DNA of 48,973 nucleotides from a virus (IMGVR_UViG_3300036668_000329:1-48973), one strand, 5' to 3'. Shown: positions 1 to 48,973, counted from the first letter of the stretch. A program made the numbers and translations. Notes: a model not told the origin generated them from the sequence alone.

Positions 1-1460
1 TGTTGAAGTCTTTTCACTCCGGGGTACGAACGATCAAATGCGTCTACCACGGACTTCATTTGCTCCTCAGGTACTCCTGCTGTGACTGCCATTTTTGCTA
101 CACCTGCTCCGTAGAGCTTGCCGTAGATTACACCTTTGACTAACTGTCTACGAGGGTCACTTTTTTGCGCCGTTGGGTCTTGATAGAGGTCCCTCAAAAT
201 AGATGTAAAAGCATCACCACCTGTAGCATCAGCTTCATGGAACAATCTAATAAGTTGATCGTCTTGACTCATAGACGCGGTTAATCGAAACTCTACTTGG
301 TCAAGGTCAGAGGCAATAATAACGTGGTCTTCGTCCCTAGGAATAAATGCTCTACGAACGGTTGCCTCTCCTGCAGGAAGAGTTTGAAGGGCCGGATCAG
401 TAATGGACATCCTTCCAGTCCTCGCGCCAAGAGTCCTTACGGACGGGTGGAGAAGACCGTTAACCTCTTTGTCAATAAAGTTTTGAAAATACGTCGATGC
501 AAGTTTGTCAGCCTTGCGTTGAGCAAGTACTACTTCTGCTAACTCTCGTACCTCTTGGTTACCTTCAATAACCAATTTTTTCATCTGATCTGCGTTGGCA
601 GATTTCTGACCTAAAGGAGTAAATTCGGTAATAATCCCGCCAAGACTGTCAATAAGACGAGTCAGTTGCGCGTTACTAGATATTTTTATATCGTACTTGT
701 TAAAAGCCCACAGTTTAGCTTTTTCTGTGTAATCAATAAGTTCATCATGTTTCTTCTGCGAGTACTCTAAGTCTACGCGAGCACCATTAATCTCCATGCG
801 AGTGACAATTTTTCTTGTCTGCATTTCAATCTCATAGGGCATGTAGTATGGCTGACCGGGACCGCATTTCTCGTAGAACTGTTCCCACACTCGCATGGTA
901 ATAACAGGGTCTAGCGCGCCATAAGCCCAATATGGTTCAAAGTTGACAGGAACGGTTCCCCATGTCCAACCGTTTTTAGCAAGTGAAGAACTTAATGTGT
1001 CTTGCAAGTTTGCGCTATGCGCATCTACGTATTGACTCGCCAATCTTTTGAGTGCACCTGAGCCGAGAGGATCAATAAGGTGAGCCATAATCATTGTGTC
1101 ATGCGCTCTATGCCACGGTATATCCCATTGGGATTTGATAGCAAACCATCGGGCCTCAAAAGCAATATTATGACAAACAATAGGACCATCAAATTTAGTC
1201 ATTGCTTCGTAAAACACACCAGACCAAGTATCCCAAGGGATGGCCCAGCCTTGCATACCGTCGCCTATCTGAACTAGACGAATGTCTCCGTGCCAAGGGG
1301 ACAGAGCGTCCATTTTAGGATTGCCCTCAAGTTCCCCAGTCTCTATATCAAGTCCGACAGCGTTGTGTGGTCGGCGTTCGCTTAGCCAATCAATAAATTC
1401 TGCTGCTTTTTGGGAGTTGTCTACCAAATGTAATTGAACATCCGAGAGTCCATTAGTCAT
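1..1460 (-). CDS. polA: DNA polymerase I (family A), 3' part cut by window edge
   Basis: Phage replicative or repair DNA polymerase; the first 486 residues are visible and the C-terminal part, including motif C, lies beyond position 1. The N-terminus is directly a DEDD 3'-5' exonuclease domain (D38 and E40 in GLDIETG; exo II reads HNIAFEARW with Glu where Asp is usual; exo III is YGALD), so there is no 5'-3' exonuclease domain. Polymerase motif A appears as DLDQVEFR near residue 384 (family consensus DYSQIELR) and the motif B helix as RRQLVKGVIYGKLYG near 441-455. The ATG at 1460 follows the virion cluster on the same strand, a common place for polA in actinophages. The call is secure; whether proofreading is active is open because of the Glu substitution. 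Confidence 0.95.
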   Translation of the reverse strand, partial: MTNGLSDVQLHLVDNSQKAAEFIDWLSERRPHNAVGLDIETGELEGNPKMDALSPWHGDIRLVQIGDGMQGWAIPWDTWSGVFYEAMTKFDGPIVCHNIAFEARWFAIKSQWDIPWHRAHDTMIMAHLIDPLGSGALKRLASQYVDAHSANLQDTLSSSLAKNGWTWGTVPVNFEPYWAYGALDPVITMRVWEQFYEKCGPGQPYYMPYEIEMQTRKIVTRMEINGARVDLEYSQKKHDELIDYTEKAKLWAFNKYDIKISSNAQLTRLIDSLGGIITEFTPLGQKSANADQMKKLVIEGNQEVRELAEVVLAQRKADKLASTYFQNFIDKEVNGLLHPSVRTLGARTGRMSITDPALQTLPAGEATVRRAFIPRDEDHVIIASDLDQVEFRLTASMSQDDQLIRLFHEADATGGDAFTSILRDLYQDPTAQKSDPRRQLVKGVIYGKLYGAGVAKMAVTAGVPEEQMKSVVDAFDRSYPGVKRLQ

Positions 1461-1498
1461 TTTTATCCAATCGTCATTAGTGTTTCATCGTAGCAAAT

Positions 1499-1969
1499 CT
1501 ATGGAATCATTTCAACACGATATACCATTTCTACTTTTGAATCAATATTAGAAGCTTCTTCTAACAGCCTTTGAGCAACATTTGTCAAATATCGAGCACC
1601 GCCATTGTCGTACTTATATAAAGCCTCTAAGACAGCAGACGGATCTTCCGACACCTGAGCCCAGTTTCTATACTTTTCAGGAAAGATTATAGGGAGCTCC
1701 ATAGAAGGCTTGCACTCTTGACAAGGAATAGCATCCTCACTAAGTAATTCAGTTGAACCTTCAATTAATTTATATCTTTCGACGAGCGGGCATGAGGCGC
1801 AGTGGTATACCAAAGAAACTCCAACTCGAGAAAGAACATATGAACCGTTCTCTGTAATATAAAGAGAAAACTCAATCCATCGAGTAGATCCTTTTCTCCA
1901 TGAAGAGGAGTGGCCGAGCATTTTCCCGCTAAACTTTAGTGTTCGTGATCCATCTTTTACCTCATACAT
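1499..1969 (-). CDS. hypothetical protein with paired CxxC motifs
   Basis: A 156-aa protein of unknown function between the tail genes and polA. Two Cys pairs (HCASC and PCQEC, about 35 residues apart) look like a zinc-ribbon knuckle pair, suggesting a metal-stabilised fold; this is inference. I chose the ATG at 1969 because GGAGA sits five bases before it; an in-frame ATG at 1981 has no such site. The chosen start overlaps the upstream stop by 8 nt, suggesting translational coupling. It could be a small tail-associated or early replication protein; the sequence does not decide. Confidence 0.7.
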   Translation of the reverse strand: MYEVKDGSRTLKFSGKMLGHSSSWRKGSTRWIEFSLYITENGSYVLSRVGVSLVYHCASCPLVERYKLIEGSTELLSEDAIPCQECKPSMELPIIFPEKYRNWAQVSEDPSAVLEALYKYDNGGARYLTNVAQRLLEEASNIDSKVEMVYRVEMIP

Positions 1970-2375
1970 TACTGTCTCCATTGTCGTTATGTACGTCTGT
2001 CAAATTATCGTCTTCTTCTAGAAGCTTAGCGTCTTCCTCTTCTTTTTTAATTTTATTTTTTACAGATATTAAAGTAAGAATAGCCCACCATTCTACTAAC
2101 TGAGATATTGCATCCTGAACAGCACCCCATCCTAGAAGAGGCCAACCTTCTGGGGACCCACTATTTGGGTCTACTAAAGCAGTAGTGGCTACTTTATCTT
2201 TAATAAAGGATATTAAGTTGTCTAGATGATCTTGTATTTCTTCTGTAGGTACTGTTGCATCAGCGGTTTTTTCTGCCTGAGGAACAGGGATCATCATGGC
2301 TACTCCGGTAGAAGTTTCAGAGATTTTTAATAGCTGAGGTAGCTCTCCTGTGCTCCATATTGCTTTATAATTCAT
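1962..2375 (-). CDS. hypothetical protein, acidic tail
   Basis: A 137-aa protein of no family I recognise. The N-terminal part is mixed, a Trp-rich stretch (WPLLGWG, then LVEWWAILTLI) lies near residues 80-105, and the last 30 residues are Lys/Glu then Asp-rich. Its start overlaps the fibre gene stop by 11 nt and its stop overlaps the next gene, so it belongs to the tail-fibre operon. Placement directly after a fibre gene suggests a fibre-assembly or adhesin accessory role; this is inference from position only. Confidence 0.65.
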   Translation of the reverse strand: MNYKAIWSTGELPQLLKISETSTGVAMMIPVPQAEKTADATVPTEEIQDHLDNLISFIKDKVATTALVDPNSGSPEGWPLLGWGAVQDAISQLVEWWAILTLISVKNKIKKEEEDAKLLEEDDNLTDVHNDNGDSNV

Positions 2376-3663
2376 TATCTAAATCTCCTGTTTTTAGTTT
2401 CTCTATCTCTTCTCTAAGAGAGTCTATCTGTTTTTGCTGCTGTTTAATCATGGACAGAGCAACCGCGCTAAGTTGAATATACGGTACTCCTGAAGGAGCA
2501 TTATTCTCATCGTAAAGAACAAACTCTGTTAGACCTGCTTCGTGTAGTTCTTCTGCAATAAATCCATACTGCCACTCGCTAGGATTACTAAGGTGCTTAT
2601 ACGCTTCTTTAAACTTAAACCTTTTTAAAGATATATTATCCAGAGTCTTTAAAGATATTTCGTATGGTTCTATTTCTTCTTTCAGATACTTGCTGGAACT
2701 ACCGTGCGTATGTCCTACAGAGGCATATTGACTGTGGCCGTGACCTGCGGTAGCATAGCTACCTGCTGGAGCATAGTTACTGTGAGTATGACCTGAGCTG
2801 GCAACTGAATTAAAGTTTACACTTAAACTAAGAGAACTACCAGATCCTCCCCCACTAAGCCCTATGCCCGCTGAAACTGTTTGAACAGGGGTAAAACTTA
2901 GTTTTCCGGTGGAGACTGATCCATTTGCTATTTTTGATGTCGTTACGGCTCCGTTTTGTATTTTTGAGGTGCTTACAGAGCCATTATCTAGTTCATTTTC
3001 TCCCACAGCATTGAGAGAAATCTTAGACCTACTTGCAGCTCCTGGCGCTAACTTTGCGTTAGTTACGGCTGACGTATCTATATTATTTGCTCGAACTTGT
3101 CCTTGACCTATATTATCTGTACTAACTTGACCTGCACCAATTTTTTCTGTGGTCACTGCTGCAAAAGCAAGTTTTGGTGTTGTAATTTGACCGTCAAGAA
3201 TTTTTGACGTTGTGACAGCTCCACTTCCAATTTTTGAATTTACTACTGCTTCATTACTAATTTTTTCAGTTGTAACTGCTCCATTTGCAATTTTTTCAGT
3301 TGTAACTGCTCCATTTGCAATTTTTTCAGTTGTAACTGCTAGATCTTGTATATTATTTGTAGCAACAGAATCGTTGGTAAGATTACTATTTGCTACAGAG
3401 TCTGTAGCTAGACTATCGTTTGTCACAGAGTTTGACGAAATATTTCTATTAGTAATTGCATCATCATCAATAATTTCATTTTTTACACCATTATCTGCAA
3501 GTTGATCTGTAGACACAACCTTTGGTTGAAAATTTAATCTTTGCAGTACCTGAGAGGCAAGTTTGTATTTAATTGGTTGAGACTCGACATACCTCATTCT
3601 TCTCTGTAAATCTGTTAAATTTCCAGTAAGACTTTCTCTTTTGGCTCTTCTTCTAGTTGCCAT
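2365..3663 (-). CDS. tail fibre with decapeptide repeats, HxH motifs and S74 chaperone domain
   Basis: A 432-aa receptor-binding fibre. Residues about 60-255 are a chain of short repeats of the form NGAVTTEKIA or NGSVSTSKIQ, the pattern of trimeric fibre shafts. Residues about 285-325 carry three HxH motifs (GHTH, GHGH, GHTH), which in the T4 long tail fibre tip coordinate metal ions. The last about 105 residues resemble a Peptidase_S74 intramolecular chaperone: SSKYLKEEI at its start (Ser/Lys of the self-cleavage site), then YGFIAEEL, a GVPYIQLSAVAL helix and a C-terminal coiled coil. That domain trimerises the fibre and is normally cut off after folding. It overlaps both neighbours by 11 nt. 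Confidence 0.88.
   Translation of the reverse strand: MATRRRAKRESLTGNLTDLQRRMRYVESQPIKYKLASQVLQRLNFQPKVVSTDQLADNGVKNEIIDDDAITNRNISSNSVTNDSLATDSVANSNLTNDSVATNNIQDLAVTTEKIANGAVTTEKIANGAVTTEKISNEAVVNSKIGSGAVTTSKILDGQITTPKLAFAAVTTEKIGAGQVSTDNIGQGQVRANNIDTSAVTNAKLAPGAASRSKISLNAVGENELDNGSVSTSKIQNGAVTTSKIANGSVSTGKLSFTPVQTVSAGIGLSGGGSGSSLSLSVNFNSVASSGHTHSNYAPAGSYATAGHGHSQYASVGHTHGSSSKYLKEEIEPYEISLKTLDNISLKRFKFKEAYKHLSNPSEWQYGFIAEELHEAGLTEFVLYDENNAPSGVPYIQLSAVALSMIKQQQKQIDSLREEIEKLKTGDLDNEL
3261..3340. repeat. 30-bp in-frame tandem repeat in fibre gene
   Basis: Two perfect consecutive 30-bp units (3261-3290, 3291-3320) and a third partial unit encode one ten-residue shaft repeat each. The units are identical at the DNA level, unlike the diverged repeats around them, so this expansion is recent and its copy number may vary in the population. 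Confidence 0.9.
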
Positions 3664-5674
3664 TAGCTATATCTACTTTCCAGTCAGGAATTAAAGTTAG
3701 ATCTACAACTTCAGGAAAATTAGGAGTGTCTGGAACAGAAACTTTGTATCTTTCGATTCTTCTCACAATAATGTCATCTCTAGGCTCTTGATCATTTGCA
3801 AGTCTACTTCTAACAAACTCATCATTAATTAATACAGAGCACCAATCTCCTGGAAAATACGACCCAACTACAGGATCAATAGTCCCGTTCACTGTAAGTT
3901 TAAACTCTCCAATTGGTGGTCTAGATTCGTAAAGATAGTCTGTAGCATAATTGTACAAAGCAAATTCATCGGAAACATCGTTAAGAATTTCAAGTTGATC
4001 TAGAAGAGGCCAGTCTCTACCATTTTTATTAGAGAGAAGATCTTTTGCCGCCGCCGCTGCGTATGGTTTGCTTGCTTCTGTCCCTAAATCAGGGATATTT
4101 CCTTGAACAAAAAATCTAGTAGCTGATTCTTCTGCAGATTCTTGAACAGAGAACGTAGATATGTTACCGGGATACTCAAAAACTAATAAATGAGCACCTA
4201 ATGAGGTTACAGGGTAGATTCCTCCTTCAGGAGGAGCTTCTGCAGGTTCAGAACTTGTTATAACAAATGTTCTAGTAAAAGATGCTGTATCAAAATCGTA
4301 TCCGCAATCTATTCTATATTCAAAGCCATCAATATTTGTAGAATACTGTTCAAGTATTTCTCCTGCAGTTCTGCCTTCAAAACCTCTAATAAATTGCGTA
4401 TCTTGGTACAGTCCACTTTTTTCGTTAGTGCTAAATTCTATACCTAAGTCTGAGTTATTTGTATAGCTTCCGTAGTCTCCATAAACAAATCTACTGCCAA
4501 AAGCTGCAGTCCCTCCGTTTGCAGGAGAGTCTCCTACGGGAAGAATTCCACCTGTTAAATATGTAAATTGATTAGAATTTAAAACTGTATTTATTGTAAA
4601 TCTTCCGTTAAAAATAGCATCAAGCTCTCCAGTAAAAAAGCCATCTACTTGATCTAAGTAGACAACTTGACCAGGAGATGCATCATGAGGAACGTCTGTT
4701 GTTATTGTAGCCGTACTTGGGTTTGGAAATATATTTCCTGTAAGAGATTTTCTTGCAACGTTTAAGATTCTAATCCCAGATAGAGATGATCTAGCTACGT
4801 TAGGACCCAACAATATGTATGTAATTGTGTTAGCGTCTGGGACGCTGTCAATTACATACAGCCCATCAAGCCCTGATCCCACCTCTAAAACTTCTATTTC
4901 TTGTCCTAAAATAGCATCATGAGGTCTAGAAGTTCTCAGTGTGACTATTCCATTATTTCTTTCTTTAAATATTACAGAACTTTGAAGTTCTTTTGCTGGT
5001 TTAATTTCTTCATTTACAAAGTTTAAACCAGAAAGATCTGAAGACACTTGTTGAACAATATCTCTACAAAAATCATAAGTATCCACTAAAAGTCTACAAG
5101 CTCCTGCATTATTCTGCGTAACAGGAATATTTGCTGCAGTGGATGAGGAAGTAAAAGAAGTAGCTGAAGGCACAGAAGACACTGTGTGCGGACCATCTAC
5201 GGCGGGATTAGTGTAGGTAATACCTACTCTATCTCCAACAGAAAATCCATGAGGCTCTTCTGTATTAATAGTAGCAAACCCATTAGAAACAGAATACGAG
5301 ACAAGTCCAATATATTCAGAACCGTAAATAAGAGTTTGCCAAATATTTCTATGATAGAAGTAGCTAATAAATTCTGCTCCATTTACAGATAAAGATTTAT
5401 CAGATACTTGGTACGATCTAGACCAAATTATTCCCCCCCAAATTACAACATTGTTTCTTACAATATATAGACCTGACCTACCAGGCATCGTAGCTTCATA
5501 TAAATCTAACCCTTTAGTTTCAGGAATAAATGCAATTGTTCCTGAAAAAGATCCTGCTCTTCTATTAGCTCTCTCGAAAGAAACACTTTTAAAGGGAACC
5601 TCTGAAATTACTTCATTTGTCATAAGATCTGTAAGAAAGTACCTGTATACAACAGACTGCTCATACATTGCCAT
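3653..5674 (-). CDS. minor tail / tail-tip protein with beta-sandwich-like modules
   Basis: A 673-aa structural protein, third after the tape measure, where siphophages encode the tail-tip hub or tail-associated protein. The N-terminus (about 1-130) and the C-terminal half resemble a hub-like tail protein in layout, but I see no catalytic motif. Three copies of a module of about 50 residues lie near 130-190, 235-300 and 310-385; each has a PHG/PHD turn, a VGD- or GQ-type loop and an 'NGxxTIxxVxxxxxFTY' strand pair. The same module occurs in the neighbouring 792-aa protein and the major tail protein. Overlap with the fibre gene is 11 nt. Confidence 0.75.
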   Translation of the reverse strand: MAMYEQSVVYRYFLTDLMTNEVISEVPFKSVSFERANRRAGSFSGTIAFIPETKGLDLYEATMPGRSGLYIVRNNVVIWGGIIWSRSYQVSDKSLSVNGAEFISYFYHRNIWQTLIYGSEYIGLVSYSVSNGFATINTEEPHGFSVGDRVGITYTNPAVDGPHTVSSVPSATSFTSSSTAANIPVTQNNAGACRLLVDTYDFCRDIVQQVSSDLSGLNFVNEEIKPAKELQSSVIFKERNNGIVTLRTSRPHDAILGQEIEVLEVGSGLDGLYVIDSVPDANTITYILLGPNVARSSLSGIRILNVARKSLTGNIFPNPSTATITTDVPHDASPGQVVYLDQVDGFFTGELDAIFNGRFTINTVLNSNQFTYLTGGILPVGDSPANGGTAAFGSRFVYGDYGSYTNNSDLGIEFSTNEKSGLYQDTQFIRGFEGRTAGEILEQYSTNIDGFEYRIDCGYDFDTASFTRTFVITSSEPAEAPPEGGIYPVTSLGAHLLVFEYPGNISTFSVQESAEESATRFFVQGNIPDLGTEASKPYAAAAAKDLLSNKNGRDWPLLDQLEILNDVSDEFALYNYATDYLYESRPPIGEFKLTVNGTIDPVVGSYFPGDWCSVLINDEFVRSRLANDQEPRDDIIVRRIERYKVSVPDTPNFPEVVDLTLIPDWKVDIANGN

Positions 5675-5712
5675 GTAAATATGTCCTTATCATCTATTGT
5701 TTTATGTATATT

Positions 5713-8091
5713 CTAACTCAACCAGCCAGGTCTGTAATACACTTTTAAAAGAGCCTTACTTTCCAAAGTTCCGTTATCCTCAAATGTAATTTCATTCTCT
5801 CCTGGAGCTAGTTGAATAAAATCAGCTAAAACATCTATACTACCTCTTGCTCCAACTGTATCGCCATTAAATGCTACTTCTCTATCTTGAGTCTCTATCT
5901 CCAAAATATCAGCGTCTCTTCCAACAACCCCCTCAAGAACACCAGGAGTAAAAGGAATTTCAACTTTTTTTACAATAACTCCAGAAGAGATTGTTCTAGG
6001 GAAATTATCAGCGACAGATGCTGTACCAGAAATAGCAGTAAACGGTAGTGACCCTGAGACTGTAGACAACCCTTCAGTATTTTTAGCAGGTATAGTTGAG
6101 TTAAACTCAGCAAAAGCATTCACTGCATCAGCTAATTCTAAAAATGCTATATTTACAGATTGTTTACTGTAAGTTAGAGTATTAGTTCCTGGAGTGCTTG
6201 TAATTGTATATGTTCCATTAAATACAGGATTATCCATATCAGAAATAGACACTGACTCTCCAACAAAAGCACCATGAGGATTTTTTGTATTGATTGTAAT
6301 TATATTCCCTTGAAGAGATCTTGAACCTATTTTTCTAGATTGAATATGCATATTTCCAGCAATAATTTGCGTACTGTCGATATCAGACCCAGAGTTGGCG
6401 TAAGTAAATGTAACATTACTTGGTGTACCTGTAGTTGTAAATGTTCCATTAAAGCTGGAGTCAACATCAAAAATAGAAACTTTTTCTCCTAATATAACTC
6501 CATTTGCTTCAGAAGTTGTTATAGCTGCAGAGTTAGAAAATCTATATTTTATTGCTGCGTTTTTTTGAGTTGATCTACTTTTTATATAAGTAAACACTGT
6601 TGGAGAAACTATAGAATTTATTGTATATAGCCCGTTGTATATAGAGTCTATGTTATCTATCTGAACTCTTTCACTAACTACGTATCCATGTGGAGAATCT
6701 GTCACCACATTTACAAGACTTCTACCAGGGCTTCCAGGAAGTATTTCCATAGATATTTGAACAATAGACTTAGCATTTGTTCTAGTTGCAGAGTAAGAAA
6801 ATTGATTTGCATTTAATATTCCAAGTACTGAGTAAGTTCCATTGTAATTTATATTTACATTTTGAACAGTGACTGTGTCTCCCACGACAAACTGATGAGC
6901 AGCACTTGTAGTTATTGTAGCTATATTAGAGACTAAAGTTGCGCCTGTTATAACTTGAGCGGGAACTCTAGTTTTAGCATATGAAACTTTTTTACTAGTA
7001 GGTTTGCTAGTTATAGTGTACGTGCCGTTAAATAGAGTGTCTACGTCAAATACAGAAATAGAATCTCCAATAGATAAGTCATTATCTTCAACGGTTTCAA
7101 GTATAGCTAAACTAGAAGATAATTCTTTATAAGTTATTTCATATATTTTTGAGCTTAGTGGGATTTTTTTATAGGTAAGTGTCGTGTCAGTAGGTATAGT
7201 TTCTATAACATAGTCTCCATTAAAATTCTCATCTACTCCAGAAATAAATATTTGATCTCCAATAATAAGATTATGAGGAGTTTTTGTAGTGAGCTGAGCG
7301 ATGTCTGTAAAAGAGTTATCATCAAATGTAAGCTGTTTATTTTCTACTCTAGTAGAAGTAGTTCCCTTTAAACTAGTTGTGATTATAACTAATTCATTAG
7401 TTTTAGTATTAAAAATTGAAGCTGGTCCAACAAGGGGGCCAACAACTTCTAAAAGAACAGGTACAGAGTAGTTACCAACATTTAAAACAGTTCCTGATCC
7501 GCTTCCAGAAGAATTTACATCTCTTCCTGAAATTTCTTCAACAAAGTACCCTTCTGGGTCAGCTTCATTCCATTCGTACTTTATAGGGTCAGGAGCTCTA
7601 AGAGGTATAGAAAAATCGGCTCTACCTCTTGCAGACACTGTTTTTATCTCTACTTTACCTACAAGACGAACCCACGAAGCTCTTACTGGTCCTGATCCTG
7701 TTTTTAGCCAAGCACCCCTATAAACAAGATTAGAAGCTTCTACTAACCTATCTCTAGCGGCTTCTAACATAGAAGGTTCTGGTACTAAAATAGACCCTTG
7801 AATAGTTAAAGATCTAGAGGCGTATCTACCTTGAACATCGTATGATCCATCACCATATCCTCTAGGAATATCATTTACTTCGGCAGTAGGATTGTCCCAC
7901 CAATTTTCTATGTCTGTAATAACCCATGTAATACCGTTAAAATCTATAGTGTTAAATATAAAATCACCTAGAATTATATTTCCTTCAAGCTTCATACCAG
8001 TTAGGTGTGGCTCTGGGAGTGCCTTTAGAGACTTTCTAGTTACAGTAAATTCTTTATTTTGATATTGAATCTCTTCTGGTGTAAGTGTCAT
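5713..8091 (-). CDS. distal tail (Dit-like) protein with six repeated modules
   Basis: A 792-aa baseplate protein directly after the tape measure gene, the usual Dit position. Residues about 40-185 look like a Dit N-terminal barrel: NGITWVITDIENWW, GRYASRSLTIQGSI, then LRAPDPIKYEW. The C-terminus (LAPGENEITF ... VYYRPGWLS) has the closing strands seen in phage distal tail proteins. Between them six copies of a module of about 50 residues are inserted, ending in strands like NGTYTITSTPGTNTLTYSK; ordinary Dit proteins lack such a long insertion. The start is coupled to the tape measure stop (TAATG) with a perfect AGGAGG upstream. Confidence 0.82.
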   Translation of the reverse strand: MTLTPEEIQYQNKEFTVTRKSLKALPEPHLTGMKLEGNIILGDFIFNTIDFNGITWVITDIENWWDNPTAEVNDIPRGYGDGSYDVQGRYASRSLTIQGSILVPEPSMLEAARDRLVEASNLVYRGAWLKTGSGPVRASWVRLVGKVEIKTVSARGRADFSIPLRAPDPIKYEWNEADPEGYFVEEISGRDVNSSGSGSGTVLNVGNYSVPVLLEVVGPLVGPASIFNTKTNELVIITTSLKGTTSTRVENKQLTFDDNSFTDIAQLTTKTPHNLIIGDQIFISGVDENFNGDYVIETIPTDTTLTYKKIPLSSKIYEITYKELSSSLAILETVEDNDLSIGDSISVFDVDTLFNGTYTITSKPTSKKVSYAKTRVPAQVITGATLVSNIATITTSAAHQFVVGDTVTVQNVNINYNGTYSVLGILNANQFSYSATRTNAKSIVQISMEILPGSPGRSLVNVVTDSPHGYVVSERVQIDNIDSIYNGLYTINSIVSPTVFTYIKSRSTQKNAAIKYRFSNSAAITTSEANGVILGEKVSIFDVDSSFNGTFTTTGTPSNVTFTYANSGSDIDSTQIIAGNMHIQSRKIGSRSLQGNIITINTKNPHGAFVGESVSISDMDNPVFNGTYTITSTPGTNTLTYSKQSVNIAFLELADAVNAFAEFNSTIPAKNTEGLSTVSGSLPFTAISGTASVADNFPRTISSGVIVKKVEIPFTPGVLEGVVGRDADILEIETQDREVAFNGDTVGARGSIDVLADFIQLAPGENEITFEDNGTLESKALLKVYYRPGWLS

Positions 8092-11000
8092 TACACACCT
8101 CCTCTTCGCATTTCAAATGCAAGTTTACGGGAAACCATGTCAGCAATCTCTGTCTCATTCATACCTGGAGATGGGTATACATTAACTGTCACACCACCAC
8201 CAAAACCGGGGGGTAGTGGTCCGTTACCTGGAGTTTTGTTGAGAGGAACGATAGCTTCTGGGCCAGCTTCACCAATAAGAGCAATTGTAGGTCTATTTAC
8301 AATACCTCCAGTAGCTCCAGCTGCCTCTACTTCTGATCCAGAAAAATTTACATCTCTTATAAATCTTTTAACATCAATTACTACATCAAATTTTTTCCTA
8401 TTAAGTTTTATCTTTATGTTTACATCTCGTCCTAATGCTTTTGCAAAAGTATTCATAGTAGTCATTACTGTGCTGCCTGGTCCCATAGCTGCAGCTATGT
8501 CAGTTCTAACACCATCCAATATTCCTTTAGCATTTTCAATACCTGTACTAAAGAAAGCAGTGTATCCCTTTGCAGCTAAGTCAGCTGCTAACTTGTCTAG
8601 CTCTCCTTGCATACTCTTATCAGTTTCAAGGACTGATGTCCCTGCATCAAGCAACGCTTGAGCAAGCTGAGTTCCACCCTCAACGCCTCTAGCAATAACA
8701 GAAGACACAGTATCTTGGGAGTACCCGGCATCAATGAGTTCATTTACTTTTGCTGCAAAAGTTCTTGTTTTATTAAGCTGTTCATCTAATACTTGCTGTA
8801 AAGTTTTACCTTCTTCCTTAGCTCTATTAGAAGCACTTTCAATATCTACACCGCCCATTAGAGCCGATTTTATAGATGTAGCAAAAGATGCTGCTCCATC
8901 TTGTAACTCTTGAAGCTGCGCTTCTGCTGCTTGCAGAGCAGTCACTAAATCTTCTTGCAGAGTTACAGATATATTTTCAAGATCAGCTATAAGCCTAGAT
9001 CTTTTTTTGTCTCCCCCAACTCCTCCTGCTAAATCTTGATTAAATTTTTCAGCCTTTGCTGAGGCTTCGGCAAGAGCCAGCGCAACATACCTTACAGGGT
9101 CTGTAATATCTTTTATATTAATTTTGGGAGGTTCTAAAGCTTCTGTAAGAGTTTCTTTAAAGTTTTTAGCAGTGTCCCCTATCATTTGAAGATCACCAAC
9201 AAAAATATCTATTATTCCCTTTATTCTATCGCCCAATTGAAGTAATTTTTTACTGCCATTTTCAGTTAATTTGTCGATAATTTTTGTAAAACTGTCTACA
9301 ACTTTTTGTCCACGATCTGTAATACCATTAGCAAAACCTTCAGCAGTCCATCTACCTAGCTTAGCCATTTCTTTTGAGGGAGACTCAATGCCTAAAACTT
9401 CTGCTACGCCAAGCTCAGCGCCTTTACCTAAATACCTTCCAGCCATTTTAGCTTGGTTGTATCGTTCTCTAAGTCCTGCAACAAACCCGTCTCCGGAATC
9501 TCTACCAAGTTCTTTCATATTATCTACTGCGTCTTGGCCAGCGTTTACAACTTCATCAAATACTCCTGCAGCTTCCTCAGGAGTTGCTTTGAATTTACCT
9601 AAAAATTTGTCAAGATCTTCATCGTTAAGACCCGCATCTACAAGTTTTGTACGGAATTTTTGAATTCCGATTCCCCAAGCGACTGCCTGTTCTTCAGGAC
9701 TTCCCCCCACAGTTTGTACCTTAGCTGCTATATCGGTAAGACCTGTCATAATAAGATCTTTATTATTTTTAACGCTTGTGCCGTTAATTTCAATTGTTTT
9801 ATCTAGATCTTTATACCATTTTTTAAGTTTGTCATTAGCTCTGACTGCGTTCATTGCATCGTCAAGAAACCCAAAAGCACTTTCAAGAGCCTTAGTCTGA
9901 CCCGTTAGTCGCTCTTGAGCAAGTTCATTGCTGTAGTATGCTTGTTCTTGTTCTGTAAGGGTGTCTATATTAATGTTATAAAGATCTGTTAACTCTTTAA
10001 CACTGAGGGCAAGATCCCCTTGACTTTCCATTAAAAGTTTTGTAGCTTCTGCTGCAGCTTTACTTTGGTCAACTGCGTCTCTAGTTGCATTATTTGAATC
10101 CATAAGAGATAGTTGAGCAGCCCTTATTACTCGACGTTTATCGCCGAGAGCGTTAATTTCTGCATGTATTTGTTTTTGATGCTCTTGACTACCTGCGCCT
10201 ACCAGAGAAAGAACATGTATTTGATCACCAAGACTCGTTTTAGTAGCCAATAAAGAAGCTTGCAGATCTTCATAAGCCTGACCTCCCTCGGACACCAACT
10301 TAGTTATTTCTGTCATAGAAAATCCGGTTGCTTCAACTAGGTTTCTAAGATCTCCCTCGTCCGGGAGAGCCTCAGCAAGATTCATAGCAACTAATTCTCT
10401 AGTTGCAGCAGTGACAGCTCCTGTGACTGAATCTAAAGTCTCTTTAAACGTTTTAGTTCTTTCATTAGCCTCATTTATTCGCATATAAAAAAATACTACA
10501 GCAGCAGCTAAAGCCGTAAATGCAACCATATAAGGATTAGATAAACTAAAAGCCATCATAGCAGCCCTAAGTTTTCCTACTGCACCAGTAGCTACCGTAG
10601 CTTTAAATGCAACAACATCAAAAGAAAGTCCTAAAGCTTTCAGTGCCAATGTAATTGTATTTATAGCAATTCCTGCTAGAGCTTTTCCAAAAAAGATAAA
10701 CAATTTTGTGACTAGTCTTATTGCAGCAGCTACAGCAAACAAAGGACCAACAATAGCAAATATTGCTTTAAAAACGTCACTCTGAAAAACTTTAACAAGA
10801 GCGTCTGCCATAGTATTTAGTGCGGAAAAAAAAGATTGTAGTGCTTGTTGATCGCTAAATGCTTCCATAATAGCTACAGTTTTTACAACTAAATCTCCTA
10901 GTACCGGACCCGCGCTATTGAAATTCATTATTATATTTTCAATTGCAGGTATAGCTTCTCTAAGTTTTTCTATAAATAATGTAGTATTTGGGTCTGCCCC

Positions 11001-12983
11001 CAGTTTCCCAACAATCCCCAACAAATCTCCAAGCAAACCTAAAGTTGCAGCGGCAGCTATAGATGACTGTTTAAAGAAATATGCTATACCTCCCTTAGCC
11101 TCTGGGTCACCCCCAATATTTTTGAAACTTTCAGTAGCTCGTTCTATCCAATCTAAAAGAAACTGCCCTCCGCTTCCAGGTCCTATAGAAGCTTTAAACA
11201 ATACAGAAAGACCATCAAAAGTATTACTAAAAATTCTTCCTAGCTGGGCAGCAGCATCTCCAGAACGAATAAACATTGAAGTAAGGCTGCCAGTACCAGC
11301 AGAGATTCTTAAAGTAGCTAGCCACCCCTCGGTTAAAGTCTTTGTCCACTTACCAAAACGATTAATTACAGGAGCAGCAGCATCTAGGAGAATTAAAAAT
11401 ATTTCATAAAGATTAGCTGCTGCTTCCCCAAAACTTGTAAGAAGTTTATTCCCGTCTCTCCATATTCTATCTAAACGATCTAAATTTTGTGCAGAAGCGA
11501 TTGTCTCAGAAATTTTACCTGCCACTGCTCCAAGAACACCTCCAGTGCTTTTAAGTAGAGGTATAAGTCTAGGAAACAATCTATCGACAAGGATTTGTAT
11601 TGCCGTTTCTAGTTGAGGAAATAGCTCTTTACCAGCAGCAGCTTTAAGTTTTTTAAACTCGTCTTGTATACTTATTATGTATCTAACAAAACTCTGTGCT
11701 TCTTTAGATAGTTTTGCCATTGCATCAGCAAAAGGATCACTACCACCGCCGCCTCTAGATTTGTCTTCTTCAAACTGTTTATCTCTTGCTTTTCTATATT
11801 GTTGAATAGCATCTACAAGATCTTTTACTGCATCTTTCTGTCTTTGTAAATTTTCTTGTTCAATAAGACTAACTGCTCTAGATACTTTAGCTACGTCTAA
11901 CCTAGCTCTAACTAAATCTTTATTTGCTTGTATTATTCCTTGAAGTGCATCTTGCTCTTGTCTTCTGGCATTTTTTAAGTTTTCTTGAGCGTCTAGTACT
12001 CTTTCTGATCCCTCGACCCCTGCAGCACTAGCATTTTCTTCTTCTTCTCTTAAGTCACCATTTCTATCAATAGCTCTTCTAAGATTTAAATCAGCTTCTT
12101 TAAATGCTAATTCTGCTTGTTGCCTAGCTCTAGAATTTGGAGGAAGATCTTGAACTCTTTGAAGAGAGTCCCTAGACCTTTCAAAAGTTAGTCTAGCTCT
12201 TTCTTCACTAAGAACTGCGCCTTCTGAAGCAAATTTAAGTTGTTGTAGATCTTCTATAGCTTGTTTTCTTGCTTTAGAAAGATCATCTAATGATTTTTTA
12301 GTATTATTCTGCGCATCAGCATAATCTCTTTGAGCTCTAGAAACAGCAAAAAGTCTTTCTTGTACTATTTCTTCAGCATTTTTTACTGCCTCTAAAGCTT
12401 CAATTCTTCTTTGAACGTTATCTCTTACTGCTTCTGTAAGCCTTCGTCTAGCGGCTGCTATTCTGTCACCTGCTCGTTCTATTTCTTCTGCAAAATCTTT
12501 AAGATCTTTTGCCGCACCGCCACCTCCTCCAGAAGGTTTTAGACCAGCGGAAATAGCAGCTCCTACACCACTAAAAGCAAGCTTAAGAGTTATTGCAGCC
12601 TGAGCAACAGCAAAAAAAGTTGCAGGGAGAGCTATAAGAGCCGGGGCTGCGGCTCCGACTGCTGACCCTAAAGAAAATAAAGATGTAGCTAAAGCACCTA
12701 TTGCACCAACTACTCCTGTCACTGCAGGACCTAAAAGATTAGATGCTACTACGAGCCTAAATAAAGATTCTCTAGCCCTATTAGCTTCTGCTTCAAACTT
12801 TTTAGAGAAAAAAGTTCCTCTACCCCCGCCAGAGTTGTTAAATGATTTTTGATAGGCATCTCCAGCTTCTTTTCCAGCTTGAGATACAGCTTTATTTGCA
12901 TTAGAAAAGGCTCTTCTAATGTCGTCTTCTACACCGTCAGTGATAGCACGTACGTACACATAAGCATCACCTACAATTGCCAT
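8091..12983 (-). CDS. tape measure protein
   Basis: At 1630 aa it sets tail length; at roughly 1.5 angstrom per residue this predicts a tail near 245 nm. Residues about 75-145 are Ala/Gly-rich and hydrophobic, about 155-400 are charged coiled coil, and a second hydrophobic block lies near 740-790, possibly for membrane passage of DNA. The C-terminal motif IGEAGPEAIVPL near 1570-1581 is a hallmark of tape measure proteins. It follows the tail assembly chaperones and precedes the Dit-like gene, the canonical order. No lysozyme or peptidase motif was seen in it. Confidence 0.95.
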   Translation of the reverse strand: MAIVGDAYVYVRAITDGVEDDIRRAFSNANKAVSQAGKEAGDAYQKSFNNSGGGRGTFFSKKFEAEANRARESLFRLVVASNLLGPAVTGVVGAIGALATSLFSLGSAVGAAAPALIALPATFFAVAQAAITLKLAFSGVGAAISAGLKPSGGGGGAAKDLKDFAEEIERAGDRIAAARRRLTEAVRDNVQRRIEALEAVKNAEEIVQERLFAVSRAQRDYADAQNNTKKSLDDLSKARKQAIEDLQQLKFASEGAVLSEERARLTFERSRDSLQRVQDLPPNSRARQQAELAFKEADLNLRRAIDRNGDLREEEENASAAGVEGSERVLDAQENLKNARRQEQDALQGIIQANKDLVRARLDVAKVSRAVSLIEQENLQRQKDAVKDLVDAIQQYRKARDKQFEEDKSRGGGGSDPFADAMAKLSKEAQSFVRYIISIQDEFKKLKAAAGKELFPQLETAIQILVDRLFPRLIPLLKSTGGVLGAVAGKISETIASAQNLDRLDRIWRDGNKLLTSFGEAAANLYEIFLILLDAAAPVINRFGKWTKTLTEGWLATLRISAGTGSLTSMFIRSGDAAAQLGRIFSNTFDGLSVLFKASIGPGSGGQFLLDWIERATESFKNIGGDPEAKGGIAYFFKQSSIAAAATLGLLGDLLGIVGKLGADPNTTLFIEKLREAIPAIENIIMNFNSAGPVLGDLVVKTVAIMEAFSDQQALQSFFSALNTMADALVKVFQSDVFKAIFAIVGPLFAVAAAIRLVTKLFIFFGKALAGIAINTITLALKALGLSFDVVAFKATVATGAVGKLRAAMMAFSLSNPYMVAFTALAAAVVFFYMRINEANERTKTFKETLDSVTGAVTAATRELVAMNLAEALPDEGDLRNLVEATGFSMTEITKLVSEGGQAYEDLQASLLATKTSLGDQIHVLSLVGAGSQEHQKQIHAEINALGDKRRVIRAAQLSLMDSNNATRDAVDQSKAAAEATKLLMESQGDLALSVKELTDLYNINIDTLTEQEQAYYSNELAQERLTGQTKALESAFGFLDDAMNAVRANDKLKKWYKDLDKTIEINGTSVKNNKDLIMTGLTDIAAKVQTVGGSPEEQAVAWGIGIQKFRTKLVDAGLNDEDLDKFLGKFKATPEEAAGVFDEVVNAGQDAVDNMKELGRDSGDGFVAGLRERYNQAKMAGRYLGKGAELGVAEVLGIESPSKEMAKLGRWTAEGFANGITDRGQKVVDSFTKIIDKLTENGSKKLLQLGDRIKGIIDIFVGDLQMIGDTAKNFKETLTEALEPPKINIKDITDPVRYVALALAEASAKAEKFNQDLAGGVGGDKKRSRLIADLENISVTLQEDLVTALQAAEAQLQELQDGAASFATSIKSALMGGVDIESASNRAKEEGKTLQQVLDEQLNKTRTFAAKVNELIDAGYSQDTVSSVIARGVEGGTQLAQALLDAGTSVLETDKSMQGELDKLAADLAAKGYTAFFSTGIENAKGILDGVRTDIAAAMGPGSTVMTTMNTFAKALGRDVNIKIKLNRKKFDVVIDVKRFIRDVNFSGSEVEAAGATGGIVNRPTIALIGEAGPEAIVPLNKTPGNGPLPPGFGGGVTVNVYPSPGMNETEIADMVSRKLAFEMRRGGV

Positions 12984-13000
12984 ACGTGCTCACCACCAAT

Positions 13001-13378
13001 CTACTCTAAAGGTCCATCAATTTTTAAACCAAACGGTTGCGCTAACTCTGAGTTAAAGTTAGTAGAAGGCGTATACGATTTTCTAGTAAACTCTTTTTTA
13101 AGTCCGTCCGGGTCAAATGGAATTAACTCTTCCTGACTATCTATAAACCCGTCTTCTGAGTATGTTTCTTGATAGTCAAACTCAGAAGTATTAGAAGATT
13201 TTGTAGTGACTCCATAGTTATATGTTTGCCCGTACATATCTTCGTAAATTAATTTTCTTGTTTTTTGTCTGGACTCAACAGCTTCTTGCGACCCAACAAA
13301 CATGTCTTCTTCAAGCATGTAGTGAAGCACATCTACCATGTCATCTGAATCCATAGACGCTAAATTAATTCCATTCAT
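13001..13378 (-). CDS. tail assembly chaperone, frameshift extension
   Basis: This ORF lies in the -1 frame relative to the chaperone gene just upstream. The -1 frame is already open before that gene's stop, so it probably makes the C-terminal part of a fused G-T chaperone. Read through the junction, the -1 frame gives QWAVEIWPYINGKALMNG and continues into this ORF. As drawn, the ATG at 13378 would make a free 125-aa protein. No Shine-Dalgarno of note precedes that ATG, which favours the frameshift product. Role: chaperoning the tape measure protein during tail assembly. Confidence 0.75.
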   Translation of the reverse strand: MNGINLASMDSDDMVDVLHYMLEEDMFVGSQEAVESRQKTRKLIYEDMYGQTYNYGVTTKSSNTSEFDYQETYSEDGFIDSQEELIPFDPDGLKKEFTRKSYTPSTNFNSELAQPFGLKIDGPLE

Positions 13379-13410
13379 AAGAGCCTTACCATTTATGTAA
13401 GGCCAAATCT

Positions 13411-13764
13411 CTACTGCCCATTGGACGACTCCTCGGGTTGCTCGGTGGGGCGGCCTGAGTATTCACCAACTAACCAAGAAGTAATTTCTCCTAGTGTGTC
13501 TACAGTTACTACTCGATCTGGATCGTTAATGATTTTTTCAAATCTTTCATAGCTTTCTGGCCTAAGAGTCTTCTCAAAAAAACTTAAAATGGTTTCAGCC
13601 ATAGATTCCCCGTTTGTGCTAGCAGACTGAGCTGCCAGATCTAAAAGAACCTTTCCAGGCAGAGCTGGGTAGCATTCAAAATCCTCATCATGAAGTTTAA
13701 AACTTAGTGGCTCTTTATTAACAAAAGATCCTGTCCCAAAATCTTTAAATCTAGATGTCATCAT
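13411..13764 (-). CDS. tail assembly chaperone (G-type)
   Basis: A 117-aa protein between the tail joining genes and the tape measure, the fixed place for this chaperone. The C-terminal layout (TLGEITSWLVGEYSGRPTEQ, residues about 90-109) is the pattern seen in actinophage chaperones that precede a frameshift. It binds nascent tape measure protein and is made in excess over the frameshifted form. A hairpin with a 7-bp stem (AACTCGA) lies in the 58-nt gap upstream. Confidence 0.85.
   Translation of the reverse strand: MMTSRFKDFGTGSFVNKEPLSFKLHDEDFECYPALPGKVLLDLAAQSASTNGESMAETILSFFEKTLRPESYERFEKIINDPDRVVTVDTLGEITSWLVGEYSGRPTEQPEESSNGQ
13413..13460 (-). other. probable -1 programmed frameshift zone
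   Basis: The -1 frame has a TGA just before this stretch and is open from there through 13001, so any shift must happen between about 13465 and the zero-frame stop at 13411-13413. The best re-pairing spot I can find is the CGC CCC ACC codon series (CCCC at 13447-13450), where the P-site Pro tRNA can slip onto CCC. It is not a textbook X XXY YYZ heptamer, so the exact site is uncertain. Confidence 0.55.
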
Positions 13765-13822
13765 TTTTCCTTTGTTCGTCTTTAACTCGATACTTTCGAG
13801 TTTATATAGATAAGTTTATCAG

Positions 13823-14221
13823 TTAAAACACTAGTCTTAGATTGTCAGACAGATATTTATTAGGTTTAGTTCCTGGATGCATAACAGCATTAACAAAGAT
13901 AAGACCACCCTTACTCTTAAAAACTAGTTTATTAGAACTATTAGGGAAAATTAAATGAGGTCGTGTCCCTTTATGATGCATTAAGGCATAGGGAAGGCTA
14001 GATCCAATTTTTACGTATTGACCTCTAGGATCTCTCCCATGCCGCATATGAATAGAGCTTCTTAAAGCTCCAGTTCTAACTTTAACTTGTCTTTTTGCAG
14101 CTTGTTCTACTAAAGCACTTCTTCTTTTTAAATATTGACCTACTTCTCCACTTTCTTGGTTAAAATACCTATTAAATTGAGGTCTTCGTATTACAACTTC
14201 TATTCTACTAGAAGTAAACAT
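13823..14221 (-). CDS. HK97 gp10-like tail completion protein
   Basis: A 132-aa head-tail joining protein. The core AAKRQVKVRTGALRSSIHMR followed by LPYALMHHKGTRPH is the signature of the HK97 gp10 / phage minor tail family. It acts at the head-proximal end of the tail tube. Its ATG overlaps the upstream stop by one base. Confidence 0.85.
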   Translation of the reverse strand: MFTSSRIEVVIRRPQFNRYFNQESGEVGQYLKRRSALVEQAAKRQVKVRTGALRSSIHMRHGRDPRGQYVKIGSSLPYALMHHKGTRPHLIFPNSSNKLVFKSKGGLIFVNAVMHPGTKPNKYLSDNLRLVF

Positions 14222-14724
14222 TATGGAACCGCCGCAGTTAAAGTTAAAACTGTTGTTTGGTATCCACCAGCTGGTTCAGAAACTTCCACTGTAGCGATAA
14301 CTCCTAGACCAAGACCTGTTTGATCCCATTGATCTAATTCAGCAGCACTTTGAAGCAAGACCCAGGAATCATAAGCTTGAAGTGTAGAAAACTTTTGAAT
14401 GTCTTCCCCTGTAGGAGGTCTACCGCTCGATGATACTGTAGGAACCTCTCTAGATACTTGAATTTGCATTGTTGCACTTCTAGGATCTCTACATCTTGTC
14501 GGTAAATTTGCTTCATCTCCTGGAGACCCTATATACATTTGTATAAAAGAAATTACTAACTGCTCGCAATCTACTGCTGGAGTACCTAAAGTCCAATATC
14601 TTCTAAGAGGAAGAGGCATAGAATATGAGTTATATACATTCTCTACTCTTTCAAGCATTCCGTCTAGCATCATTGCTAGAGCTTTAGCATCTTCAGATAT
14701 TAAAGATAAATCTATTGAATTCAT
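14221..14724 (-). CDS. putative tail terminator / neck protein
   Basis: A 167-aa protein between the adaptor and the gp10-like protein. Its layout, an N-terminal helix (LAMMLDGMLERVENVY), a strand region with CEQLVISFIQMYIG, then a C-terminal strand pair with TTVLTLTAAV, fits a small neck or tail terminator protein that caps the tail tube. The assignment rests mainly on position; a head-tail stopper is the main alternative. Confidence 0.65.
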   Translation of the reverse strand: MNSIDLSLISEDAKALAMMLDGMLERVENVYNSYSMPLPLRRYWTLGTPAVDCEQLVISFIQMYIGSPGDEANLPTRCRDPRSATMQIQVSREVPTVSSSGRPPTGEDIQKFSTLQAYDSWVLLQSAAELDQWDQTGLGLGVIATVEVSEPAGGYQTTVLTLTAAVP

Positions 14725-14762
14725 TGTTAGTACGTCTCTCTTTCTTTATCTTATTGTATGTA

Positions 14763-15902
14763 CTATGGCATGTAAATTGGTAGGACTCGTTCTCCCAGCT
14801 GGAAAAGCACGTTGCTGGAGACTAAATTAATAATTTCATCAATTTCAGGGTTGCCTAGACTTGGACGTGTTGCATAGATATCCAACACTCCTGGATCTCT
14901 GGCACCAATAATATTTGAAATGTCTGAATAAGAGGCAGATACTCGTATAGTGCCGTCTACTATATCCAGGTCTGTAGCATCAACAAGTTGTACTATTCTC
15001 TCATTAGACCAGTCAGACACATGAGCACTAATTGTCCAAGAAGAGTCTTCTAGTAAAAAGTCTCCGCCAATTTCATCTAGATAGATCAGAACCGCTCCAC
15101 CTTCAGGTGTAACGTACAAGTCAAATGAGCTGAGAGGAATAGCAGGAGCTTTAGGAGTGATCCTTCTGGCCCTAGGAGTATCGGGGCTAAAGACTCTAGC
15201 TCTAGCTCTGGCCTTATCAGGGTTAACAGACTTAAGAAACAGATCTACCGCGTATACCCCTGTACGCATGTCATCAAGAAAGTCTTGACTATCTAGAATT
15301 GTATAACTTACTCCCTGACGAGAAACACTCGTGACTCTCTGAGGGAGAGCGCAGGTGGCATCTCCTTCGTACATTTTCACTAGCTCTGTTGCTAAAAGTC
15401 GGGCAGCAGCTCTGCCAGAAGAGGGAGGAGGTGTTCCATACGAATATGTGATCTCAACGTTGAATGCTGTCCAATTGGACCCTGGAGCGCCATAAACAGT
15501 CGAATGATCTGCTAAATAATACGTTTTAGGGTCTACAATCGCACCGACGTTATTTCTTACACAGTGGACCTTGATAACCTTACGACCCCTAAGACGCACT
15601 CGTGAACGAGAAGAAGTTCCATCTCCTAGGTAGTCATTACCGTAGACAGCAAGATCTCTTCCTACTGGAATGTTTTGAATCTCCCCGCCAACAATAGTAG
15701 GAAAAAACTTAAATCCAGCACCAGAAGTACTAAAATAAGGATCAAATTGAGATACATATCGTTCTGTAACCGTGGTTACCCCACTAAATTTTCTACCAGA
15801 GAGTGCCCACAAAATGCTTGAAGCAGTTTTGCAAGCATCATAGGCATAGTCAGACTCGGAGAAATCTCCAAGATCTTCTACGGTAGTCCATAGATTACTC
15901 AC
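14763..15902 (-). CDS. head-to-tail adaptor / connector protein
   Basis: A 379-aa protein whose first about 200 residues resemble phage connector proteins: an N-terminal helical part ending SILWALSGRKFSGVTTVTER, then a middle barrel and helices around AARLLATELVKMYEG. The remaining about 150 residues are mostly beta and may be an added decoration. It would bind under the portal and dock the tail. Unusually, it lies downstream of the major tail protein rather than upstream. Confidence 0.75.
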   Translation of the reverse strand: MSNLWTTVEDLGDFSESDYAYDACKTASSILWALSGRKFSGVTTVTERYVSQFDPYFSTSGAGFKFFPTIVGGEIQNIPVGRDLAVYGNDYLGDGTSSRSRVRLRGRKVIKVHCVRNNVGAIVDPKTYYLADHSTVYGAPGSNWTAFNVEITYSYGTPPPSSGRAAARLLATELVKMYEGDATCALPQRVTSVSRQGVSYTILDSQDFLDDMRTGVYAVDLFLKSVNPDKARARARVFSPDTPRARRITPKAPAIPLSSFDLYVTPEGGAVLIYLDEIGGDFLLEDSSWTISAHVSDWSNERIVQLVDATDLDIVDGTIRVSASYSDISNIIGARDPGVLDIYATRPSLGNPEIDEIINLVSSNVLFQLGERVLPIYMP

Positions 15903-15919
15903 AATATACCTCGATATCT

Positions 15920-15982
15920 AAAAAGGAGCGAGTAACGTTCCGCCTAACAGTGTAACCACTAGCGGACGTCAACTCGCCCCTC
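15920..15982 (-). terminator. long-stem terminator after the major tail protein gene
   Basis: Minus-strand reading: an outer stem AGGGGCGAGT / ACTCGCTCCT (one G-U pair) encloses a second, bulged stem (ACGTCCGC / GCGGAACGT) and is followed by TTTTT. It lies 10 nt past the major tail protein stop and would lower transcription of the joining genes relative to the capsid and tail tube. Confidence 0.7.
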
Positions 15983-15992
15983 TTTTTTAGAA

Positions 15993-17036
15993 TTATGCTA
16001 CTGGATCCTCAACGGATGGAACAATGAAGTCAATATCCAACTCGTCGTTATACGTTTCGTTACCTGGAACGTTGAAGTTTTCAGTAAGTGAACCATCAAT
16101 GTCTGTTACGGCTGCGTATCCTTTGCTTCTGACCACGGTACCTGCAGGTGACACTGCAGTTGATACAACATCACTTGCTGTCTTAGCAAATCTAATCTGT
16201 GTTGCAGACGGTACTGCAGTGATGGTGTGTGTGCCATTGAATGTTGCGTCAACATCAGCGACAACAATTTTCTGTCCTACAGCATATGTGTGGGGAGCAG
16301 ATGTGGTAAGAGTTGCAATATTGGATGTCAAAGACTTGTTCGAGACAGAAGCAGCAAGATCCTTGTGCCATGTATAGAAGCCTTTAAGCCCAGAAGGAGC
16401 ATATGTTGTACGAGCATATGAGTACGAGCGCTCGGTGGCTACAGGGAACTCCCAGCGGCCATCAAGACCGTCTGCAAACAGATTGTTACCTAGGCCATAG
16501 CCCTCGAACGTAGTTGCAAGCATTCCGTTTTCAATCACACGATCGCCTGATTGACGCAGGCGGCAGTAGGGAAACACCCAGTGAAAGTATGGAAGTGATG
16601 CAGAACGACGACCATCTTTGACAGCAAATGACCAACATTCTAGAGCGACACCATTTCCTGTGGGGTCATCTCCAACAGATGGTGCTGCCCAACCAATGCT
16701 CTTATTTTCAGGCGATGCAAATGTTCCAAAGTTTTTACGAAGCAGCAATCCACCTGAGATAAGTGCAGTCAGTTCTGTATCTGGCTCACAAATGGCAAGT
16801 TCCATTGTAATTCGTTTCATGGTATCGGGAGCCTTGTAGGACACGCACACAGTGCCGTCCGCAGATTTTTCAACAACTTCGTCGCCCTCTTCATATTCAG
16901 GGGTAAAAGATGTTCGCATAAATGCTGTAGTAGTGTAGCTATCTCCTGCTTCATTGAGCAAGTTTCCAGCAGCGTCCAGTCTGGTGACTCGGATCGCCAC
17001 ACCTTGAACGCTAGCCGCGTAATCCTGAGTGGCCAT
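15993..17036 (-). CDS. major tail (tube) protein with C-terminal module
   Basis: A 347-aa tail tube subunit. The N-terminus follows the actinophage pattern: GVAIRVTRLDAAGN, then FTPEYEEGDEVVEKSADGTV, then KRITMELAICEPD. One copy of the module repeated in the tail-tip proteins lies near residues 235-280 (LTTSAPHTYAVGQKIVVADV, then FNGTHTITAVPSATQIRF), probably displayed on the tube surface. A strong AAAGGAG site precedes the start, and a terminator follows the stop, consistent with high expression. Confidence 0.85.
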   Translation of the reverse strand: MATQDYAASVQGVAIRVTRLDAAGNLLNEAGDSYTTTAFMRTSFTPEYEEGDEVVEKSADGTVCVSYKAPDTMKRITMELAICEPDTELTALISGGLLLRKNFGTFASPENKSIGWAAPSVGDDPTGNGVALECWSFAVKDGRRSASLPYFHWVFPYCRLRQSGDRVIENGMLATTFEGYGLGNNLFADGLDGRWEFPVATERSYSYARTTYAPSGLKGFYTWHKDLAASVSNKSLTSNIATLTTSAPHTYAVGQKIVVADVDATFNGTHTITAVPSATQIRFAKTASDVVSTAVSPAGTVVRSKGYAAVTDIDGSLTENFNVPGNETYNDELDIDFIVPSVEDPVA

Positions 17037-17075
17037 TCTTTTTTTCTCCTTTAGTATTTCTTACGTTAGTTAATG

Positions 17076-17951
17076 TTACGAGGTGGGTAGAGTCACTCTG
17101 ACGGTGTAGTGGATGCTGGGATCAAAGTAGACCGCTGCAGGGCGGAAAGCCTTGATTCTCATGTCGTTAATAGTAGCATTGACTCCTTGACCTAAATTGT
17201 CGTTTACTACTTCAACTTTTCCTAAATGGACTTGAACCCTGCTGGTCGCGTACATCCATTTATTTGTAGGACTTGCTGCCGCTCCCGCTGCCCCGATAGG
17301 GCCACTTCCAGAGTACCCAGAACCAATAACAACACGAGTTCCCATCCGAGTAGTTAGATGTAAACCTTTTTCTGATGGGTCTGTGTCTAGAATGGCATTG
17401 TTTAGATATGAGGCAACGTCTCTTGTCAAGTGGATTGTTGCACTCTCTCCCGTAGGGGAGTTTGATATCGCCTGTTCTAAATACATAAGAGCAACATTTG
17501 GTGGAAACGCACCAGTTGCTGCCAAGGTTGCAGAGCCTTCTTTGCTTAAGAATAAATTGTCATTAGAGTTTCCTAAAGCAGTTTTTCCGCTCCACAATTC
17601 TGTTTCGGTAGCTTTTTGTGTTGCAGCTTCTAGTTGCTTTTTTACCCTCTTGAACCGATCTTCACCGGGAAGGTCAAATGCTGATCTAAAATCTTCTACT
17701 TCAATAAAAAATGGGGTGTATGGGAGATACCGAGTACTTCTCGTACCATCGTAAAGCTCCCCGCCACTGACTACATCATCATCGACAGAGAGCAACCGGA
17801 CTGTAGGAAGAGTGTCAAATTCATAGTCAAAACCACGAACCCAACGCTCGTCATACTCCCGACCTGTGTGCTTCTCAACGTCGGCAACGCTCAGAAGCCC
17901 GCAAGAGGCAGGTGTCAGTTCTGGAGGTAAAAACGCTCCTTGAAATGCCAT
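17076..17951 (-). CDS. capsid-associated structural protein
   Basis: A 291-aa protein directly after the major capsid gene. Features such as ATIHLTRDVASYLNN, TRMGTRVVIGSGYSG and NKWMYATSRVQVHLGKVEVV recall a family found next to actinophage capsid genes, and the layout is somewhat HK97-fold-like. It may be a second capsid subunit or another capsid-associated protein; I cannot tell which. GAGAGGA lies nine bases before the ATG. Confidence 0.65.
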   Translation of the reverse strand: MAFQGAFLPPELTPASCGLLSVADVEKHTGREYDERWVRGFDYEFDTLPTVRLLSVDDDVVSGGELYDGTRSTRYLPYTPFFIEVEDFRSAFDLPGEDRFKRVKKQLEAATQKATETELWSGKTALGNSNDNLFLSKEGSATLAATGAFPPNVALMYLEQAISNSPTGESATIHLTRDVASYLNNAILDTDPSEKGLHLTTRMGTRVVIGSGYSGSGPIGAAGAAASPTNKWMYATSRVQVHLGKVEVVNDNLGQGVNATINDMRIKAFRPAAVYFDPSIHYTVRVTLPTS

Positions 17952-18010
17952 CTTTTTTATTCCTCTCGGGGCTTCTGAACGGCCTAGTTGTTATTAATTA
18001 CTGTTTTAGC

Positions 18011-20068
18011 TTAGTATTCAATTGCCGTTGCAGTTGCTCCACCAGTGGTATCGCGGAGGGCAGCAGCCACACCGTTCACACTAATAGTGCTTGTAACTAC
18101 AAGTGCCTCGATACCGACCTTAGCGACACCTTCAAAGGTTTCAACGAACATCTTGTAATCGTTGGTTCCGGTGAGGGTTGAATCCCGAATAATTCCGAGA
18201 TCCAGAGTACCGCCATCAAGGAACACGAAGGTTCCTTCAGCAAACATGTACCAAGTGAACGAGTCAGCAAACTCATTGAGAGTTCCTGAATTCTGAACAC
18301 CGTACACGTCTTGATCGAGTGAATAGCTAGCTACAATCCCGCGTGAGGACATGTAGCCTTCAATTTCTCCGTAAGCATTCATGGTGCTGTCACCTGGCAT
18401 TGACAGGGTGAGGTCAGCAACCATTGCATCCTTGATCCATGCAGGAACAATGACACGCAGAGGAGCATCTGCTTCGAGGCGGTGGCGCGAACGATACGCT
18501 GTTGCAGCACGACTGAGCTGAACGAGGAAGTCCCGACCGAAACCAATAAGGCTTGCGGTTGTTACTGCCGTCGAACCGGCTGCAATCTTGCTGAGCAGAT
18601 ACTGCTCTGACTCACGAGCGTGCTGAATCAGACCAAGCTCGTTGTGACGAGCAATCAGTTCTGGGTATGCACGAGTTGCGAGGTTACCAAACTGCATCTG
18701 CAGAGTTACAGCGTCAGTAGCGACGGTAACTTCCTGAGCAGCAGTCACGGTCAAGCTATTCTTTGCTGCTGGGTCTGGACTTACTGCAGCATCATTTGCT
18801 GAGGTCCATACACCGACGGCATTGTTATAGCTTGTCAGCACCGGAGGCACGATGTAGCGAATACCGCCACGGTCGGCCTGGAAACGAGGAAGTGCGTCAC
18901 GAACGGGACGGTTTGTGGTACCAAAACCGAAGATGTCGTAGCGAACCTCGAATGGTGCTTGATGTCCACCAGCGGCGACGAGGGCTTCTGGGCCAACGAC
19001 GTTCTGGATCTTGTTCCAGTTGGATTCGGCGTCTGTGCCGAGAGTGCGACCCTCTGGAAAGGATGTGGTGACAGAAGCAACGATATGTTGTTCTCCATCT
19101 CCACCATTCACACGCCTAAGCGCGTGAAGTCGCTTTGCCATTGCCTCAGCAACAGCGTTCATATCATTCAGTGGGCTGCCAGCGGTGTATCCAGGGATGT
19201 CAGCGCCCGCCGTGATCGCCACGGGAGCGGCAGCAGCCTGAACAACAGGACGACGGTCAGCCGGGGCCTCGATATCGAGGTTATCTGCGTTTTCTGCAGC
19301 GGCGGTCACGGGTGCCTCCATAATTGGGGTTGGGTCTTCTTGGGATGTTTCTTGCACTGCGGCCTCAGCATTTACTTCGGCATCAGTTGAAGCTGTTTCT
19401 TCCTTAGCGGAAAGTTCCGCTTCGGCAGGTGTTGTATCTGCAGTTTGTTCTTCAGCTGCAGCGACAACAGTCTCCTCGGCGGATGCCTCAGTGACGGTCT
19501 CGGGTGTAACTTCTTCTGTCGAGAGCTCTACGGTCTCTTCTACAGCGGTTGACGCTTCGGATGTGGTAGACATTTCCATTTTTTCTTCGTCCTCATCGGA
19601 TTCAGATTTCATTTCAGGCATTTCTTCTTCTTCAACCTCAACTTCGACAGCTGCCTCGTCTTCCATTGGCATTTCATCTTCCATTGGGGCTTCATCGGAA
19701 GGCATATCGTCGGAGACTTCATCATCCATATGCATTGCTGCTTCTGTCGTTGACTTGTCCTCCTCTTCCATACCATCTTCCATACCATCTTCCATGTCCT
19801 CCATAGGACCGCCGTCTTGACCGTACACACGACTAGCAGCTTCGGATGCTCTTTGAGCAAGCTCTGCTGCCAAAACCTCGCGGCGCTTAACTTCACCGCG
19901 AACGGTGTCAAGCATGTCGGCAAGCGACGTCATAGCGTCAACTGTCTGTGGAGTGGGATCTTGAGTCTCGACCGATTCAAATTCACCAATGATCTCTGAC
20001 TGAAGTGAAGCGACATCTTCGTCGCCAAGCTCCGCCAGCTGATCTAGCTGTTCTTTTATACGGTCCAC
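18011..20068 (-). CDS. major capsid protein with acidic N-terminal delta domain
   Basis: A 685-aa HK97-fold capsid precursor. Residues 1-90 are helical, about 90-260 are extremely Glu/Asp/Ser/Thr-rich (MEDGMEDGMEEE and similar), and the capsid fold starts near 290 with RLHALRRVNGG, then GPEALVAAGG, TTNRPVRDALPRFQADRGGI and a C-terminal VETFEGVAKVGIEALV. The N-terminal part very likely acts as a fused scaffold (delta domain) removed by the maturation protease upstream. The start is GTG at 20068 with GGAGGGACA directly before it. The gene is GC-richer than its neighbours, fitting host-adapted codons for high expression. Confidence 0.92.
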   Translation of the reverse strand: MDRIKEQLDQLAELGDEDVASLQSEIIGEFESVETQDPTPQTVDAMTSLADMLDTVRGEVKRREVLAAELAQRASEAASRVYGQDGGPMEDMEDGMEDGMEEEDKSTTEAAMHMDDEVSDDMPSDEAPMEDEMPMEDEAAVEVEVEEEEMPEMKSESDEDEEKMEMSTTSEASTAVEETVELSTEEVTPETVTEASAEETVVAAAEEQTADTTPAEAELSAKEETASTDAEVNAEAAVQETSQEDPTPIMEAPVTAAAENADNLDIEAPADRRPVVQAAAAPVAITAGADIPGYTAGSPLNDMNAVAEAMAKRLHALRRVNGGDGEQHIVASVTTSFPEGRTLGTDAESNWNKIQNVVGPEALVAAGGHQAPFEVRYDIFGFGTTNRPVRDALPRFQADRGGIRYIVPPVLTSYNNAVGVWTSANDAAVSPDPAAKNSLTVTAAQEVTVATDAVTLQMQFGNLATRAYPELIARHNELGLIQHARESEQYLLSKIAAGSTAVTTASLIGFGRDFLVQLSRAATAYRSRHRLEADAPLRVIVPAWIKDAMVADLTLSMPGDSTMNAYGEIEGYMSSRGIVASYSLDQDVYGVQNSGTLNEFADSFTWYMFAEGTFVFLDGGTLDLGIIRDSTLTGTNDYKMFVETFEGVAKVGIEALVVTSTISVNGVAAALRDTTGGATATAIEY

Positions 20069-20225
20069 TGTCCCTCCAGGGCAGTCGTGGGGTCTGAGGC
20101 TTTCTCAGTCCATGCTGATCGGTCGGGCCGAGGGACTCCGAGACGCACGAGGCGTGGAGGCACTCCACCTAGTAACAAATTGTACAGTGCTTTTTGTATG
20201 CCTAGTTGTACGATTTTTTTGGTTT
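20069..20225 (-). promoter_or_regulatory. leader region of the capsid gene
   Basis: A 157-nt gap, the largest inside the virion cluster. It has a hairpin with GTGGAG / CTCCAC arms near 20153-20167, a TACAAT -10-like hexamer near 20182 without a good -35, and recurrent TTGTAC words. It could hold a separate capsid promoter or an mRNA-stabilising leader. No coding sequence was seen. Confidence 0.4.
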
Positions 20226-20942
20226 TTAGGTAAGCAACCGAAGTAGCTTTGCCATCTGAGAAGAGATGTCAGATTGACTATAAAATTCTTGACCAGACAT
20301 AAAAGATTTTATTTCTTTAGTAGCAATAGCAGCATCTTCTGGACCAATTTTTGCTTCAACTCTAGTAATCATGTCTTCGATAAGATCCCTAAGAGCCGGG
20401 GGAACGTCTGAAAATCTAATTTTCTTAGCGTCTTCGCCAAATGCAAACGGAAGATTAGCAATAGTTTTTCCTAGCTCTCTACTACTTTCTCTAACATTAC
20501 TGATAGAATCTGGGTTAAGTGCCTTTGTATCGAGTCGATCTATAATACTTATTAGATCTCCCGCAGACTCTACTGCTCTACTATAGTCTCCTGAAAAGTC
20601 AAGATTTTCAATTTCTTCAATCTTTTCTAGAGCTCTATCTGATCCTGTAGTACCAAGATCTATCTTTAGTCTTGCTAAAACTGTCCTAAAACGACCCGCA
20701 GCGTCCCTAGGCTGCGTATCTGGAGTATATTTTCCTTTTCTTACTACTTTTAATCCTTTATATTTTTTTTCTACAGCTTCAATATCTTCTGCAGTAATAT
20801 CTGTATCTTCTGGACCAGCTTCATCTTCTGGATCATAATCGTCTTCAAATCCATAAAGTTCTTGGTCGGTAATGACACCTTGATCAGGCTCATCTGAAAC
20901 CCAGTCATTAAATTCTTCATTTTCTTTATCTATTTCGTCCAT
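20226..20942 (-). CDS. hypothetical protein, acidic then helical
   Basis: A 238-aa protein of unknown function between the maturation protease and capsid genes, the place where separate scaffolds are often coded. The first about 60 residues are strongly acidic; the motif TQPRDAAGRFRTVLARLK near 75-95 recalls a linker seen in other actinophage head proteins; the rest is predicted helical. A head-assembly cofactor is plausible from position, not shown by sequence. Confidence 0.7.
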   Translation of the reverse strand: MDEIDKENEEFNDWVSDEPDQGVITDQELYGFEDDYDPEDEAGPEDTDITAEDIEAVEKKYKGLKVVRKGKYTPDTQPRDAAGRFRTVLARLKIDLGTTGSDRALEKIEEIENLDFSGDYSRAVESAGDLISIIDRLDTKALNPDSISNVRESSRELGKTIANLPFAFGEDAKKIRFSDVPPALRDLIEDMITRVEAKIGPEDAAIATKEIKSFMSGQEFYSQSDISSQMAKLLRLLT

Positions 20943-20954
20943 CTTGTCCTCTAA

Positions 20955-23900
20955 CTACTCTTTCTCTAGAGTTTCCGTGTAAGACCCGCTTGGGGAGTAT
21001 CCACAATCTTTTATTAAATCCACTATATCTTTTTCGGGGGCCCAGGTTGCGCTAAAAAACTCGTCATCTTTTTGCATAACTTCAAGTAAAGAAAGCATCA
21101 TATCGGTGTCTAATACTTCCGTATTATAGTTTTCTGGATCACCGTAAAGTGACTCAAAAGTTCTAAACTCTGCCTCAGAGAAGGCAGAAAATATACTATT
21201 GTTGCGACCACGCCGTTTTCCTGGGTTCAGTTTGCTTCCGGTATATACACCAGTTGCTTCTTTATGACGTAATTGACAGTAGCCTTTTGCTCTAACTCCC
21301 ATATATTTTGATAAATACTTTACACATCTGGTCCAGTCACCGGGAGTGCCCCAGCGGATCTTGGCAGCGCCAACACCCTTGGTCCAATACCTACGAAGTT
21401 TTTCTGCGTTACCTCGATTTCTGTCGGCTCCACCGGCAGCAACCATAGACTCAACAATTCTTATTCTTTCTCTAAGAATGTCGTTCGAGAGAGTAAGACT
21501 TTCTTTGTTACTCTCTCTCTGTGCTTTTGGGAAATCATCTTCTTCATCTACCTCGTGGACTGCAGAATCTTTAGGTACGCAATTGGGAACCTCTTTGCCA
21601 TCGAGAGTTTTCATCCCAATCATGACGTAGCCCTCCCAGCACGGATCATCTGCTGCTGCAAGAATTCCTTCTTTTGGTATTTCATCTATAGGATCTATAA
21701 GTGAAGCTTCTTTCCATGTACTAGGAACTAGATCTTTTTGTTTTAAAGCTTTTGCTCTTTTTATAATATGCATACGGACTTTAGCTTTTTTTCCTGCACT
21801 AGCCCTTCCGTAAGATTGAATGGCATTTCTTAGATCGTAAGCATTTCTAATAGGAAAAGATCCGTCAGGGAGAGCTTTTCCTTCATTAGCAAGGCGTTTT
21901 CTGACTCTACGAGATATTACAGCTAGCTCTTCTTCAGGATTACCGTCATCTATTCCGTAAACCATGTAGTCAGAGTCTTTTTCAATTTCTTTCTTGGTTT
22001 TGCCCATTTTTGCAGCTAATTCTTCAGCTTTAACAGCAAGAACCTTAGATCTAGCAGACTCCATTGCTGCCACTAAAGGAGCATTTTCTTTCTCTTCCAG
22101 CCTTGCAAGCCTATTTTTAAGGTCAGAAACTGGATCGCTTTTCATTCTAGCCAAAGTGTTTGCTCCAGCGGCAACAAGTGCCATAACCTGACCTGATGCA
22201 ACGCGAGCGCGAGCAATAGGGAATCCAGGAACATTTACTTGACATACAGCAACTAATTCAAGCTGTCCCTTAATAGGACGCCAGTCACCTGAAGGAGCAG
22301 AGGCACGAAGAGCTCGGACTTGCTCAGGAGATGTGCCTGGACGTAGGGCCCCTGCTACCCAAATTCCGTAGGAGTCTTCACCTGCATGAACATCTGCAAT
22401 AGACGAAGCGGTGTCGTCGTAGTGACGAACGGCTTCCTGAGCTGACGCTTCAAGAGAAGCATGGCCACCAGCTAAAGTTAGTTGACCAACCGGGACATCG
22501 TTACCTTCCTCGGTACGAACGACTCCGGTATGGAAGTAAGCATATTTGCTTCTACTTCGAGGAGGTCTGGTCCCAAAAGACATTCCAATATGGTCAACAT
22601 GCCATGCAGCAATGTGGCCAAAAACTCGACCATCATCGTCTACTGTCAGAGGGGTTGCTTTTTTAAGTTTAGGATTATCAAACCACTCTACAGGAGGTGT
22701 AGTAGGAATTACTCCTGCCACAATCCCACAAGCCACTAGTGACGACGCTTCAAGGTCATCTATGTCATCAACATATACACCGTCGGGAACCACTATTTCC
22801 TCCTGAATTTTTTTACTATCTAGTATTTTTATTTGACATTCTTGAAATGCAGGCTTAGGGACAATAGTTACTGCCATAACTCTTGCTTTCTTAATCTTTA
22901 TTCTACCGTTAGATATCTCCCCTGGATTTTCAGAATTATCTTCTGTAGTCTCTTCATTTGCTTCAAATCTATCTAAATCAGCAGAAACTCCACTAATAAA
23001 GCCTCCTCTAACCAGACGTTCTGCTTCAGACCCGTAAGCACCTAAATCAAAAAATCCATAGGCATTACCTATGCCTTCTTCAGTTCTCTCCATACGAGTA
23101 ATTTTTCCTACTACAACAGACCCGTTATGTCCTTCTCCTGTTTTAATCTGCCAAAGAAGAGGAAGAGGAAGATCTCTCATAGTAATTGAATCTTTTTCAA
23201 AAATTCTTCCATCACCAGACTCAATACTCTCTGGTATTACTAAAGGAATAAAAAACTCAGCACCATTACTATATAATAAATCTCTTGAACCACCAGCCAA
23301 AAGTACTTTTTCTTTTGCAAAATTGTATTGAGACATAGTTTTAGAGTAATCTACAATGTCTTCAGATGTAGGTAGAGAAGTATTGTCTAGAAGTCCAGCA
23401 CTTGCAATAACAGCCTGAGATTTATGTTCTAAAAGATTTATGTCCCCTGGCCAAGAGTTATTTTGACTAAGAAATTGCAAAGAGCAGTATTCTTTTGCTG
23501 CAGGACCCATATGCTTTGACAGAGACTGTATGCACCTAGACCAATCTCCATTTGATCTCCATTTTATAGATTTAGATCCTCTACCCGAAATCCAATATTT
23601 ATGAAATTTAGCTACTTTGAATTGATTAGAAGATAATACAGAACTAGCAGTTACTGCTTTCTCTTTATTCTGTTCCATAAGTTTCTTTGCTGCAATCTCA
23701 GGGCCATCTATCTGCTTTATAACACTTTCAAGCATTTCATTATCTAGCGGAATAACAGGAGGAGGAGTTGCACTATTCAAATCTTGAATAATGCTAGCGT
23801 CTGCGACCCACTCCCCTGGGTCTCTTTTAAATGTCATAGGAGCTGTGGTGCTAGGTCCTTTTGGCACTAAAGCAATTAGATCCATAACAGCTTGAGGATC

Positions 23901-25634
23901 GTCATCTGCAACTATTGCCATATATATTGGAGCTACATCTGATTGACGAGGATTTTTGTATTCTTTCTCTGAAGATTCAACGGAACTTACAAGACTATTT
24001 TTATTTTTTTGATTTTCTGGACTCTCTACAAAATTTTTAAGGGTTGAGTCAGTTAAAGCATTTTTATTTTCATTCCAATTAAAATTGTCTTTTTCATAAA
24101 AAAGATCAGGACCTTTTTTTGTGTCCTCTTGTTGTAATATTTCCACGCCGTCATCTTTATTTTTTCTTTGCGAAGATACCCAAGAAGGGTAGTCACTAAG
24201 CAACTCTTGAAGAGATTCCTTTGATAGCGGGTCTATTTTTTTAGGAATACGTATTTTATCTTTAGGAACTACTTTAGATTTTGAAAGAATACCGTCAAAG
24301 TCTACTGAATCTGCTTTTTCTACTGCTTCATTTTTAGAATCTGCTATAGGATCCGAAACATCGGGTTCTATTAAGTTCTGCTCTTTTTCTGGGGCAGGAG
24401 GGGGGCCATCAAAGCTCTCCTCTTTTTGAGTTTGATTGGCTGGAATATCAATAAATTTCCCGTCAGCTAACTCCACTTTTACTGATTGAGACCTAGCATT
24501 TTGAGACACAATTGTCCCTCTGTAATCAGAGTTTCCTCCTATAACAACCTTAGCTCCAGTTTCGGTAAATCTTCCTACCTTGTCTCTGAGTTGTGAAGTA
24601 GCTTTGTCAGATCGCTCTTCAGGAGTGTAGTTTCCATCTCGATCTGTTTTAAATTTATCTGACGCAACTATTGCAGTTATATTAGAAAGATTCATGTATG
24701 GAGCAGCATCTTCATAGATGTAATGCTCTTCCGGAGACACTTCTTCTACTGATCTAAACATAAATGGATCAGAGTCAAACAAAGCAGCAAGTCGCACCGC
24801 AGACTCTTGATCTATAGGAATATGAGTTTTTTCTATAGTATCGTAAGGATCATCTAAACTTTTATCGTAAGTATTAATATCATGGTCAATGTGGCCTAAA
24901 GTATCCCAACAACCATCATCCCAAACAGATACGTATCCTGAAGGGTCTATGCAATATAATCTATCTAGTCCACTTTTATCAAGACGAACTCTAACCATAT
25001 ATCTGCAATCGTCAAAATTAAAACTTGTCACATCTACAGACATAGGATCTTCTATGTCATAATACCCGTAAGATGCAACAATCGTTGAAGTTTCTTTTTT
25101 ATTCTCTCGTTCTACATTTGCAGAAGCCCACCGCTGAGCAGCGTCTCCACCCCAAAGAGCCCAAGCAATTCTTCCTTTAGAAGGATAACCATCGTCTCCT
25201 GGCTTGTATCCTTTACCCTTTTTATCTACTTCATGACGAGGAAAGTATTTGGCAATATGACGAATTTTTTTAATACCGATTTGTCCACCCTTGGCAAGAA
25301 TCTTTGCAGTGTTACTGCCTACCGGAGTGCCACCACGCTTAAACTCTTTACGCCACTCGATAGCACGTTTGGCTTCTTCTTGGACAGACTTAGGGATCGT
25401 ATACATCCTCTGAGCATCAGAAAATACCGAAATATCTAGCTCGGTTAGGGCAGCAGTCGCAAGCTCTTGAGAAATATCCGAAGGGCTATCTAAACGTATA
25501 GACCAAGGATAAAACGAAGAAAGTAGTGGAAGAGAGTCTACCACAATGACAGTGTTTGTTGACTCGTCAACAATTGCCGCACTTTCTTCATTAGAAAAAA
25601 GAACCTTAGTTCCGCTTCTTCCTGCAAACTGCAT
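20955..25634 (-). CDS. capsid maturation protease polyprotein
   Basis: A 1559-aa head protein. The likely start is ATG 25634, one base after the upstream stop with AAGGA before it; a longer frame from 25748 would overlap that gene by about 110 nt. A prohead-protease-like core lies near residues 790-950 (FFIPLVIPESIESGDGRIFE, WQIKTGEGHNG, GGFISGVSADLDRFE, AVTIVPKPAFQECQIKI), giving candidate His and Ser catalytic residues. A second actinophage-type domain lies near 985-1145 (RVFGHIAAWHVDHIGM). Two copies of a 50-aa module (KYWISGRG...GDWSRC, RRYWTKGV...GDWTRC) lie near 675-715 and 1411-1460. It should cut the delta domain of the capsid protein. It is far longer than a simple protease (about 200-250 aa). 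Confidence 0.85.
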   Translation of the reverse strand: MQFAGRSGTKVLFSNEESAAIVDESTNTVIVVDSLPLLSSFYPWSIRLDSPSDISQELATAALTELDISVFSDAQRMYTIPKSVQEEAKRAIEWRKEFKRGGTPVGSNTAKILAKGGQIGIKKIRHIAKYFPRHEVDKKGKGYKPGDDGYPSKGRIAWALWGGDAAQRWASANVERENKKETSTIVASYGYYDIEDPMSVDVTSFNFDDCRYMVRVRLDKSGLDRLYCIDPSGYVSVWDDGCWDTLGHIDHDINTYDKSLDDPYDTIEKTHIPIDQESAVRLAALFDSDPFMFRSVEEVSPEEHYIYEDAAPYMNLSNITAIVASDKFKTDRDGNYTPEERSDKATSQLRDKVGRFTETGAKVVIGGNSDYRGTIVSQNARSQSVKVELADGKFIDIPANQTQKEESFDGPPPAPEKEQNLIEPDVSDPIADSKNEAVEKADSVDFDGILSKSKVVPKDKIRIPKKIDPLSKESLQELLSDYPSWVSSQRKNKDDGVEILQQEDTKKGPDLFYEKDNFNWNENKNALTDSTLKNFVESPENQKNKNSLVSSVESSEKEYKNPRQSDVAPIYMAIVADDDPQAVMDLIALVPKGPSTTAPMTFKRDPGEWVADASIIQDLNSATPPPVIPLDNEMLESVIKQIDGPEIAAKKLMEQNKEKAVTASSVLSSNQFKVAKFHKYWISGRGSKSIKWRSNGDWSRCIQSLSKHMGPAAKEYCSLQFLSQNNSWPGDINLLEHKSQAVIASAGLLDNTSLPTSEDIVDYSKTMSQYNFAKEKVLLAGGSRDLLYSNGAEFFIPLVIPESIESGDGRIFEKDSITMRDLPLPLLWQIKTGEGHNGSVVVGKITRMERTEEGIGNAYGFFDLGAYGSEAERLVRGGFISGVSADLDRFEANEETTEDNSENPGEISNGRIKIKKARVMAVTIVPKPAFQECQIKILDSKKIQEEIVVPDGVYVDDIDDLEASSLVACGIVAGVIPTTPPVEWFDNPKLKKATPLTVDDDGRVFGHIAAWHVDHIGMSFGTRPPRSRSKYAYFHTGVVRTEEGNDVPVGQLTLAGGHASLEASAQEAVRHYDDTASSIADVHAGEDSYGIWVAGALRPGTSPEQVRALRASAPSGDWRPIKGQLELVAVCQVNVPGFPIARARVASGQVMALVAAGANTLARMKSDPVSDLKNRLARLEEKENAPLVAAMESARSKVLAVKAEELAAKMGKTKKEIEKDSDYMVYGIDDGNPEEELAVISRRVRKRLANEGKALPDGSFPIRNAYDLRNAIQSYGRASAGKKAKVRMHIIKRAKALKQKDLVPSTWKEASLIDPIDEIPKEGILAAADDPCWEGYVMIGMKTLDGKEVPNCVPKDSAVHEVDEEDDFPKAQRESNKESLTLSNDILRERIRIVESMVAAGGADRNRGNAEKLRRYWTKGVGAAKIRWGTPGDWTRCVKYLSKYMGVRAKGYCQLRHKEATGVYTGSKLNPGKRRGRNNSIFSAFSEAEFRTFESLYGDPENYNTEVLDTDMMLSLLEVMQKDDEFFSATWAPEKDIVDLIKDCGYSPSGSYTETLEKE

Positions 25635-25635
25635 A

Positions 25636-26403
25636 TTAGTTATCCTTGTCTTTTCCGGTGACTGGACCGCCAGCGACCCAGGCAACACATGTTCTTCCTG
25701 CTGCACATTTAAAGTCAAACGCTTCGCAATATCCAAGAGTTCCTGCATCTATAGCGTCCCAAGCTTCCTTGCTGCCTTCCTGCGTCAGACCTGAGTCAAG
25801 ACAGTCGAGCATCTCGGGAGTACGAATAAATACTGCGCAGTTACCACATCTAGAGCTTTTAGCTTCATCAACCGTAGTACTCCAGAGTTCGGCTTTTTCC
25901 TCCCAGAAATCAACATTTGGCCTATCTGGATTAAGAGGACCATAACCAGCACTTTTAATGGCCTTATTTCTGTTTTCCAGATTAATCATTATATCCTGAG
26001 TTGCAGGGGGGCAAGTAAAATTATCAGACGCAGAAGATACAATTGCTGTCTTATTTCTTTGTCTATCGTCAGCCAACTTATATGATGGAAAATACTCATA
26101 AAGAACTTCATCTGATGCCTTATAAAACTGAATTTCTTTATTTAATTCTGAATCTTGAGTGTCCCACTTGTCTATAAACTCAATTGCCCTATCTGGATCA
26201 ATAAAAATTTCATATACATCAGAATTACCTTCAATATCTACTTCCGGAGATTTAAGCTCCCAAGATTCATCCACCCTATAAAAAAATCCAACCCCGTACC
26301 AGTTAAGTTTAACTGCCACAATTTTGTCATCAAAGTTAAAAAGAGCAAATAAAGCTAACATACCTGCTCTTTTTCTTTGCTCTAAATCAGAATCAAATTT
26401 CAT
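25636..26403 (-). CDS. Cys-cluster protein (HiPIP-like C-terminus)
   Basis: A 255-aa protein. The last about 70 residues contain SSRCGNCAVFIR, GYCEAFDFKCAAGRTCV and a WVAGG tail, a Cys arrangement like small phage proteins that resemble high-potential iron-sulfur proteins; metal binding is inferred. The N-terminal 150 residues are not recognised. It sits between the head-protease gene and small hypothetical genes, so it is probably virion-related. Confidence 0.7.
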   Translation of the reverse strand: MKFDSDLEQRKRAGMLALFALFNFDDKIVAVKLNWYGVGFFYRVDESWELKSPEVDIEGNSDVYEIFIDPDRAIEFIDKWDTQDSELNKEIQFYKASDEVLYEYFPSYKLADDRQRNKTAIVSSASDNFTCPPATQDIMINLENRNKAIKSAGYGPLNPDRPNVDFWEEKAELWSTTVDEAKSSRCGNCAVFIRTPEMLDCLDSGLTQEGSKEAWDAIDAGTLGYCEAFDFKCAAGRTCVAWVAGGPVTGKDKDN

Positions 26404-26406
26404 ATT

Positions 26407-26637
26407 CTATTTTACCTCTTCATTAAATTCTTTATTGTTTTCAAAGTCTTTAACAATTTTGTCTAGTATTTCTTGACCCATTTTTTCTATATTAATTCCT
26501 AATTTTGATAGAAGTGCTTCCTCAGACTCTTTATCCCCACGTAAAGCTAATGCAAGTAGTGCTTCTATAGGTGCTGCCTCTAAATCCTCTTCAAAGGAAC
26601 CGTTATCTGTCTCATAGATTACTTTTCTAATACTCAT
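26407..26637 (-). CDS. small hypothetical protein
   Basis: A 76-aa acidic, helix-rich protein of unknown function. It is the third member of a tightly packed group (26800-25636) and its ATG follows the preceding stop by one base. Nothing in its sequence points to a specific family. Confidence 0.6.
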   Translation of the reverse strand: MSIRKVIYETDNGSFEEDLEAAPIEALLALALRGDKESEEALLSKLGINIEKMGQEILDKIVKDFENNKEFNEEVK

Positions 26638-26638
26638 G

Positions 26639-26800
26639 TTATTTTTTATCCTCGTCTAATAGGTCTCTCGCCCAAACTTTTTCTTCATCTGAAAGATCGT
26701 TGAAGTCTAAGACTCCTCCAATAAACAAGTCCCATGACGGAACTAAATCTCCCACGTACTCTGGGTTAGTTGCTGTAGAGATCTCTTCTGGCTTGTCCAT
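26639..26800 (-). CDS. small hypothetical protein, 53 aa
   Basis: A 53-aa ORF, MDKPEEISTATNPE at the start and WARDLLDEDKK at the end, filling the gap between the giant gene and the 76-aa gene. Its ATG overlaps the giant gene's stop (TGATG) and its TAA is one base before the next ATG. This perfect packing is why I call it real despite its size. It is acidic with LSDEEKVWARDLL suggesting a C-terminal helix. No function is visible. Confidence 0.7.
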   Translation of the reverse strand: MDKPEEISTATNPEYVGDLVPSWDLFIGGVLDFNDLSDEEKVWARDLLDEDKK

Positions 26801-29800
26801 CACTTTTCTGTCTCCTCGATGTAGTCCTCAACAATATCGTCAACTTGACTAGGAGTAAAAGATGCTCTGCTTGCGTCTGGATTGTCTTTTCTCCATTGTC
26901 TCCAAACAATAGCTTGAACTTGCATAGGGGTCAAGTTATACTTTTCAGCTACTCTCCTATAAGCGTCTGCAAATGGAGCATACACTCCAGACACTCCGGC
27001 GGTAGCAGAGTTTACACCGGGAAAATTATTAAACCTTTTACCGTCTGCAAAATAGTTATATTCTTTGGAGGTTGATCCAAATTTTTTCCCCATAGCAGCA
27101 CTAAATGCATGAACATCTACAGTAACATCAGCTGTATTAATGTCTCCACTATCCACACCATTGATGTTATTGTAGAAAGACCTCACTTTATGTCCGTTCA
27201 AAATCTCATTAGGGTCTTCACCTCGAGCGACTCGTACGCCTCTTCCTAGGTGTTGAACTCCAGAAGTCCAACGAACACTTGTAGTTCTGCCTGTAACATC
27301 GTCTACCGAAGTTAAGCGGGACCCGTCTACATTGTCTCCAACTCCTGACGTTTTGTACCCCATCTGACCATGAGCCTTTATGAGAGAAGCAGCAACGTAA
27401 GGGTCAAGATCACTTAGACTGGAGTTTAAGAGTTCGTCTGGAGACGGCATTCTTTTTTTAGATCCGTCCATTGATCTATTTCCATCAAAACCTTCTAACT
27501 CTCTTTTTGCCCATTGGTACATGTTCAAAGTGAGAACAACACTCTTACCGTATTCTTTAACTGGTTTTGTAATTACAGTGTTAAGTAGATCATCTATCTG
27601 AATGTTGTGATCTTCAAATAGAGACTTTGCAGCGTATTGAGACCCTGCAATATTGTCAGACCAAGACTGCTGGGGACTAGTTGCCGCAAGAAGTGCAGCG
27701 GCTTCTTGTCCAGAAAGTCCGTACTCACCTAAATTTGCAGCAATTTCATTGGCTTGATCGTACCAATCTAACCCTTCAGGATCTCCATTAGACTCATCAA
27801 AAGCTTTTTGAAGTACTTTTTCTATATTATTTTGCAAACTTTCTTGAGTCACTCCAAGATTATCTAAAGCTGCAGAGATTTTATTTCTAAGTTCCTCTGG
27901 AAGTTTACTAGTTGTTGTTGCATCAAAAATAAGGTTCTTATCTCCAGCCTCTTTGTTTTTTAGTTTTGATCTAGTGCCAGTATTTGGTCCAATTCGTACT
28001 AAACCTTCCTGACTAACCATAGGATCTGCCGTAATGTCACTATTAACATTTGGACCTAAGTCAAGATCAAAGGTACCTTCTTGTTGAAGAACCTTCGGAT
28101 ACCTCTGAGGCCAGTCGTACGCTTCAGCAACTTCTTTTATTTCTGGAGAAGAGTTTCCTTTTGTGTTAAACCATAGAGAGAAAGCTTCTGCATAAGTTTC
28201 GTTAGGACGAATTCTTCCGTAAGCAAAACTCGGTAAGGTACTAGCAAAATCATCAAGAGCTTCCAGTCCACGTCTATTTTGTGCGTTTCTAACTTTTCTT
28301 TGCTGTGTAACTATATCTCTATTATTTTTAGATCTAATAGCTTTTGGACCTGGAGTAATCTCTACTCTATCGACAATATGTCCCATTTCATGCACTAAAG
28401 TAGCGTAAAGACTACTTTCGTCAGCGAGAACATGCTGCCCGTAGCGCGCACTACCTGCGCGGTTCATAGGATCTAATCCATTTACAACAGTAGATTTATT
28501 AATAGTTATAACGTGATCCGATGTCGTAGCTTCGGCAAATATAGTTCCTCCAGCTTCTTTTTCTCTTTGAGCAAAATAACTACCATCTGCAATAATATAG
28601 TTCATATCTGGGACAAAAACAGATGACTCTATTAAATCAACAGTTTCAGCCATTGTTTGAAGTTGTTCGTCAGAAATATCAGCAGCAAGAGAGATAGAAC
28701 TTCCTCTACTATTTTTTATAACTCTTACTACATTTTTATTATCTTCTTCAATATATGACATTGCTATGTTAACAATAGATGTACGAAACTGAGTAGCAAA
28801 TCGTTCTAAGACTAATTCTCTAATATCCTCAATGCTCGTTTGAGGAGAAGAGGCTTGTGCCTTCTTTACTGCATTATTAATATCATCCGTGTTTTGCGCT
28901 AGGTGTTTTTGGAAAACAAAATATTCTGTTGAAGACACTATAGAATTTTTATGTGTTTCTAGAGAAGTATTTGACCAACCTTTTGGCGCGGGTCCAGAAG
29001 CTGTTTTAGTCGGAGGAGTAGAGTTATTGTTACGAGAATTTTCTTTCTCCCACCTTTTAATTGCTTCAGGAATACTTAGACCAGATTCTCGAAGTTCTCT
29101 AAGAATTTTTGTAGTGATAACAGGATTATTGTATCCAATAGGAGGAGTAACAGGTGTTCTTCTTGGTCCTAACCAATAGTCTGGCACTGAGCTAAGTTTA
29201 GTGTCAGAACTCCAAGCTCCTGTACTAGGATTTACTCTGAATACTCGATCAGAGACTCGAAGAATTGGTCCTTTACCTTTTTTACCAGTTTTACTATTTT
29301 TATCGTACTTTACTAGTACATAATCGTAGTATTGTCCTTTTCCAGACTCCCAGGTTCTTACTAGATCTACGACTATTCCGTATTCTCCAGTTATGTGGTC
29401 GTACACAGTGTCGGCTATTTTTAGGGTAGTGATTCCATCTGCAGAGCTATAAGGATCTACTTGAACTTCAGTAGCAGAAAGAATTCTGTTAATGCTTTCT
29501 TTGGACTCAAAAAGATCGACGATAGACCTAGGACCATCTGTGTACGAAACTTTAGCTTCATTTACGTCTTTATTGATCATATTTTTAATATGATTTGGGG
29601 AATCCCCGTACTTATTAGAGTTAATTCTTTTAAGAATTTTTGGTGTGTCTAAAATATTTCCTTCATCGTCAGTAAGCTTTGCGACTTGATGGATGATTGA
29701 AAAACTGTTGTCAGTGTTGTATTGAGCAACAATTTCATACTTGTACTTCTGATTTCCTGCTTTTAGATCAACCCCCCACATCCTCCACACTCCGTTACCT

Positions 29801-32800
29801 AGAGGAATTCCACCTAGTTGATCTTGAATAACAGAGATAGAACCCGCAAGAAGACCTGGATCTGAAAGTTCTTCTTCAATTTCTTCATCAGATCTTTCAG
29901 AAATTTTAAGATCTTCAGGTATTGTTTTGTTTATTTCAGATTCGGCTTTTTTAGTATTTTCTACTTTTTCTTCAGTAGATCTTTTTTTAGGTTTGTCTTT
30001 TGTTCCTGCAGCTTGAGCTCTAATACTTTTAATTATTTTGTCAAGCTCTTCTACGTCAGCTCCAGGGAACTTTTTTCTAGACTCAAGAATCTTAATAGCA
30101 CTCTCTGGATTCATTTTTTTATATAAATCGGGAGTTACTGCAATTTGTGAAACCACTCTGAGAGCATCAGGAGTAGAGAACTCAACTTCCGCTGAGTCAG
30201 AGGCTCTGTTTGGGTTTGAAATACTTGGATCGTCTACATCTATTCCTTCGGTCCTGCCTAAAACCCAGTCGAGAGAGCCTAAATCAAGTGCCTTCTTTGC
30301 TCTAGTCACGGCTACGTAAGAGAGTCTTAGTTCTTCATCTGAAGGGAATATTTCCAAACCTGTTTCTTTACTAATTTTTGGTGCTTGAAAATCGTCAGCA
30401 ATTTTTACTCTATCGAACTCAAGGCCCTTTGCTTTATGAGCCGTAGAGATATAAACATCAGAATCTTCGGAAGGAATTCCTTGAGAAGTTCTTCTTAAAT
30501 CATTAAGAGCAGCCCACATATCTTGCTCTGTTTCGTAGACAGCGCGCCAAGAGTTTCTCTCTCCTTTTTCAGTAGGAGGCACTCCTTCTGCAGCTCCTCC
30601 ACCTCCCCAGACATATTCTTTATTTTCTTTTCTTTCTTTCATCTCTTTTATTGGACTAACAAAACCCAAACGTGAAAGGTCAAAGGTTTGTATCTTTTTT
30701 ATCCCTTGATCATAAACATTTGTTATGTATCGTCCTGTAAGACTCCCGTTATTGTCTCTTTCAGGAGTATACACAGCGTATACATTAAAGGGAGACTGTC
30801 GTCTTTTAGATGTTTGATACGAAGCTGTTTGATGTATTAAAAAAGGAACTTTTTCTTCAGCATTTTGTTCTTCCCATGAGCCTTTTTCTACGAGAACCTG
30901 AACTCCATTAGGCGACAGTTCAGGGATAAATTTTTCTGCAGTAAGTCCCTCTGAATATATAATTTTTGTATCAGCTATAAGTTTGGTTAATGCTTCTTGA
31001 CCTTCTTTATCTCGTAAAAAGTTGAACAAAATTTTAACTTTTAGAGGAGCATTTCCAGAGTTTACATCTCTAGAAAGCTCTTCCCATGAAGAGTATTTTT
31101 CAAGATCAGGACTACCTGACCCATCATTGTCAAATCGTAATTTTTTAGCAGCAGCAACAAATTTAATAAGTTCTTCTCTGTATTTTTTATCCGTGCTTAC
31201 TGTCTTCCCAAGATCTTGCTGTTCTTTAATATTTGAAATTGTTCCTAGATTAGTTCTAGTAAGTATTGCTGTTGGATCTGTCATAGTGCCAGAAGGAAGA
31301 ATCTCTGCGTCTACTGCCGCTCCGCCGATAACTCGTTCTTTTGATCCAAGAAGGTATAAGAATCTGTTTCCCATAGTTGCAATGGATGGACCAAAACGCC
31401 AAGATTTAGTAAGAGGAACATCAAAAGAAGCAGAAACTTTCTTTAGTTCATCTTTAGCACCACGAAAAGCATAGATAGCTTGATTAGAGTCTCCAACGTA
31501 GATAAGTTGAATTCCCTGATTTTTTAGTACTTTTGCCATTACAGGGTTTATGTCTTGAGCCTCATCGAAGAAAATCGTATCAATTATAGGAAACTGTTCT
31601 CCACCCAAAGATAGGTCAGGATTACTTAATGCCCAAGCCTTGGTAATGTGATTATTGTTTGTTTTTATTCTTCCCTTTGGGTCCTCTGAAATATCTTCCC
31701 ATATTTTTTCAGCAATATCTAGTAATTCTAGTGGAGTTTTATCGCCATCAGGAGCGTGCTTTCCAGAGATTTTATCGTCATCACTTACAGTAAATTTAGT
31801 AACAATTCTGAAAGCTAGTGAAGCTATTTCTGACGCACCAATTTCTGTTTCTGGATTTTCAGGGTCAACAAGTTTTAAGTCTTTAATAATACCTGGATAT
31901 TTTTTCTCCAAATAATCTGAAATTTGTAGTCCTGTAATGGCAACATCTTCTTTAATAAATTTAAATCTTTGCTCCATAAAATTTGTTTCAGGGTTGTTTG
32001 CTATAGAGCTTAGAGCGATTGCATCTCCTGTAAAAGAAAATACATTTTCTGGCATTTTTTTATCTGCTTCAACTTGAACTGTTTTATTGAAAGCAATATA
32101 AAGAATATTCTTTTCTGGGTCTTCTTTTAAGATTCTTCTAGCAGTCATAGCAAGAGTACTTGTTTTACCTGTGCCAGCTAGCGCTCTAACTATTGTGTTA
32201 GCTCCGGTTACTATAGAAGCAATAATTTTTCTTTGCTGATCTGTAGGTTGAAACTCTTCATCCTCGTACTCATAGTCATCGTCTACAGGATCACTATTAA
32301 CTGGTATATCAGTTGGTGGAGTTGCTGGTTTATTCCTTAAGAATCTGGCTCTTTTTGACTTAGAACCCGATAAAGGTTTTGCTTCTTTTTTAGCTGGCTT
32401 TTTTCTAGGTGCTTTTTCTGGTACAGGTGTATCATTTTCAGAGTCTTGGGAGTCTATAGGGGCTTCAGTAGTGACAGGCTTAATCTTAGGCACAGGGATG
32501 GGGACAAAGGGAGTAGAAGTATTTTTTTCATTTGTCTCTACTCCTCTATTTCTCATTAATTTTTTTACGGCAGCTTTAAAGTTTTGATTAGTTGCCATTT
32601 TATTTACAAAAGCGTTTCCATCAAATTCTGGATAAACCTCTCCTGTGGAGCTGTACAGGCTTGGGTATATAAGATTTGCTAAACGAGCAAGTTCTTCAGC
32701 CGAGCTAGTATCTCCATTTTTAGCTTGGCTACTTAGTCTAACAAAAAGTCTAATATTTTTTATGGTATCGTCTACGTTTATTAATTTAGGTTTCCCTGTT

Positions 32801-35800
32801 TCTGGAAATACCTCGGCCATAGCATTTCTAATAATTGAAAGAGATTCAGGATCAGTAATTTTAGGAGTATCTCCAAAAAGATTTTCCCAGTTTGTATTTC
32901 CGTAAGCATTTTTATTTTCATCAGTAGGTTCACCATTTAAATCAGTAAACCATCGAGATTTAATATCCTCACGAAGAATGTCGGCTTCCATTTTATTGAG
33001 AATTTGGCTTACGTACTTCTGAGACTCTTCATCAGATAGCTCTTCAGATGTAGTTACTTCTGCTTCTGCTTCTTTTTCTCTTGCTTCGTACGTCTCTGGA
33101 AGCCACGAGTCATCTAATGCATCTTCAATCCAGTCAGAAAGGCTTGAAAGAGTATTTGATGCACTTACAAAGTTAGGATCTCTGTCATCAGATCGCTGTC
33201 CTCTAAAACCACCACGTTCTAGTCTTTCTAATCTACGAACAGCTTTATCAATTAAACTAGCAATTTCTTCTAAAGCTTCTTGACTATTTCTACTACCATC
33301 ATCAGAAAGAATGTATTTTCTCAGGGAGGTCCTAGTGTTCTCTAACGATGACTGTACGTCGGAGAGCATTTGATTAAAAAGACTTCTACGTCGCACCTCA
33401 GATAGGTCAGGGTAGAAATTGTCTGGCATATCTAGATCAAGAAGATGGCTTAAAGAGCTGTCTACCTGCTTAATTAGCTCTCTACTTCTTCTATTTAAGT
33501 CAGATTTACGAGATGCTCCAGGAACTCCTCGTTCCTTTGGTTTTGGATGTACTCGAGGATTTTCAGAAGTCCCTTGAGGATCAGCTACCGAGTCATCTTC
33601 ACTAGTCTCTGATACTGAAATATCTCTGTTTTCATATCGAGCCCCTACAAACTTAGCTATAGCGTTAGGTTTTCCGTTTAATCTCTCTAAACGCTCTTCA
33701 GCAACTCTAGACTGCACTCCGCTAAATATTTTTTGATAGTCTGCAGACATCTGAGAAATAATTGTTGAGAAGTCTGCTAGTTCTTGATTTGACAATTTTT
33801 CTACTGGACTAGAGAACAAATGAAGAACGTATTTCCTAGCAAAAATAACATCTGTAGTTTTTCCGGAAGGATCTACATAAAAAAATTCTTGAGGGCTTAG
33901 TACTGGCTCGCTAGGCTTTCCTTCGTCAGGTTTAGGTTTAGTAGCTCCTTCTCCTGGAATAACATCTGAAGGGACTACTGGAGTGTTGCCAGGAGTCACT
34001 AAATCGGGCGTGGGTGTAGGTGTGGGTGTAGGTGTGGGTGTGGTGGGTGTAGGTGTAGGTGTGGGTGTAGGTGTGGGTGTGGTGGGTGTAGGTGTGGGTG
34101 TTTCGGAAGTAGCTGGTGTTTTAGGTTTAGGAGTTCTTTCAGGCTTTACATAATTTTCTACATCTTGATAGTAACCAGAAAGTTGAGAAGCTATACCAGA
34201 TATTTCGGAAATAAATTCTTCCATTTCCGGGTAGTTTTGCTGATCCTTTAAAATACTAGTTCTTGCGTCAGATAAAAGTTTAGATACTTTATTTACAATA
34301 CTGTCAAGGTAGGCTGAAGCTTTTTCTAGTGCCTCTTTATCTATATTTCTAGGGTTTACAATTGCTTCTTGAAGAAGTTCTCCAGCGTAATCAAGACCTG
34401 CTGCTATATCTTCTTTTAGTTTACCGTAACCATCTAGTTTATTTTCAGGAATATCTGAAGGATTTTTTACATCCTCTACTTCCACAGACTTTGCAAAAAT
34501 TTCTTCAACAAAAGCCCTAGCTCTTTTTAATAAACTTTTCGATGTGTCATCAACAAAAGAAGATTCTTTTTTAGGTGATTCTTCTGATTTTTCATCGGAG
34601 ATAACAGTAGGTTCAGGAACTGACTCTGCATCAACAAATTCAGCCAGAGCTTTTCCTAAATCATCACCGTCAGATATAGCTTTTGCATAAAGATCTGCTT
34701 GGTCGTTAAGATCTGAAAGTTCTTCTTCTGTTCCAGAACTCTCAACTACTTCTCTACCTTCAACGTCTGAAAGAACAAGATCAATTCCTCCATCGTTATT
34801 TTTTCTTGTCTCGACTGCGTATTCTTTTTTATTAGGGGCAGTAGTAGTGCTTTTTTGCGTGCCGTCTTCATTAGTTACCTTAGCAATGTTAGAGTCTTCT
34901 GTTCCTTCATCCTCTGACACTTCTGTAGTTTCTTCTGTATCAACAAAATCTACAAGAGCTTTTCCTAAATCATCACCGTCAGATATAGCTTTTGCATAAA
35001 GATCTGCTTGATCGTTTAGCTGCTGCAACTCTTCTTGAGTTCCCGAGCTTTCTACTATCTCTCGTCCCTCAGAGTTAGCAATAACAAGATCAACAGTCTC
35101 ATCTTCATTTTTTCTTGTCTTAACTGTATATTCTTTGCCATTAGGAGCAGTTACATTTGTAGACTTTGTCTCCCCACTTTCGCCTCCAAAAATATCGTCA
35201 GGATCGAAAGCTTCATCGTATACTTCTTGAATAATACTGTCAGTGTCTGAACCCTTCATCTGAATGGCATCTCTAATTGCATCTAGAGGAGCTGTAACAA
35301 AGGACTCTTCGTTATCTTCATCAGTACGACCCACAGTTCCATATCCTGGACGACTTGCTTCGGGGCGAAGTCCTTCTGAAAGAGCCTCTGTAAGATCGTC
35401 TACGTCAAAATTATTAGCTAAATTAATGGGGTCAAAGTCTGGGTTCTCATCAACGTTTTCAAAGGGCTCTTGAAAAATTGGTTGATAATCGTTAGGAATA
35501 TCAAACTCTTGATTATCAGGGAGATATTTTTTGTAGTCTCCTCCGTTAATAATATCTTGCTTTTCTTCGTCTGTAAGCCCAGAGAAAAGTTCAGGAAGAG
35601 ACGTGTATCGTGCAGTTGAGGGTTCTTCTTCCTTTTCTTTTTCTATAGTTTTAGCTTTATTAGAGGGACTTGGGCTCCCAGGAACGCGAGATTCTTCTTT
35701 CACTTCATTGAATTTATTAAGACGATCTACGTTAGATGTGTTCGACTCAGGGAGGCCATCATAGATCTCAGATAGAATTCTTCTGGCATCAGATCCCTGC

Positions 35801-37398
35801 TCCTTAAGAGCATCATATATTGCTTGAGCAGAGACGGACTCTCTCTGAGATTTAAAAGGAAGTTCTCCTGCACCCGGGGGGCCAAAATCAAGTTCAAGCT
35901 CTTCTACGTCAGCATCAGATGATTCGAAGGGTTTTACTGACTGAAGAAGCGCATCAGATAAAATATCTTTAGAAAACATGTTAGCTAAGATTGATGGATC
36001 ATCTGTGTAGTCTTTAGACTTCTGGTCGGTACGTCCTCGTGGCTCGTATGTAGAACCATCATTTACAAGATTTACTCCTGTAGGATCTTCAAACTTAAAT
36101 ACTTGACTCTGTACATCTTCTTCAATACTAGAGGCTTTTTTTAAGTCAAACGTTTCTCTAGCGTATTCACGAGGATCTTTGTTCCCAGTTTTTTCCCAGA
36201 CTTGAGTAAGTTGTTCGTCACTAAGGATAGCAAGTATGTCTGGCTCTCTGCCATTCTCTTTGTCTTGAACAATTTCATCTATATTCATGAAATCAAAAAC
36301 TTCTGCCCATGACTGACCTGTACCTAAGTCAATACCTCCACGCTTACCTGAGTCCCTATTAAGAATGTATACAGGTTTGTCAAAATCAATAGGGAATGAT
36401 CCGTCAGGTCTACGCTCAGACAATTCGGGAGGAAGAGCATCAAATTGATCGTCATCATTAGGATCTAATTTAATAATTTCGTATGCGTCGTCAGTGTACT
36501 TAATGCCAGGGCCTGGGTACGAGTCATCTCTACGAAAACCATTAGGGGCTTCTACTTCTTGAAGTTGATCTTCTGATACTGCAACACTTCTTGTATTACT
36601 TGGAGCTTCTTCTGATGAATAACCTTCTGGAGAATCTGAAGAAGGTAGGTATGCCTTACTTGCTTCGGAAGATCCTGCAGGAACTCTATATAGTTTACCG
36701 TCAGGAGTTTCAACATCAAATGTGTCGTCATCTCCCACGCCCTGAGCAAGAGTTCTACCGGAAAGTTTTCTATACGACCCGTCTAATCGCTTAATGATGG
36801 TGGACATACCGCCACCCATCCACGCAAAGCGACCTTTGCGGTCACGACGCTGCATACGAGCTCGAGCAGATCTAGCAGCTCTCGAGTTTCCATCTCCAAA
36901 AGCAGCAATAAGTGCGCTTAGTGGCACTGAACCCTGCGGAAGAGCAGAAACTCTAGTTAAATAGTAGGACTCTTCAACTGAAAAAGGCTCTGAAGTAAAT
37001 ATAGAAGCAACTAGGGCTCGGGCTTCGTCATCAATAATTCTGTAGTCTGAAGATATCCAGTTTCCTTTTTCATTTCTTAATGCAGACTCTGTCATTCTAT
37101 GGTTTTTAGTCGAAGCCGGATGGCAGACAGGAAGAAGATCAGTATTTCTTAGTCTAGGAAGAGCACTTTTATTTTTCTGCAGTACAGAGATAAAATCTGA
37201 CACGTCCCTAGCAGCTAAGTATTCTCGAATAGAGAAGGGAAGAGTGTTCGTTTTTGTTAAAGATCTGTTAATGATTGTTAAAGCAGAAAGAGGAGTAATT
37301 TGTCGATAAAACTGAGAAGACTCATTAGCACTGGCAACAAGGGCTAAAACAGAAGTTGTTATCTTCTTAGTTTGTTTATCTGTAATATTTTTTATCAC
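26800..37398 (-). CDS. giant multidomain virion protein: SF1 helicase, HEMGH peptidase-like and C-terminal domains
   Basis: A 3532-aa protein in the position after portal and Dps where phages often encode injected or portal-linked proteins. Residues about 1-260 resemble an actinophage head module (RDRKGRFAWMGGGMSTIIKR). A disordered, acidic region with two ~102-aa tandem repeats follows (about 745-920), then a Pro-Thr linker near 1098-1131. A complete SF1 helicase spans about 1715-2395: ALAGTGKTST (K~1745), FFDEAQDIN (~1945), GDSNQAIYAFRG, STAHKAKGLEFDRV, LSYVAVTRAKKAL. A zincin-like HEMGH lies at about 3002-3006 with a downstream ETYAEAF. The last about 340 residues (AALLAATSPQQSWSDN) form a conserved-looking domain I cannot name. 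Likely ejected into the host with DNA as a 'polyvalent' protein; this is inference. Confidence 0.85.
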   Translation of the reverse strand: MIKNITDKQTKKITTSVLALVASANESSQFYRQITPLSALTIINRSLTKTNTLPFSIREYLAARDVSDFISVLQKNKSALPRLRNTDLLPVCHPASTKNHRMTESALRNEKGNWISSDYRIIDDEARALVASIFTSEPFSVEESYYLTRVSALPQGSVPLSALIAAFGDGNSRAARSARARMQRRDRKGRFAWMGGGMSTIIKRLDGSYRKLSGRTLAQGVGDDDTFDVETPDGKLYRVPAGSSEASKAYLPSSDSPEGYSSEEAPSNTRSVAVSEDQLQEVEAPNGFRRDDSYPGPGIKYTDDAYEIIKLDPNDDDQFDALPPELSERRPDGSFPIDFDKPVYILNRDSGKRGGIDLGTGQSWAEVFDFMNIDEIVQDKENGREPDILAILSDEQLTQVWEKTGNKDPREYARETFDLKKASSIEEDVQSQVFKFEDPTGVNLVNDGSTYEPRGRTDQKSKDYTDDPSILANMFSKDILSDALLQSVKPFESSDADVEELELDFGPPGAGELPFKSQRESVSAQAIYDALKEQGSDARRILSEIYDGLPESNTSNVDRLNKFNEVKEESRVPGSPSPSNKAKTIEKEKEEEPSTARYTSLPELFSGLTDEEKQDIINGGDYKKYLPDNQEFDIPNDYQPIFQEPFENVDENPDFDPINLANNFDVDDLTEALSEGLRPEASRPGYGTVGRTDEDNEESFVTAPLDAIRDAIQMKGSDTDSIIQEVYDEAFDPDDIFGGESGETKSTNVTAPNGKEYTVKTRKNEDETVDLVIANSEGREIVESSGTQEELQQLNDQADLYAKAISDGDDLGKALVDFVDTEETTEVSEDEGTEDSNIAKVTNEDGTQKSTTTAPNKKEYAVETRKNNDGGIDLVLSDVEGREVVESSGTEEELSDLNDQADLYAKAISDGDDLGKALAEFVDAESVPEPTVISDEKSEESPKKESSFVDDTSKSLLKRARAFVEEIFAKSVEVEDVKNPSDIPENKLDGYGKLKEDIAAGLDYAGELLQEAIVNPRNIDKEALEKASAYLDSIVNKVSKLLSDARTSILKDQQNYPEMEEFISEISGIASQLSGYYQDVENYVKPERTPKPKTPATSETPTPTPTTPTPTPTPTPTPTTPTPTPTPTPTPDLVTPGNTPVVPSDVIPGEGATKPKPDEGKPSEPVLSPQEFFYVDPSGKTTDVIFARKYVLHLFSSPVEKLSNQELADFSTIISQMSADYQKIFSGVQSRVAEERLERLNGKPNAIAKFVGARYENRDISVSETSEDDSVADPQGTSENPRVHPKPKERGVPGASRKSDLNRRSRELIKQVDSSLSHLLDLDMPDNFYPDLSEVRRRSLFNQMLSDVQSSLENTRTSLRKYILSDDGSRNSQEALEEIASLIDKAVRRLERLERGGFRGQRSDDRDPNFVSASNTLSSLSDWIEDALDDSWLPETYEAREKEAEAEVTTSEELSDEESQKYVSQILNKMEADILREDIKSRWFTDLNGEPTDENKNAYGNTNWENLFGDTPKITDPESLSIIRNAMAEVFPETGKPKLINVDDTIKNIRLFVRLSSQAKNGDTSSAEELARLANLIYPSLYSSTGEVYPEFDGNAFVNKMATNQNFKAAVKKLMRNRGVETNEKNTSTPFVPIPVPKIKPVTTEAPIDSQDSENDTPVPEKAPRKKPAKKEAKPLSGSKSKRARFLRNKPATPPTDIPVNSDPVDDDYEYEDEEFQPTDQQRKIIASIVTGANTIVRALAGTGKTSTLAMTARRILKEDPEKNILYIAFNKTVQVEADKKMPENVFSFTGDAIALSSIANNPETNFMEQRFKFIKEDVAITGLQISDYLEKKYPGIIKDLKLVDPENPETEIGASEIASLAFRIVTKFTVSDDDKISGKHAPDGDKTPLELLDIAEKIWEDISEDPKGRIKTNNNHITKAWALSNPDLSLGGEQFPIIDTIFFDEAQDINPVMAKVLKNQGIQLIYVGDSNQAIYAFRGAKDELKKVSASFDVPLTKSWRFGPSIATMGNRFLYLLGSKERVIGGAAVDAEILPSGTMTDPTAILTRTNLGTISNIKEQQDLGKTVSTDKKYREELIKFVAAAKKLRFDNDGSGSPDLEKYSSWEELSRDVNSGNAPLKVKILFNFLRDKEGQEALTKLIADTKIIYSEGLTAEKFIPELSPNGVQVLVEKGSWEEQNAEEKVPFLIHQTASYQTSKRRQSPFNVYAVYTPERDNNGSLTGRYITNVYDQGIKKIQTFDLSRLGFVSPIKEMKERKENKEYVWGGGGAAEGVPPTEKGERNSWRAVYETEQDMWAALNDLRRTSQGIPSEDSDVYISTAHKAKGLEFDRVKIADDFQAPKISKETGLEIFPSDEELRLSYVAVTRAKKALDLGSLDWVLGRTEGIDVDDPSISNPNRASDSAEVEFSTPDALRVVSQIAVTPDLYKKMNPESAIKILESRKKFPGADVEELDKIIKSIRAQAAGTKDKPKKRSTEEKVENTKKAESEINKTIPEDLKISERSDEEIEEELSDPGLLAGSISVIQDQLGGIPLGNGVWRMWGVDLKAGNQKYKYEIVAQYNTDNSFSIIHQVAKLTDDEGNILDTPKILKRINSNKYGDSPNHIKNMINKDVNEAKVSYTDGPRSIVDLFESKESINRILSATEVQVDPYSSADGITTLKIADTVYDHITGEYGIVVDLVRTWESGKGQYYDYVLVKYDKNSKTGKKGKGPILRVSDRVFRVNPSTGAWSSDTKLSSVPDYWLGPRRTPVTPPIGYNNPVITTKILRELRESGLSIPEAIKRWEKENSRNNNSTPPTKTASGPAPKGWSNTSLETHKNSIVSSTEYFVFQKHLAQNTDDINNAVKKAQASSPQTSIEDIRELVLERFATQFRTSIVNIAMSYIEEDNKNVVRVIKNSRGSSISLAADISDEQLQTMAETVDLIESSVFVPDMNYIIADGSYFAQREKEAGGTIFAEATTSDHVITINKSTVVNGLDPMNRAGSARYGQHVLADESSLYATLVHEMGHIVDRVEITPGPKAIRSKNNRDIVTQQRKVRNAQNRRGLEALDDFASTLPSFAYGRIRPNETYAEAFSLWFNTKGNSSPEIKEVAEAYDWPQRYPKVLQQEGTFDLDLGPNVNSDITADPMVSQEGLVRIGPNTGTRSKLKNKEAGDKNLIFDATTTSKLPEELRNKISAALDNLGVTQESLQNNIEKVLQKAFDESNGDPEGLDWYDQANEIAANLGEYGLSGQEAAALLAATSPQQSWSDNIAGSQYAAKSLFEDHNIQIDDLLNTVITKPVKEYGKSVVLTLNMYQWAKRELEGFDGNRSMDGSKKRMPSPDELLNSSLSDLDPYVAASLIKAHGQMGYKTSGVGDNVDGSRLTSVDDVTGRTTSVRWTSGVQHLGRGVRVARGEDPNEILNGHKVRSFYNNINGVDSGDINTADVTVDVHAFSAAMGKKFGSTSKEYNYFADGKRFNNFPGVNSATAGVSGVYAPFADAYRRVAEKYNLTPMQVQAIVWRQWRKDNPDASRASFTPSQVDDIVEDYIEETEK
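34009..34104. repeat. Thr-Pro coding microsatellite in the giant gene
   Basis: About 96 nt of alternating GGTGTA and GGTGTG hexamers on the plus strand encode a (Thr-Pro)n linker on the minus strand, residues about 1098-1131, with two phase breaks (TTP). It separates the N-terminal acidic half from the helicase half and is prone to length change by slippage. Confidence 0.9.
34640..35165. repeat. tandem ~306-bp in-frame duplication in the giant gene
   Basis: Two copies of a ~102-aa module (TAPNGKEYTVKTRKNEDE and TAPNKKEYAVETRKNNDG through ISDGDDLGKAL). Near 34659-34705 and 34965-35011 about 45 bases are identical, showing recent duplication or gene conversion while the flanks have diverged. 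Confidence 0.85.
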
Positions 37399-37400
37399 AA

Positions 37401-38432
37401 TTAGGCACTTTCTTCTTTAACAGGGAGCAGATCTGAGTCTGCACTATTGTAAGTTAAAACTGCTAAATCTTTTGCTCTTTTAAACGGGTCTTGACCACTT
37501 TTGACTCCTCTAAGCCATGCAGCTTTAAATGAGTATTCCGACTCATATCCTAGTCCAGAAAATTCTGTAATAGACATTATAGCCTCTTTAGTAGTCGAAA
37601 AAGTATTTTCTTTTAGATCGTTAAGAGCAAGTTCATTTTCGGCTGTAAAAGAAACTAGCTCTAGCTCTATGTCCTGAGTATTCTTTTTTGCAGTTACGAC
37701 TCCGTCAGGTAGAATCGCTAGTCGACACTTCCCATTGGGCTCGACAGGGAGACTGATGATTGCGCAATCTGCTCCACCTTGATAGAACACGCAGTTGGCG
37801 CAAATAACCCCGATGCCTGCATCTGTATTTTTATTGGCAGGAGTATATCCAGCCCAGACTCCTGTAGCGTCTTCGTTAAACTTTCCGTGCTTTTCTACTA
37901 CAGAAAGAATTGCATCTGCTAAATCACGCTCTTCAGGTACCAATCCGCTGGCGGTAAGCGCTGAATTGGACTTCTTGCTGCTCTTGGGGTGTGATGCAGG
38001 TAAAAGATCGTTATCAGTTGTGTACGCAGAGTTTGATGGCTTACCAGACTTAAGAAGCTTTAAGTAGGCGTTAACGCGCGCCATAGCCCACTGATCCCGA
38101 GACGTACCGGGGCGGTGGCTGATGGAATATGCACCAGCACCTCTACGGTAGACAGCCTTAAGCATGGCAAGAGTAGCTTTACGTCCCTTAGGAGCCTTTT
38201 CATTGTGCTCTTCTACTTTGTTTTTGATAGCAGTCTCGGTACGAGCTCCAAAAGAAATCTTTCCTTCACCACTGGCGGAACCTTTTTTGTTTTTATTGGA
38301 CCCTTTTATTTGATCTTCTTTAGGGGCAGGCTCACTTGCAGCAGCAACAACCACTTCAGGGGTAGCAGAAGTACCGGCAGGAAGATAGTGTTGCGCTACC
38401 TTAACCCAGCTCTTTGACGATTGTGTTGTCAT
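37401..38432 (-). CDS. head protein with Cys-cluster domain
   Basis: A 343-aa protein (start ATG 38432 just past the Dps stop; a longer frame from 38477 would overlap Dps by 43 nt). A basic region near residues 60-130 contains RRGAGAYSISHRPGTSRDQW and ARVNAYLKLLKSG, a module known from other actinophage head proteins. A second domain near 205-245 has CANCVFYQGGADC and GKCRL, a four-Cys arrangement like that in the 255-aa protein of this window. Probable structural or head-assembly protein; the metal guess is inferred. Confidence 0.72.
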   Translation of the reverse strand: MTTQSSKSWVKVAQHYLPAGTSATPEVVVAAASEPAPKEDQIKGSNKNKKGSASGEGKISFGARTETAIKNKVEEHNEKAPKGRKATLAMLKAVYRRGAGAYSISHRPGTSRDQWAMARVNAYLKLLKSGKPSNSAYTTDNDLLPASHPKSSKKSNSALTASGLVPEERDLADAILSVVEKHGKFNEDATGVWAGYTPANKNTDAGIGVICANCVFYQGGADCAIISLPVEPNGKCRLAILPDGVVTAKKNTQDIELELVSFTAENELALNDLKENTFSTTKEAIMSITEFSGLGYESEYSFKAAWLRGVKSGQDPFKRAKDLAVLTYNSADSDLLPVKEESA

Positions 38433-38434
38433 AT

Positions 38435-38896
38435 TTAGTATCCGTACTTCGGATCTAGAGATGCTTTCATCATCCAACGAAACTTTTTATGCGCTGAATC
38501 TCTACCAGCCATGTCATCTGCAATACCTTGTTCATTAGCAGCGTTGGCAGCAACAAAAGTATCGTTAATATCAGAAATGATAATTTCGTTTGCTTCGTAG
38601 CAAACCTTGAGCAGTTCTTGAACAGAGACTCCGCACTCTGTCTCTTGAATGTTTCCAAGACGCAGAAAGTCAGACAGAGATGCAGGAGCAGGAGATCCGA
38701 GTCTGCGAATATTCTCGGCTATAATATCGGTTGCGTCATCTACGTCCTCGTAAAACATTCCAAACATGGTGTGGTATTGAGCAAAATCTTGCCCTGTCAC
38801 ATTCCAATGCGCACCTTGAAAGATGTACTTAAGTACTACGTTATCACTGAGGAGCGTTGCAAGAGCATTGACTACTTCTGGTTTATATACACTCAT
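38435..38896 (-). CDS. dps: Dps-like ferritin
   Basis: A 153-aa four-helix ferritin-family protein. The Dps ferroxidase signature is visible: AHWNVTG, QYHTMF, then YEDVDDATDIIAENIRRLG, supplying the two His, Asp and Glu iron ligands in the family spacing. Dps proteins form 12-mers that oxidise and store iron and can protect DNA. Here the gene sits between portal and head genes in a virion operon rather than among host-takeover genes. GAGAGA lies a few bases before the ATG. It could be packaged or could shield phage DNA from oxidants during infection; which one is not decided by sequence. Confidence 0.88.
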   Translation of the reverse strand: MSVYKPEVVNALATLLSDNVVLKYIFQGAHWNVTGQDFAQYHTMFGMFYEDVDDATDIIAENIRRLGSPAPASLSDFLRLGNIQETECGVSVQELLKVCYEANEIIISDINDTFVAANAANEQGIADDMAGRDSAHKKFRWMMKASLDPKYGY

Positions 38897-38905
38897 AATA
38901 TCTCT

Positions 38906-41743
38906 CTACTGTCCTGGTTCAAAGAGCTCTGTTGGTGGTTCTATAGGCTGTGTTGCTTCTGGTGCAGTATCTGGTGCACCTTCTGATGTAGAAGGAGCAG
39001 GTGTAGGAGGACCAGAAGGATTTGAAAGAGCTTGCTGAACTTCTGGAGGTATAGGAGCAATAGATCCAGCTTGCTGAGCATCCCTAATACCTTGAATAAT
39101 CTCTGGAGCAATCACTCCAATCATCGACTCCGTAAGTTCTGGAGTGACCATACCCTTTTCAATCATAAGACGTAAAGCAACTTCTTTACCTTCAGGAGCG
39201 TCGGCATCAGAGAACCCGTGAGCACGTCTCCACGTTGAGAATGAGACCGCCATGCGATCAAAACCTTCGTTAGCATCAGCAGCGCGGTCATTGCGAGTAG
39301 ACACCTGAGACGGGTCGAACCAGACAACGATCTTGCTAACTTCTTCTACGGAAAATCCGTTCGCAATTAAGTATGGTCGAAGGTAGACAACTGTGAATGA
39401 GTCAACAAGGAGCAGCATGAGTGGCTCAATGTGTGCCTTGTATAGGGACTCATCAATCTGCAGAGCGTTGGAGTACTTTACGTTTGCAAGACCTGTTATT
39501 ACATCTTTCGGTACATCAAGACCCTGAAGAATACGTTCGAGGACGCGATCAGCACGCTGTGCAAGAGCTGGGTCGAACGATCTTTCAAATTTAAACTGCT
39601 TGATAGCGTCCCCAAGTTCTGCAGGGCCTCGGATGATAAGCGGCACAACGGCACTAGCGGATTCCTCATCTCTAATAGGTGTAGTCATTGCATCAATAAG
39701 TTGTTCTTCAAACTCGTCTTCTGCTTCTTCAGCAGTAAAGGCAGAGGGGTCAACGTCAACGTCAGAGTCCAGAGGGAAATCTCCATCACCTTGAGCAGCG
39801 ACAGAAAGACCGTCAGGGAGATAAAGCGCACCGGCATTAAGACGGCTACGAGCAGTGGCGCGGAAGGTACGGTTAAGCAAAAGTAATTCCGCACAGTTGT
39901 GGACTACAAGACCGTCTGCAATAAAGTTTTCCGTGTCAGGCACCGTCATATCCCAGACGGTGGCTTCACCATCAGGAACAATTGACTTAACTGAGGAAAC
40001 AACAAAAGGCTGGTCTAAAGAAAGAAGCTCTCGAGCAGACTTGTTCCTTCGCATGGGCAAGTCACCACGTCGATTAGATGTATTGCCATACATTTCAAAC
40101 CTATGCAATGGCTTAGCGTTCAACGTAGGCTTTTCACGTCCAGCTATGTGCAATACTTCAGGGCGCTCCTGTGTCATCACACTGCTGACCCTGTCCCCGT
40201 GCATAATGTGCATGGCACGCACTTGAGAGACAAGACCATAGCTTGCAGAGGCGTACGAATGGTAGCCCTTAGACTTTGCCCCTCCCGAACCATCAGCCTC
40301 AAAATAACCTAAAAGAAAAGATTTTTGAACATCGGTAGGAGACGCCCAAATAAGCTCAGGTACTGTTTTCTCATATGAGTAAACGGCAAGACCAAGAGAG
40401 CGCATATCTGAAGTAAGTGCTTTAGACTTAACTTTAAAGGACCCGCCCTGATGGAAAAAGTGGTCGGCATTCCAGTAGTCCTGAGCAATTTGAACAAGCC
40501 TGCTGCGAACTATAGGGTTGAAGTCTGCAACATTTAGGCAATTCTTAGAGTACTTCCCCCTATGAATGTGTCCGTCGCCTGTAACTTGCCCAATAAACCA
40601 CGCAACGTCCTCATTGATTTCAACACCAGATGGCAAAACCTGCATGTCGTAACTAGGCGTGCCAGCGGTCTCGAAAGAAATGAGCATGTCACCCTTAGAA
40701 AGCTCATCAACACGAACGTATGAAAGCTCATATTTAGCACTAACACCTTTTTTAGTGGCCAGGTTTGAATCGCGCAGAACAAGAACAGGGTGATTGCCAG
40801 TGACGCGAATTGAACGGCCTCGAGAAGAGACTTTGTAGACTGGCTTAACACCAGTAGACCACACGCGGGAAGCCATAGACTGCACTAGCTCTCCAGAGTC
40901 TGGATTGCGAGAGTAAACTAAATCTCCCGCAGAAACACTTTCAATAGGCACAGCACCCTTAGGTGTATACACCAGAGTGCCCTCAGCAAGGCACATGTCT
41001 AATAGACCACGCAAACTCGAATCGGCTTCATCTGAGTAGCGAGGATGTGAACGCCAGATACGCCCGACGAAAGATCTTTCGCCTAGCGATATTGGGCTTC
41101 CCATCGCGGAAGAAGCGGAGCCTGAGTTACCTCCGGGTGCTTGTTCACGTCGGCCTACAACAATAAAATTACCTCGAGCATCTGTCATCAGTTCATCTGT
41201 AGATCTGATGTCCCAGCTCTCAGGAAGTCCTGTCCCGATACGTGCGGGCATCTGAACCAGATAGCACTCTCCAGTGACAGAAAGATTAAGAGCTGCGTCT
41301 TTAAGTAGGCCCGCTTGACCTCCGTAAGCAGAATCTAAACGTTCTAGTGCACGTTCGGCAGCAGCAGCAAGACGCTGATCAATTTTTTCGGAGCGAGAGA
41401 CAGGAGATGGAGCCTCCGCTGGATCTTCAACAACTGCGGCATACATACGAATGCGAGAGACAACGGATGCAACAAGATTAAATGCGTACTTGATTTCGCC
41501 AATGGCATCGTAATATTCCCAGGCTTCAGATTGCCATGCGCTCGAGGCGGCAGAGCGACGCATACGGAATTGGTCGAACTCGCCCTTGTCATTAATCTTT
41601 ACTTGAGCAGCAGCAGCCGTAAGCGTGCGAGGAGCTCCGTAGGGTGCAGACTTAGCTGTATTTACACCAGGGGAAAGAAATGTTGACGGAAGAAGTTCTT
41701 TGCTAGTAGATGGTTCATTAGAGTCCCTACTAAAAATGCCCAC
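38906..41743 (-). CDS. portal protein interrupted by an intein
   Basis: The precursor is 945 aa; removing the intein leaves a 579-aa portal. The N-extein has AASSAWQSEAWEYYDAIGEI and the rest of the portal clip; the C-extein continues CAELLLLNRTFRATARSRLN and ILQGLDVPKDVITGLANVKY, typical of actinophage portals. The portal is the dodecameric DNA gate of the capsid. The start is GTG at 41743 with GGAG five bases upstream. The gene is GC-richer than the giant gene next to it. Splicing is required for function because the intein splits a conserved helix. Confidence 0.92.
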   Translation of the reverse strand: MGIFSRDSNEPSTSKELLPSTFLSPGVNTAKSAPYGAPRTLTAAAAQVKINDKGEFDQFRMRRSAASSAWQSEAWEYYDAIGEIKYAFNLVASVVSRIRMYAAVVEDPAEAPSPVSRSEKIDQRLAAAAERALERLDSAYGGQAGLLKDAALNLSVTGECYLVQMPARIGTGLPESWDIRSTDELMTDARGNFIVVGRREQAPGGNSGSASSAMGSPISLGERSFVGRIWRSHPRYSDEADSSLRGLLDMCLAEGTLVYTPKGAVPIESVSAGDLVYSRNPDSGELVQSMASRVWSTGVKPVYKVSSRGRSIRVTGNHPVLVLRDSNLATKKGVSAKYELSYVRVDELSKGDMLISFETAGTPSYDMQVLPSGVEINEDVAWFIGQVTGDGHIHRGKYSKNCLNVADFNPIVRSRLVQIAQDYWNADHFFHQGGSFKVKSKALTSDMRSLGLAVYSYEKTVPELIWASPTDVQKSFLLGYFEADGSGGAKSKGYHSYASASYGLVSQVRAMHIMHGDRVSSVMTQERPEVLHIAGREKPTLNAKPLHRFEMYGNTSNRRGDLPMRRNKSARELLSLDQPFVVSSVKSIVPDGEATVWDMTVPDTENFIADGLVVHNCAELLLLNRTFRATARSRLNAGALYLPDGLSVAAQGDGDFPLDSDVDVDPSAFTAEEAEDEFEEQLIDAMTTPIRDEESASAVVPLIIRGPAELGDAIKQFKFERSFDPALAQRADRVLERILQGLDVPKDVITGLANVKYSNALQIDESLYKAHIEPLMLLLVDSFTVVYLRPYLIANGFSVEEVSKIVVWFDPSQVSTRNDRAADANEGFDRMAVSFSTWRRAHGFSDADAPEGKEVALRLMIEKGMVTPELTESMIGVIAPEIIQGIRDAQQAGSIAPIPPEVQQALSNPSGPPTPAPSTSEGAPDTAPEATQPIEPPTELFEPGQ
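39896..40993 (-). other. intein with LAGLIDADG endonuclease in portal
   Basis: A 366-aa intein occupies residues 251-616 of the precursor. It begins with Cys (CLAEGTLVYTPKG, block A) and ends VVHN before Cys+1 of the C-extein (block G). Block B shows GNHPVLVL. Two dodecapeptide endonuclease motifs, WFIGQVTGDGHI and LLGYFEADGSGG, indicate an intact DOD homing endonuclease. All nucleophiles for splicing (Cys1, His-Asn, Cys+1) are present, so I expect it to be active. Confidence 0.95.
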
Positions 41744-41777
41744 TTACACTCCTGTCATACGGTTGCGGTACATACGG

Positions 41778-42059
41778 TCAGCTGTCCGAATGTGCGGCTA
41801 GTAGTGCTGCCGCTGCAGAGAGAGCTAGAACCATCTCGACAGCGGTAGTTGTTCTAGGCGCAATCATACGGGATAATTGAAGTGCTGATGCCGCATAAAC
41901 GCTGCTACACCAGTCGCACGTAATGAGATACCCGAGACGGGATGTCTCTGGGGGGTGCGTTTCCCAGATACGGTCGCGGATTGGTGCTGTAATTTCATCG
42001 GTAGTGATGAGACGAGTCAGTCGATATGTGGCAAGTGCGCTCGTGATAAGACTTTGCAT
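41778..42059 (-). CDS. DUF1360-like small protein
   Basis: A 93-aa protein with the DUF1360 layout: ALATYRLTRLITTDEITAPI at the start, then GYLITCDWCSSVY, then a hydrophobic C-terminal helix (MVLALSAAAALLAA) that probably enters the membrane. Its function is unknown. AGGAG lies eight bases before the ATG. It is the gene just before portal in the leftward operon. Confidence 0.75.
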   Translation of the reverse strand: MQSLITSALATYRLTRLITTDEITAPIRDRIWETHPPETSRLGYLITCDWCSSVYAASALQLSRMIAPRTTTAVEMVLALSAAAALLAAHSDS

Positions 42060-42064
42060 AGTGT

Positions 42065-42430
42065 TTACTCCTGTGGGTCGTTATTAGATGTAACTTGTTT
42101 TCCAAATGGAGACCAGCTCCGCAATCGTGAACCGCAGCCGCAGTTTTCGTCCTTGCGAAAAGCAAGAATCTTCCCAGAAACGGTGATTGCGTTGTGTTGG
42201 GCGTCTGATTTGTTGTAATCAGCCAGTTTTTCCTTAAAAATGAGGCTAAATCCTTCAGGAGTGTCTACTACAACATATATTGTTGAGTTTAGAATAGATA
42301 CCCTGCATCTGTCTACTCTACGCGTTTCTTTGGGTTTATCTTGAAAAAAGATCAATTTTGTGTAGTCAGACAGCGATTCGGGGGGTGCTACAAGGATAAC
42401 CGCAGGAAAAAGGTCTAGTTTTTTGATCAT
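42065..42430 (-). CDS. hypothetical protein with CGCGSRLR motif
   Basis: A 121-aa protein; the N-terminal 80 residues are beta-rich and the C-terminus carries NCGCGSRLRSWSPFG, a short Cys pair motif common in small actinophage proteins near the head genes. Function unknown. Its ATG overlaps the upstream stop by 4 nt (ATGA). Confidence 0.68.
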   Translation of the reverse strand: MIKKLDLFPAVILVAPPESLSDYTKLIFFQDKPKETRRVDRCRVSILNSTIYVVVDTPEGFSLIFKEKLADYNKSDAQHNAITVSGKILAFRKDENCGCGSRLRSWSPFGKQVTSNNDPQE

Positions 42431-42771
42431 TTAGGGGCATCCGTGTACTTTGTAGGGATATAAAAGTCAGTCCACCCGAGTTGATCCTGTGCAATAGGTA
42501 GTAAAATGATTATTGGAGTTGTTGGAGTAGAAGCGACAAGCAGATCTGCGAGCGTTTCGGGGGTTGCAAGGGGGCAGGATGCGAATTCAGGGGTATTTTG
42601 CAAGGTTTTTAGTGGAAATGCCATCGGATGAGGGCTCAAACGGTCAGTAAGCGTCATAAGTAGCCTCGATTGTGGTTTATTGTCGCGGTCGGGGTTCATC
42701 CACACCAGAATAGCAAGCTCAGATGCCTCAAAGGTACCAGATTCGGTACGATATTGCCGCTTGGGAGGCAT
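42427..42771 (-). CDS. hypothetical protein
   Basis: A 114-aa soluble protein with no family I recognise. A central segment (LLMTLTDRLSPHPMAFPLKT) and a strand (TPIIILLPIAQDQLG) suggest an alpha/beta fold. It starts coupled to the upstream HTH gene (TAATG) and its stop overlaps the next start, so the four genes 43289-41778 form one operon feeding into portal. Confidence 0.62.
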   Translation of the reverse strand: MPPKRQYRTESGTFEASELAILVWMNPDRDNKPQSRLLMTLTDRLSPHPMAFPLKTLQNTPEFASCPLATPETLADLLVASTPTTPIIILLPIAQDQLGWTDFYIPTKYTDAPK

Positions 42772-43289
42772 TATTTGTCCTTTTTCGCGTGAAGTGAGAT
42801 ACGCCGTGCTACCGCTCGATAGGTAATACCCGCTGCCGCTGCAATATCGGAGGTAGGTACCCCGTAAGAGTGCAACTGAACAGCTAAACGGGTGAGTTCT
42901 TGGTTCGCCTGAGCGGTAACCGAGTTACCTGGGGTTCGCGCTCGGTATCTACGGGATAATTGCGCGAGTTCTCGCAGGTGAGGGCGCAGATCTGGCGGTA
43001 CTTTAGGTGCAATCGAGCGCGCTTGAGGAGTGCGTAGGGTAGGAACTGCATGAAAGAGCGAATGATTCGGCGCTTGAGGAATGGCCCTGCGCTGAGGGGT
43101 GGGGGTAGGAGCATTACGAACCCAGTAATGGACTGTAGTCTTTGCTTTCTCAGGGTTTAGTGAACGCCCAAGGGCTGCAAAAGACCAACCGTTATGATGC
43201 AATGCCGCAAGACGAGAGTGCATCTCGGGGGTGGGAAGAGCCTCAAGAAAACGGACCTCATCTTGAGGCAAATGGGAGTCGAAACGCAT
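42771..43289 (-). CDS. double helix-turn-helix protein
   Basis: A 172-aa protein with two predicted HTH units: one near residues 20-55 (RLAALHHNGWSFAALGRSLN) and one at the C-terminus (GVPTSDIAAAAGITYRAVAR). A Pro/Arg-rich linker separates them. It heads the leftward late operon, so it may regulate that operon or act in packaging; the terminase is not in the window. The layout is shared with the 191-aa protein at 48253-48828. Which promoter it would bind is unknown. Confidence 0.7.
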   Translation of the reverse strand: MRFDSHLPQDEVRFLEALPTPEMHSRLAALHHNGWSFAALGRSLNPEKAKTTVHYWVRNAPTPTPQRRAIPQAPNHSLFHAVPTLRTPQARSIAPKVPPDLRPHLRELAQLSRRYRARTPGNSVTAQANQELTRLAVQLHSYGVPTSDIAAAAGITYRAVARRISLHAKKDK

Positions 43290-43368
43290 AAAAGCACTCT
43301 ACCGTATTTTTAATTAACGTACAGCACTAAAGTCGGACAGATCTTGTACGATTGTTGAAAGTGTGAAG

Positions 43369-43382
43369 CTTAAACGTTTAAG
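43369..43382. promoter_or_regulatory. perfect 14-bp palindrome, possible operator
   Basis: CTTAAACGTTTAAG is a perfect inverted repeat 80 nt upstream of the leftward operon's first gene and between the two divergent units. It has the size of a dimeric repressor site. The HTH protein next door is one candidate binder; this is inference. Confidence 0.4.
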
Positions 43383-43650
43383 TTTTTTTAAAATTTTTCC
43401 AAAATTACGAAGCGTTTTTTAGAGGGGGGGTGGGGGTGGCTACTTTATTGGACGAAGAGGAGAAAGTATGAACATTAACTTTATTTGAATTTGGTTGCTG
43501 AGTTGGCTCCCGATGATTTAAGGATATACAGCAGACGTTTCCAAACTTCGGTATGAAACAAGAGTCACGCTTAATATATTTATTTATTACTAATCAATTT
43601 TTGAACACAAGAGTGATAATTCAAAAAGACATATGAAAGGAAAAACATAG

Positions 43651-43780
43651 GTCATGCCTATGTAATGAAAGTGAATCTAAGTTGTCAGGTATCTGTTATC
43701 AAATTGTTACCAAAGTATTTACATTCTCACTTTGACAGTACTGTCAGATGTCAAAGTAACTAATAATTAAGATATGCCAA
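43651..43780 (+). repeat. upstream copy of ~130-nt promoter-region repeat (decayed promoter)
   Basis: About 130 nt nearly identical to 44043-44171, beginning GTCATGCCTATGTAATGAAA. It ends in a promoter-like TTGACA (43732-43737) and AATAAT (43762-43767), but the spacer is 24 nt instead of 17 because of a short insertion. Inside is a 14-bp palindrome, TGACAGTACTGTCA, and an outer TTTGACA/TGTCAAA inverted repeat. Function as a promoter is doubtful in this copy. Confidence 0.75.
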
Positions 43781-43851
43781 AAAAACGGTATGGGACAGAA
43801 TGTAGAAAACAACACTTACGATAAACACCCATCAGATAATGCAAGAATTAA

Positions 43852-44022
43852 ATGTGTGTTCAATATGTGGAAGTCAATAGGAACAACTTATCGGACGAGA
43901 CGATTAACCACATAGATTACGCACACCGAAGATTGCTAGTGCTTGCAAGATTAAAGCCTAGTGAATCCTTAAATGTGGAGACCCTTGCAATAAGGCAAGA
44001 ACTTTTGTATCTCCGCACTTAA
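43852..44022 (+). CDS. possible small protein, 56 aa
   Basis: An ORF of 56 residues (MCVQYVEVNRNNLSDETINH at the start, AIRQELLYLRT at the end) lies between the two promoter-region repeats. The sequence looks protein-like: charged, helical, ordinary codon mix. No clear ribosome site precedes the ATG, and the promoter copy upstream appears broken, so it may be a gene remnant or be translated weakly. The family is unknown. Confidence 0.4.
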   Translation: MCVQYVEVNRNNLSDETINHIDYAHRRLLVLARLKPSESLNVETLAIRQELLYLRT

Positions 44023-44042
44023 TCCGATGGTAAGAGACATAT

Positions 44043-44171
44043 GTCATGCCTATGTAATGAAAGTGATTCTAAGTTGTCAGGTATCTGTTATCTGTTATCA
44101 AATTGTTACCAAAGTATTTACATTCTCACTTGACAATACTGTCAAAATAGATAATAATTAAGACATGCCAA
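44043..44171 (+). repeat. downstream copy of ~130-nt promoter-region repeat
   Basis: Second copy of the element at 43651-43780. It differs by an extra CTGTTAT heptamer duplication and a shorter promoter spacer (17 nt, the functional length). About 75 nt upstream of the -35 is conserved between copies, more than a core promoter needs, hinting at an upstream regulator site. Confidence 0.8.
44130..44158 (+). promoter_or_regulatory. promoter of cassette 1
   Basis: TTGACA (44130-44135), 17-nt spacer, AATAAT (44153-44158), then 5 nt to a CATGCC start that can fold TGCC/GGCA. The spacing from -35 to the hairpin is the same 28 nt as in cassettes 2-4. The -35 hexamer is inside a near-palindrome (TTGACAATACTGTCAA), so a repressor could sit on it. 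Confidence 0.75.
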
Positions 44172-44196
44172 CAAGGGCACAAGGTAAGGGGACAAC

Positions 44197-44439
44197 ATGC
44201 AGAACACACTAGTTGCAGATCGCTCGGTAATTAAAGGTGACAAGATTACAGGTATGGTGGTTGTTGGTCGTTACGGTAATCATGTGTGGTCTGGAGAATT
44301 CAATGCCACATACGGAGATCACAAGTTGTCGGGGTTTTTTGTTAAGTGCAACCTTAATGAGATTACATCCGCATACCTACACTTAGCGGACGGTACTGTT
44401 GCACTAGTTGATCCGTATTGGTCACTACGTCAAGAATGA
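44197..44439 (+). CDS. cassette 1 small protein
   Basis: An 80-aa soluble protein; strands such as GDKITGMVVVGRYGNHVW and LADGTVALVDPYW suggest a small beta-rich fold with a central KCNLNEITSAYLHL segment. AAGGGGA lies just before the ATG. It is the largest of four mini-genes transcribed toward the right against the general direction of the window. No family is recognised. Confidence 0.75.
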   Translation: MQNTLVADRSVIKGDKITGMVVVGRYGNHVWSGEFNATYGDHKLSGFFVKCNLNEITSAYLHLADGTVALVDPYWSLRQE

Positions 44440-44455
44440 GGACAGTAATACCCTA

Positions 44456-44483
44456 GATACCCTCCCAATTATGGGAGGGTATC
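44456..44483 (+). terminator. terminator of cassette 1
   Basis: A perfect 12-bp stem, GATACCCTCCCA / TGGGAGGGTATC, with an ATTA loop, 17 nt after the stop. There is no T tract, as in many actinobacterial terminators. The stem is the same read on both strands. Confidence 0.75.
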
Positions 44484-44554
44484 TGCATGTCTGCATGTCT
44501 AATGATATTACCGCGTGCATATTATTTATTTATTTATTTATTTATCCGTATAAC

Positions 44555-44608
44555 TTGACAGACGTCACTTAATCTGATACTTTAATGACATGGAGCAAGG
44601 GGCTCCAT
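44555..44608 (+). promoter_or_regulatory. promoter and 5' hairpin of cassette 2
   Basis: TTGACA (44555-44560), 17-nt spacer, TACTTT at the -10 position (weak), then a hairpin ATGGAGC / GCTCCAT (44590-44608) with loop AAGGG starting where transcription should begin. The weak -10 may make it regulated or less active than cassettes 3 and 4. Confidence 0.7.
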
Positions 44609-44630
44609 ACATCTCCTGAGAGGGGATCCC

Positions 44631-44825
44631 ATGTCAAAGAAAATCAGAGCAACCGTATTGCTCCACTGTGATGTTGCCGAACGCGCAGAGTCATTCGAGC
44701 GCATAGTTTCAATCGGTGTCATCAAGGGTGGCCTAGCGTGGTGCTCCAATTGTGGACACCTTGATCATGACTATATCGTCTGGGACACTCCCGAACGTCG
44801 AACCTATACGCGCCACGCGGTTTAG
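44631..44825 (+). CDS. cassette 2 small protein with Cys/His motif
   Basis: A 64-aa protein. WCSNCGHLDHDYIVWD (residues about 37-52) may bind a metal; the N-terminus (MSKKIRATVLLHCDVAERAE) looks like a strand-helix. GAGAGGGGATCCC lies before the ATG. Function unknown; small size and single-gene transcription fit an early host-directed protein, which is inference. Confidence 0.78.
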   Translation: MSKKIRATVLLHCDVAERAESFERIVSIGVIKGGLAWCSNCGHLDHDYIVWDTPERRTYTRHAV

Positions 44826-44837
44826 GTCAAGACTCGA

Positions 44838-44865
44838 GAGCCCCTCACCGCAAGGTGGGGGGCTC
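44838..44865 (+). terminator. terminator of cassette 2
   Basis: GAGCCCCTCACC / GGTGGGGGGCTC with a GCAA tetraloop and one T-G pair, followed by TTT. It is nearly the same as the cassette 3 terminator, including the T-G pair position, showing descent from a common copy. Confidence 0.85.
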
Positions 44866-44918
44866 TTTCATATCCGCAAGCGCGCGACACGCTGAAATAA
44901 ATAACTATCCGTTTGGAC

Positions 44919-44971
44919 TTGACATACTTTCAGTACTATGTAATACTTAAGACATGGAGCAAGGGGCTCCA
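44919..44971 (+). promoter_or_regulatory. promoter and 5' hairpin of cassette 3
   Basis: TTGACA (44919-44924), 17-nt spacer, AATACT (44942-44947), then hairpin TGGAGC / GCTCCA (44955-44971) with loop AAGGG. From -35 to -10 it differs from the cassette 4 promoter by a single base in the spacer. Confidence 0.85.
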
Positions 44972-44990
44972 CAAAAAAAAAGGGGACACC

Positions 44991-45203
44991 ATGTCAGTAT
45001 CATATGAAGCACAGATCGACGATATTCACGGTATTGGTTGGTACACATGTAGCACACATGATTCTTACAATTCGGCACTCGAAGCGATACAAGTTACTTA
45101 TAAGAATGTATCTGTTTATCGCAAGCGTGTTATTGAAGTTACGGCAGAGCGTCCAATTGCCACGCGCAAGTCGCGCAGGCCATGGTATGAGTTCTGGGGA
45201 TAA
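44991..45203 (+). CDS. cassette 3 small protein
   Basis: A 70-aa protein starting MSVSYEAQIDDIHGIGWYTC; the ATG at 44991 directly follows AGGGGACACC. The frame is open further upstream to 44913, but that ATG lies inside the promoter. A middle helix (NSALEAIQVTYKNVSVYRKR) and a basic, aromatic C-terminus (RKSRRPWYEFWG) can be seen. No family is recognised. Confidence 0.78.
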   Translation: MSVSYEAQIDDIHGIGWYTCSTHDSYNSALEAIQVTYKNVSVYRKRVIEVTAERPIATRKSRRPWYEFWG

Positions 45204-45212
45204 TCTCCAACA

Positions 45213-45240
45213 GAGCCCCCTACCGCAAGGTGGGGGGCTC
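45213..45240 (+). terminator. terminator of cassette 3
   Basis: GAGCCCCCTACC / GGTGGGGGGCTC with a GCAA tetraloop, ten bases after the stop. No T tract follows. Same fold and loop as the cassette 2 terminator. Confidence 0.8.
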
Positions 45241-45257
45241 ACTCATGTACTCCTAAC

Positions 45258-45310
45258 TTGACATACTTTCAATACTATGTAATACTTAAGCCATGCCACA
45301 AGGGGTGGCA
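45258..45310 (+). promoter_or_regulatory. promoter and 5' hairpin of cassette 4
   Basis: TTGACA (45258-45263), 17-nt spacer, AATACT (45281-45286), then hairpin TGCCAC / GTGGCA (45294-45310) with loop AAGGG. The stem bases differ on both sides from cassettes 2 and 3 while pairing is kept, which supports the RNA structure. Confidence 0.85.
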
Positions 45311-45326
45311 AGACAAGGGGCAAGAC

Positions 45327-45455
45327 ATGACAACCAAGACCGAGATCAAGACCGAGACCGAGACCGAGACATGCACCCTATGTGGGTCAGCAAGTAGCCG
45401 ATACTTTGGCAAGCACCTAGTGTGCTTCATCTGCTACGCGGATCTGGTCGAATAA
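45327..45455 (+). CDS. cassette 4 zinc-ribbon-like micro-protein
   Basis: A 42-aa protein: an N-terminal Thr/Glu/Lys repeat (KTEIKTETETET, coded by a GACCGA repeat) and a compact CTLCGSASSRYFGKHLVCFI core with two CxxC pairs (CTLC and CFIC), likely binding zinc. GACAAGGGGCAAGAC precedes the ATG. A small zinc protein of this kind could bind nucleic acid or a host protein; this is inference. Confidence 0.75.
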   Translation: MTTKTEIKTETETETCTLCGSASSRYFGKHLVCFICYADLVE

Positions 45456-45467
45456 ATCAGCAACTAG

Positions 45468-45500
45468 GAAAGCCCCTCATCTCAAACATGGGGGGCTTTC
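45468..45500. terminator. bidirectional terminator after cassette 4
   Basis: GAAAGCCCCTCAT / ATGGGGGGCTTTC with a seven-base loop, between convergent genes: the plus-strand cassette 4 and the minus-strand peptidoglycan-binding protein. It has the same T-G pair as terminators 2 and 3. Confidence 0.78.
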
Positions 45501-45519
45501 ACTTATAGTGCTACTAATA

Positions 45520-45930
45520 CTAATCGGTTACGGTTGCCCCTGTATCTTTGAGCAGAGCCTTAACGGTGTCCATATCGGCTATACCTGTTGCCAACAGTCC
45601 TGATGCACTCTGAAACGCTGACAGAGCCTTAACTGTCCCATCAGATAGCCATCCACGGAGATCTCCACGAGCATCCCCGTAGCCTAACTCTGTCAATCTA
45701 TCTTGCACGACTGCCACGCTAATACTTCGAAGGGCGCGTGCTTGATATACAAGTGATCCCACTACAACATCCACAGATCCAATCGAGGACACTACCGCAA
45801 CGGGCTTAGGCGGGGCAGGAACGGGCTTAGGAGCGACAACAGTCTCATCATCACTCTTACTAGCTGGCACTACATTTAAGGGTGTAGGGGCAGGCTTAGG
45901 GCTTTCATTAGGTGTCGGGGCATCAGTCAT
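45520..45930 (-). CDS. peptidoglycan-binding-domain protein
   Basis: A 136-aa protein. Residues 1-50 are a Pro/Ala-rich linker with no signal peptide. Residues about 65-130 form a PG_binding_1-like domain: SVAVVQDRLTELGYGDARGD, LSDGTVKALSAFQSASGLLA and MDTVKALL. This domain normally anchors endolysins to cell wall, but no catalytic domain is present. Two small membrane-protein genes lie just upstream on the same strand, giving a lysis-like grouping. It could be a lysis accessory or a remnant wall-binding part. Confidence 0.78.
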   Translation of the reverse strand: MTDAPTPNESPKPAPTPLNVVPASKSDDETVVAPKPVPAPPKPVAVVSSIGSVDVVVGSLVYQARALRSISVAVVQDRLTELGYGDARGDLRGWLSDGTVKALSAFQSASGLLATGIADMDTVKALLKDTGATVTD

Positions 45931-45946
45931 GAGATTAGTATAAGCG

Positions 45947-46099
45947 TTATACGCGTTCCCTATTGGAGAGAATTGCAGACACTACGGCAGCCATACCAAA
46001 TGCAATAGACTCTGACTCATGTCCTAGCACCGCAAGGACGACAGATACAACGGCGAGCAATGCCGAAACTACGGCAGCCCAAACTATACGCTTCATCAT
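45947..46099 (-). CDS. small membrane protein with two helices
   Basis: A 50-aa protein (MMKRIVWAAVVSALLAVVSV at the start). Two hydrophobic stretches (about 5-24 and 33-45) separated by GHESESIA suggest a hairpin in the membrane, with a basic N-terminus. AGGATGAG precedes the two adjacent ATGs. Position next to a wall-binding protein and another membrane protein makes a holin-like role possible. Confidence 0.6.
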   Translation of the reverse strand: MMKRIVWAAVVSALLAVVSVVLAVLGHESESIAFGMAAVVSAILSNRERV

Positions 46100-46108
46100 G
46101 ATCTCATC

Positions 46109-46261
46109 CTAGCGTAGATATTCCGCACAGTAGGCACTTTGACGACTCTCGCCCGACCTGCATTCCTCTGGTGTAACGGCGTAGATAGCAGCACTCACTA
46201 GCCCTAGCAATGCCATAGCCAATACAATCTTGCCTCTGAGTGTCAATCGTACATCTTTCAT
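46109..46261 (-). CDS. small single-pass membrane protein
   Basis: A 50-aa protein; ATG at 46261 follows AGGGGACACC. The N-terminus MKDVRLTLRGK is basic, residues about 12-29 (IVLAMALLGLVSAAIYAV) form one membrane helix, and the tail has two Cys (EECRSGE, YCAEYLR). N-in topology is expected. It could be a holin partner or antiholin-like; no sequence family is recognised. Confidence 0.65.
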   Translation of the reverse strand: MKDVRLTLRGKIVLAMALLGLVSAAIYAVTPEECRSGESRQSAYCAEYLR

Positions 46262-46370
46262 GGTGTCCCCTATGTGTTGTCGTTGTGTTAGCACTATCCT
46301 ACACTATCCAAACGATAATACCTAGCGCACCACGCTTAAAGTGTCATATACTCCTGTCATGATAGGTCAC

Positions 46371-46493
46371 ATGACATGGGACTACGCAATAACCGTAGGA
46401 ATAGGTTTGGGAGCCTTTGCGCTAGGCGCAGCGATCCTGAGCATATTCTTGGAGATTGTTTGCCTCAGGCCAACCAAACGCAACGGCAAGTAA
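46371..46493 (+). CDS. possible plus-strand membrane micro-protein
   Basis: A 40-aa ORF (MTWDYAITVGIGLGAFALGA at its start) with one strong membrane helix (about 7-31) and a basic tail (RPTKRNGK). An in-frame ATG at 46359 would give 44 aa and could be nearly leaderless, because a TATACT -10-like hexamer ends 7 nt before it. It lies between minus-strand genes and runs against them. Real expression is not assured. Confidence 0.5.
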   Translation: MTWDYAITVGIGLGAFALGAAILSIFLEIVCLRPTKRNGK

Positions 46494-46505
46494 CCGAGAC
46501 TGCTA

Positions 46506-47063
46506 CTAATATCTTTGTACGATAATAGTAACTGGATCCGATGTACCTGTATCGTATCTGCTTGCCGCTTGCAATGCCTCTTTGATCATAACCTTAGCAC
46601 CGCTTAATGTCCTGGGCTTCTTGTTTAAGACATGCAACGCGCCTAATGCGTATGAGGATCCACTACCTACCGAATATAACCCCGTATCATCTCGAATACA
46701 TTCATAGCCTCCCCCTACTTCATATAACACCCCGCGAACTGCAACAATAAATACTGAGTCATGCTCGTTGTCTTTGCCATAGAAATTATTATCAAAGCAA
46801 ACTTTGAGAGCAGGAACAAAACGGGATACCATAAACTTATCCAGCCCCTCATCTGGGATCTTCCCTACAATCGGTGGCACGAATGTATGGGTAAGAATAT
46901 TGACGGCGCGAACATCTCCTGCTGTCCCTATGAGAAACTCACCATTAGAAATCAACTTACTAAACGATGATGGCAATCGAAATTTTTTTGACTCCTCACT
47001 CACCTGTGAGTCAGCGCCCATAACAGCCCATGAAGATCCTTGAACTCCAATAATGGTTGTCAC
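46506..47063 (-). CDS. proteasome-beta / HslV-like Ntn-hydrolase peptidase
   Basis: A Thr-type Ntn hydrolase. Counting from the Thr after the start, TTIIGVQGSSWAVMGADSQ puts Asp at 17 and a Lys (SFSKL) at 35, as in proteasome beta subunits and HslV (Asp17, Lys33). A later VGSGSSYALGALHVLN corresponds to the GSG-helix, and the C-terminus (TSDPVTIIVQRY) is the closing strand. I prefer the GTG at 47063: read as fMet followed by Thr, Met removal alone exposes the catalytic Thr, as in HslV. The ATG at 47096 would add a 12-residue propeptide and overlap the upstream gene by 32 nt. No HslU-type ATPase or Pup-like gene lies nearby. Confidence 0.85.
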   Translation of the reverse strand: MTTIIGVQGSSWAVMGADSQVSEESKKFRLPSSFSKLISNGEFLIGTAGDVRAVNILTHTFVPPIVGKIPDEGLDKFMVSRFVPALKVCFDNNFYGKDNEHDSVFIVAVRGVLYEVGGGYECIRDDTGLYSVGSGSSYALGALHVLNKKPRTLSGAKVMIKEALQAASRYDTGTSDPVTIIVQRY

Positions 47064-47064
47064 C

Positions 47065-47340
47065 CTATGACCCGGACTCCGGATACCACAAAACATCTCT
47101 CAACTTAAAGTCGTAGATATCTCCTCTCGAATTATGCTTGTCATGAGAAATGTCCTCGTCATTAAGTAGCGCATCCAACGATAGTACGGCTGTGTAGTCA
47201 GGCTCATCGAACATAATGACGATCTTTGTTTCTCCTGTGTCTGGGTCATCAACTATTGCCGCGTAGAAGGGGGCAGCGTGACCATTACTGTGAAAGGAAC
47301 TCTGAACGATCTCGATGTTAGACATGTGAATAGCGTACAT
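47065..47340 (-). CDS. hypothetical protein before the Ntn peptidase
   Basis: A 91-aa acidic protein (GETKIVIMFDEPDYTAVLSL in the middle). An in-frame ATG at residue 6 (MSNIEIVQSS) is an alternative start. Neither start has a ribosome site; a TATGAT -10-like hexamer ends about 10 nt before the first ATG, so a short or leaderless mRNA is possible. Its stop is one base before the GTG of the peptidase gene, so the two are probably co-translated. No family is recognised. Confidence 0.7.
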   Translation of the reverse strand: MYAIHMSNIEIVQSSFHSNGHAAPFYAAIVDDPDTGETKIVIMFDEPDYTAVLSLDALLNDEDISHDKHNSRGDIYDFKLRDVLWYPESGS

Positions 47341-47349
47341 CTAATCTGT

Positions 47350-47355
47350 ATCATA
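47350..47355 (-). promoter_or_regulatory. -10-like hexamer before the peptidase operon
   Basis: TATGAT on the minus strand, about 10 nt before the ATG of the 91-aa gene and just after an upstream terminator. No good -35 is visible, which is not unusual for actinobacterial promoters. Confidence 0.35.
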
Positions 47356-47388
47356 GAAAAAACTTCTTCTCAGCTTCACAATAAAGAC

Positions 47389-47421
47389 GGCTGACCTCTG
47401 GGAAGTATCCAGAGGCCAGCC
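47389..47421 (-). terminator. terminator upstream of the peptidase operon
   Basis: On the minus strand GGCTGGCCTCTGG / CCAGAGGTCAGCC with one G-T pair and a seven-base loop, followed by GTCTTTATT. It ends the unit 48014-47504 and separates it from the peptidase unit. Confidence 0.75.
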
Positions 47422-47503
47422 TTCGTGGGTAAGGGGTTCCCACATCTAAGGAGCACGGAAAGGGGATTACATGCTACTACTTAGAAGTCAAAGTGTACCG
47501 CAT

Positions 47504-47725
47504 CTATGGCATGTCCTCGTCCACGATACCTATCTGATTGGACTTTTCATCTATGTCATCAAAACCGTAATGCTCTGATAGGAATACGGTGGCAATCCTT
47601 ATGGCAAAGTCCTCGTCCTCTTCGTCCTCATGTCGCAGATCCTCATCTAGTATGACCGTAGTTGTCAGCGCAAAGTAGTCACCCACAAACATGACCGTTT
47701 TCGTATTATCTATGCGATCTACCAT
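47504..47725 (-). CDS. small acidic hypothetical protein
   Basis: A 73-aa protein (start ATG 47725; a GTG start seven codons earlier overlaps the gene above). Alternating strands with acidic patches (RHEDEEDEDFAIR) suggest a soluble alpha/beta fold, perhaps a DNA-mimic-like surface given its charge; that is only a guess. GGGGAG lies before it, and it follows the upstream stop by one base. Confidence 0.65.
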   Translation of the reverse strand: MVDRIDNTKTVMFVGDYFALTTTVILDEDLRHEDEEDEDFAIRIATVFLSEHYGFDDIDEKSNQIGIVDEDMP

Positions 47726-47726
47726 C

Positions 47727-48014
47727 TCACTCACTCTCCCCTTCACCTAGCTGTGTTGTCTTTAGTAGCATGGCAAGTTTTTCCTCGCCCAATCCTAGAG
47801 CCGTCCAAAGACTGAGAAACATTATCTCCGTATCCATTTTCATGGAGAGCATCATCATAAGATTACTTTGATCTTCCTTTGCGGTATCTCCGATCTCTTC
47901 GATCTCATGGTTTAGTGTGCTTAGCAGCCCACCTAATGCCGTAGCAAGTACGCTTACCTCATCTGGACTAAGCATGAGCCCTAACTCTTCTGCGCTGTTC
48001 ATTTGAAGTCTCAT
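47727..48014 (-). CDS. hypothetical protein with helical core
   Basis: A 95-aa protein starting MRLQMNSAEELGLMLSPDEV; AAGGAG eight bases before the ATG decides the start. An open frame continues upstream to 48134 but would run into the tRNA gene. Two long helices (VSVLATALGGLLSTLNHEIE and a Met-rich MMMLSMKMDTEIMF) dominate. Family unknown. Confidence 0.7.
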   Translation of the reverse strand: MRLQMNSAEELGLMLSPDEVSVLATALGGLLSTLNHEIEEIGDTAKEDQSNLMMMLSMKMDTEIMFLSLWTALGLGEEKLAMLLKTTQLGEGESE

Positions 48015-48095
48015 TGTCTTACTCCTTCTTGTAGTTAGTAGCAAGCAGTAGAGGGAGGGTTTTTCTGCACCTCCCACTACCGTTGCTAGTACAAC

Positions 48096-48122
48096 ACTAT
48101 ATGGTAGTACTTTGTTTGTCAA
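48096..48122 (-). promoter_or_regulatory. promoter between tRNA-Arg and the 95-aa gene
   Basis: TTGACA, 15-nt spacer, TATAGT on the minus strand, directly after the tRNA 3' end. A GGGAGG / CCTCCC hairpin lies in the ~80-nt leader before AAGGAG. Confidence 0.6.
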
Positions 48123-48125
48123 GTG

Positions 48126-48199
48126 TGCCCCCAATAGGATTCGAACCTATGACCTAGCGGGTAGAAACCGCTCGCTCTCATCCGCTGAGCTATGGGGGC
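48126..48199 (-). tRNA. tRNA-Arg (anticodon UCU)
   Basis: A complete 74-nt cloverleaf: acceptor GCCCCCA/TGGGGGC (7 pairs), D arm GCTC/GAGC, anticodon arm AGCGG-TTTCTAC-CCGCT with anticodon TCT, T arm ATAGG-TTCGAAT-CCTAT. CCA is not encoded. It reads AGA and AGG codons; AGA is frequent in the AT-rich virion genes of this window and rare in typical high-GC actinobacteria, so it probably compensates for a host shortage. Confidence 0.95.
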
Positions 48200-48208
48200 G
48201 TGAGTGTC

Positions 48209-48228
48209 GTGCTACTACTTAGTAGCAC
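48209..48228. promoter_or_regulatory. 20-bp interrupted palindrome
   Basis: GTGCTACTA-CT-TAGTAGCAC is a perfect 9-bp inverted repeat between the HTH gene stop and the tRNA. It could be an RNA hairpin (processing or termination before the tRNA) or an operator for the HTH protein. The TAGTAGCA word recurs after other stops in this region. Confidence 0.45.
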
Positions 48229-48252
48229 TCCACTTCACTACACAATATGATC

Positions 48253-48828
48253 TTAGACTTTCCGATACTTAATCGGACTAAAGGCTTCAGATCCACCATT
48301 GGTTTTCTTGTACCCATAACGCACTAGACGACTCTCGATACCACAAGGCAGCACGTCTAGCAACTTTCCTAAACGATAGACACTTACGCCTTCTACGTTA
48401 TGCGCGTGCCAAATCAGCCCGACATACTCTTCAGCCTCTGCTCTGTTGTGGCTGTGGTTAAATCTTACCTTCGCAGCGAGTGGCTTTAGTTCTCTTAGTC
48501 GTGCCAGAGTTTCGTCACTAGGCATAGGTCTTGGGGCAGCCCTAGGCTTTTCAATGCGATCTGGTAAGTCTGGGACTGGGAGAGAGTCAATGCCATGAGT
48601 AGTTACATAGTCCCAATAAGGATTAGTGTCAGAAACACTTGGATGCACGCACTGACGTACTCGCTCACGTGAGAGATCTCCAGCAGCGACTGCAACAGAG
48701 TTATGCGTCCATCCATTCATTACTAGACGTAGCATGTAGGAGTCTCGCAAAGATTGTGGTTCACCTGAGATCTTATTAAAGGCGTCTGCTACCTCTACTG
48801 GTAGATAAGACTTTCGTTTAGTTTTCAT
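48253..48828 (-). CDS. double helix-turn-helix protein, paralogue-like
   Basis: A 191-aa protein with an N-terminal HTH (SYMLRLVMNGWTHNSVAVAA, then GDLSRERVRQCV) and a C-terminal one (GVSVYRLGKLLDVLPCGIES), joined by a Pro/Arg linker (PRAAPRPMPSDETLARLREL). The layout matches the 172-aa protein at 42771-43289, suggesting two members of one family. It may control the right-hand genes or be a packaging factor. The start is the ATG at 48828; the SD-like GAGGGAA is farther away than usual. Confidence 0.72.
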   Translation of the reverse strand: MKTKRKSYLPVEVADAFNKISGEPQSLRDSYMLRLVMNGWTHNSVAVAAGDLSRERVRQCVHPSVSDTNPYWDYVTTHGIDSLPVPDLPDRIEKPRAAPRPMPSDETLARLRELKPLAAKVRFNHSHNRAEAEEYVGLIWHAHNVEGVSVYRLGKLLDVLPCGIESRLVRYGYKKTNGGSEAFSPIKYRKV

Positions 48829-48973
48829 TATTATTAGTATTCCCTCTATCTCTTAGTAGCGTAGGTGGCGAGCACCTGCGTAGCTGTTTATTTAACTTTA
48901 CCTTACTTTACTTTACTTTACAATATATTTAATTGCAACGGGGGGGGGGGGGGGGGGGGGGGAGGAGGAGCGA
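48829..48973. other. AT-rich end region closing in a poly-G run
   Basis: Upstream of the HTH gene: a short AGGTG/CACCT hairpin, then TTTAC pentamer repeats, then 23 consecutive G (48940-48962) and GGAGGAG-like sequence. The G run is very unusual for a genome and most likely a sequencing or assembly artefact at a contig end, so I read nothing in it. Confidence 0.7.

Follow-up and report, generated by a model that had tools for sequence, protein, structure and literature searches.

A Giant Predicted Phage Polyvalent Protein with an SF1 Helicase Payload Encoded Between the Portal and Capsid Genes

Closest Described Systems

Polyvalent proteins were defined by Iyer et al. in 2017 (PMC5512222), who also proposed zincin self-processing. 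SF2 helicases were described there in the phage and plasmid polyvalent forms, and UvrD-like SF1 helicases were reported only for a few actinomycete conjugative elements. In an overview of jumbo phages, the UvrD-type SF1 helicase is a T4 Dda-like recombination helicase and not part of a polyvalent protein (PMC7824862), and the giant protein of phage DSL-LC01 is not discussed in the available passages of the paper on that phage (PMC10611076). An SF1 helicase as a recurrent part of phage-borne polyvalent proteins seems to be undescribed in the open-licence literature; an earlier mention outside it is possible.

The stretch analyzed here, referred to as the window, spans 48,973 bases and is one entire IMG/VR virus record. 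It encodes a giant protein which, judged from its sequence, is a phage polyvalent protein of a widespread, unusual variant whose payload includes an SF1 helicase. As in the phage polyvalent proteins P1 DarB and N4 virion RNA polymerase (PMC5512222), unrelated enzyme domains and a zincin module are joined in a giant chain, the gene lies in a head/late gene neighbourhood, domains are exchanged, and siblings contain MPTase-PolyVal and ArdC-N. Unlike those proteins, whose motor is SWI2/SNF2 (SF2), the window giant carries an SF1 motor of the UvrD/FBH1 type, lacks a methylase, has a zincin region outside PF18818, ends in a DUF7178 domain and begins with a conserved head, composed of the regions N1 and N2. 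The giants of actinomycete conjugative elements (OJH72069.1, PMC5512222) likewise combine a UvrD-like SF1 helicase with several other domains in one chain, but they differ in their conjugative-transfer context and in having SWI2/SNF2, whereas the window gene belongs to a phage head operon; this comparison is based on the published description only. The cellular helicases FBH1, UvrD and PcrA have the same SF1 core, but that of the window is predicted and forms part of a phage giant alongside other domains.

Two annotated phage genomes show the same slot. In the cultured Arthrobacter phage Racecar, gp78 (QFG12206.1, 2709 aa, annotated in GenBank as DNA helicase) occupies the order portal, giant, protease, capsid and has a homologous helicase and a C-terminal HExxH, but it has no detectable N1/N2, and where the window giant has DUF7178 at its C-terminal end, gp78 matches a head maturation protease PHROG. 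In the complete genome of the Actinomycetia phage DSL-LC01, WJZ48510.1 occupies the slot with homologous N1/N2, but has neither helicase nor HExxH.

Architecture of the Giant Protein

The gene is located at 26800..37398 on the minus strand, as are all features given below, and encodes 3532 aa (~390 kDa) from a GTG start, 2 bases after the end of the DUF5824 gene. The sequence-only reading had proposed the same frame without mention of its strand. Given the composition of the window, an open frame of 3532 codons is expected by chance with a probability of ~1e-101 (log10 ~ -101.5). At least two biochemically unrelated domains are contained in this single frame, namely the SF1 helicase, the zincin motif and DUF7178.

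The N-terminal part starts with N1, the conserved head of the giants (aa 1–310, 36469..37398; 37–69% identity in relatives), followed by two copies of N2 (aa 436–570, 35689..36093, and aa 627–734, 35197..35520), the first delimited by BLAST comparison with relatives and the second aligning with the same segment of the relatives as the first. A 103-aa tandem repeat in two copies (aa 750–957, 34528..35151) and a Pro-Thr linker (aa 1100–1131, 34006..34101) come next. The N1/N2 head of the giants is without a Pfam family, and a structure model (pLDDT 77, pTM 0.44) gave no significant match against the PDB. The linker had been noticed in the sequence-only reading; DUF7178, the 103-aa repeat with the N2 duplication, and how rapidly the payload diverges, had been missed.

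The SF1 (UvrD/FBH1-like) helicase spans aa 1716–2385 (30244..32253) and was recognized by PF00580 (UvrD N) and PF13361 (UvrD C), both above the Pfam cut-off, by the phage DNA helicase profile phrog_1967 (E 3.7e-76 over aa 1703–2375) and, in a sequence search of solved structures, by F-box DNA helicase 1 as the best match (E 2e-23). The active-site motifs comprise Walker A, ALAGTGKT (aa 1739–1746, 32161..32184; K1745 and T1746 in 31/31), Walker B or motif II, FFDEAQD (aa 1943–1949, 31552..31572; D1945 and E1946 in 31/31), and motif VI, YVAVTRA (aa 2361–2367, 30298..30318; R2366 in 30/30). The Walker A GKT, the DEAQD, the Q of motif III, the R of motif IV, the K/G of motif V and the R of motif VI were invariant in 31 aligned helicases, and the search for Walker A or B substitutions in relatives found none. 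The dN/dS among close relatives was 0.06–0.18. On these residues, the helicase of the giant is catalytically intact, in agreement with the earlier assertion of intact SF1 motifs. In the tree, the helicases of giants formed one clade (100/99) against two stand-alone helicases, and the window was paired with locus L139 (98/96), on long branches that leave the exact position unsure.

When IMG/VR was scanned with the helicase, 49 loci were obtained, in which it lay mostly inside ORFs of 2,200–6,100 aa. Most giants with N1 have no helicase. DnaB_C gave no match in ten relatives, a separate SF2 helicase of ~600–700 aa was found in nine of the ten, and the complete DSL-LC01 genome has no UvrD-type helicase, so the SF1 module is optional and not the basic replication helicase.

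The zincin-like peptidase region (aa 2770–3115, 28054..29091) contains HEMGH (aa 3003–3007, 28378..28392) and the predicted third zinc ligand E3071 in AEAF (28186..28188), and thus presents the signature of a putative zincin metallopeptidase, HExxH with a conserved downstream Glu. HExxH is expected by chance 0.013 times. HEMGH and a downstream Glu motif had already been pointed out in the sequence-only reading, and both HEMGH and the Glu of AEAF persist in a relative with only 29% identity in the peptidase region. The best Pfam profiles for the peptidase piece were below threshold (E 0.02 and 0.034), the second being a zincin family. MPTase-PolyVal (PF18818) gave no match up to E 1 with the whole protein, nor up to E 10 with the peptidase piece alone. 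Pattern scans and tblastn found no relatives of the peptidase in phages and plasmids, and such relatives surfaced only via the N1 scan.

The C-terminal DUF7178 domain (aa 3150–3532, 26803..27951) was identified by Pfam (E 1.8e-27; 97 bits against a cut-off of 27) and by phrog_3842, and was modelled by AlphaFold2 with a pLDDT of 85. Foldseek against the PDB gave no significant match for the model, and neither did a profile search of PDB sequences with DUF7178. In BFVD, the model matched large phage proteins, one of them annotated as ART-PolyVal-like (E 9.6e-10). At least 526 DUF7178 relatives were found among the 600 IMG/VR pattern matches listed, many in ORFs >1,900 aa, and the domain looks like a recurrent module of giants. 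The K...VTVDxH motifs had suggested a helix-hairpin-helix DNA glycosylase, which was not supported (VIA-align ≤ Z 2.3, no PDB match).

Head-Operon Slot and Payload Exchange

On the minus strand, the gene order is intein-interrupted portal, Dps/ferritin-like protein, DUF5824 protein, giant, small conserved ORF, maturation protease, scaffold-like protein and major capsid protein. The portal (38906..41743; phrog_776, E 1.5e-94, with intein domains), the Dps/ferritin-like protein (38435..38896; PF00210, phrog_3636) and the DUF5824 protein (37401..38477; Pfam) precede the giant. It is followed by the ORF recognized by its conservation (25636..26403), by a large gene similar to head maturation proteases (20955..25748; phrog_859 and phrog_18402, with PF04586 below threshold), by the scaffold-like protein with an RDAAGRF motif, whose role is assigned from position (20226..20942), and by the major capsid protein (18011..20068; phrog_777, E 3.3e-78). 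These PHROG and Pfam neighbours bear out the placement between portal-linked and capsid genes given in the sequence-only reading. No TerL was found within the window. Counting redundant loci, the portal, DUF5824 or ferritin gene was upstream of the giant in 94 of the 96 loci with enough upstream DNA, and orf26, the protease or the capsid gene was downstream in 31 of the 32 that could be checked. Across the loci compared, the giant keeps a fixed place between the portal and the maturation protease and capsid genes.

Short motifs are common to N1 and the head-operon proteins. DLLPxxHPxST (aa 87–97, 37108..37140) is present also in the upstream DUF5824 protein, and RDRKGRF (aa 185–191, 36826..36846) has counterparts in the maturation-protease polypeptide and in the scaffold-like protein. 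The same pattern recurs in relatives, with DLLPxxHPxS in N1 and DUF5824 and RDxxGRF in N1, maturation protease and scaffold-like protein. A beta domain common to N1 and the protease was also considered, with a profile-comparison probability of 97% with the motif and 29% without it; as the similarity is weak without the motif, the claim was limited to the short motif. The motifs are taken as possible signs of a common partner or protease, and they could mark something other than packaging.

The IMG/VR scan with N-terminal alignment yielded 205 stretches encoding relatives, 80 of which were kept; the N1 search of genome contigs gave no relatives. By BLAST, the constant parts were N1, N2 and, in a subset, the helicase, and the remainder was exchanged. 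Sibling payloads include SF1 helicase, DEDD exonuclease, ArdC-N with MPTase-PolyVal, ADP-ribosyltransferase, NUDIX and kinase-like domains. Pfam detected MPTase-PolyVal and ArdC-N in ten siblings and an RNase_T exonuclease in many, in addition to ART, NUDIX, WYL, KTSC, sigma-70 region 4, pentapeptide repeats and PI3/PI4-kinase-like domains. MPTase-PolyVal, ArdC-N, ART, NUDIX and RNase_T are hallmarks of polyvalent proteins; MPTase-PolyVal, ArdC-N and LPDs gave no match up to E 1 in the protein of the window, the first two occurring in siblings of the same slot. Peptidase_S78, the prohead protease, was fused into three sibling giants, and in two of these loci (L024 and L046) it lies at the N-terminus of the helicase chain. 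An SF1 helicase with a zincin recurs in the slot, usually together with ArdC-N and MPTase-PolyVal, and the combination is thus not as uncommon as first supposed.

The N1 scan led to contigs G013 and G014 (loci L139 and L141; also L138), in which a 3,777-aa giant has N1, N2, repeat, helicase, HEMGH...AEAF, an insert and a divergent DUF7178 (profile E 1.7e-17, single-sequence search). The insert has the appearance of an ART, an assignment made by eye on the sequence and with no database match. At the DNA level, the window is 99.1% identical to these contigs at 40992–43510 and 97.6% at 45214–47734, and the capsid and HslV-like proteins are 99.3% and 100% identical, respectively. Identity drops toward the giant, with values of 86% for DUF5824 and 75% for Dps, and within it falls from 69% for N1 and 57% for N2 to 45–58% for the helicase pieces, 32% for the next region and 29% for the peptidase, with no BLAST similarity between the two DUF7178 domains. 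Downstream of the giant, orf26 and the protease gene are 70% and 66% identical, respectively, and the tail genes form a second variable region. The simplest explanation is a block exchange around the giant, with rapid change of its payload at the same time or afterwards. Judged by its sequence, the giant is a fast-changing member of the established phage polyvalent class, whose proteins are proposed to enter the host together with the DNA, and its payload is exchanged.

Proposed Role and Alternatives

The giant is probably a phage-type polyvalent protein that would be packaged, cleaved and ejected with the DNA, its helicase acting in the new host. The N-terminal half would bring the chain into the procapsid together with the head proteins encoded nearby. 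Cleavage would be by the zincin, the head maturation protease or both, and at infection the pieces would exit along with the DNA. Once inside the new host, the ATP-driven helicase would travel on single-stranded DNA of the incoming genome or of host repair intermediates, and the other modules would have separate host targets. UvrD/FBH1 kin strip recombinase filaments, and in like manner the helicase would most plausibly strip RecA or host nuclease/restriction complexes. The packaging and ejection reading draws on the conserved head-operon slot, the prohead-protease fusions and the motifs common to head-operon proteins, and quick payload exchange and diversification are expected of parts acting against host defences. 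The earlier proposal of a packaged and ejected helicase was thus supported in part: it is still the best explanation of slot, S78 fusions and common motifs, and we infer packaging, cleavage, ejection and the task of the helicase as most likely.

The fixed position by portal and protease, the conserved N-terminal half and the motifs common to head-operon proteins would also suit an internal head-assembly protein, a scaffold or portal-ring partner that is not ejected and whose helicase works in packaging or maturation, for example by clearing single-strand gaps before DNA entry. This is considered unlikely, since the helicase is missing from most N1 giants and from the complete DSL-LC01, alternative payloads such as ART, ArdC-N and NUDIX make no sense in packaging, and the payload has diverged far more than the capsid protein. 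It is similarly improbable that the giant is expressed late and remains inside the cell, serving there as a replication/repair helicase or an anti-defence factor, its head-operon position being due to chance; most of these genomes yielded no UvrD-type helicase other than that of the giant, but the slot also holds helicase-free giants and chains that include the prohead protease, and most of these genomes have a separate SF2 helicase. That a gene so large and repeat-rich, with low-complexity spacers, is degraded or chimeric and functionless is hardly credible in view of its 3532 open codons, its invariant catalytic residues, the dN/dS of its relatives well below 1 and the independent contig with the same architecture.

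Beyond the packaged and ejected polyvalent protein proposed for the window, a broader picture is offered tentatively, as one that may well prove wrong. Phages represented by hundreds of contigs, actinophages included, might possess a fixed portal-side payload slot, in which an N1/N2 packaging head is combined with freely swapped injected enzymes, SF1 helicase and DEDD exonuclease being among the commonest. A virion-borne DNA motor might then act, within minutes of infection, on incoming DNA or on recombination complexes of the host, and DUF7178 might be another injected domain. If the chain is ejected, the phage would have its own ATP-driven DNA motor in the cell before any phage gene expression, which would bear on the survival of incoming DNA against RecA, RecBCD/AddAB and restriction. 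New anti-defence enzymes may be sought in the hypervariable payload that follows the conserved head.

Regions compared with the near-identical contigs

The tail and tape-measure genes (1-13400) formed a second strongly divergent region relative to the near-identical phage contigs G013 and G014, with 25-45% identity or no match. At 43290-45519, a 2.2 kb stretch was observed with no ORF longer than 96 aa on either strand and no Rfam match; parts of it were 91-99% identical to the same contigs, and repeat-like pieces were shuffled. No terminase gene was found within the window.

Genes in and near the head operon

The portal gene (38906-41743) was found to carry an in-frame intein with a LAGLIDADG domain (39896-40991). 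G013 and G014 appear to lack this intein, since their alignments flanked it on both sides and did not cross it. A Dps/ferritin-like gene (38435-38896), located between the portal and DUF5824 genes, was kept in several relatives, and its product may be a packaged DNA-binding protein. An HslV/proteasome-beta-like ORF (46506-47096) lying upstream of the head operon was 100% identical in G013 and G014, and the annotation of the Actinomycetia phage DSL-LC01 also includes an HslV-like protein.

Sibling giants and a further DUF7178 gene

Loci L046 and L024 encoded sibling giants. The 4807-aa protein of L046 (410-14830) presented Peptidase_S78, ArdC-N and MPTase-PolyVal domains with two sets of SF1 helicase motifs, and the single 4740-aa chain of L024 (4286-18505) combined Peptidase_S78, sigma-70 region 4, KTSC, SF1 helicase, RNase_T, ArdC-N and MPTase-PolyVal. 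DUF7178 was also found within a very long joined gene (42499..9155) of Rhodobacteraceae phage LS06-2018-MD07 (OP947163.1), annotated as a methyltransferase, the product of which is likely another polyvalent protein.
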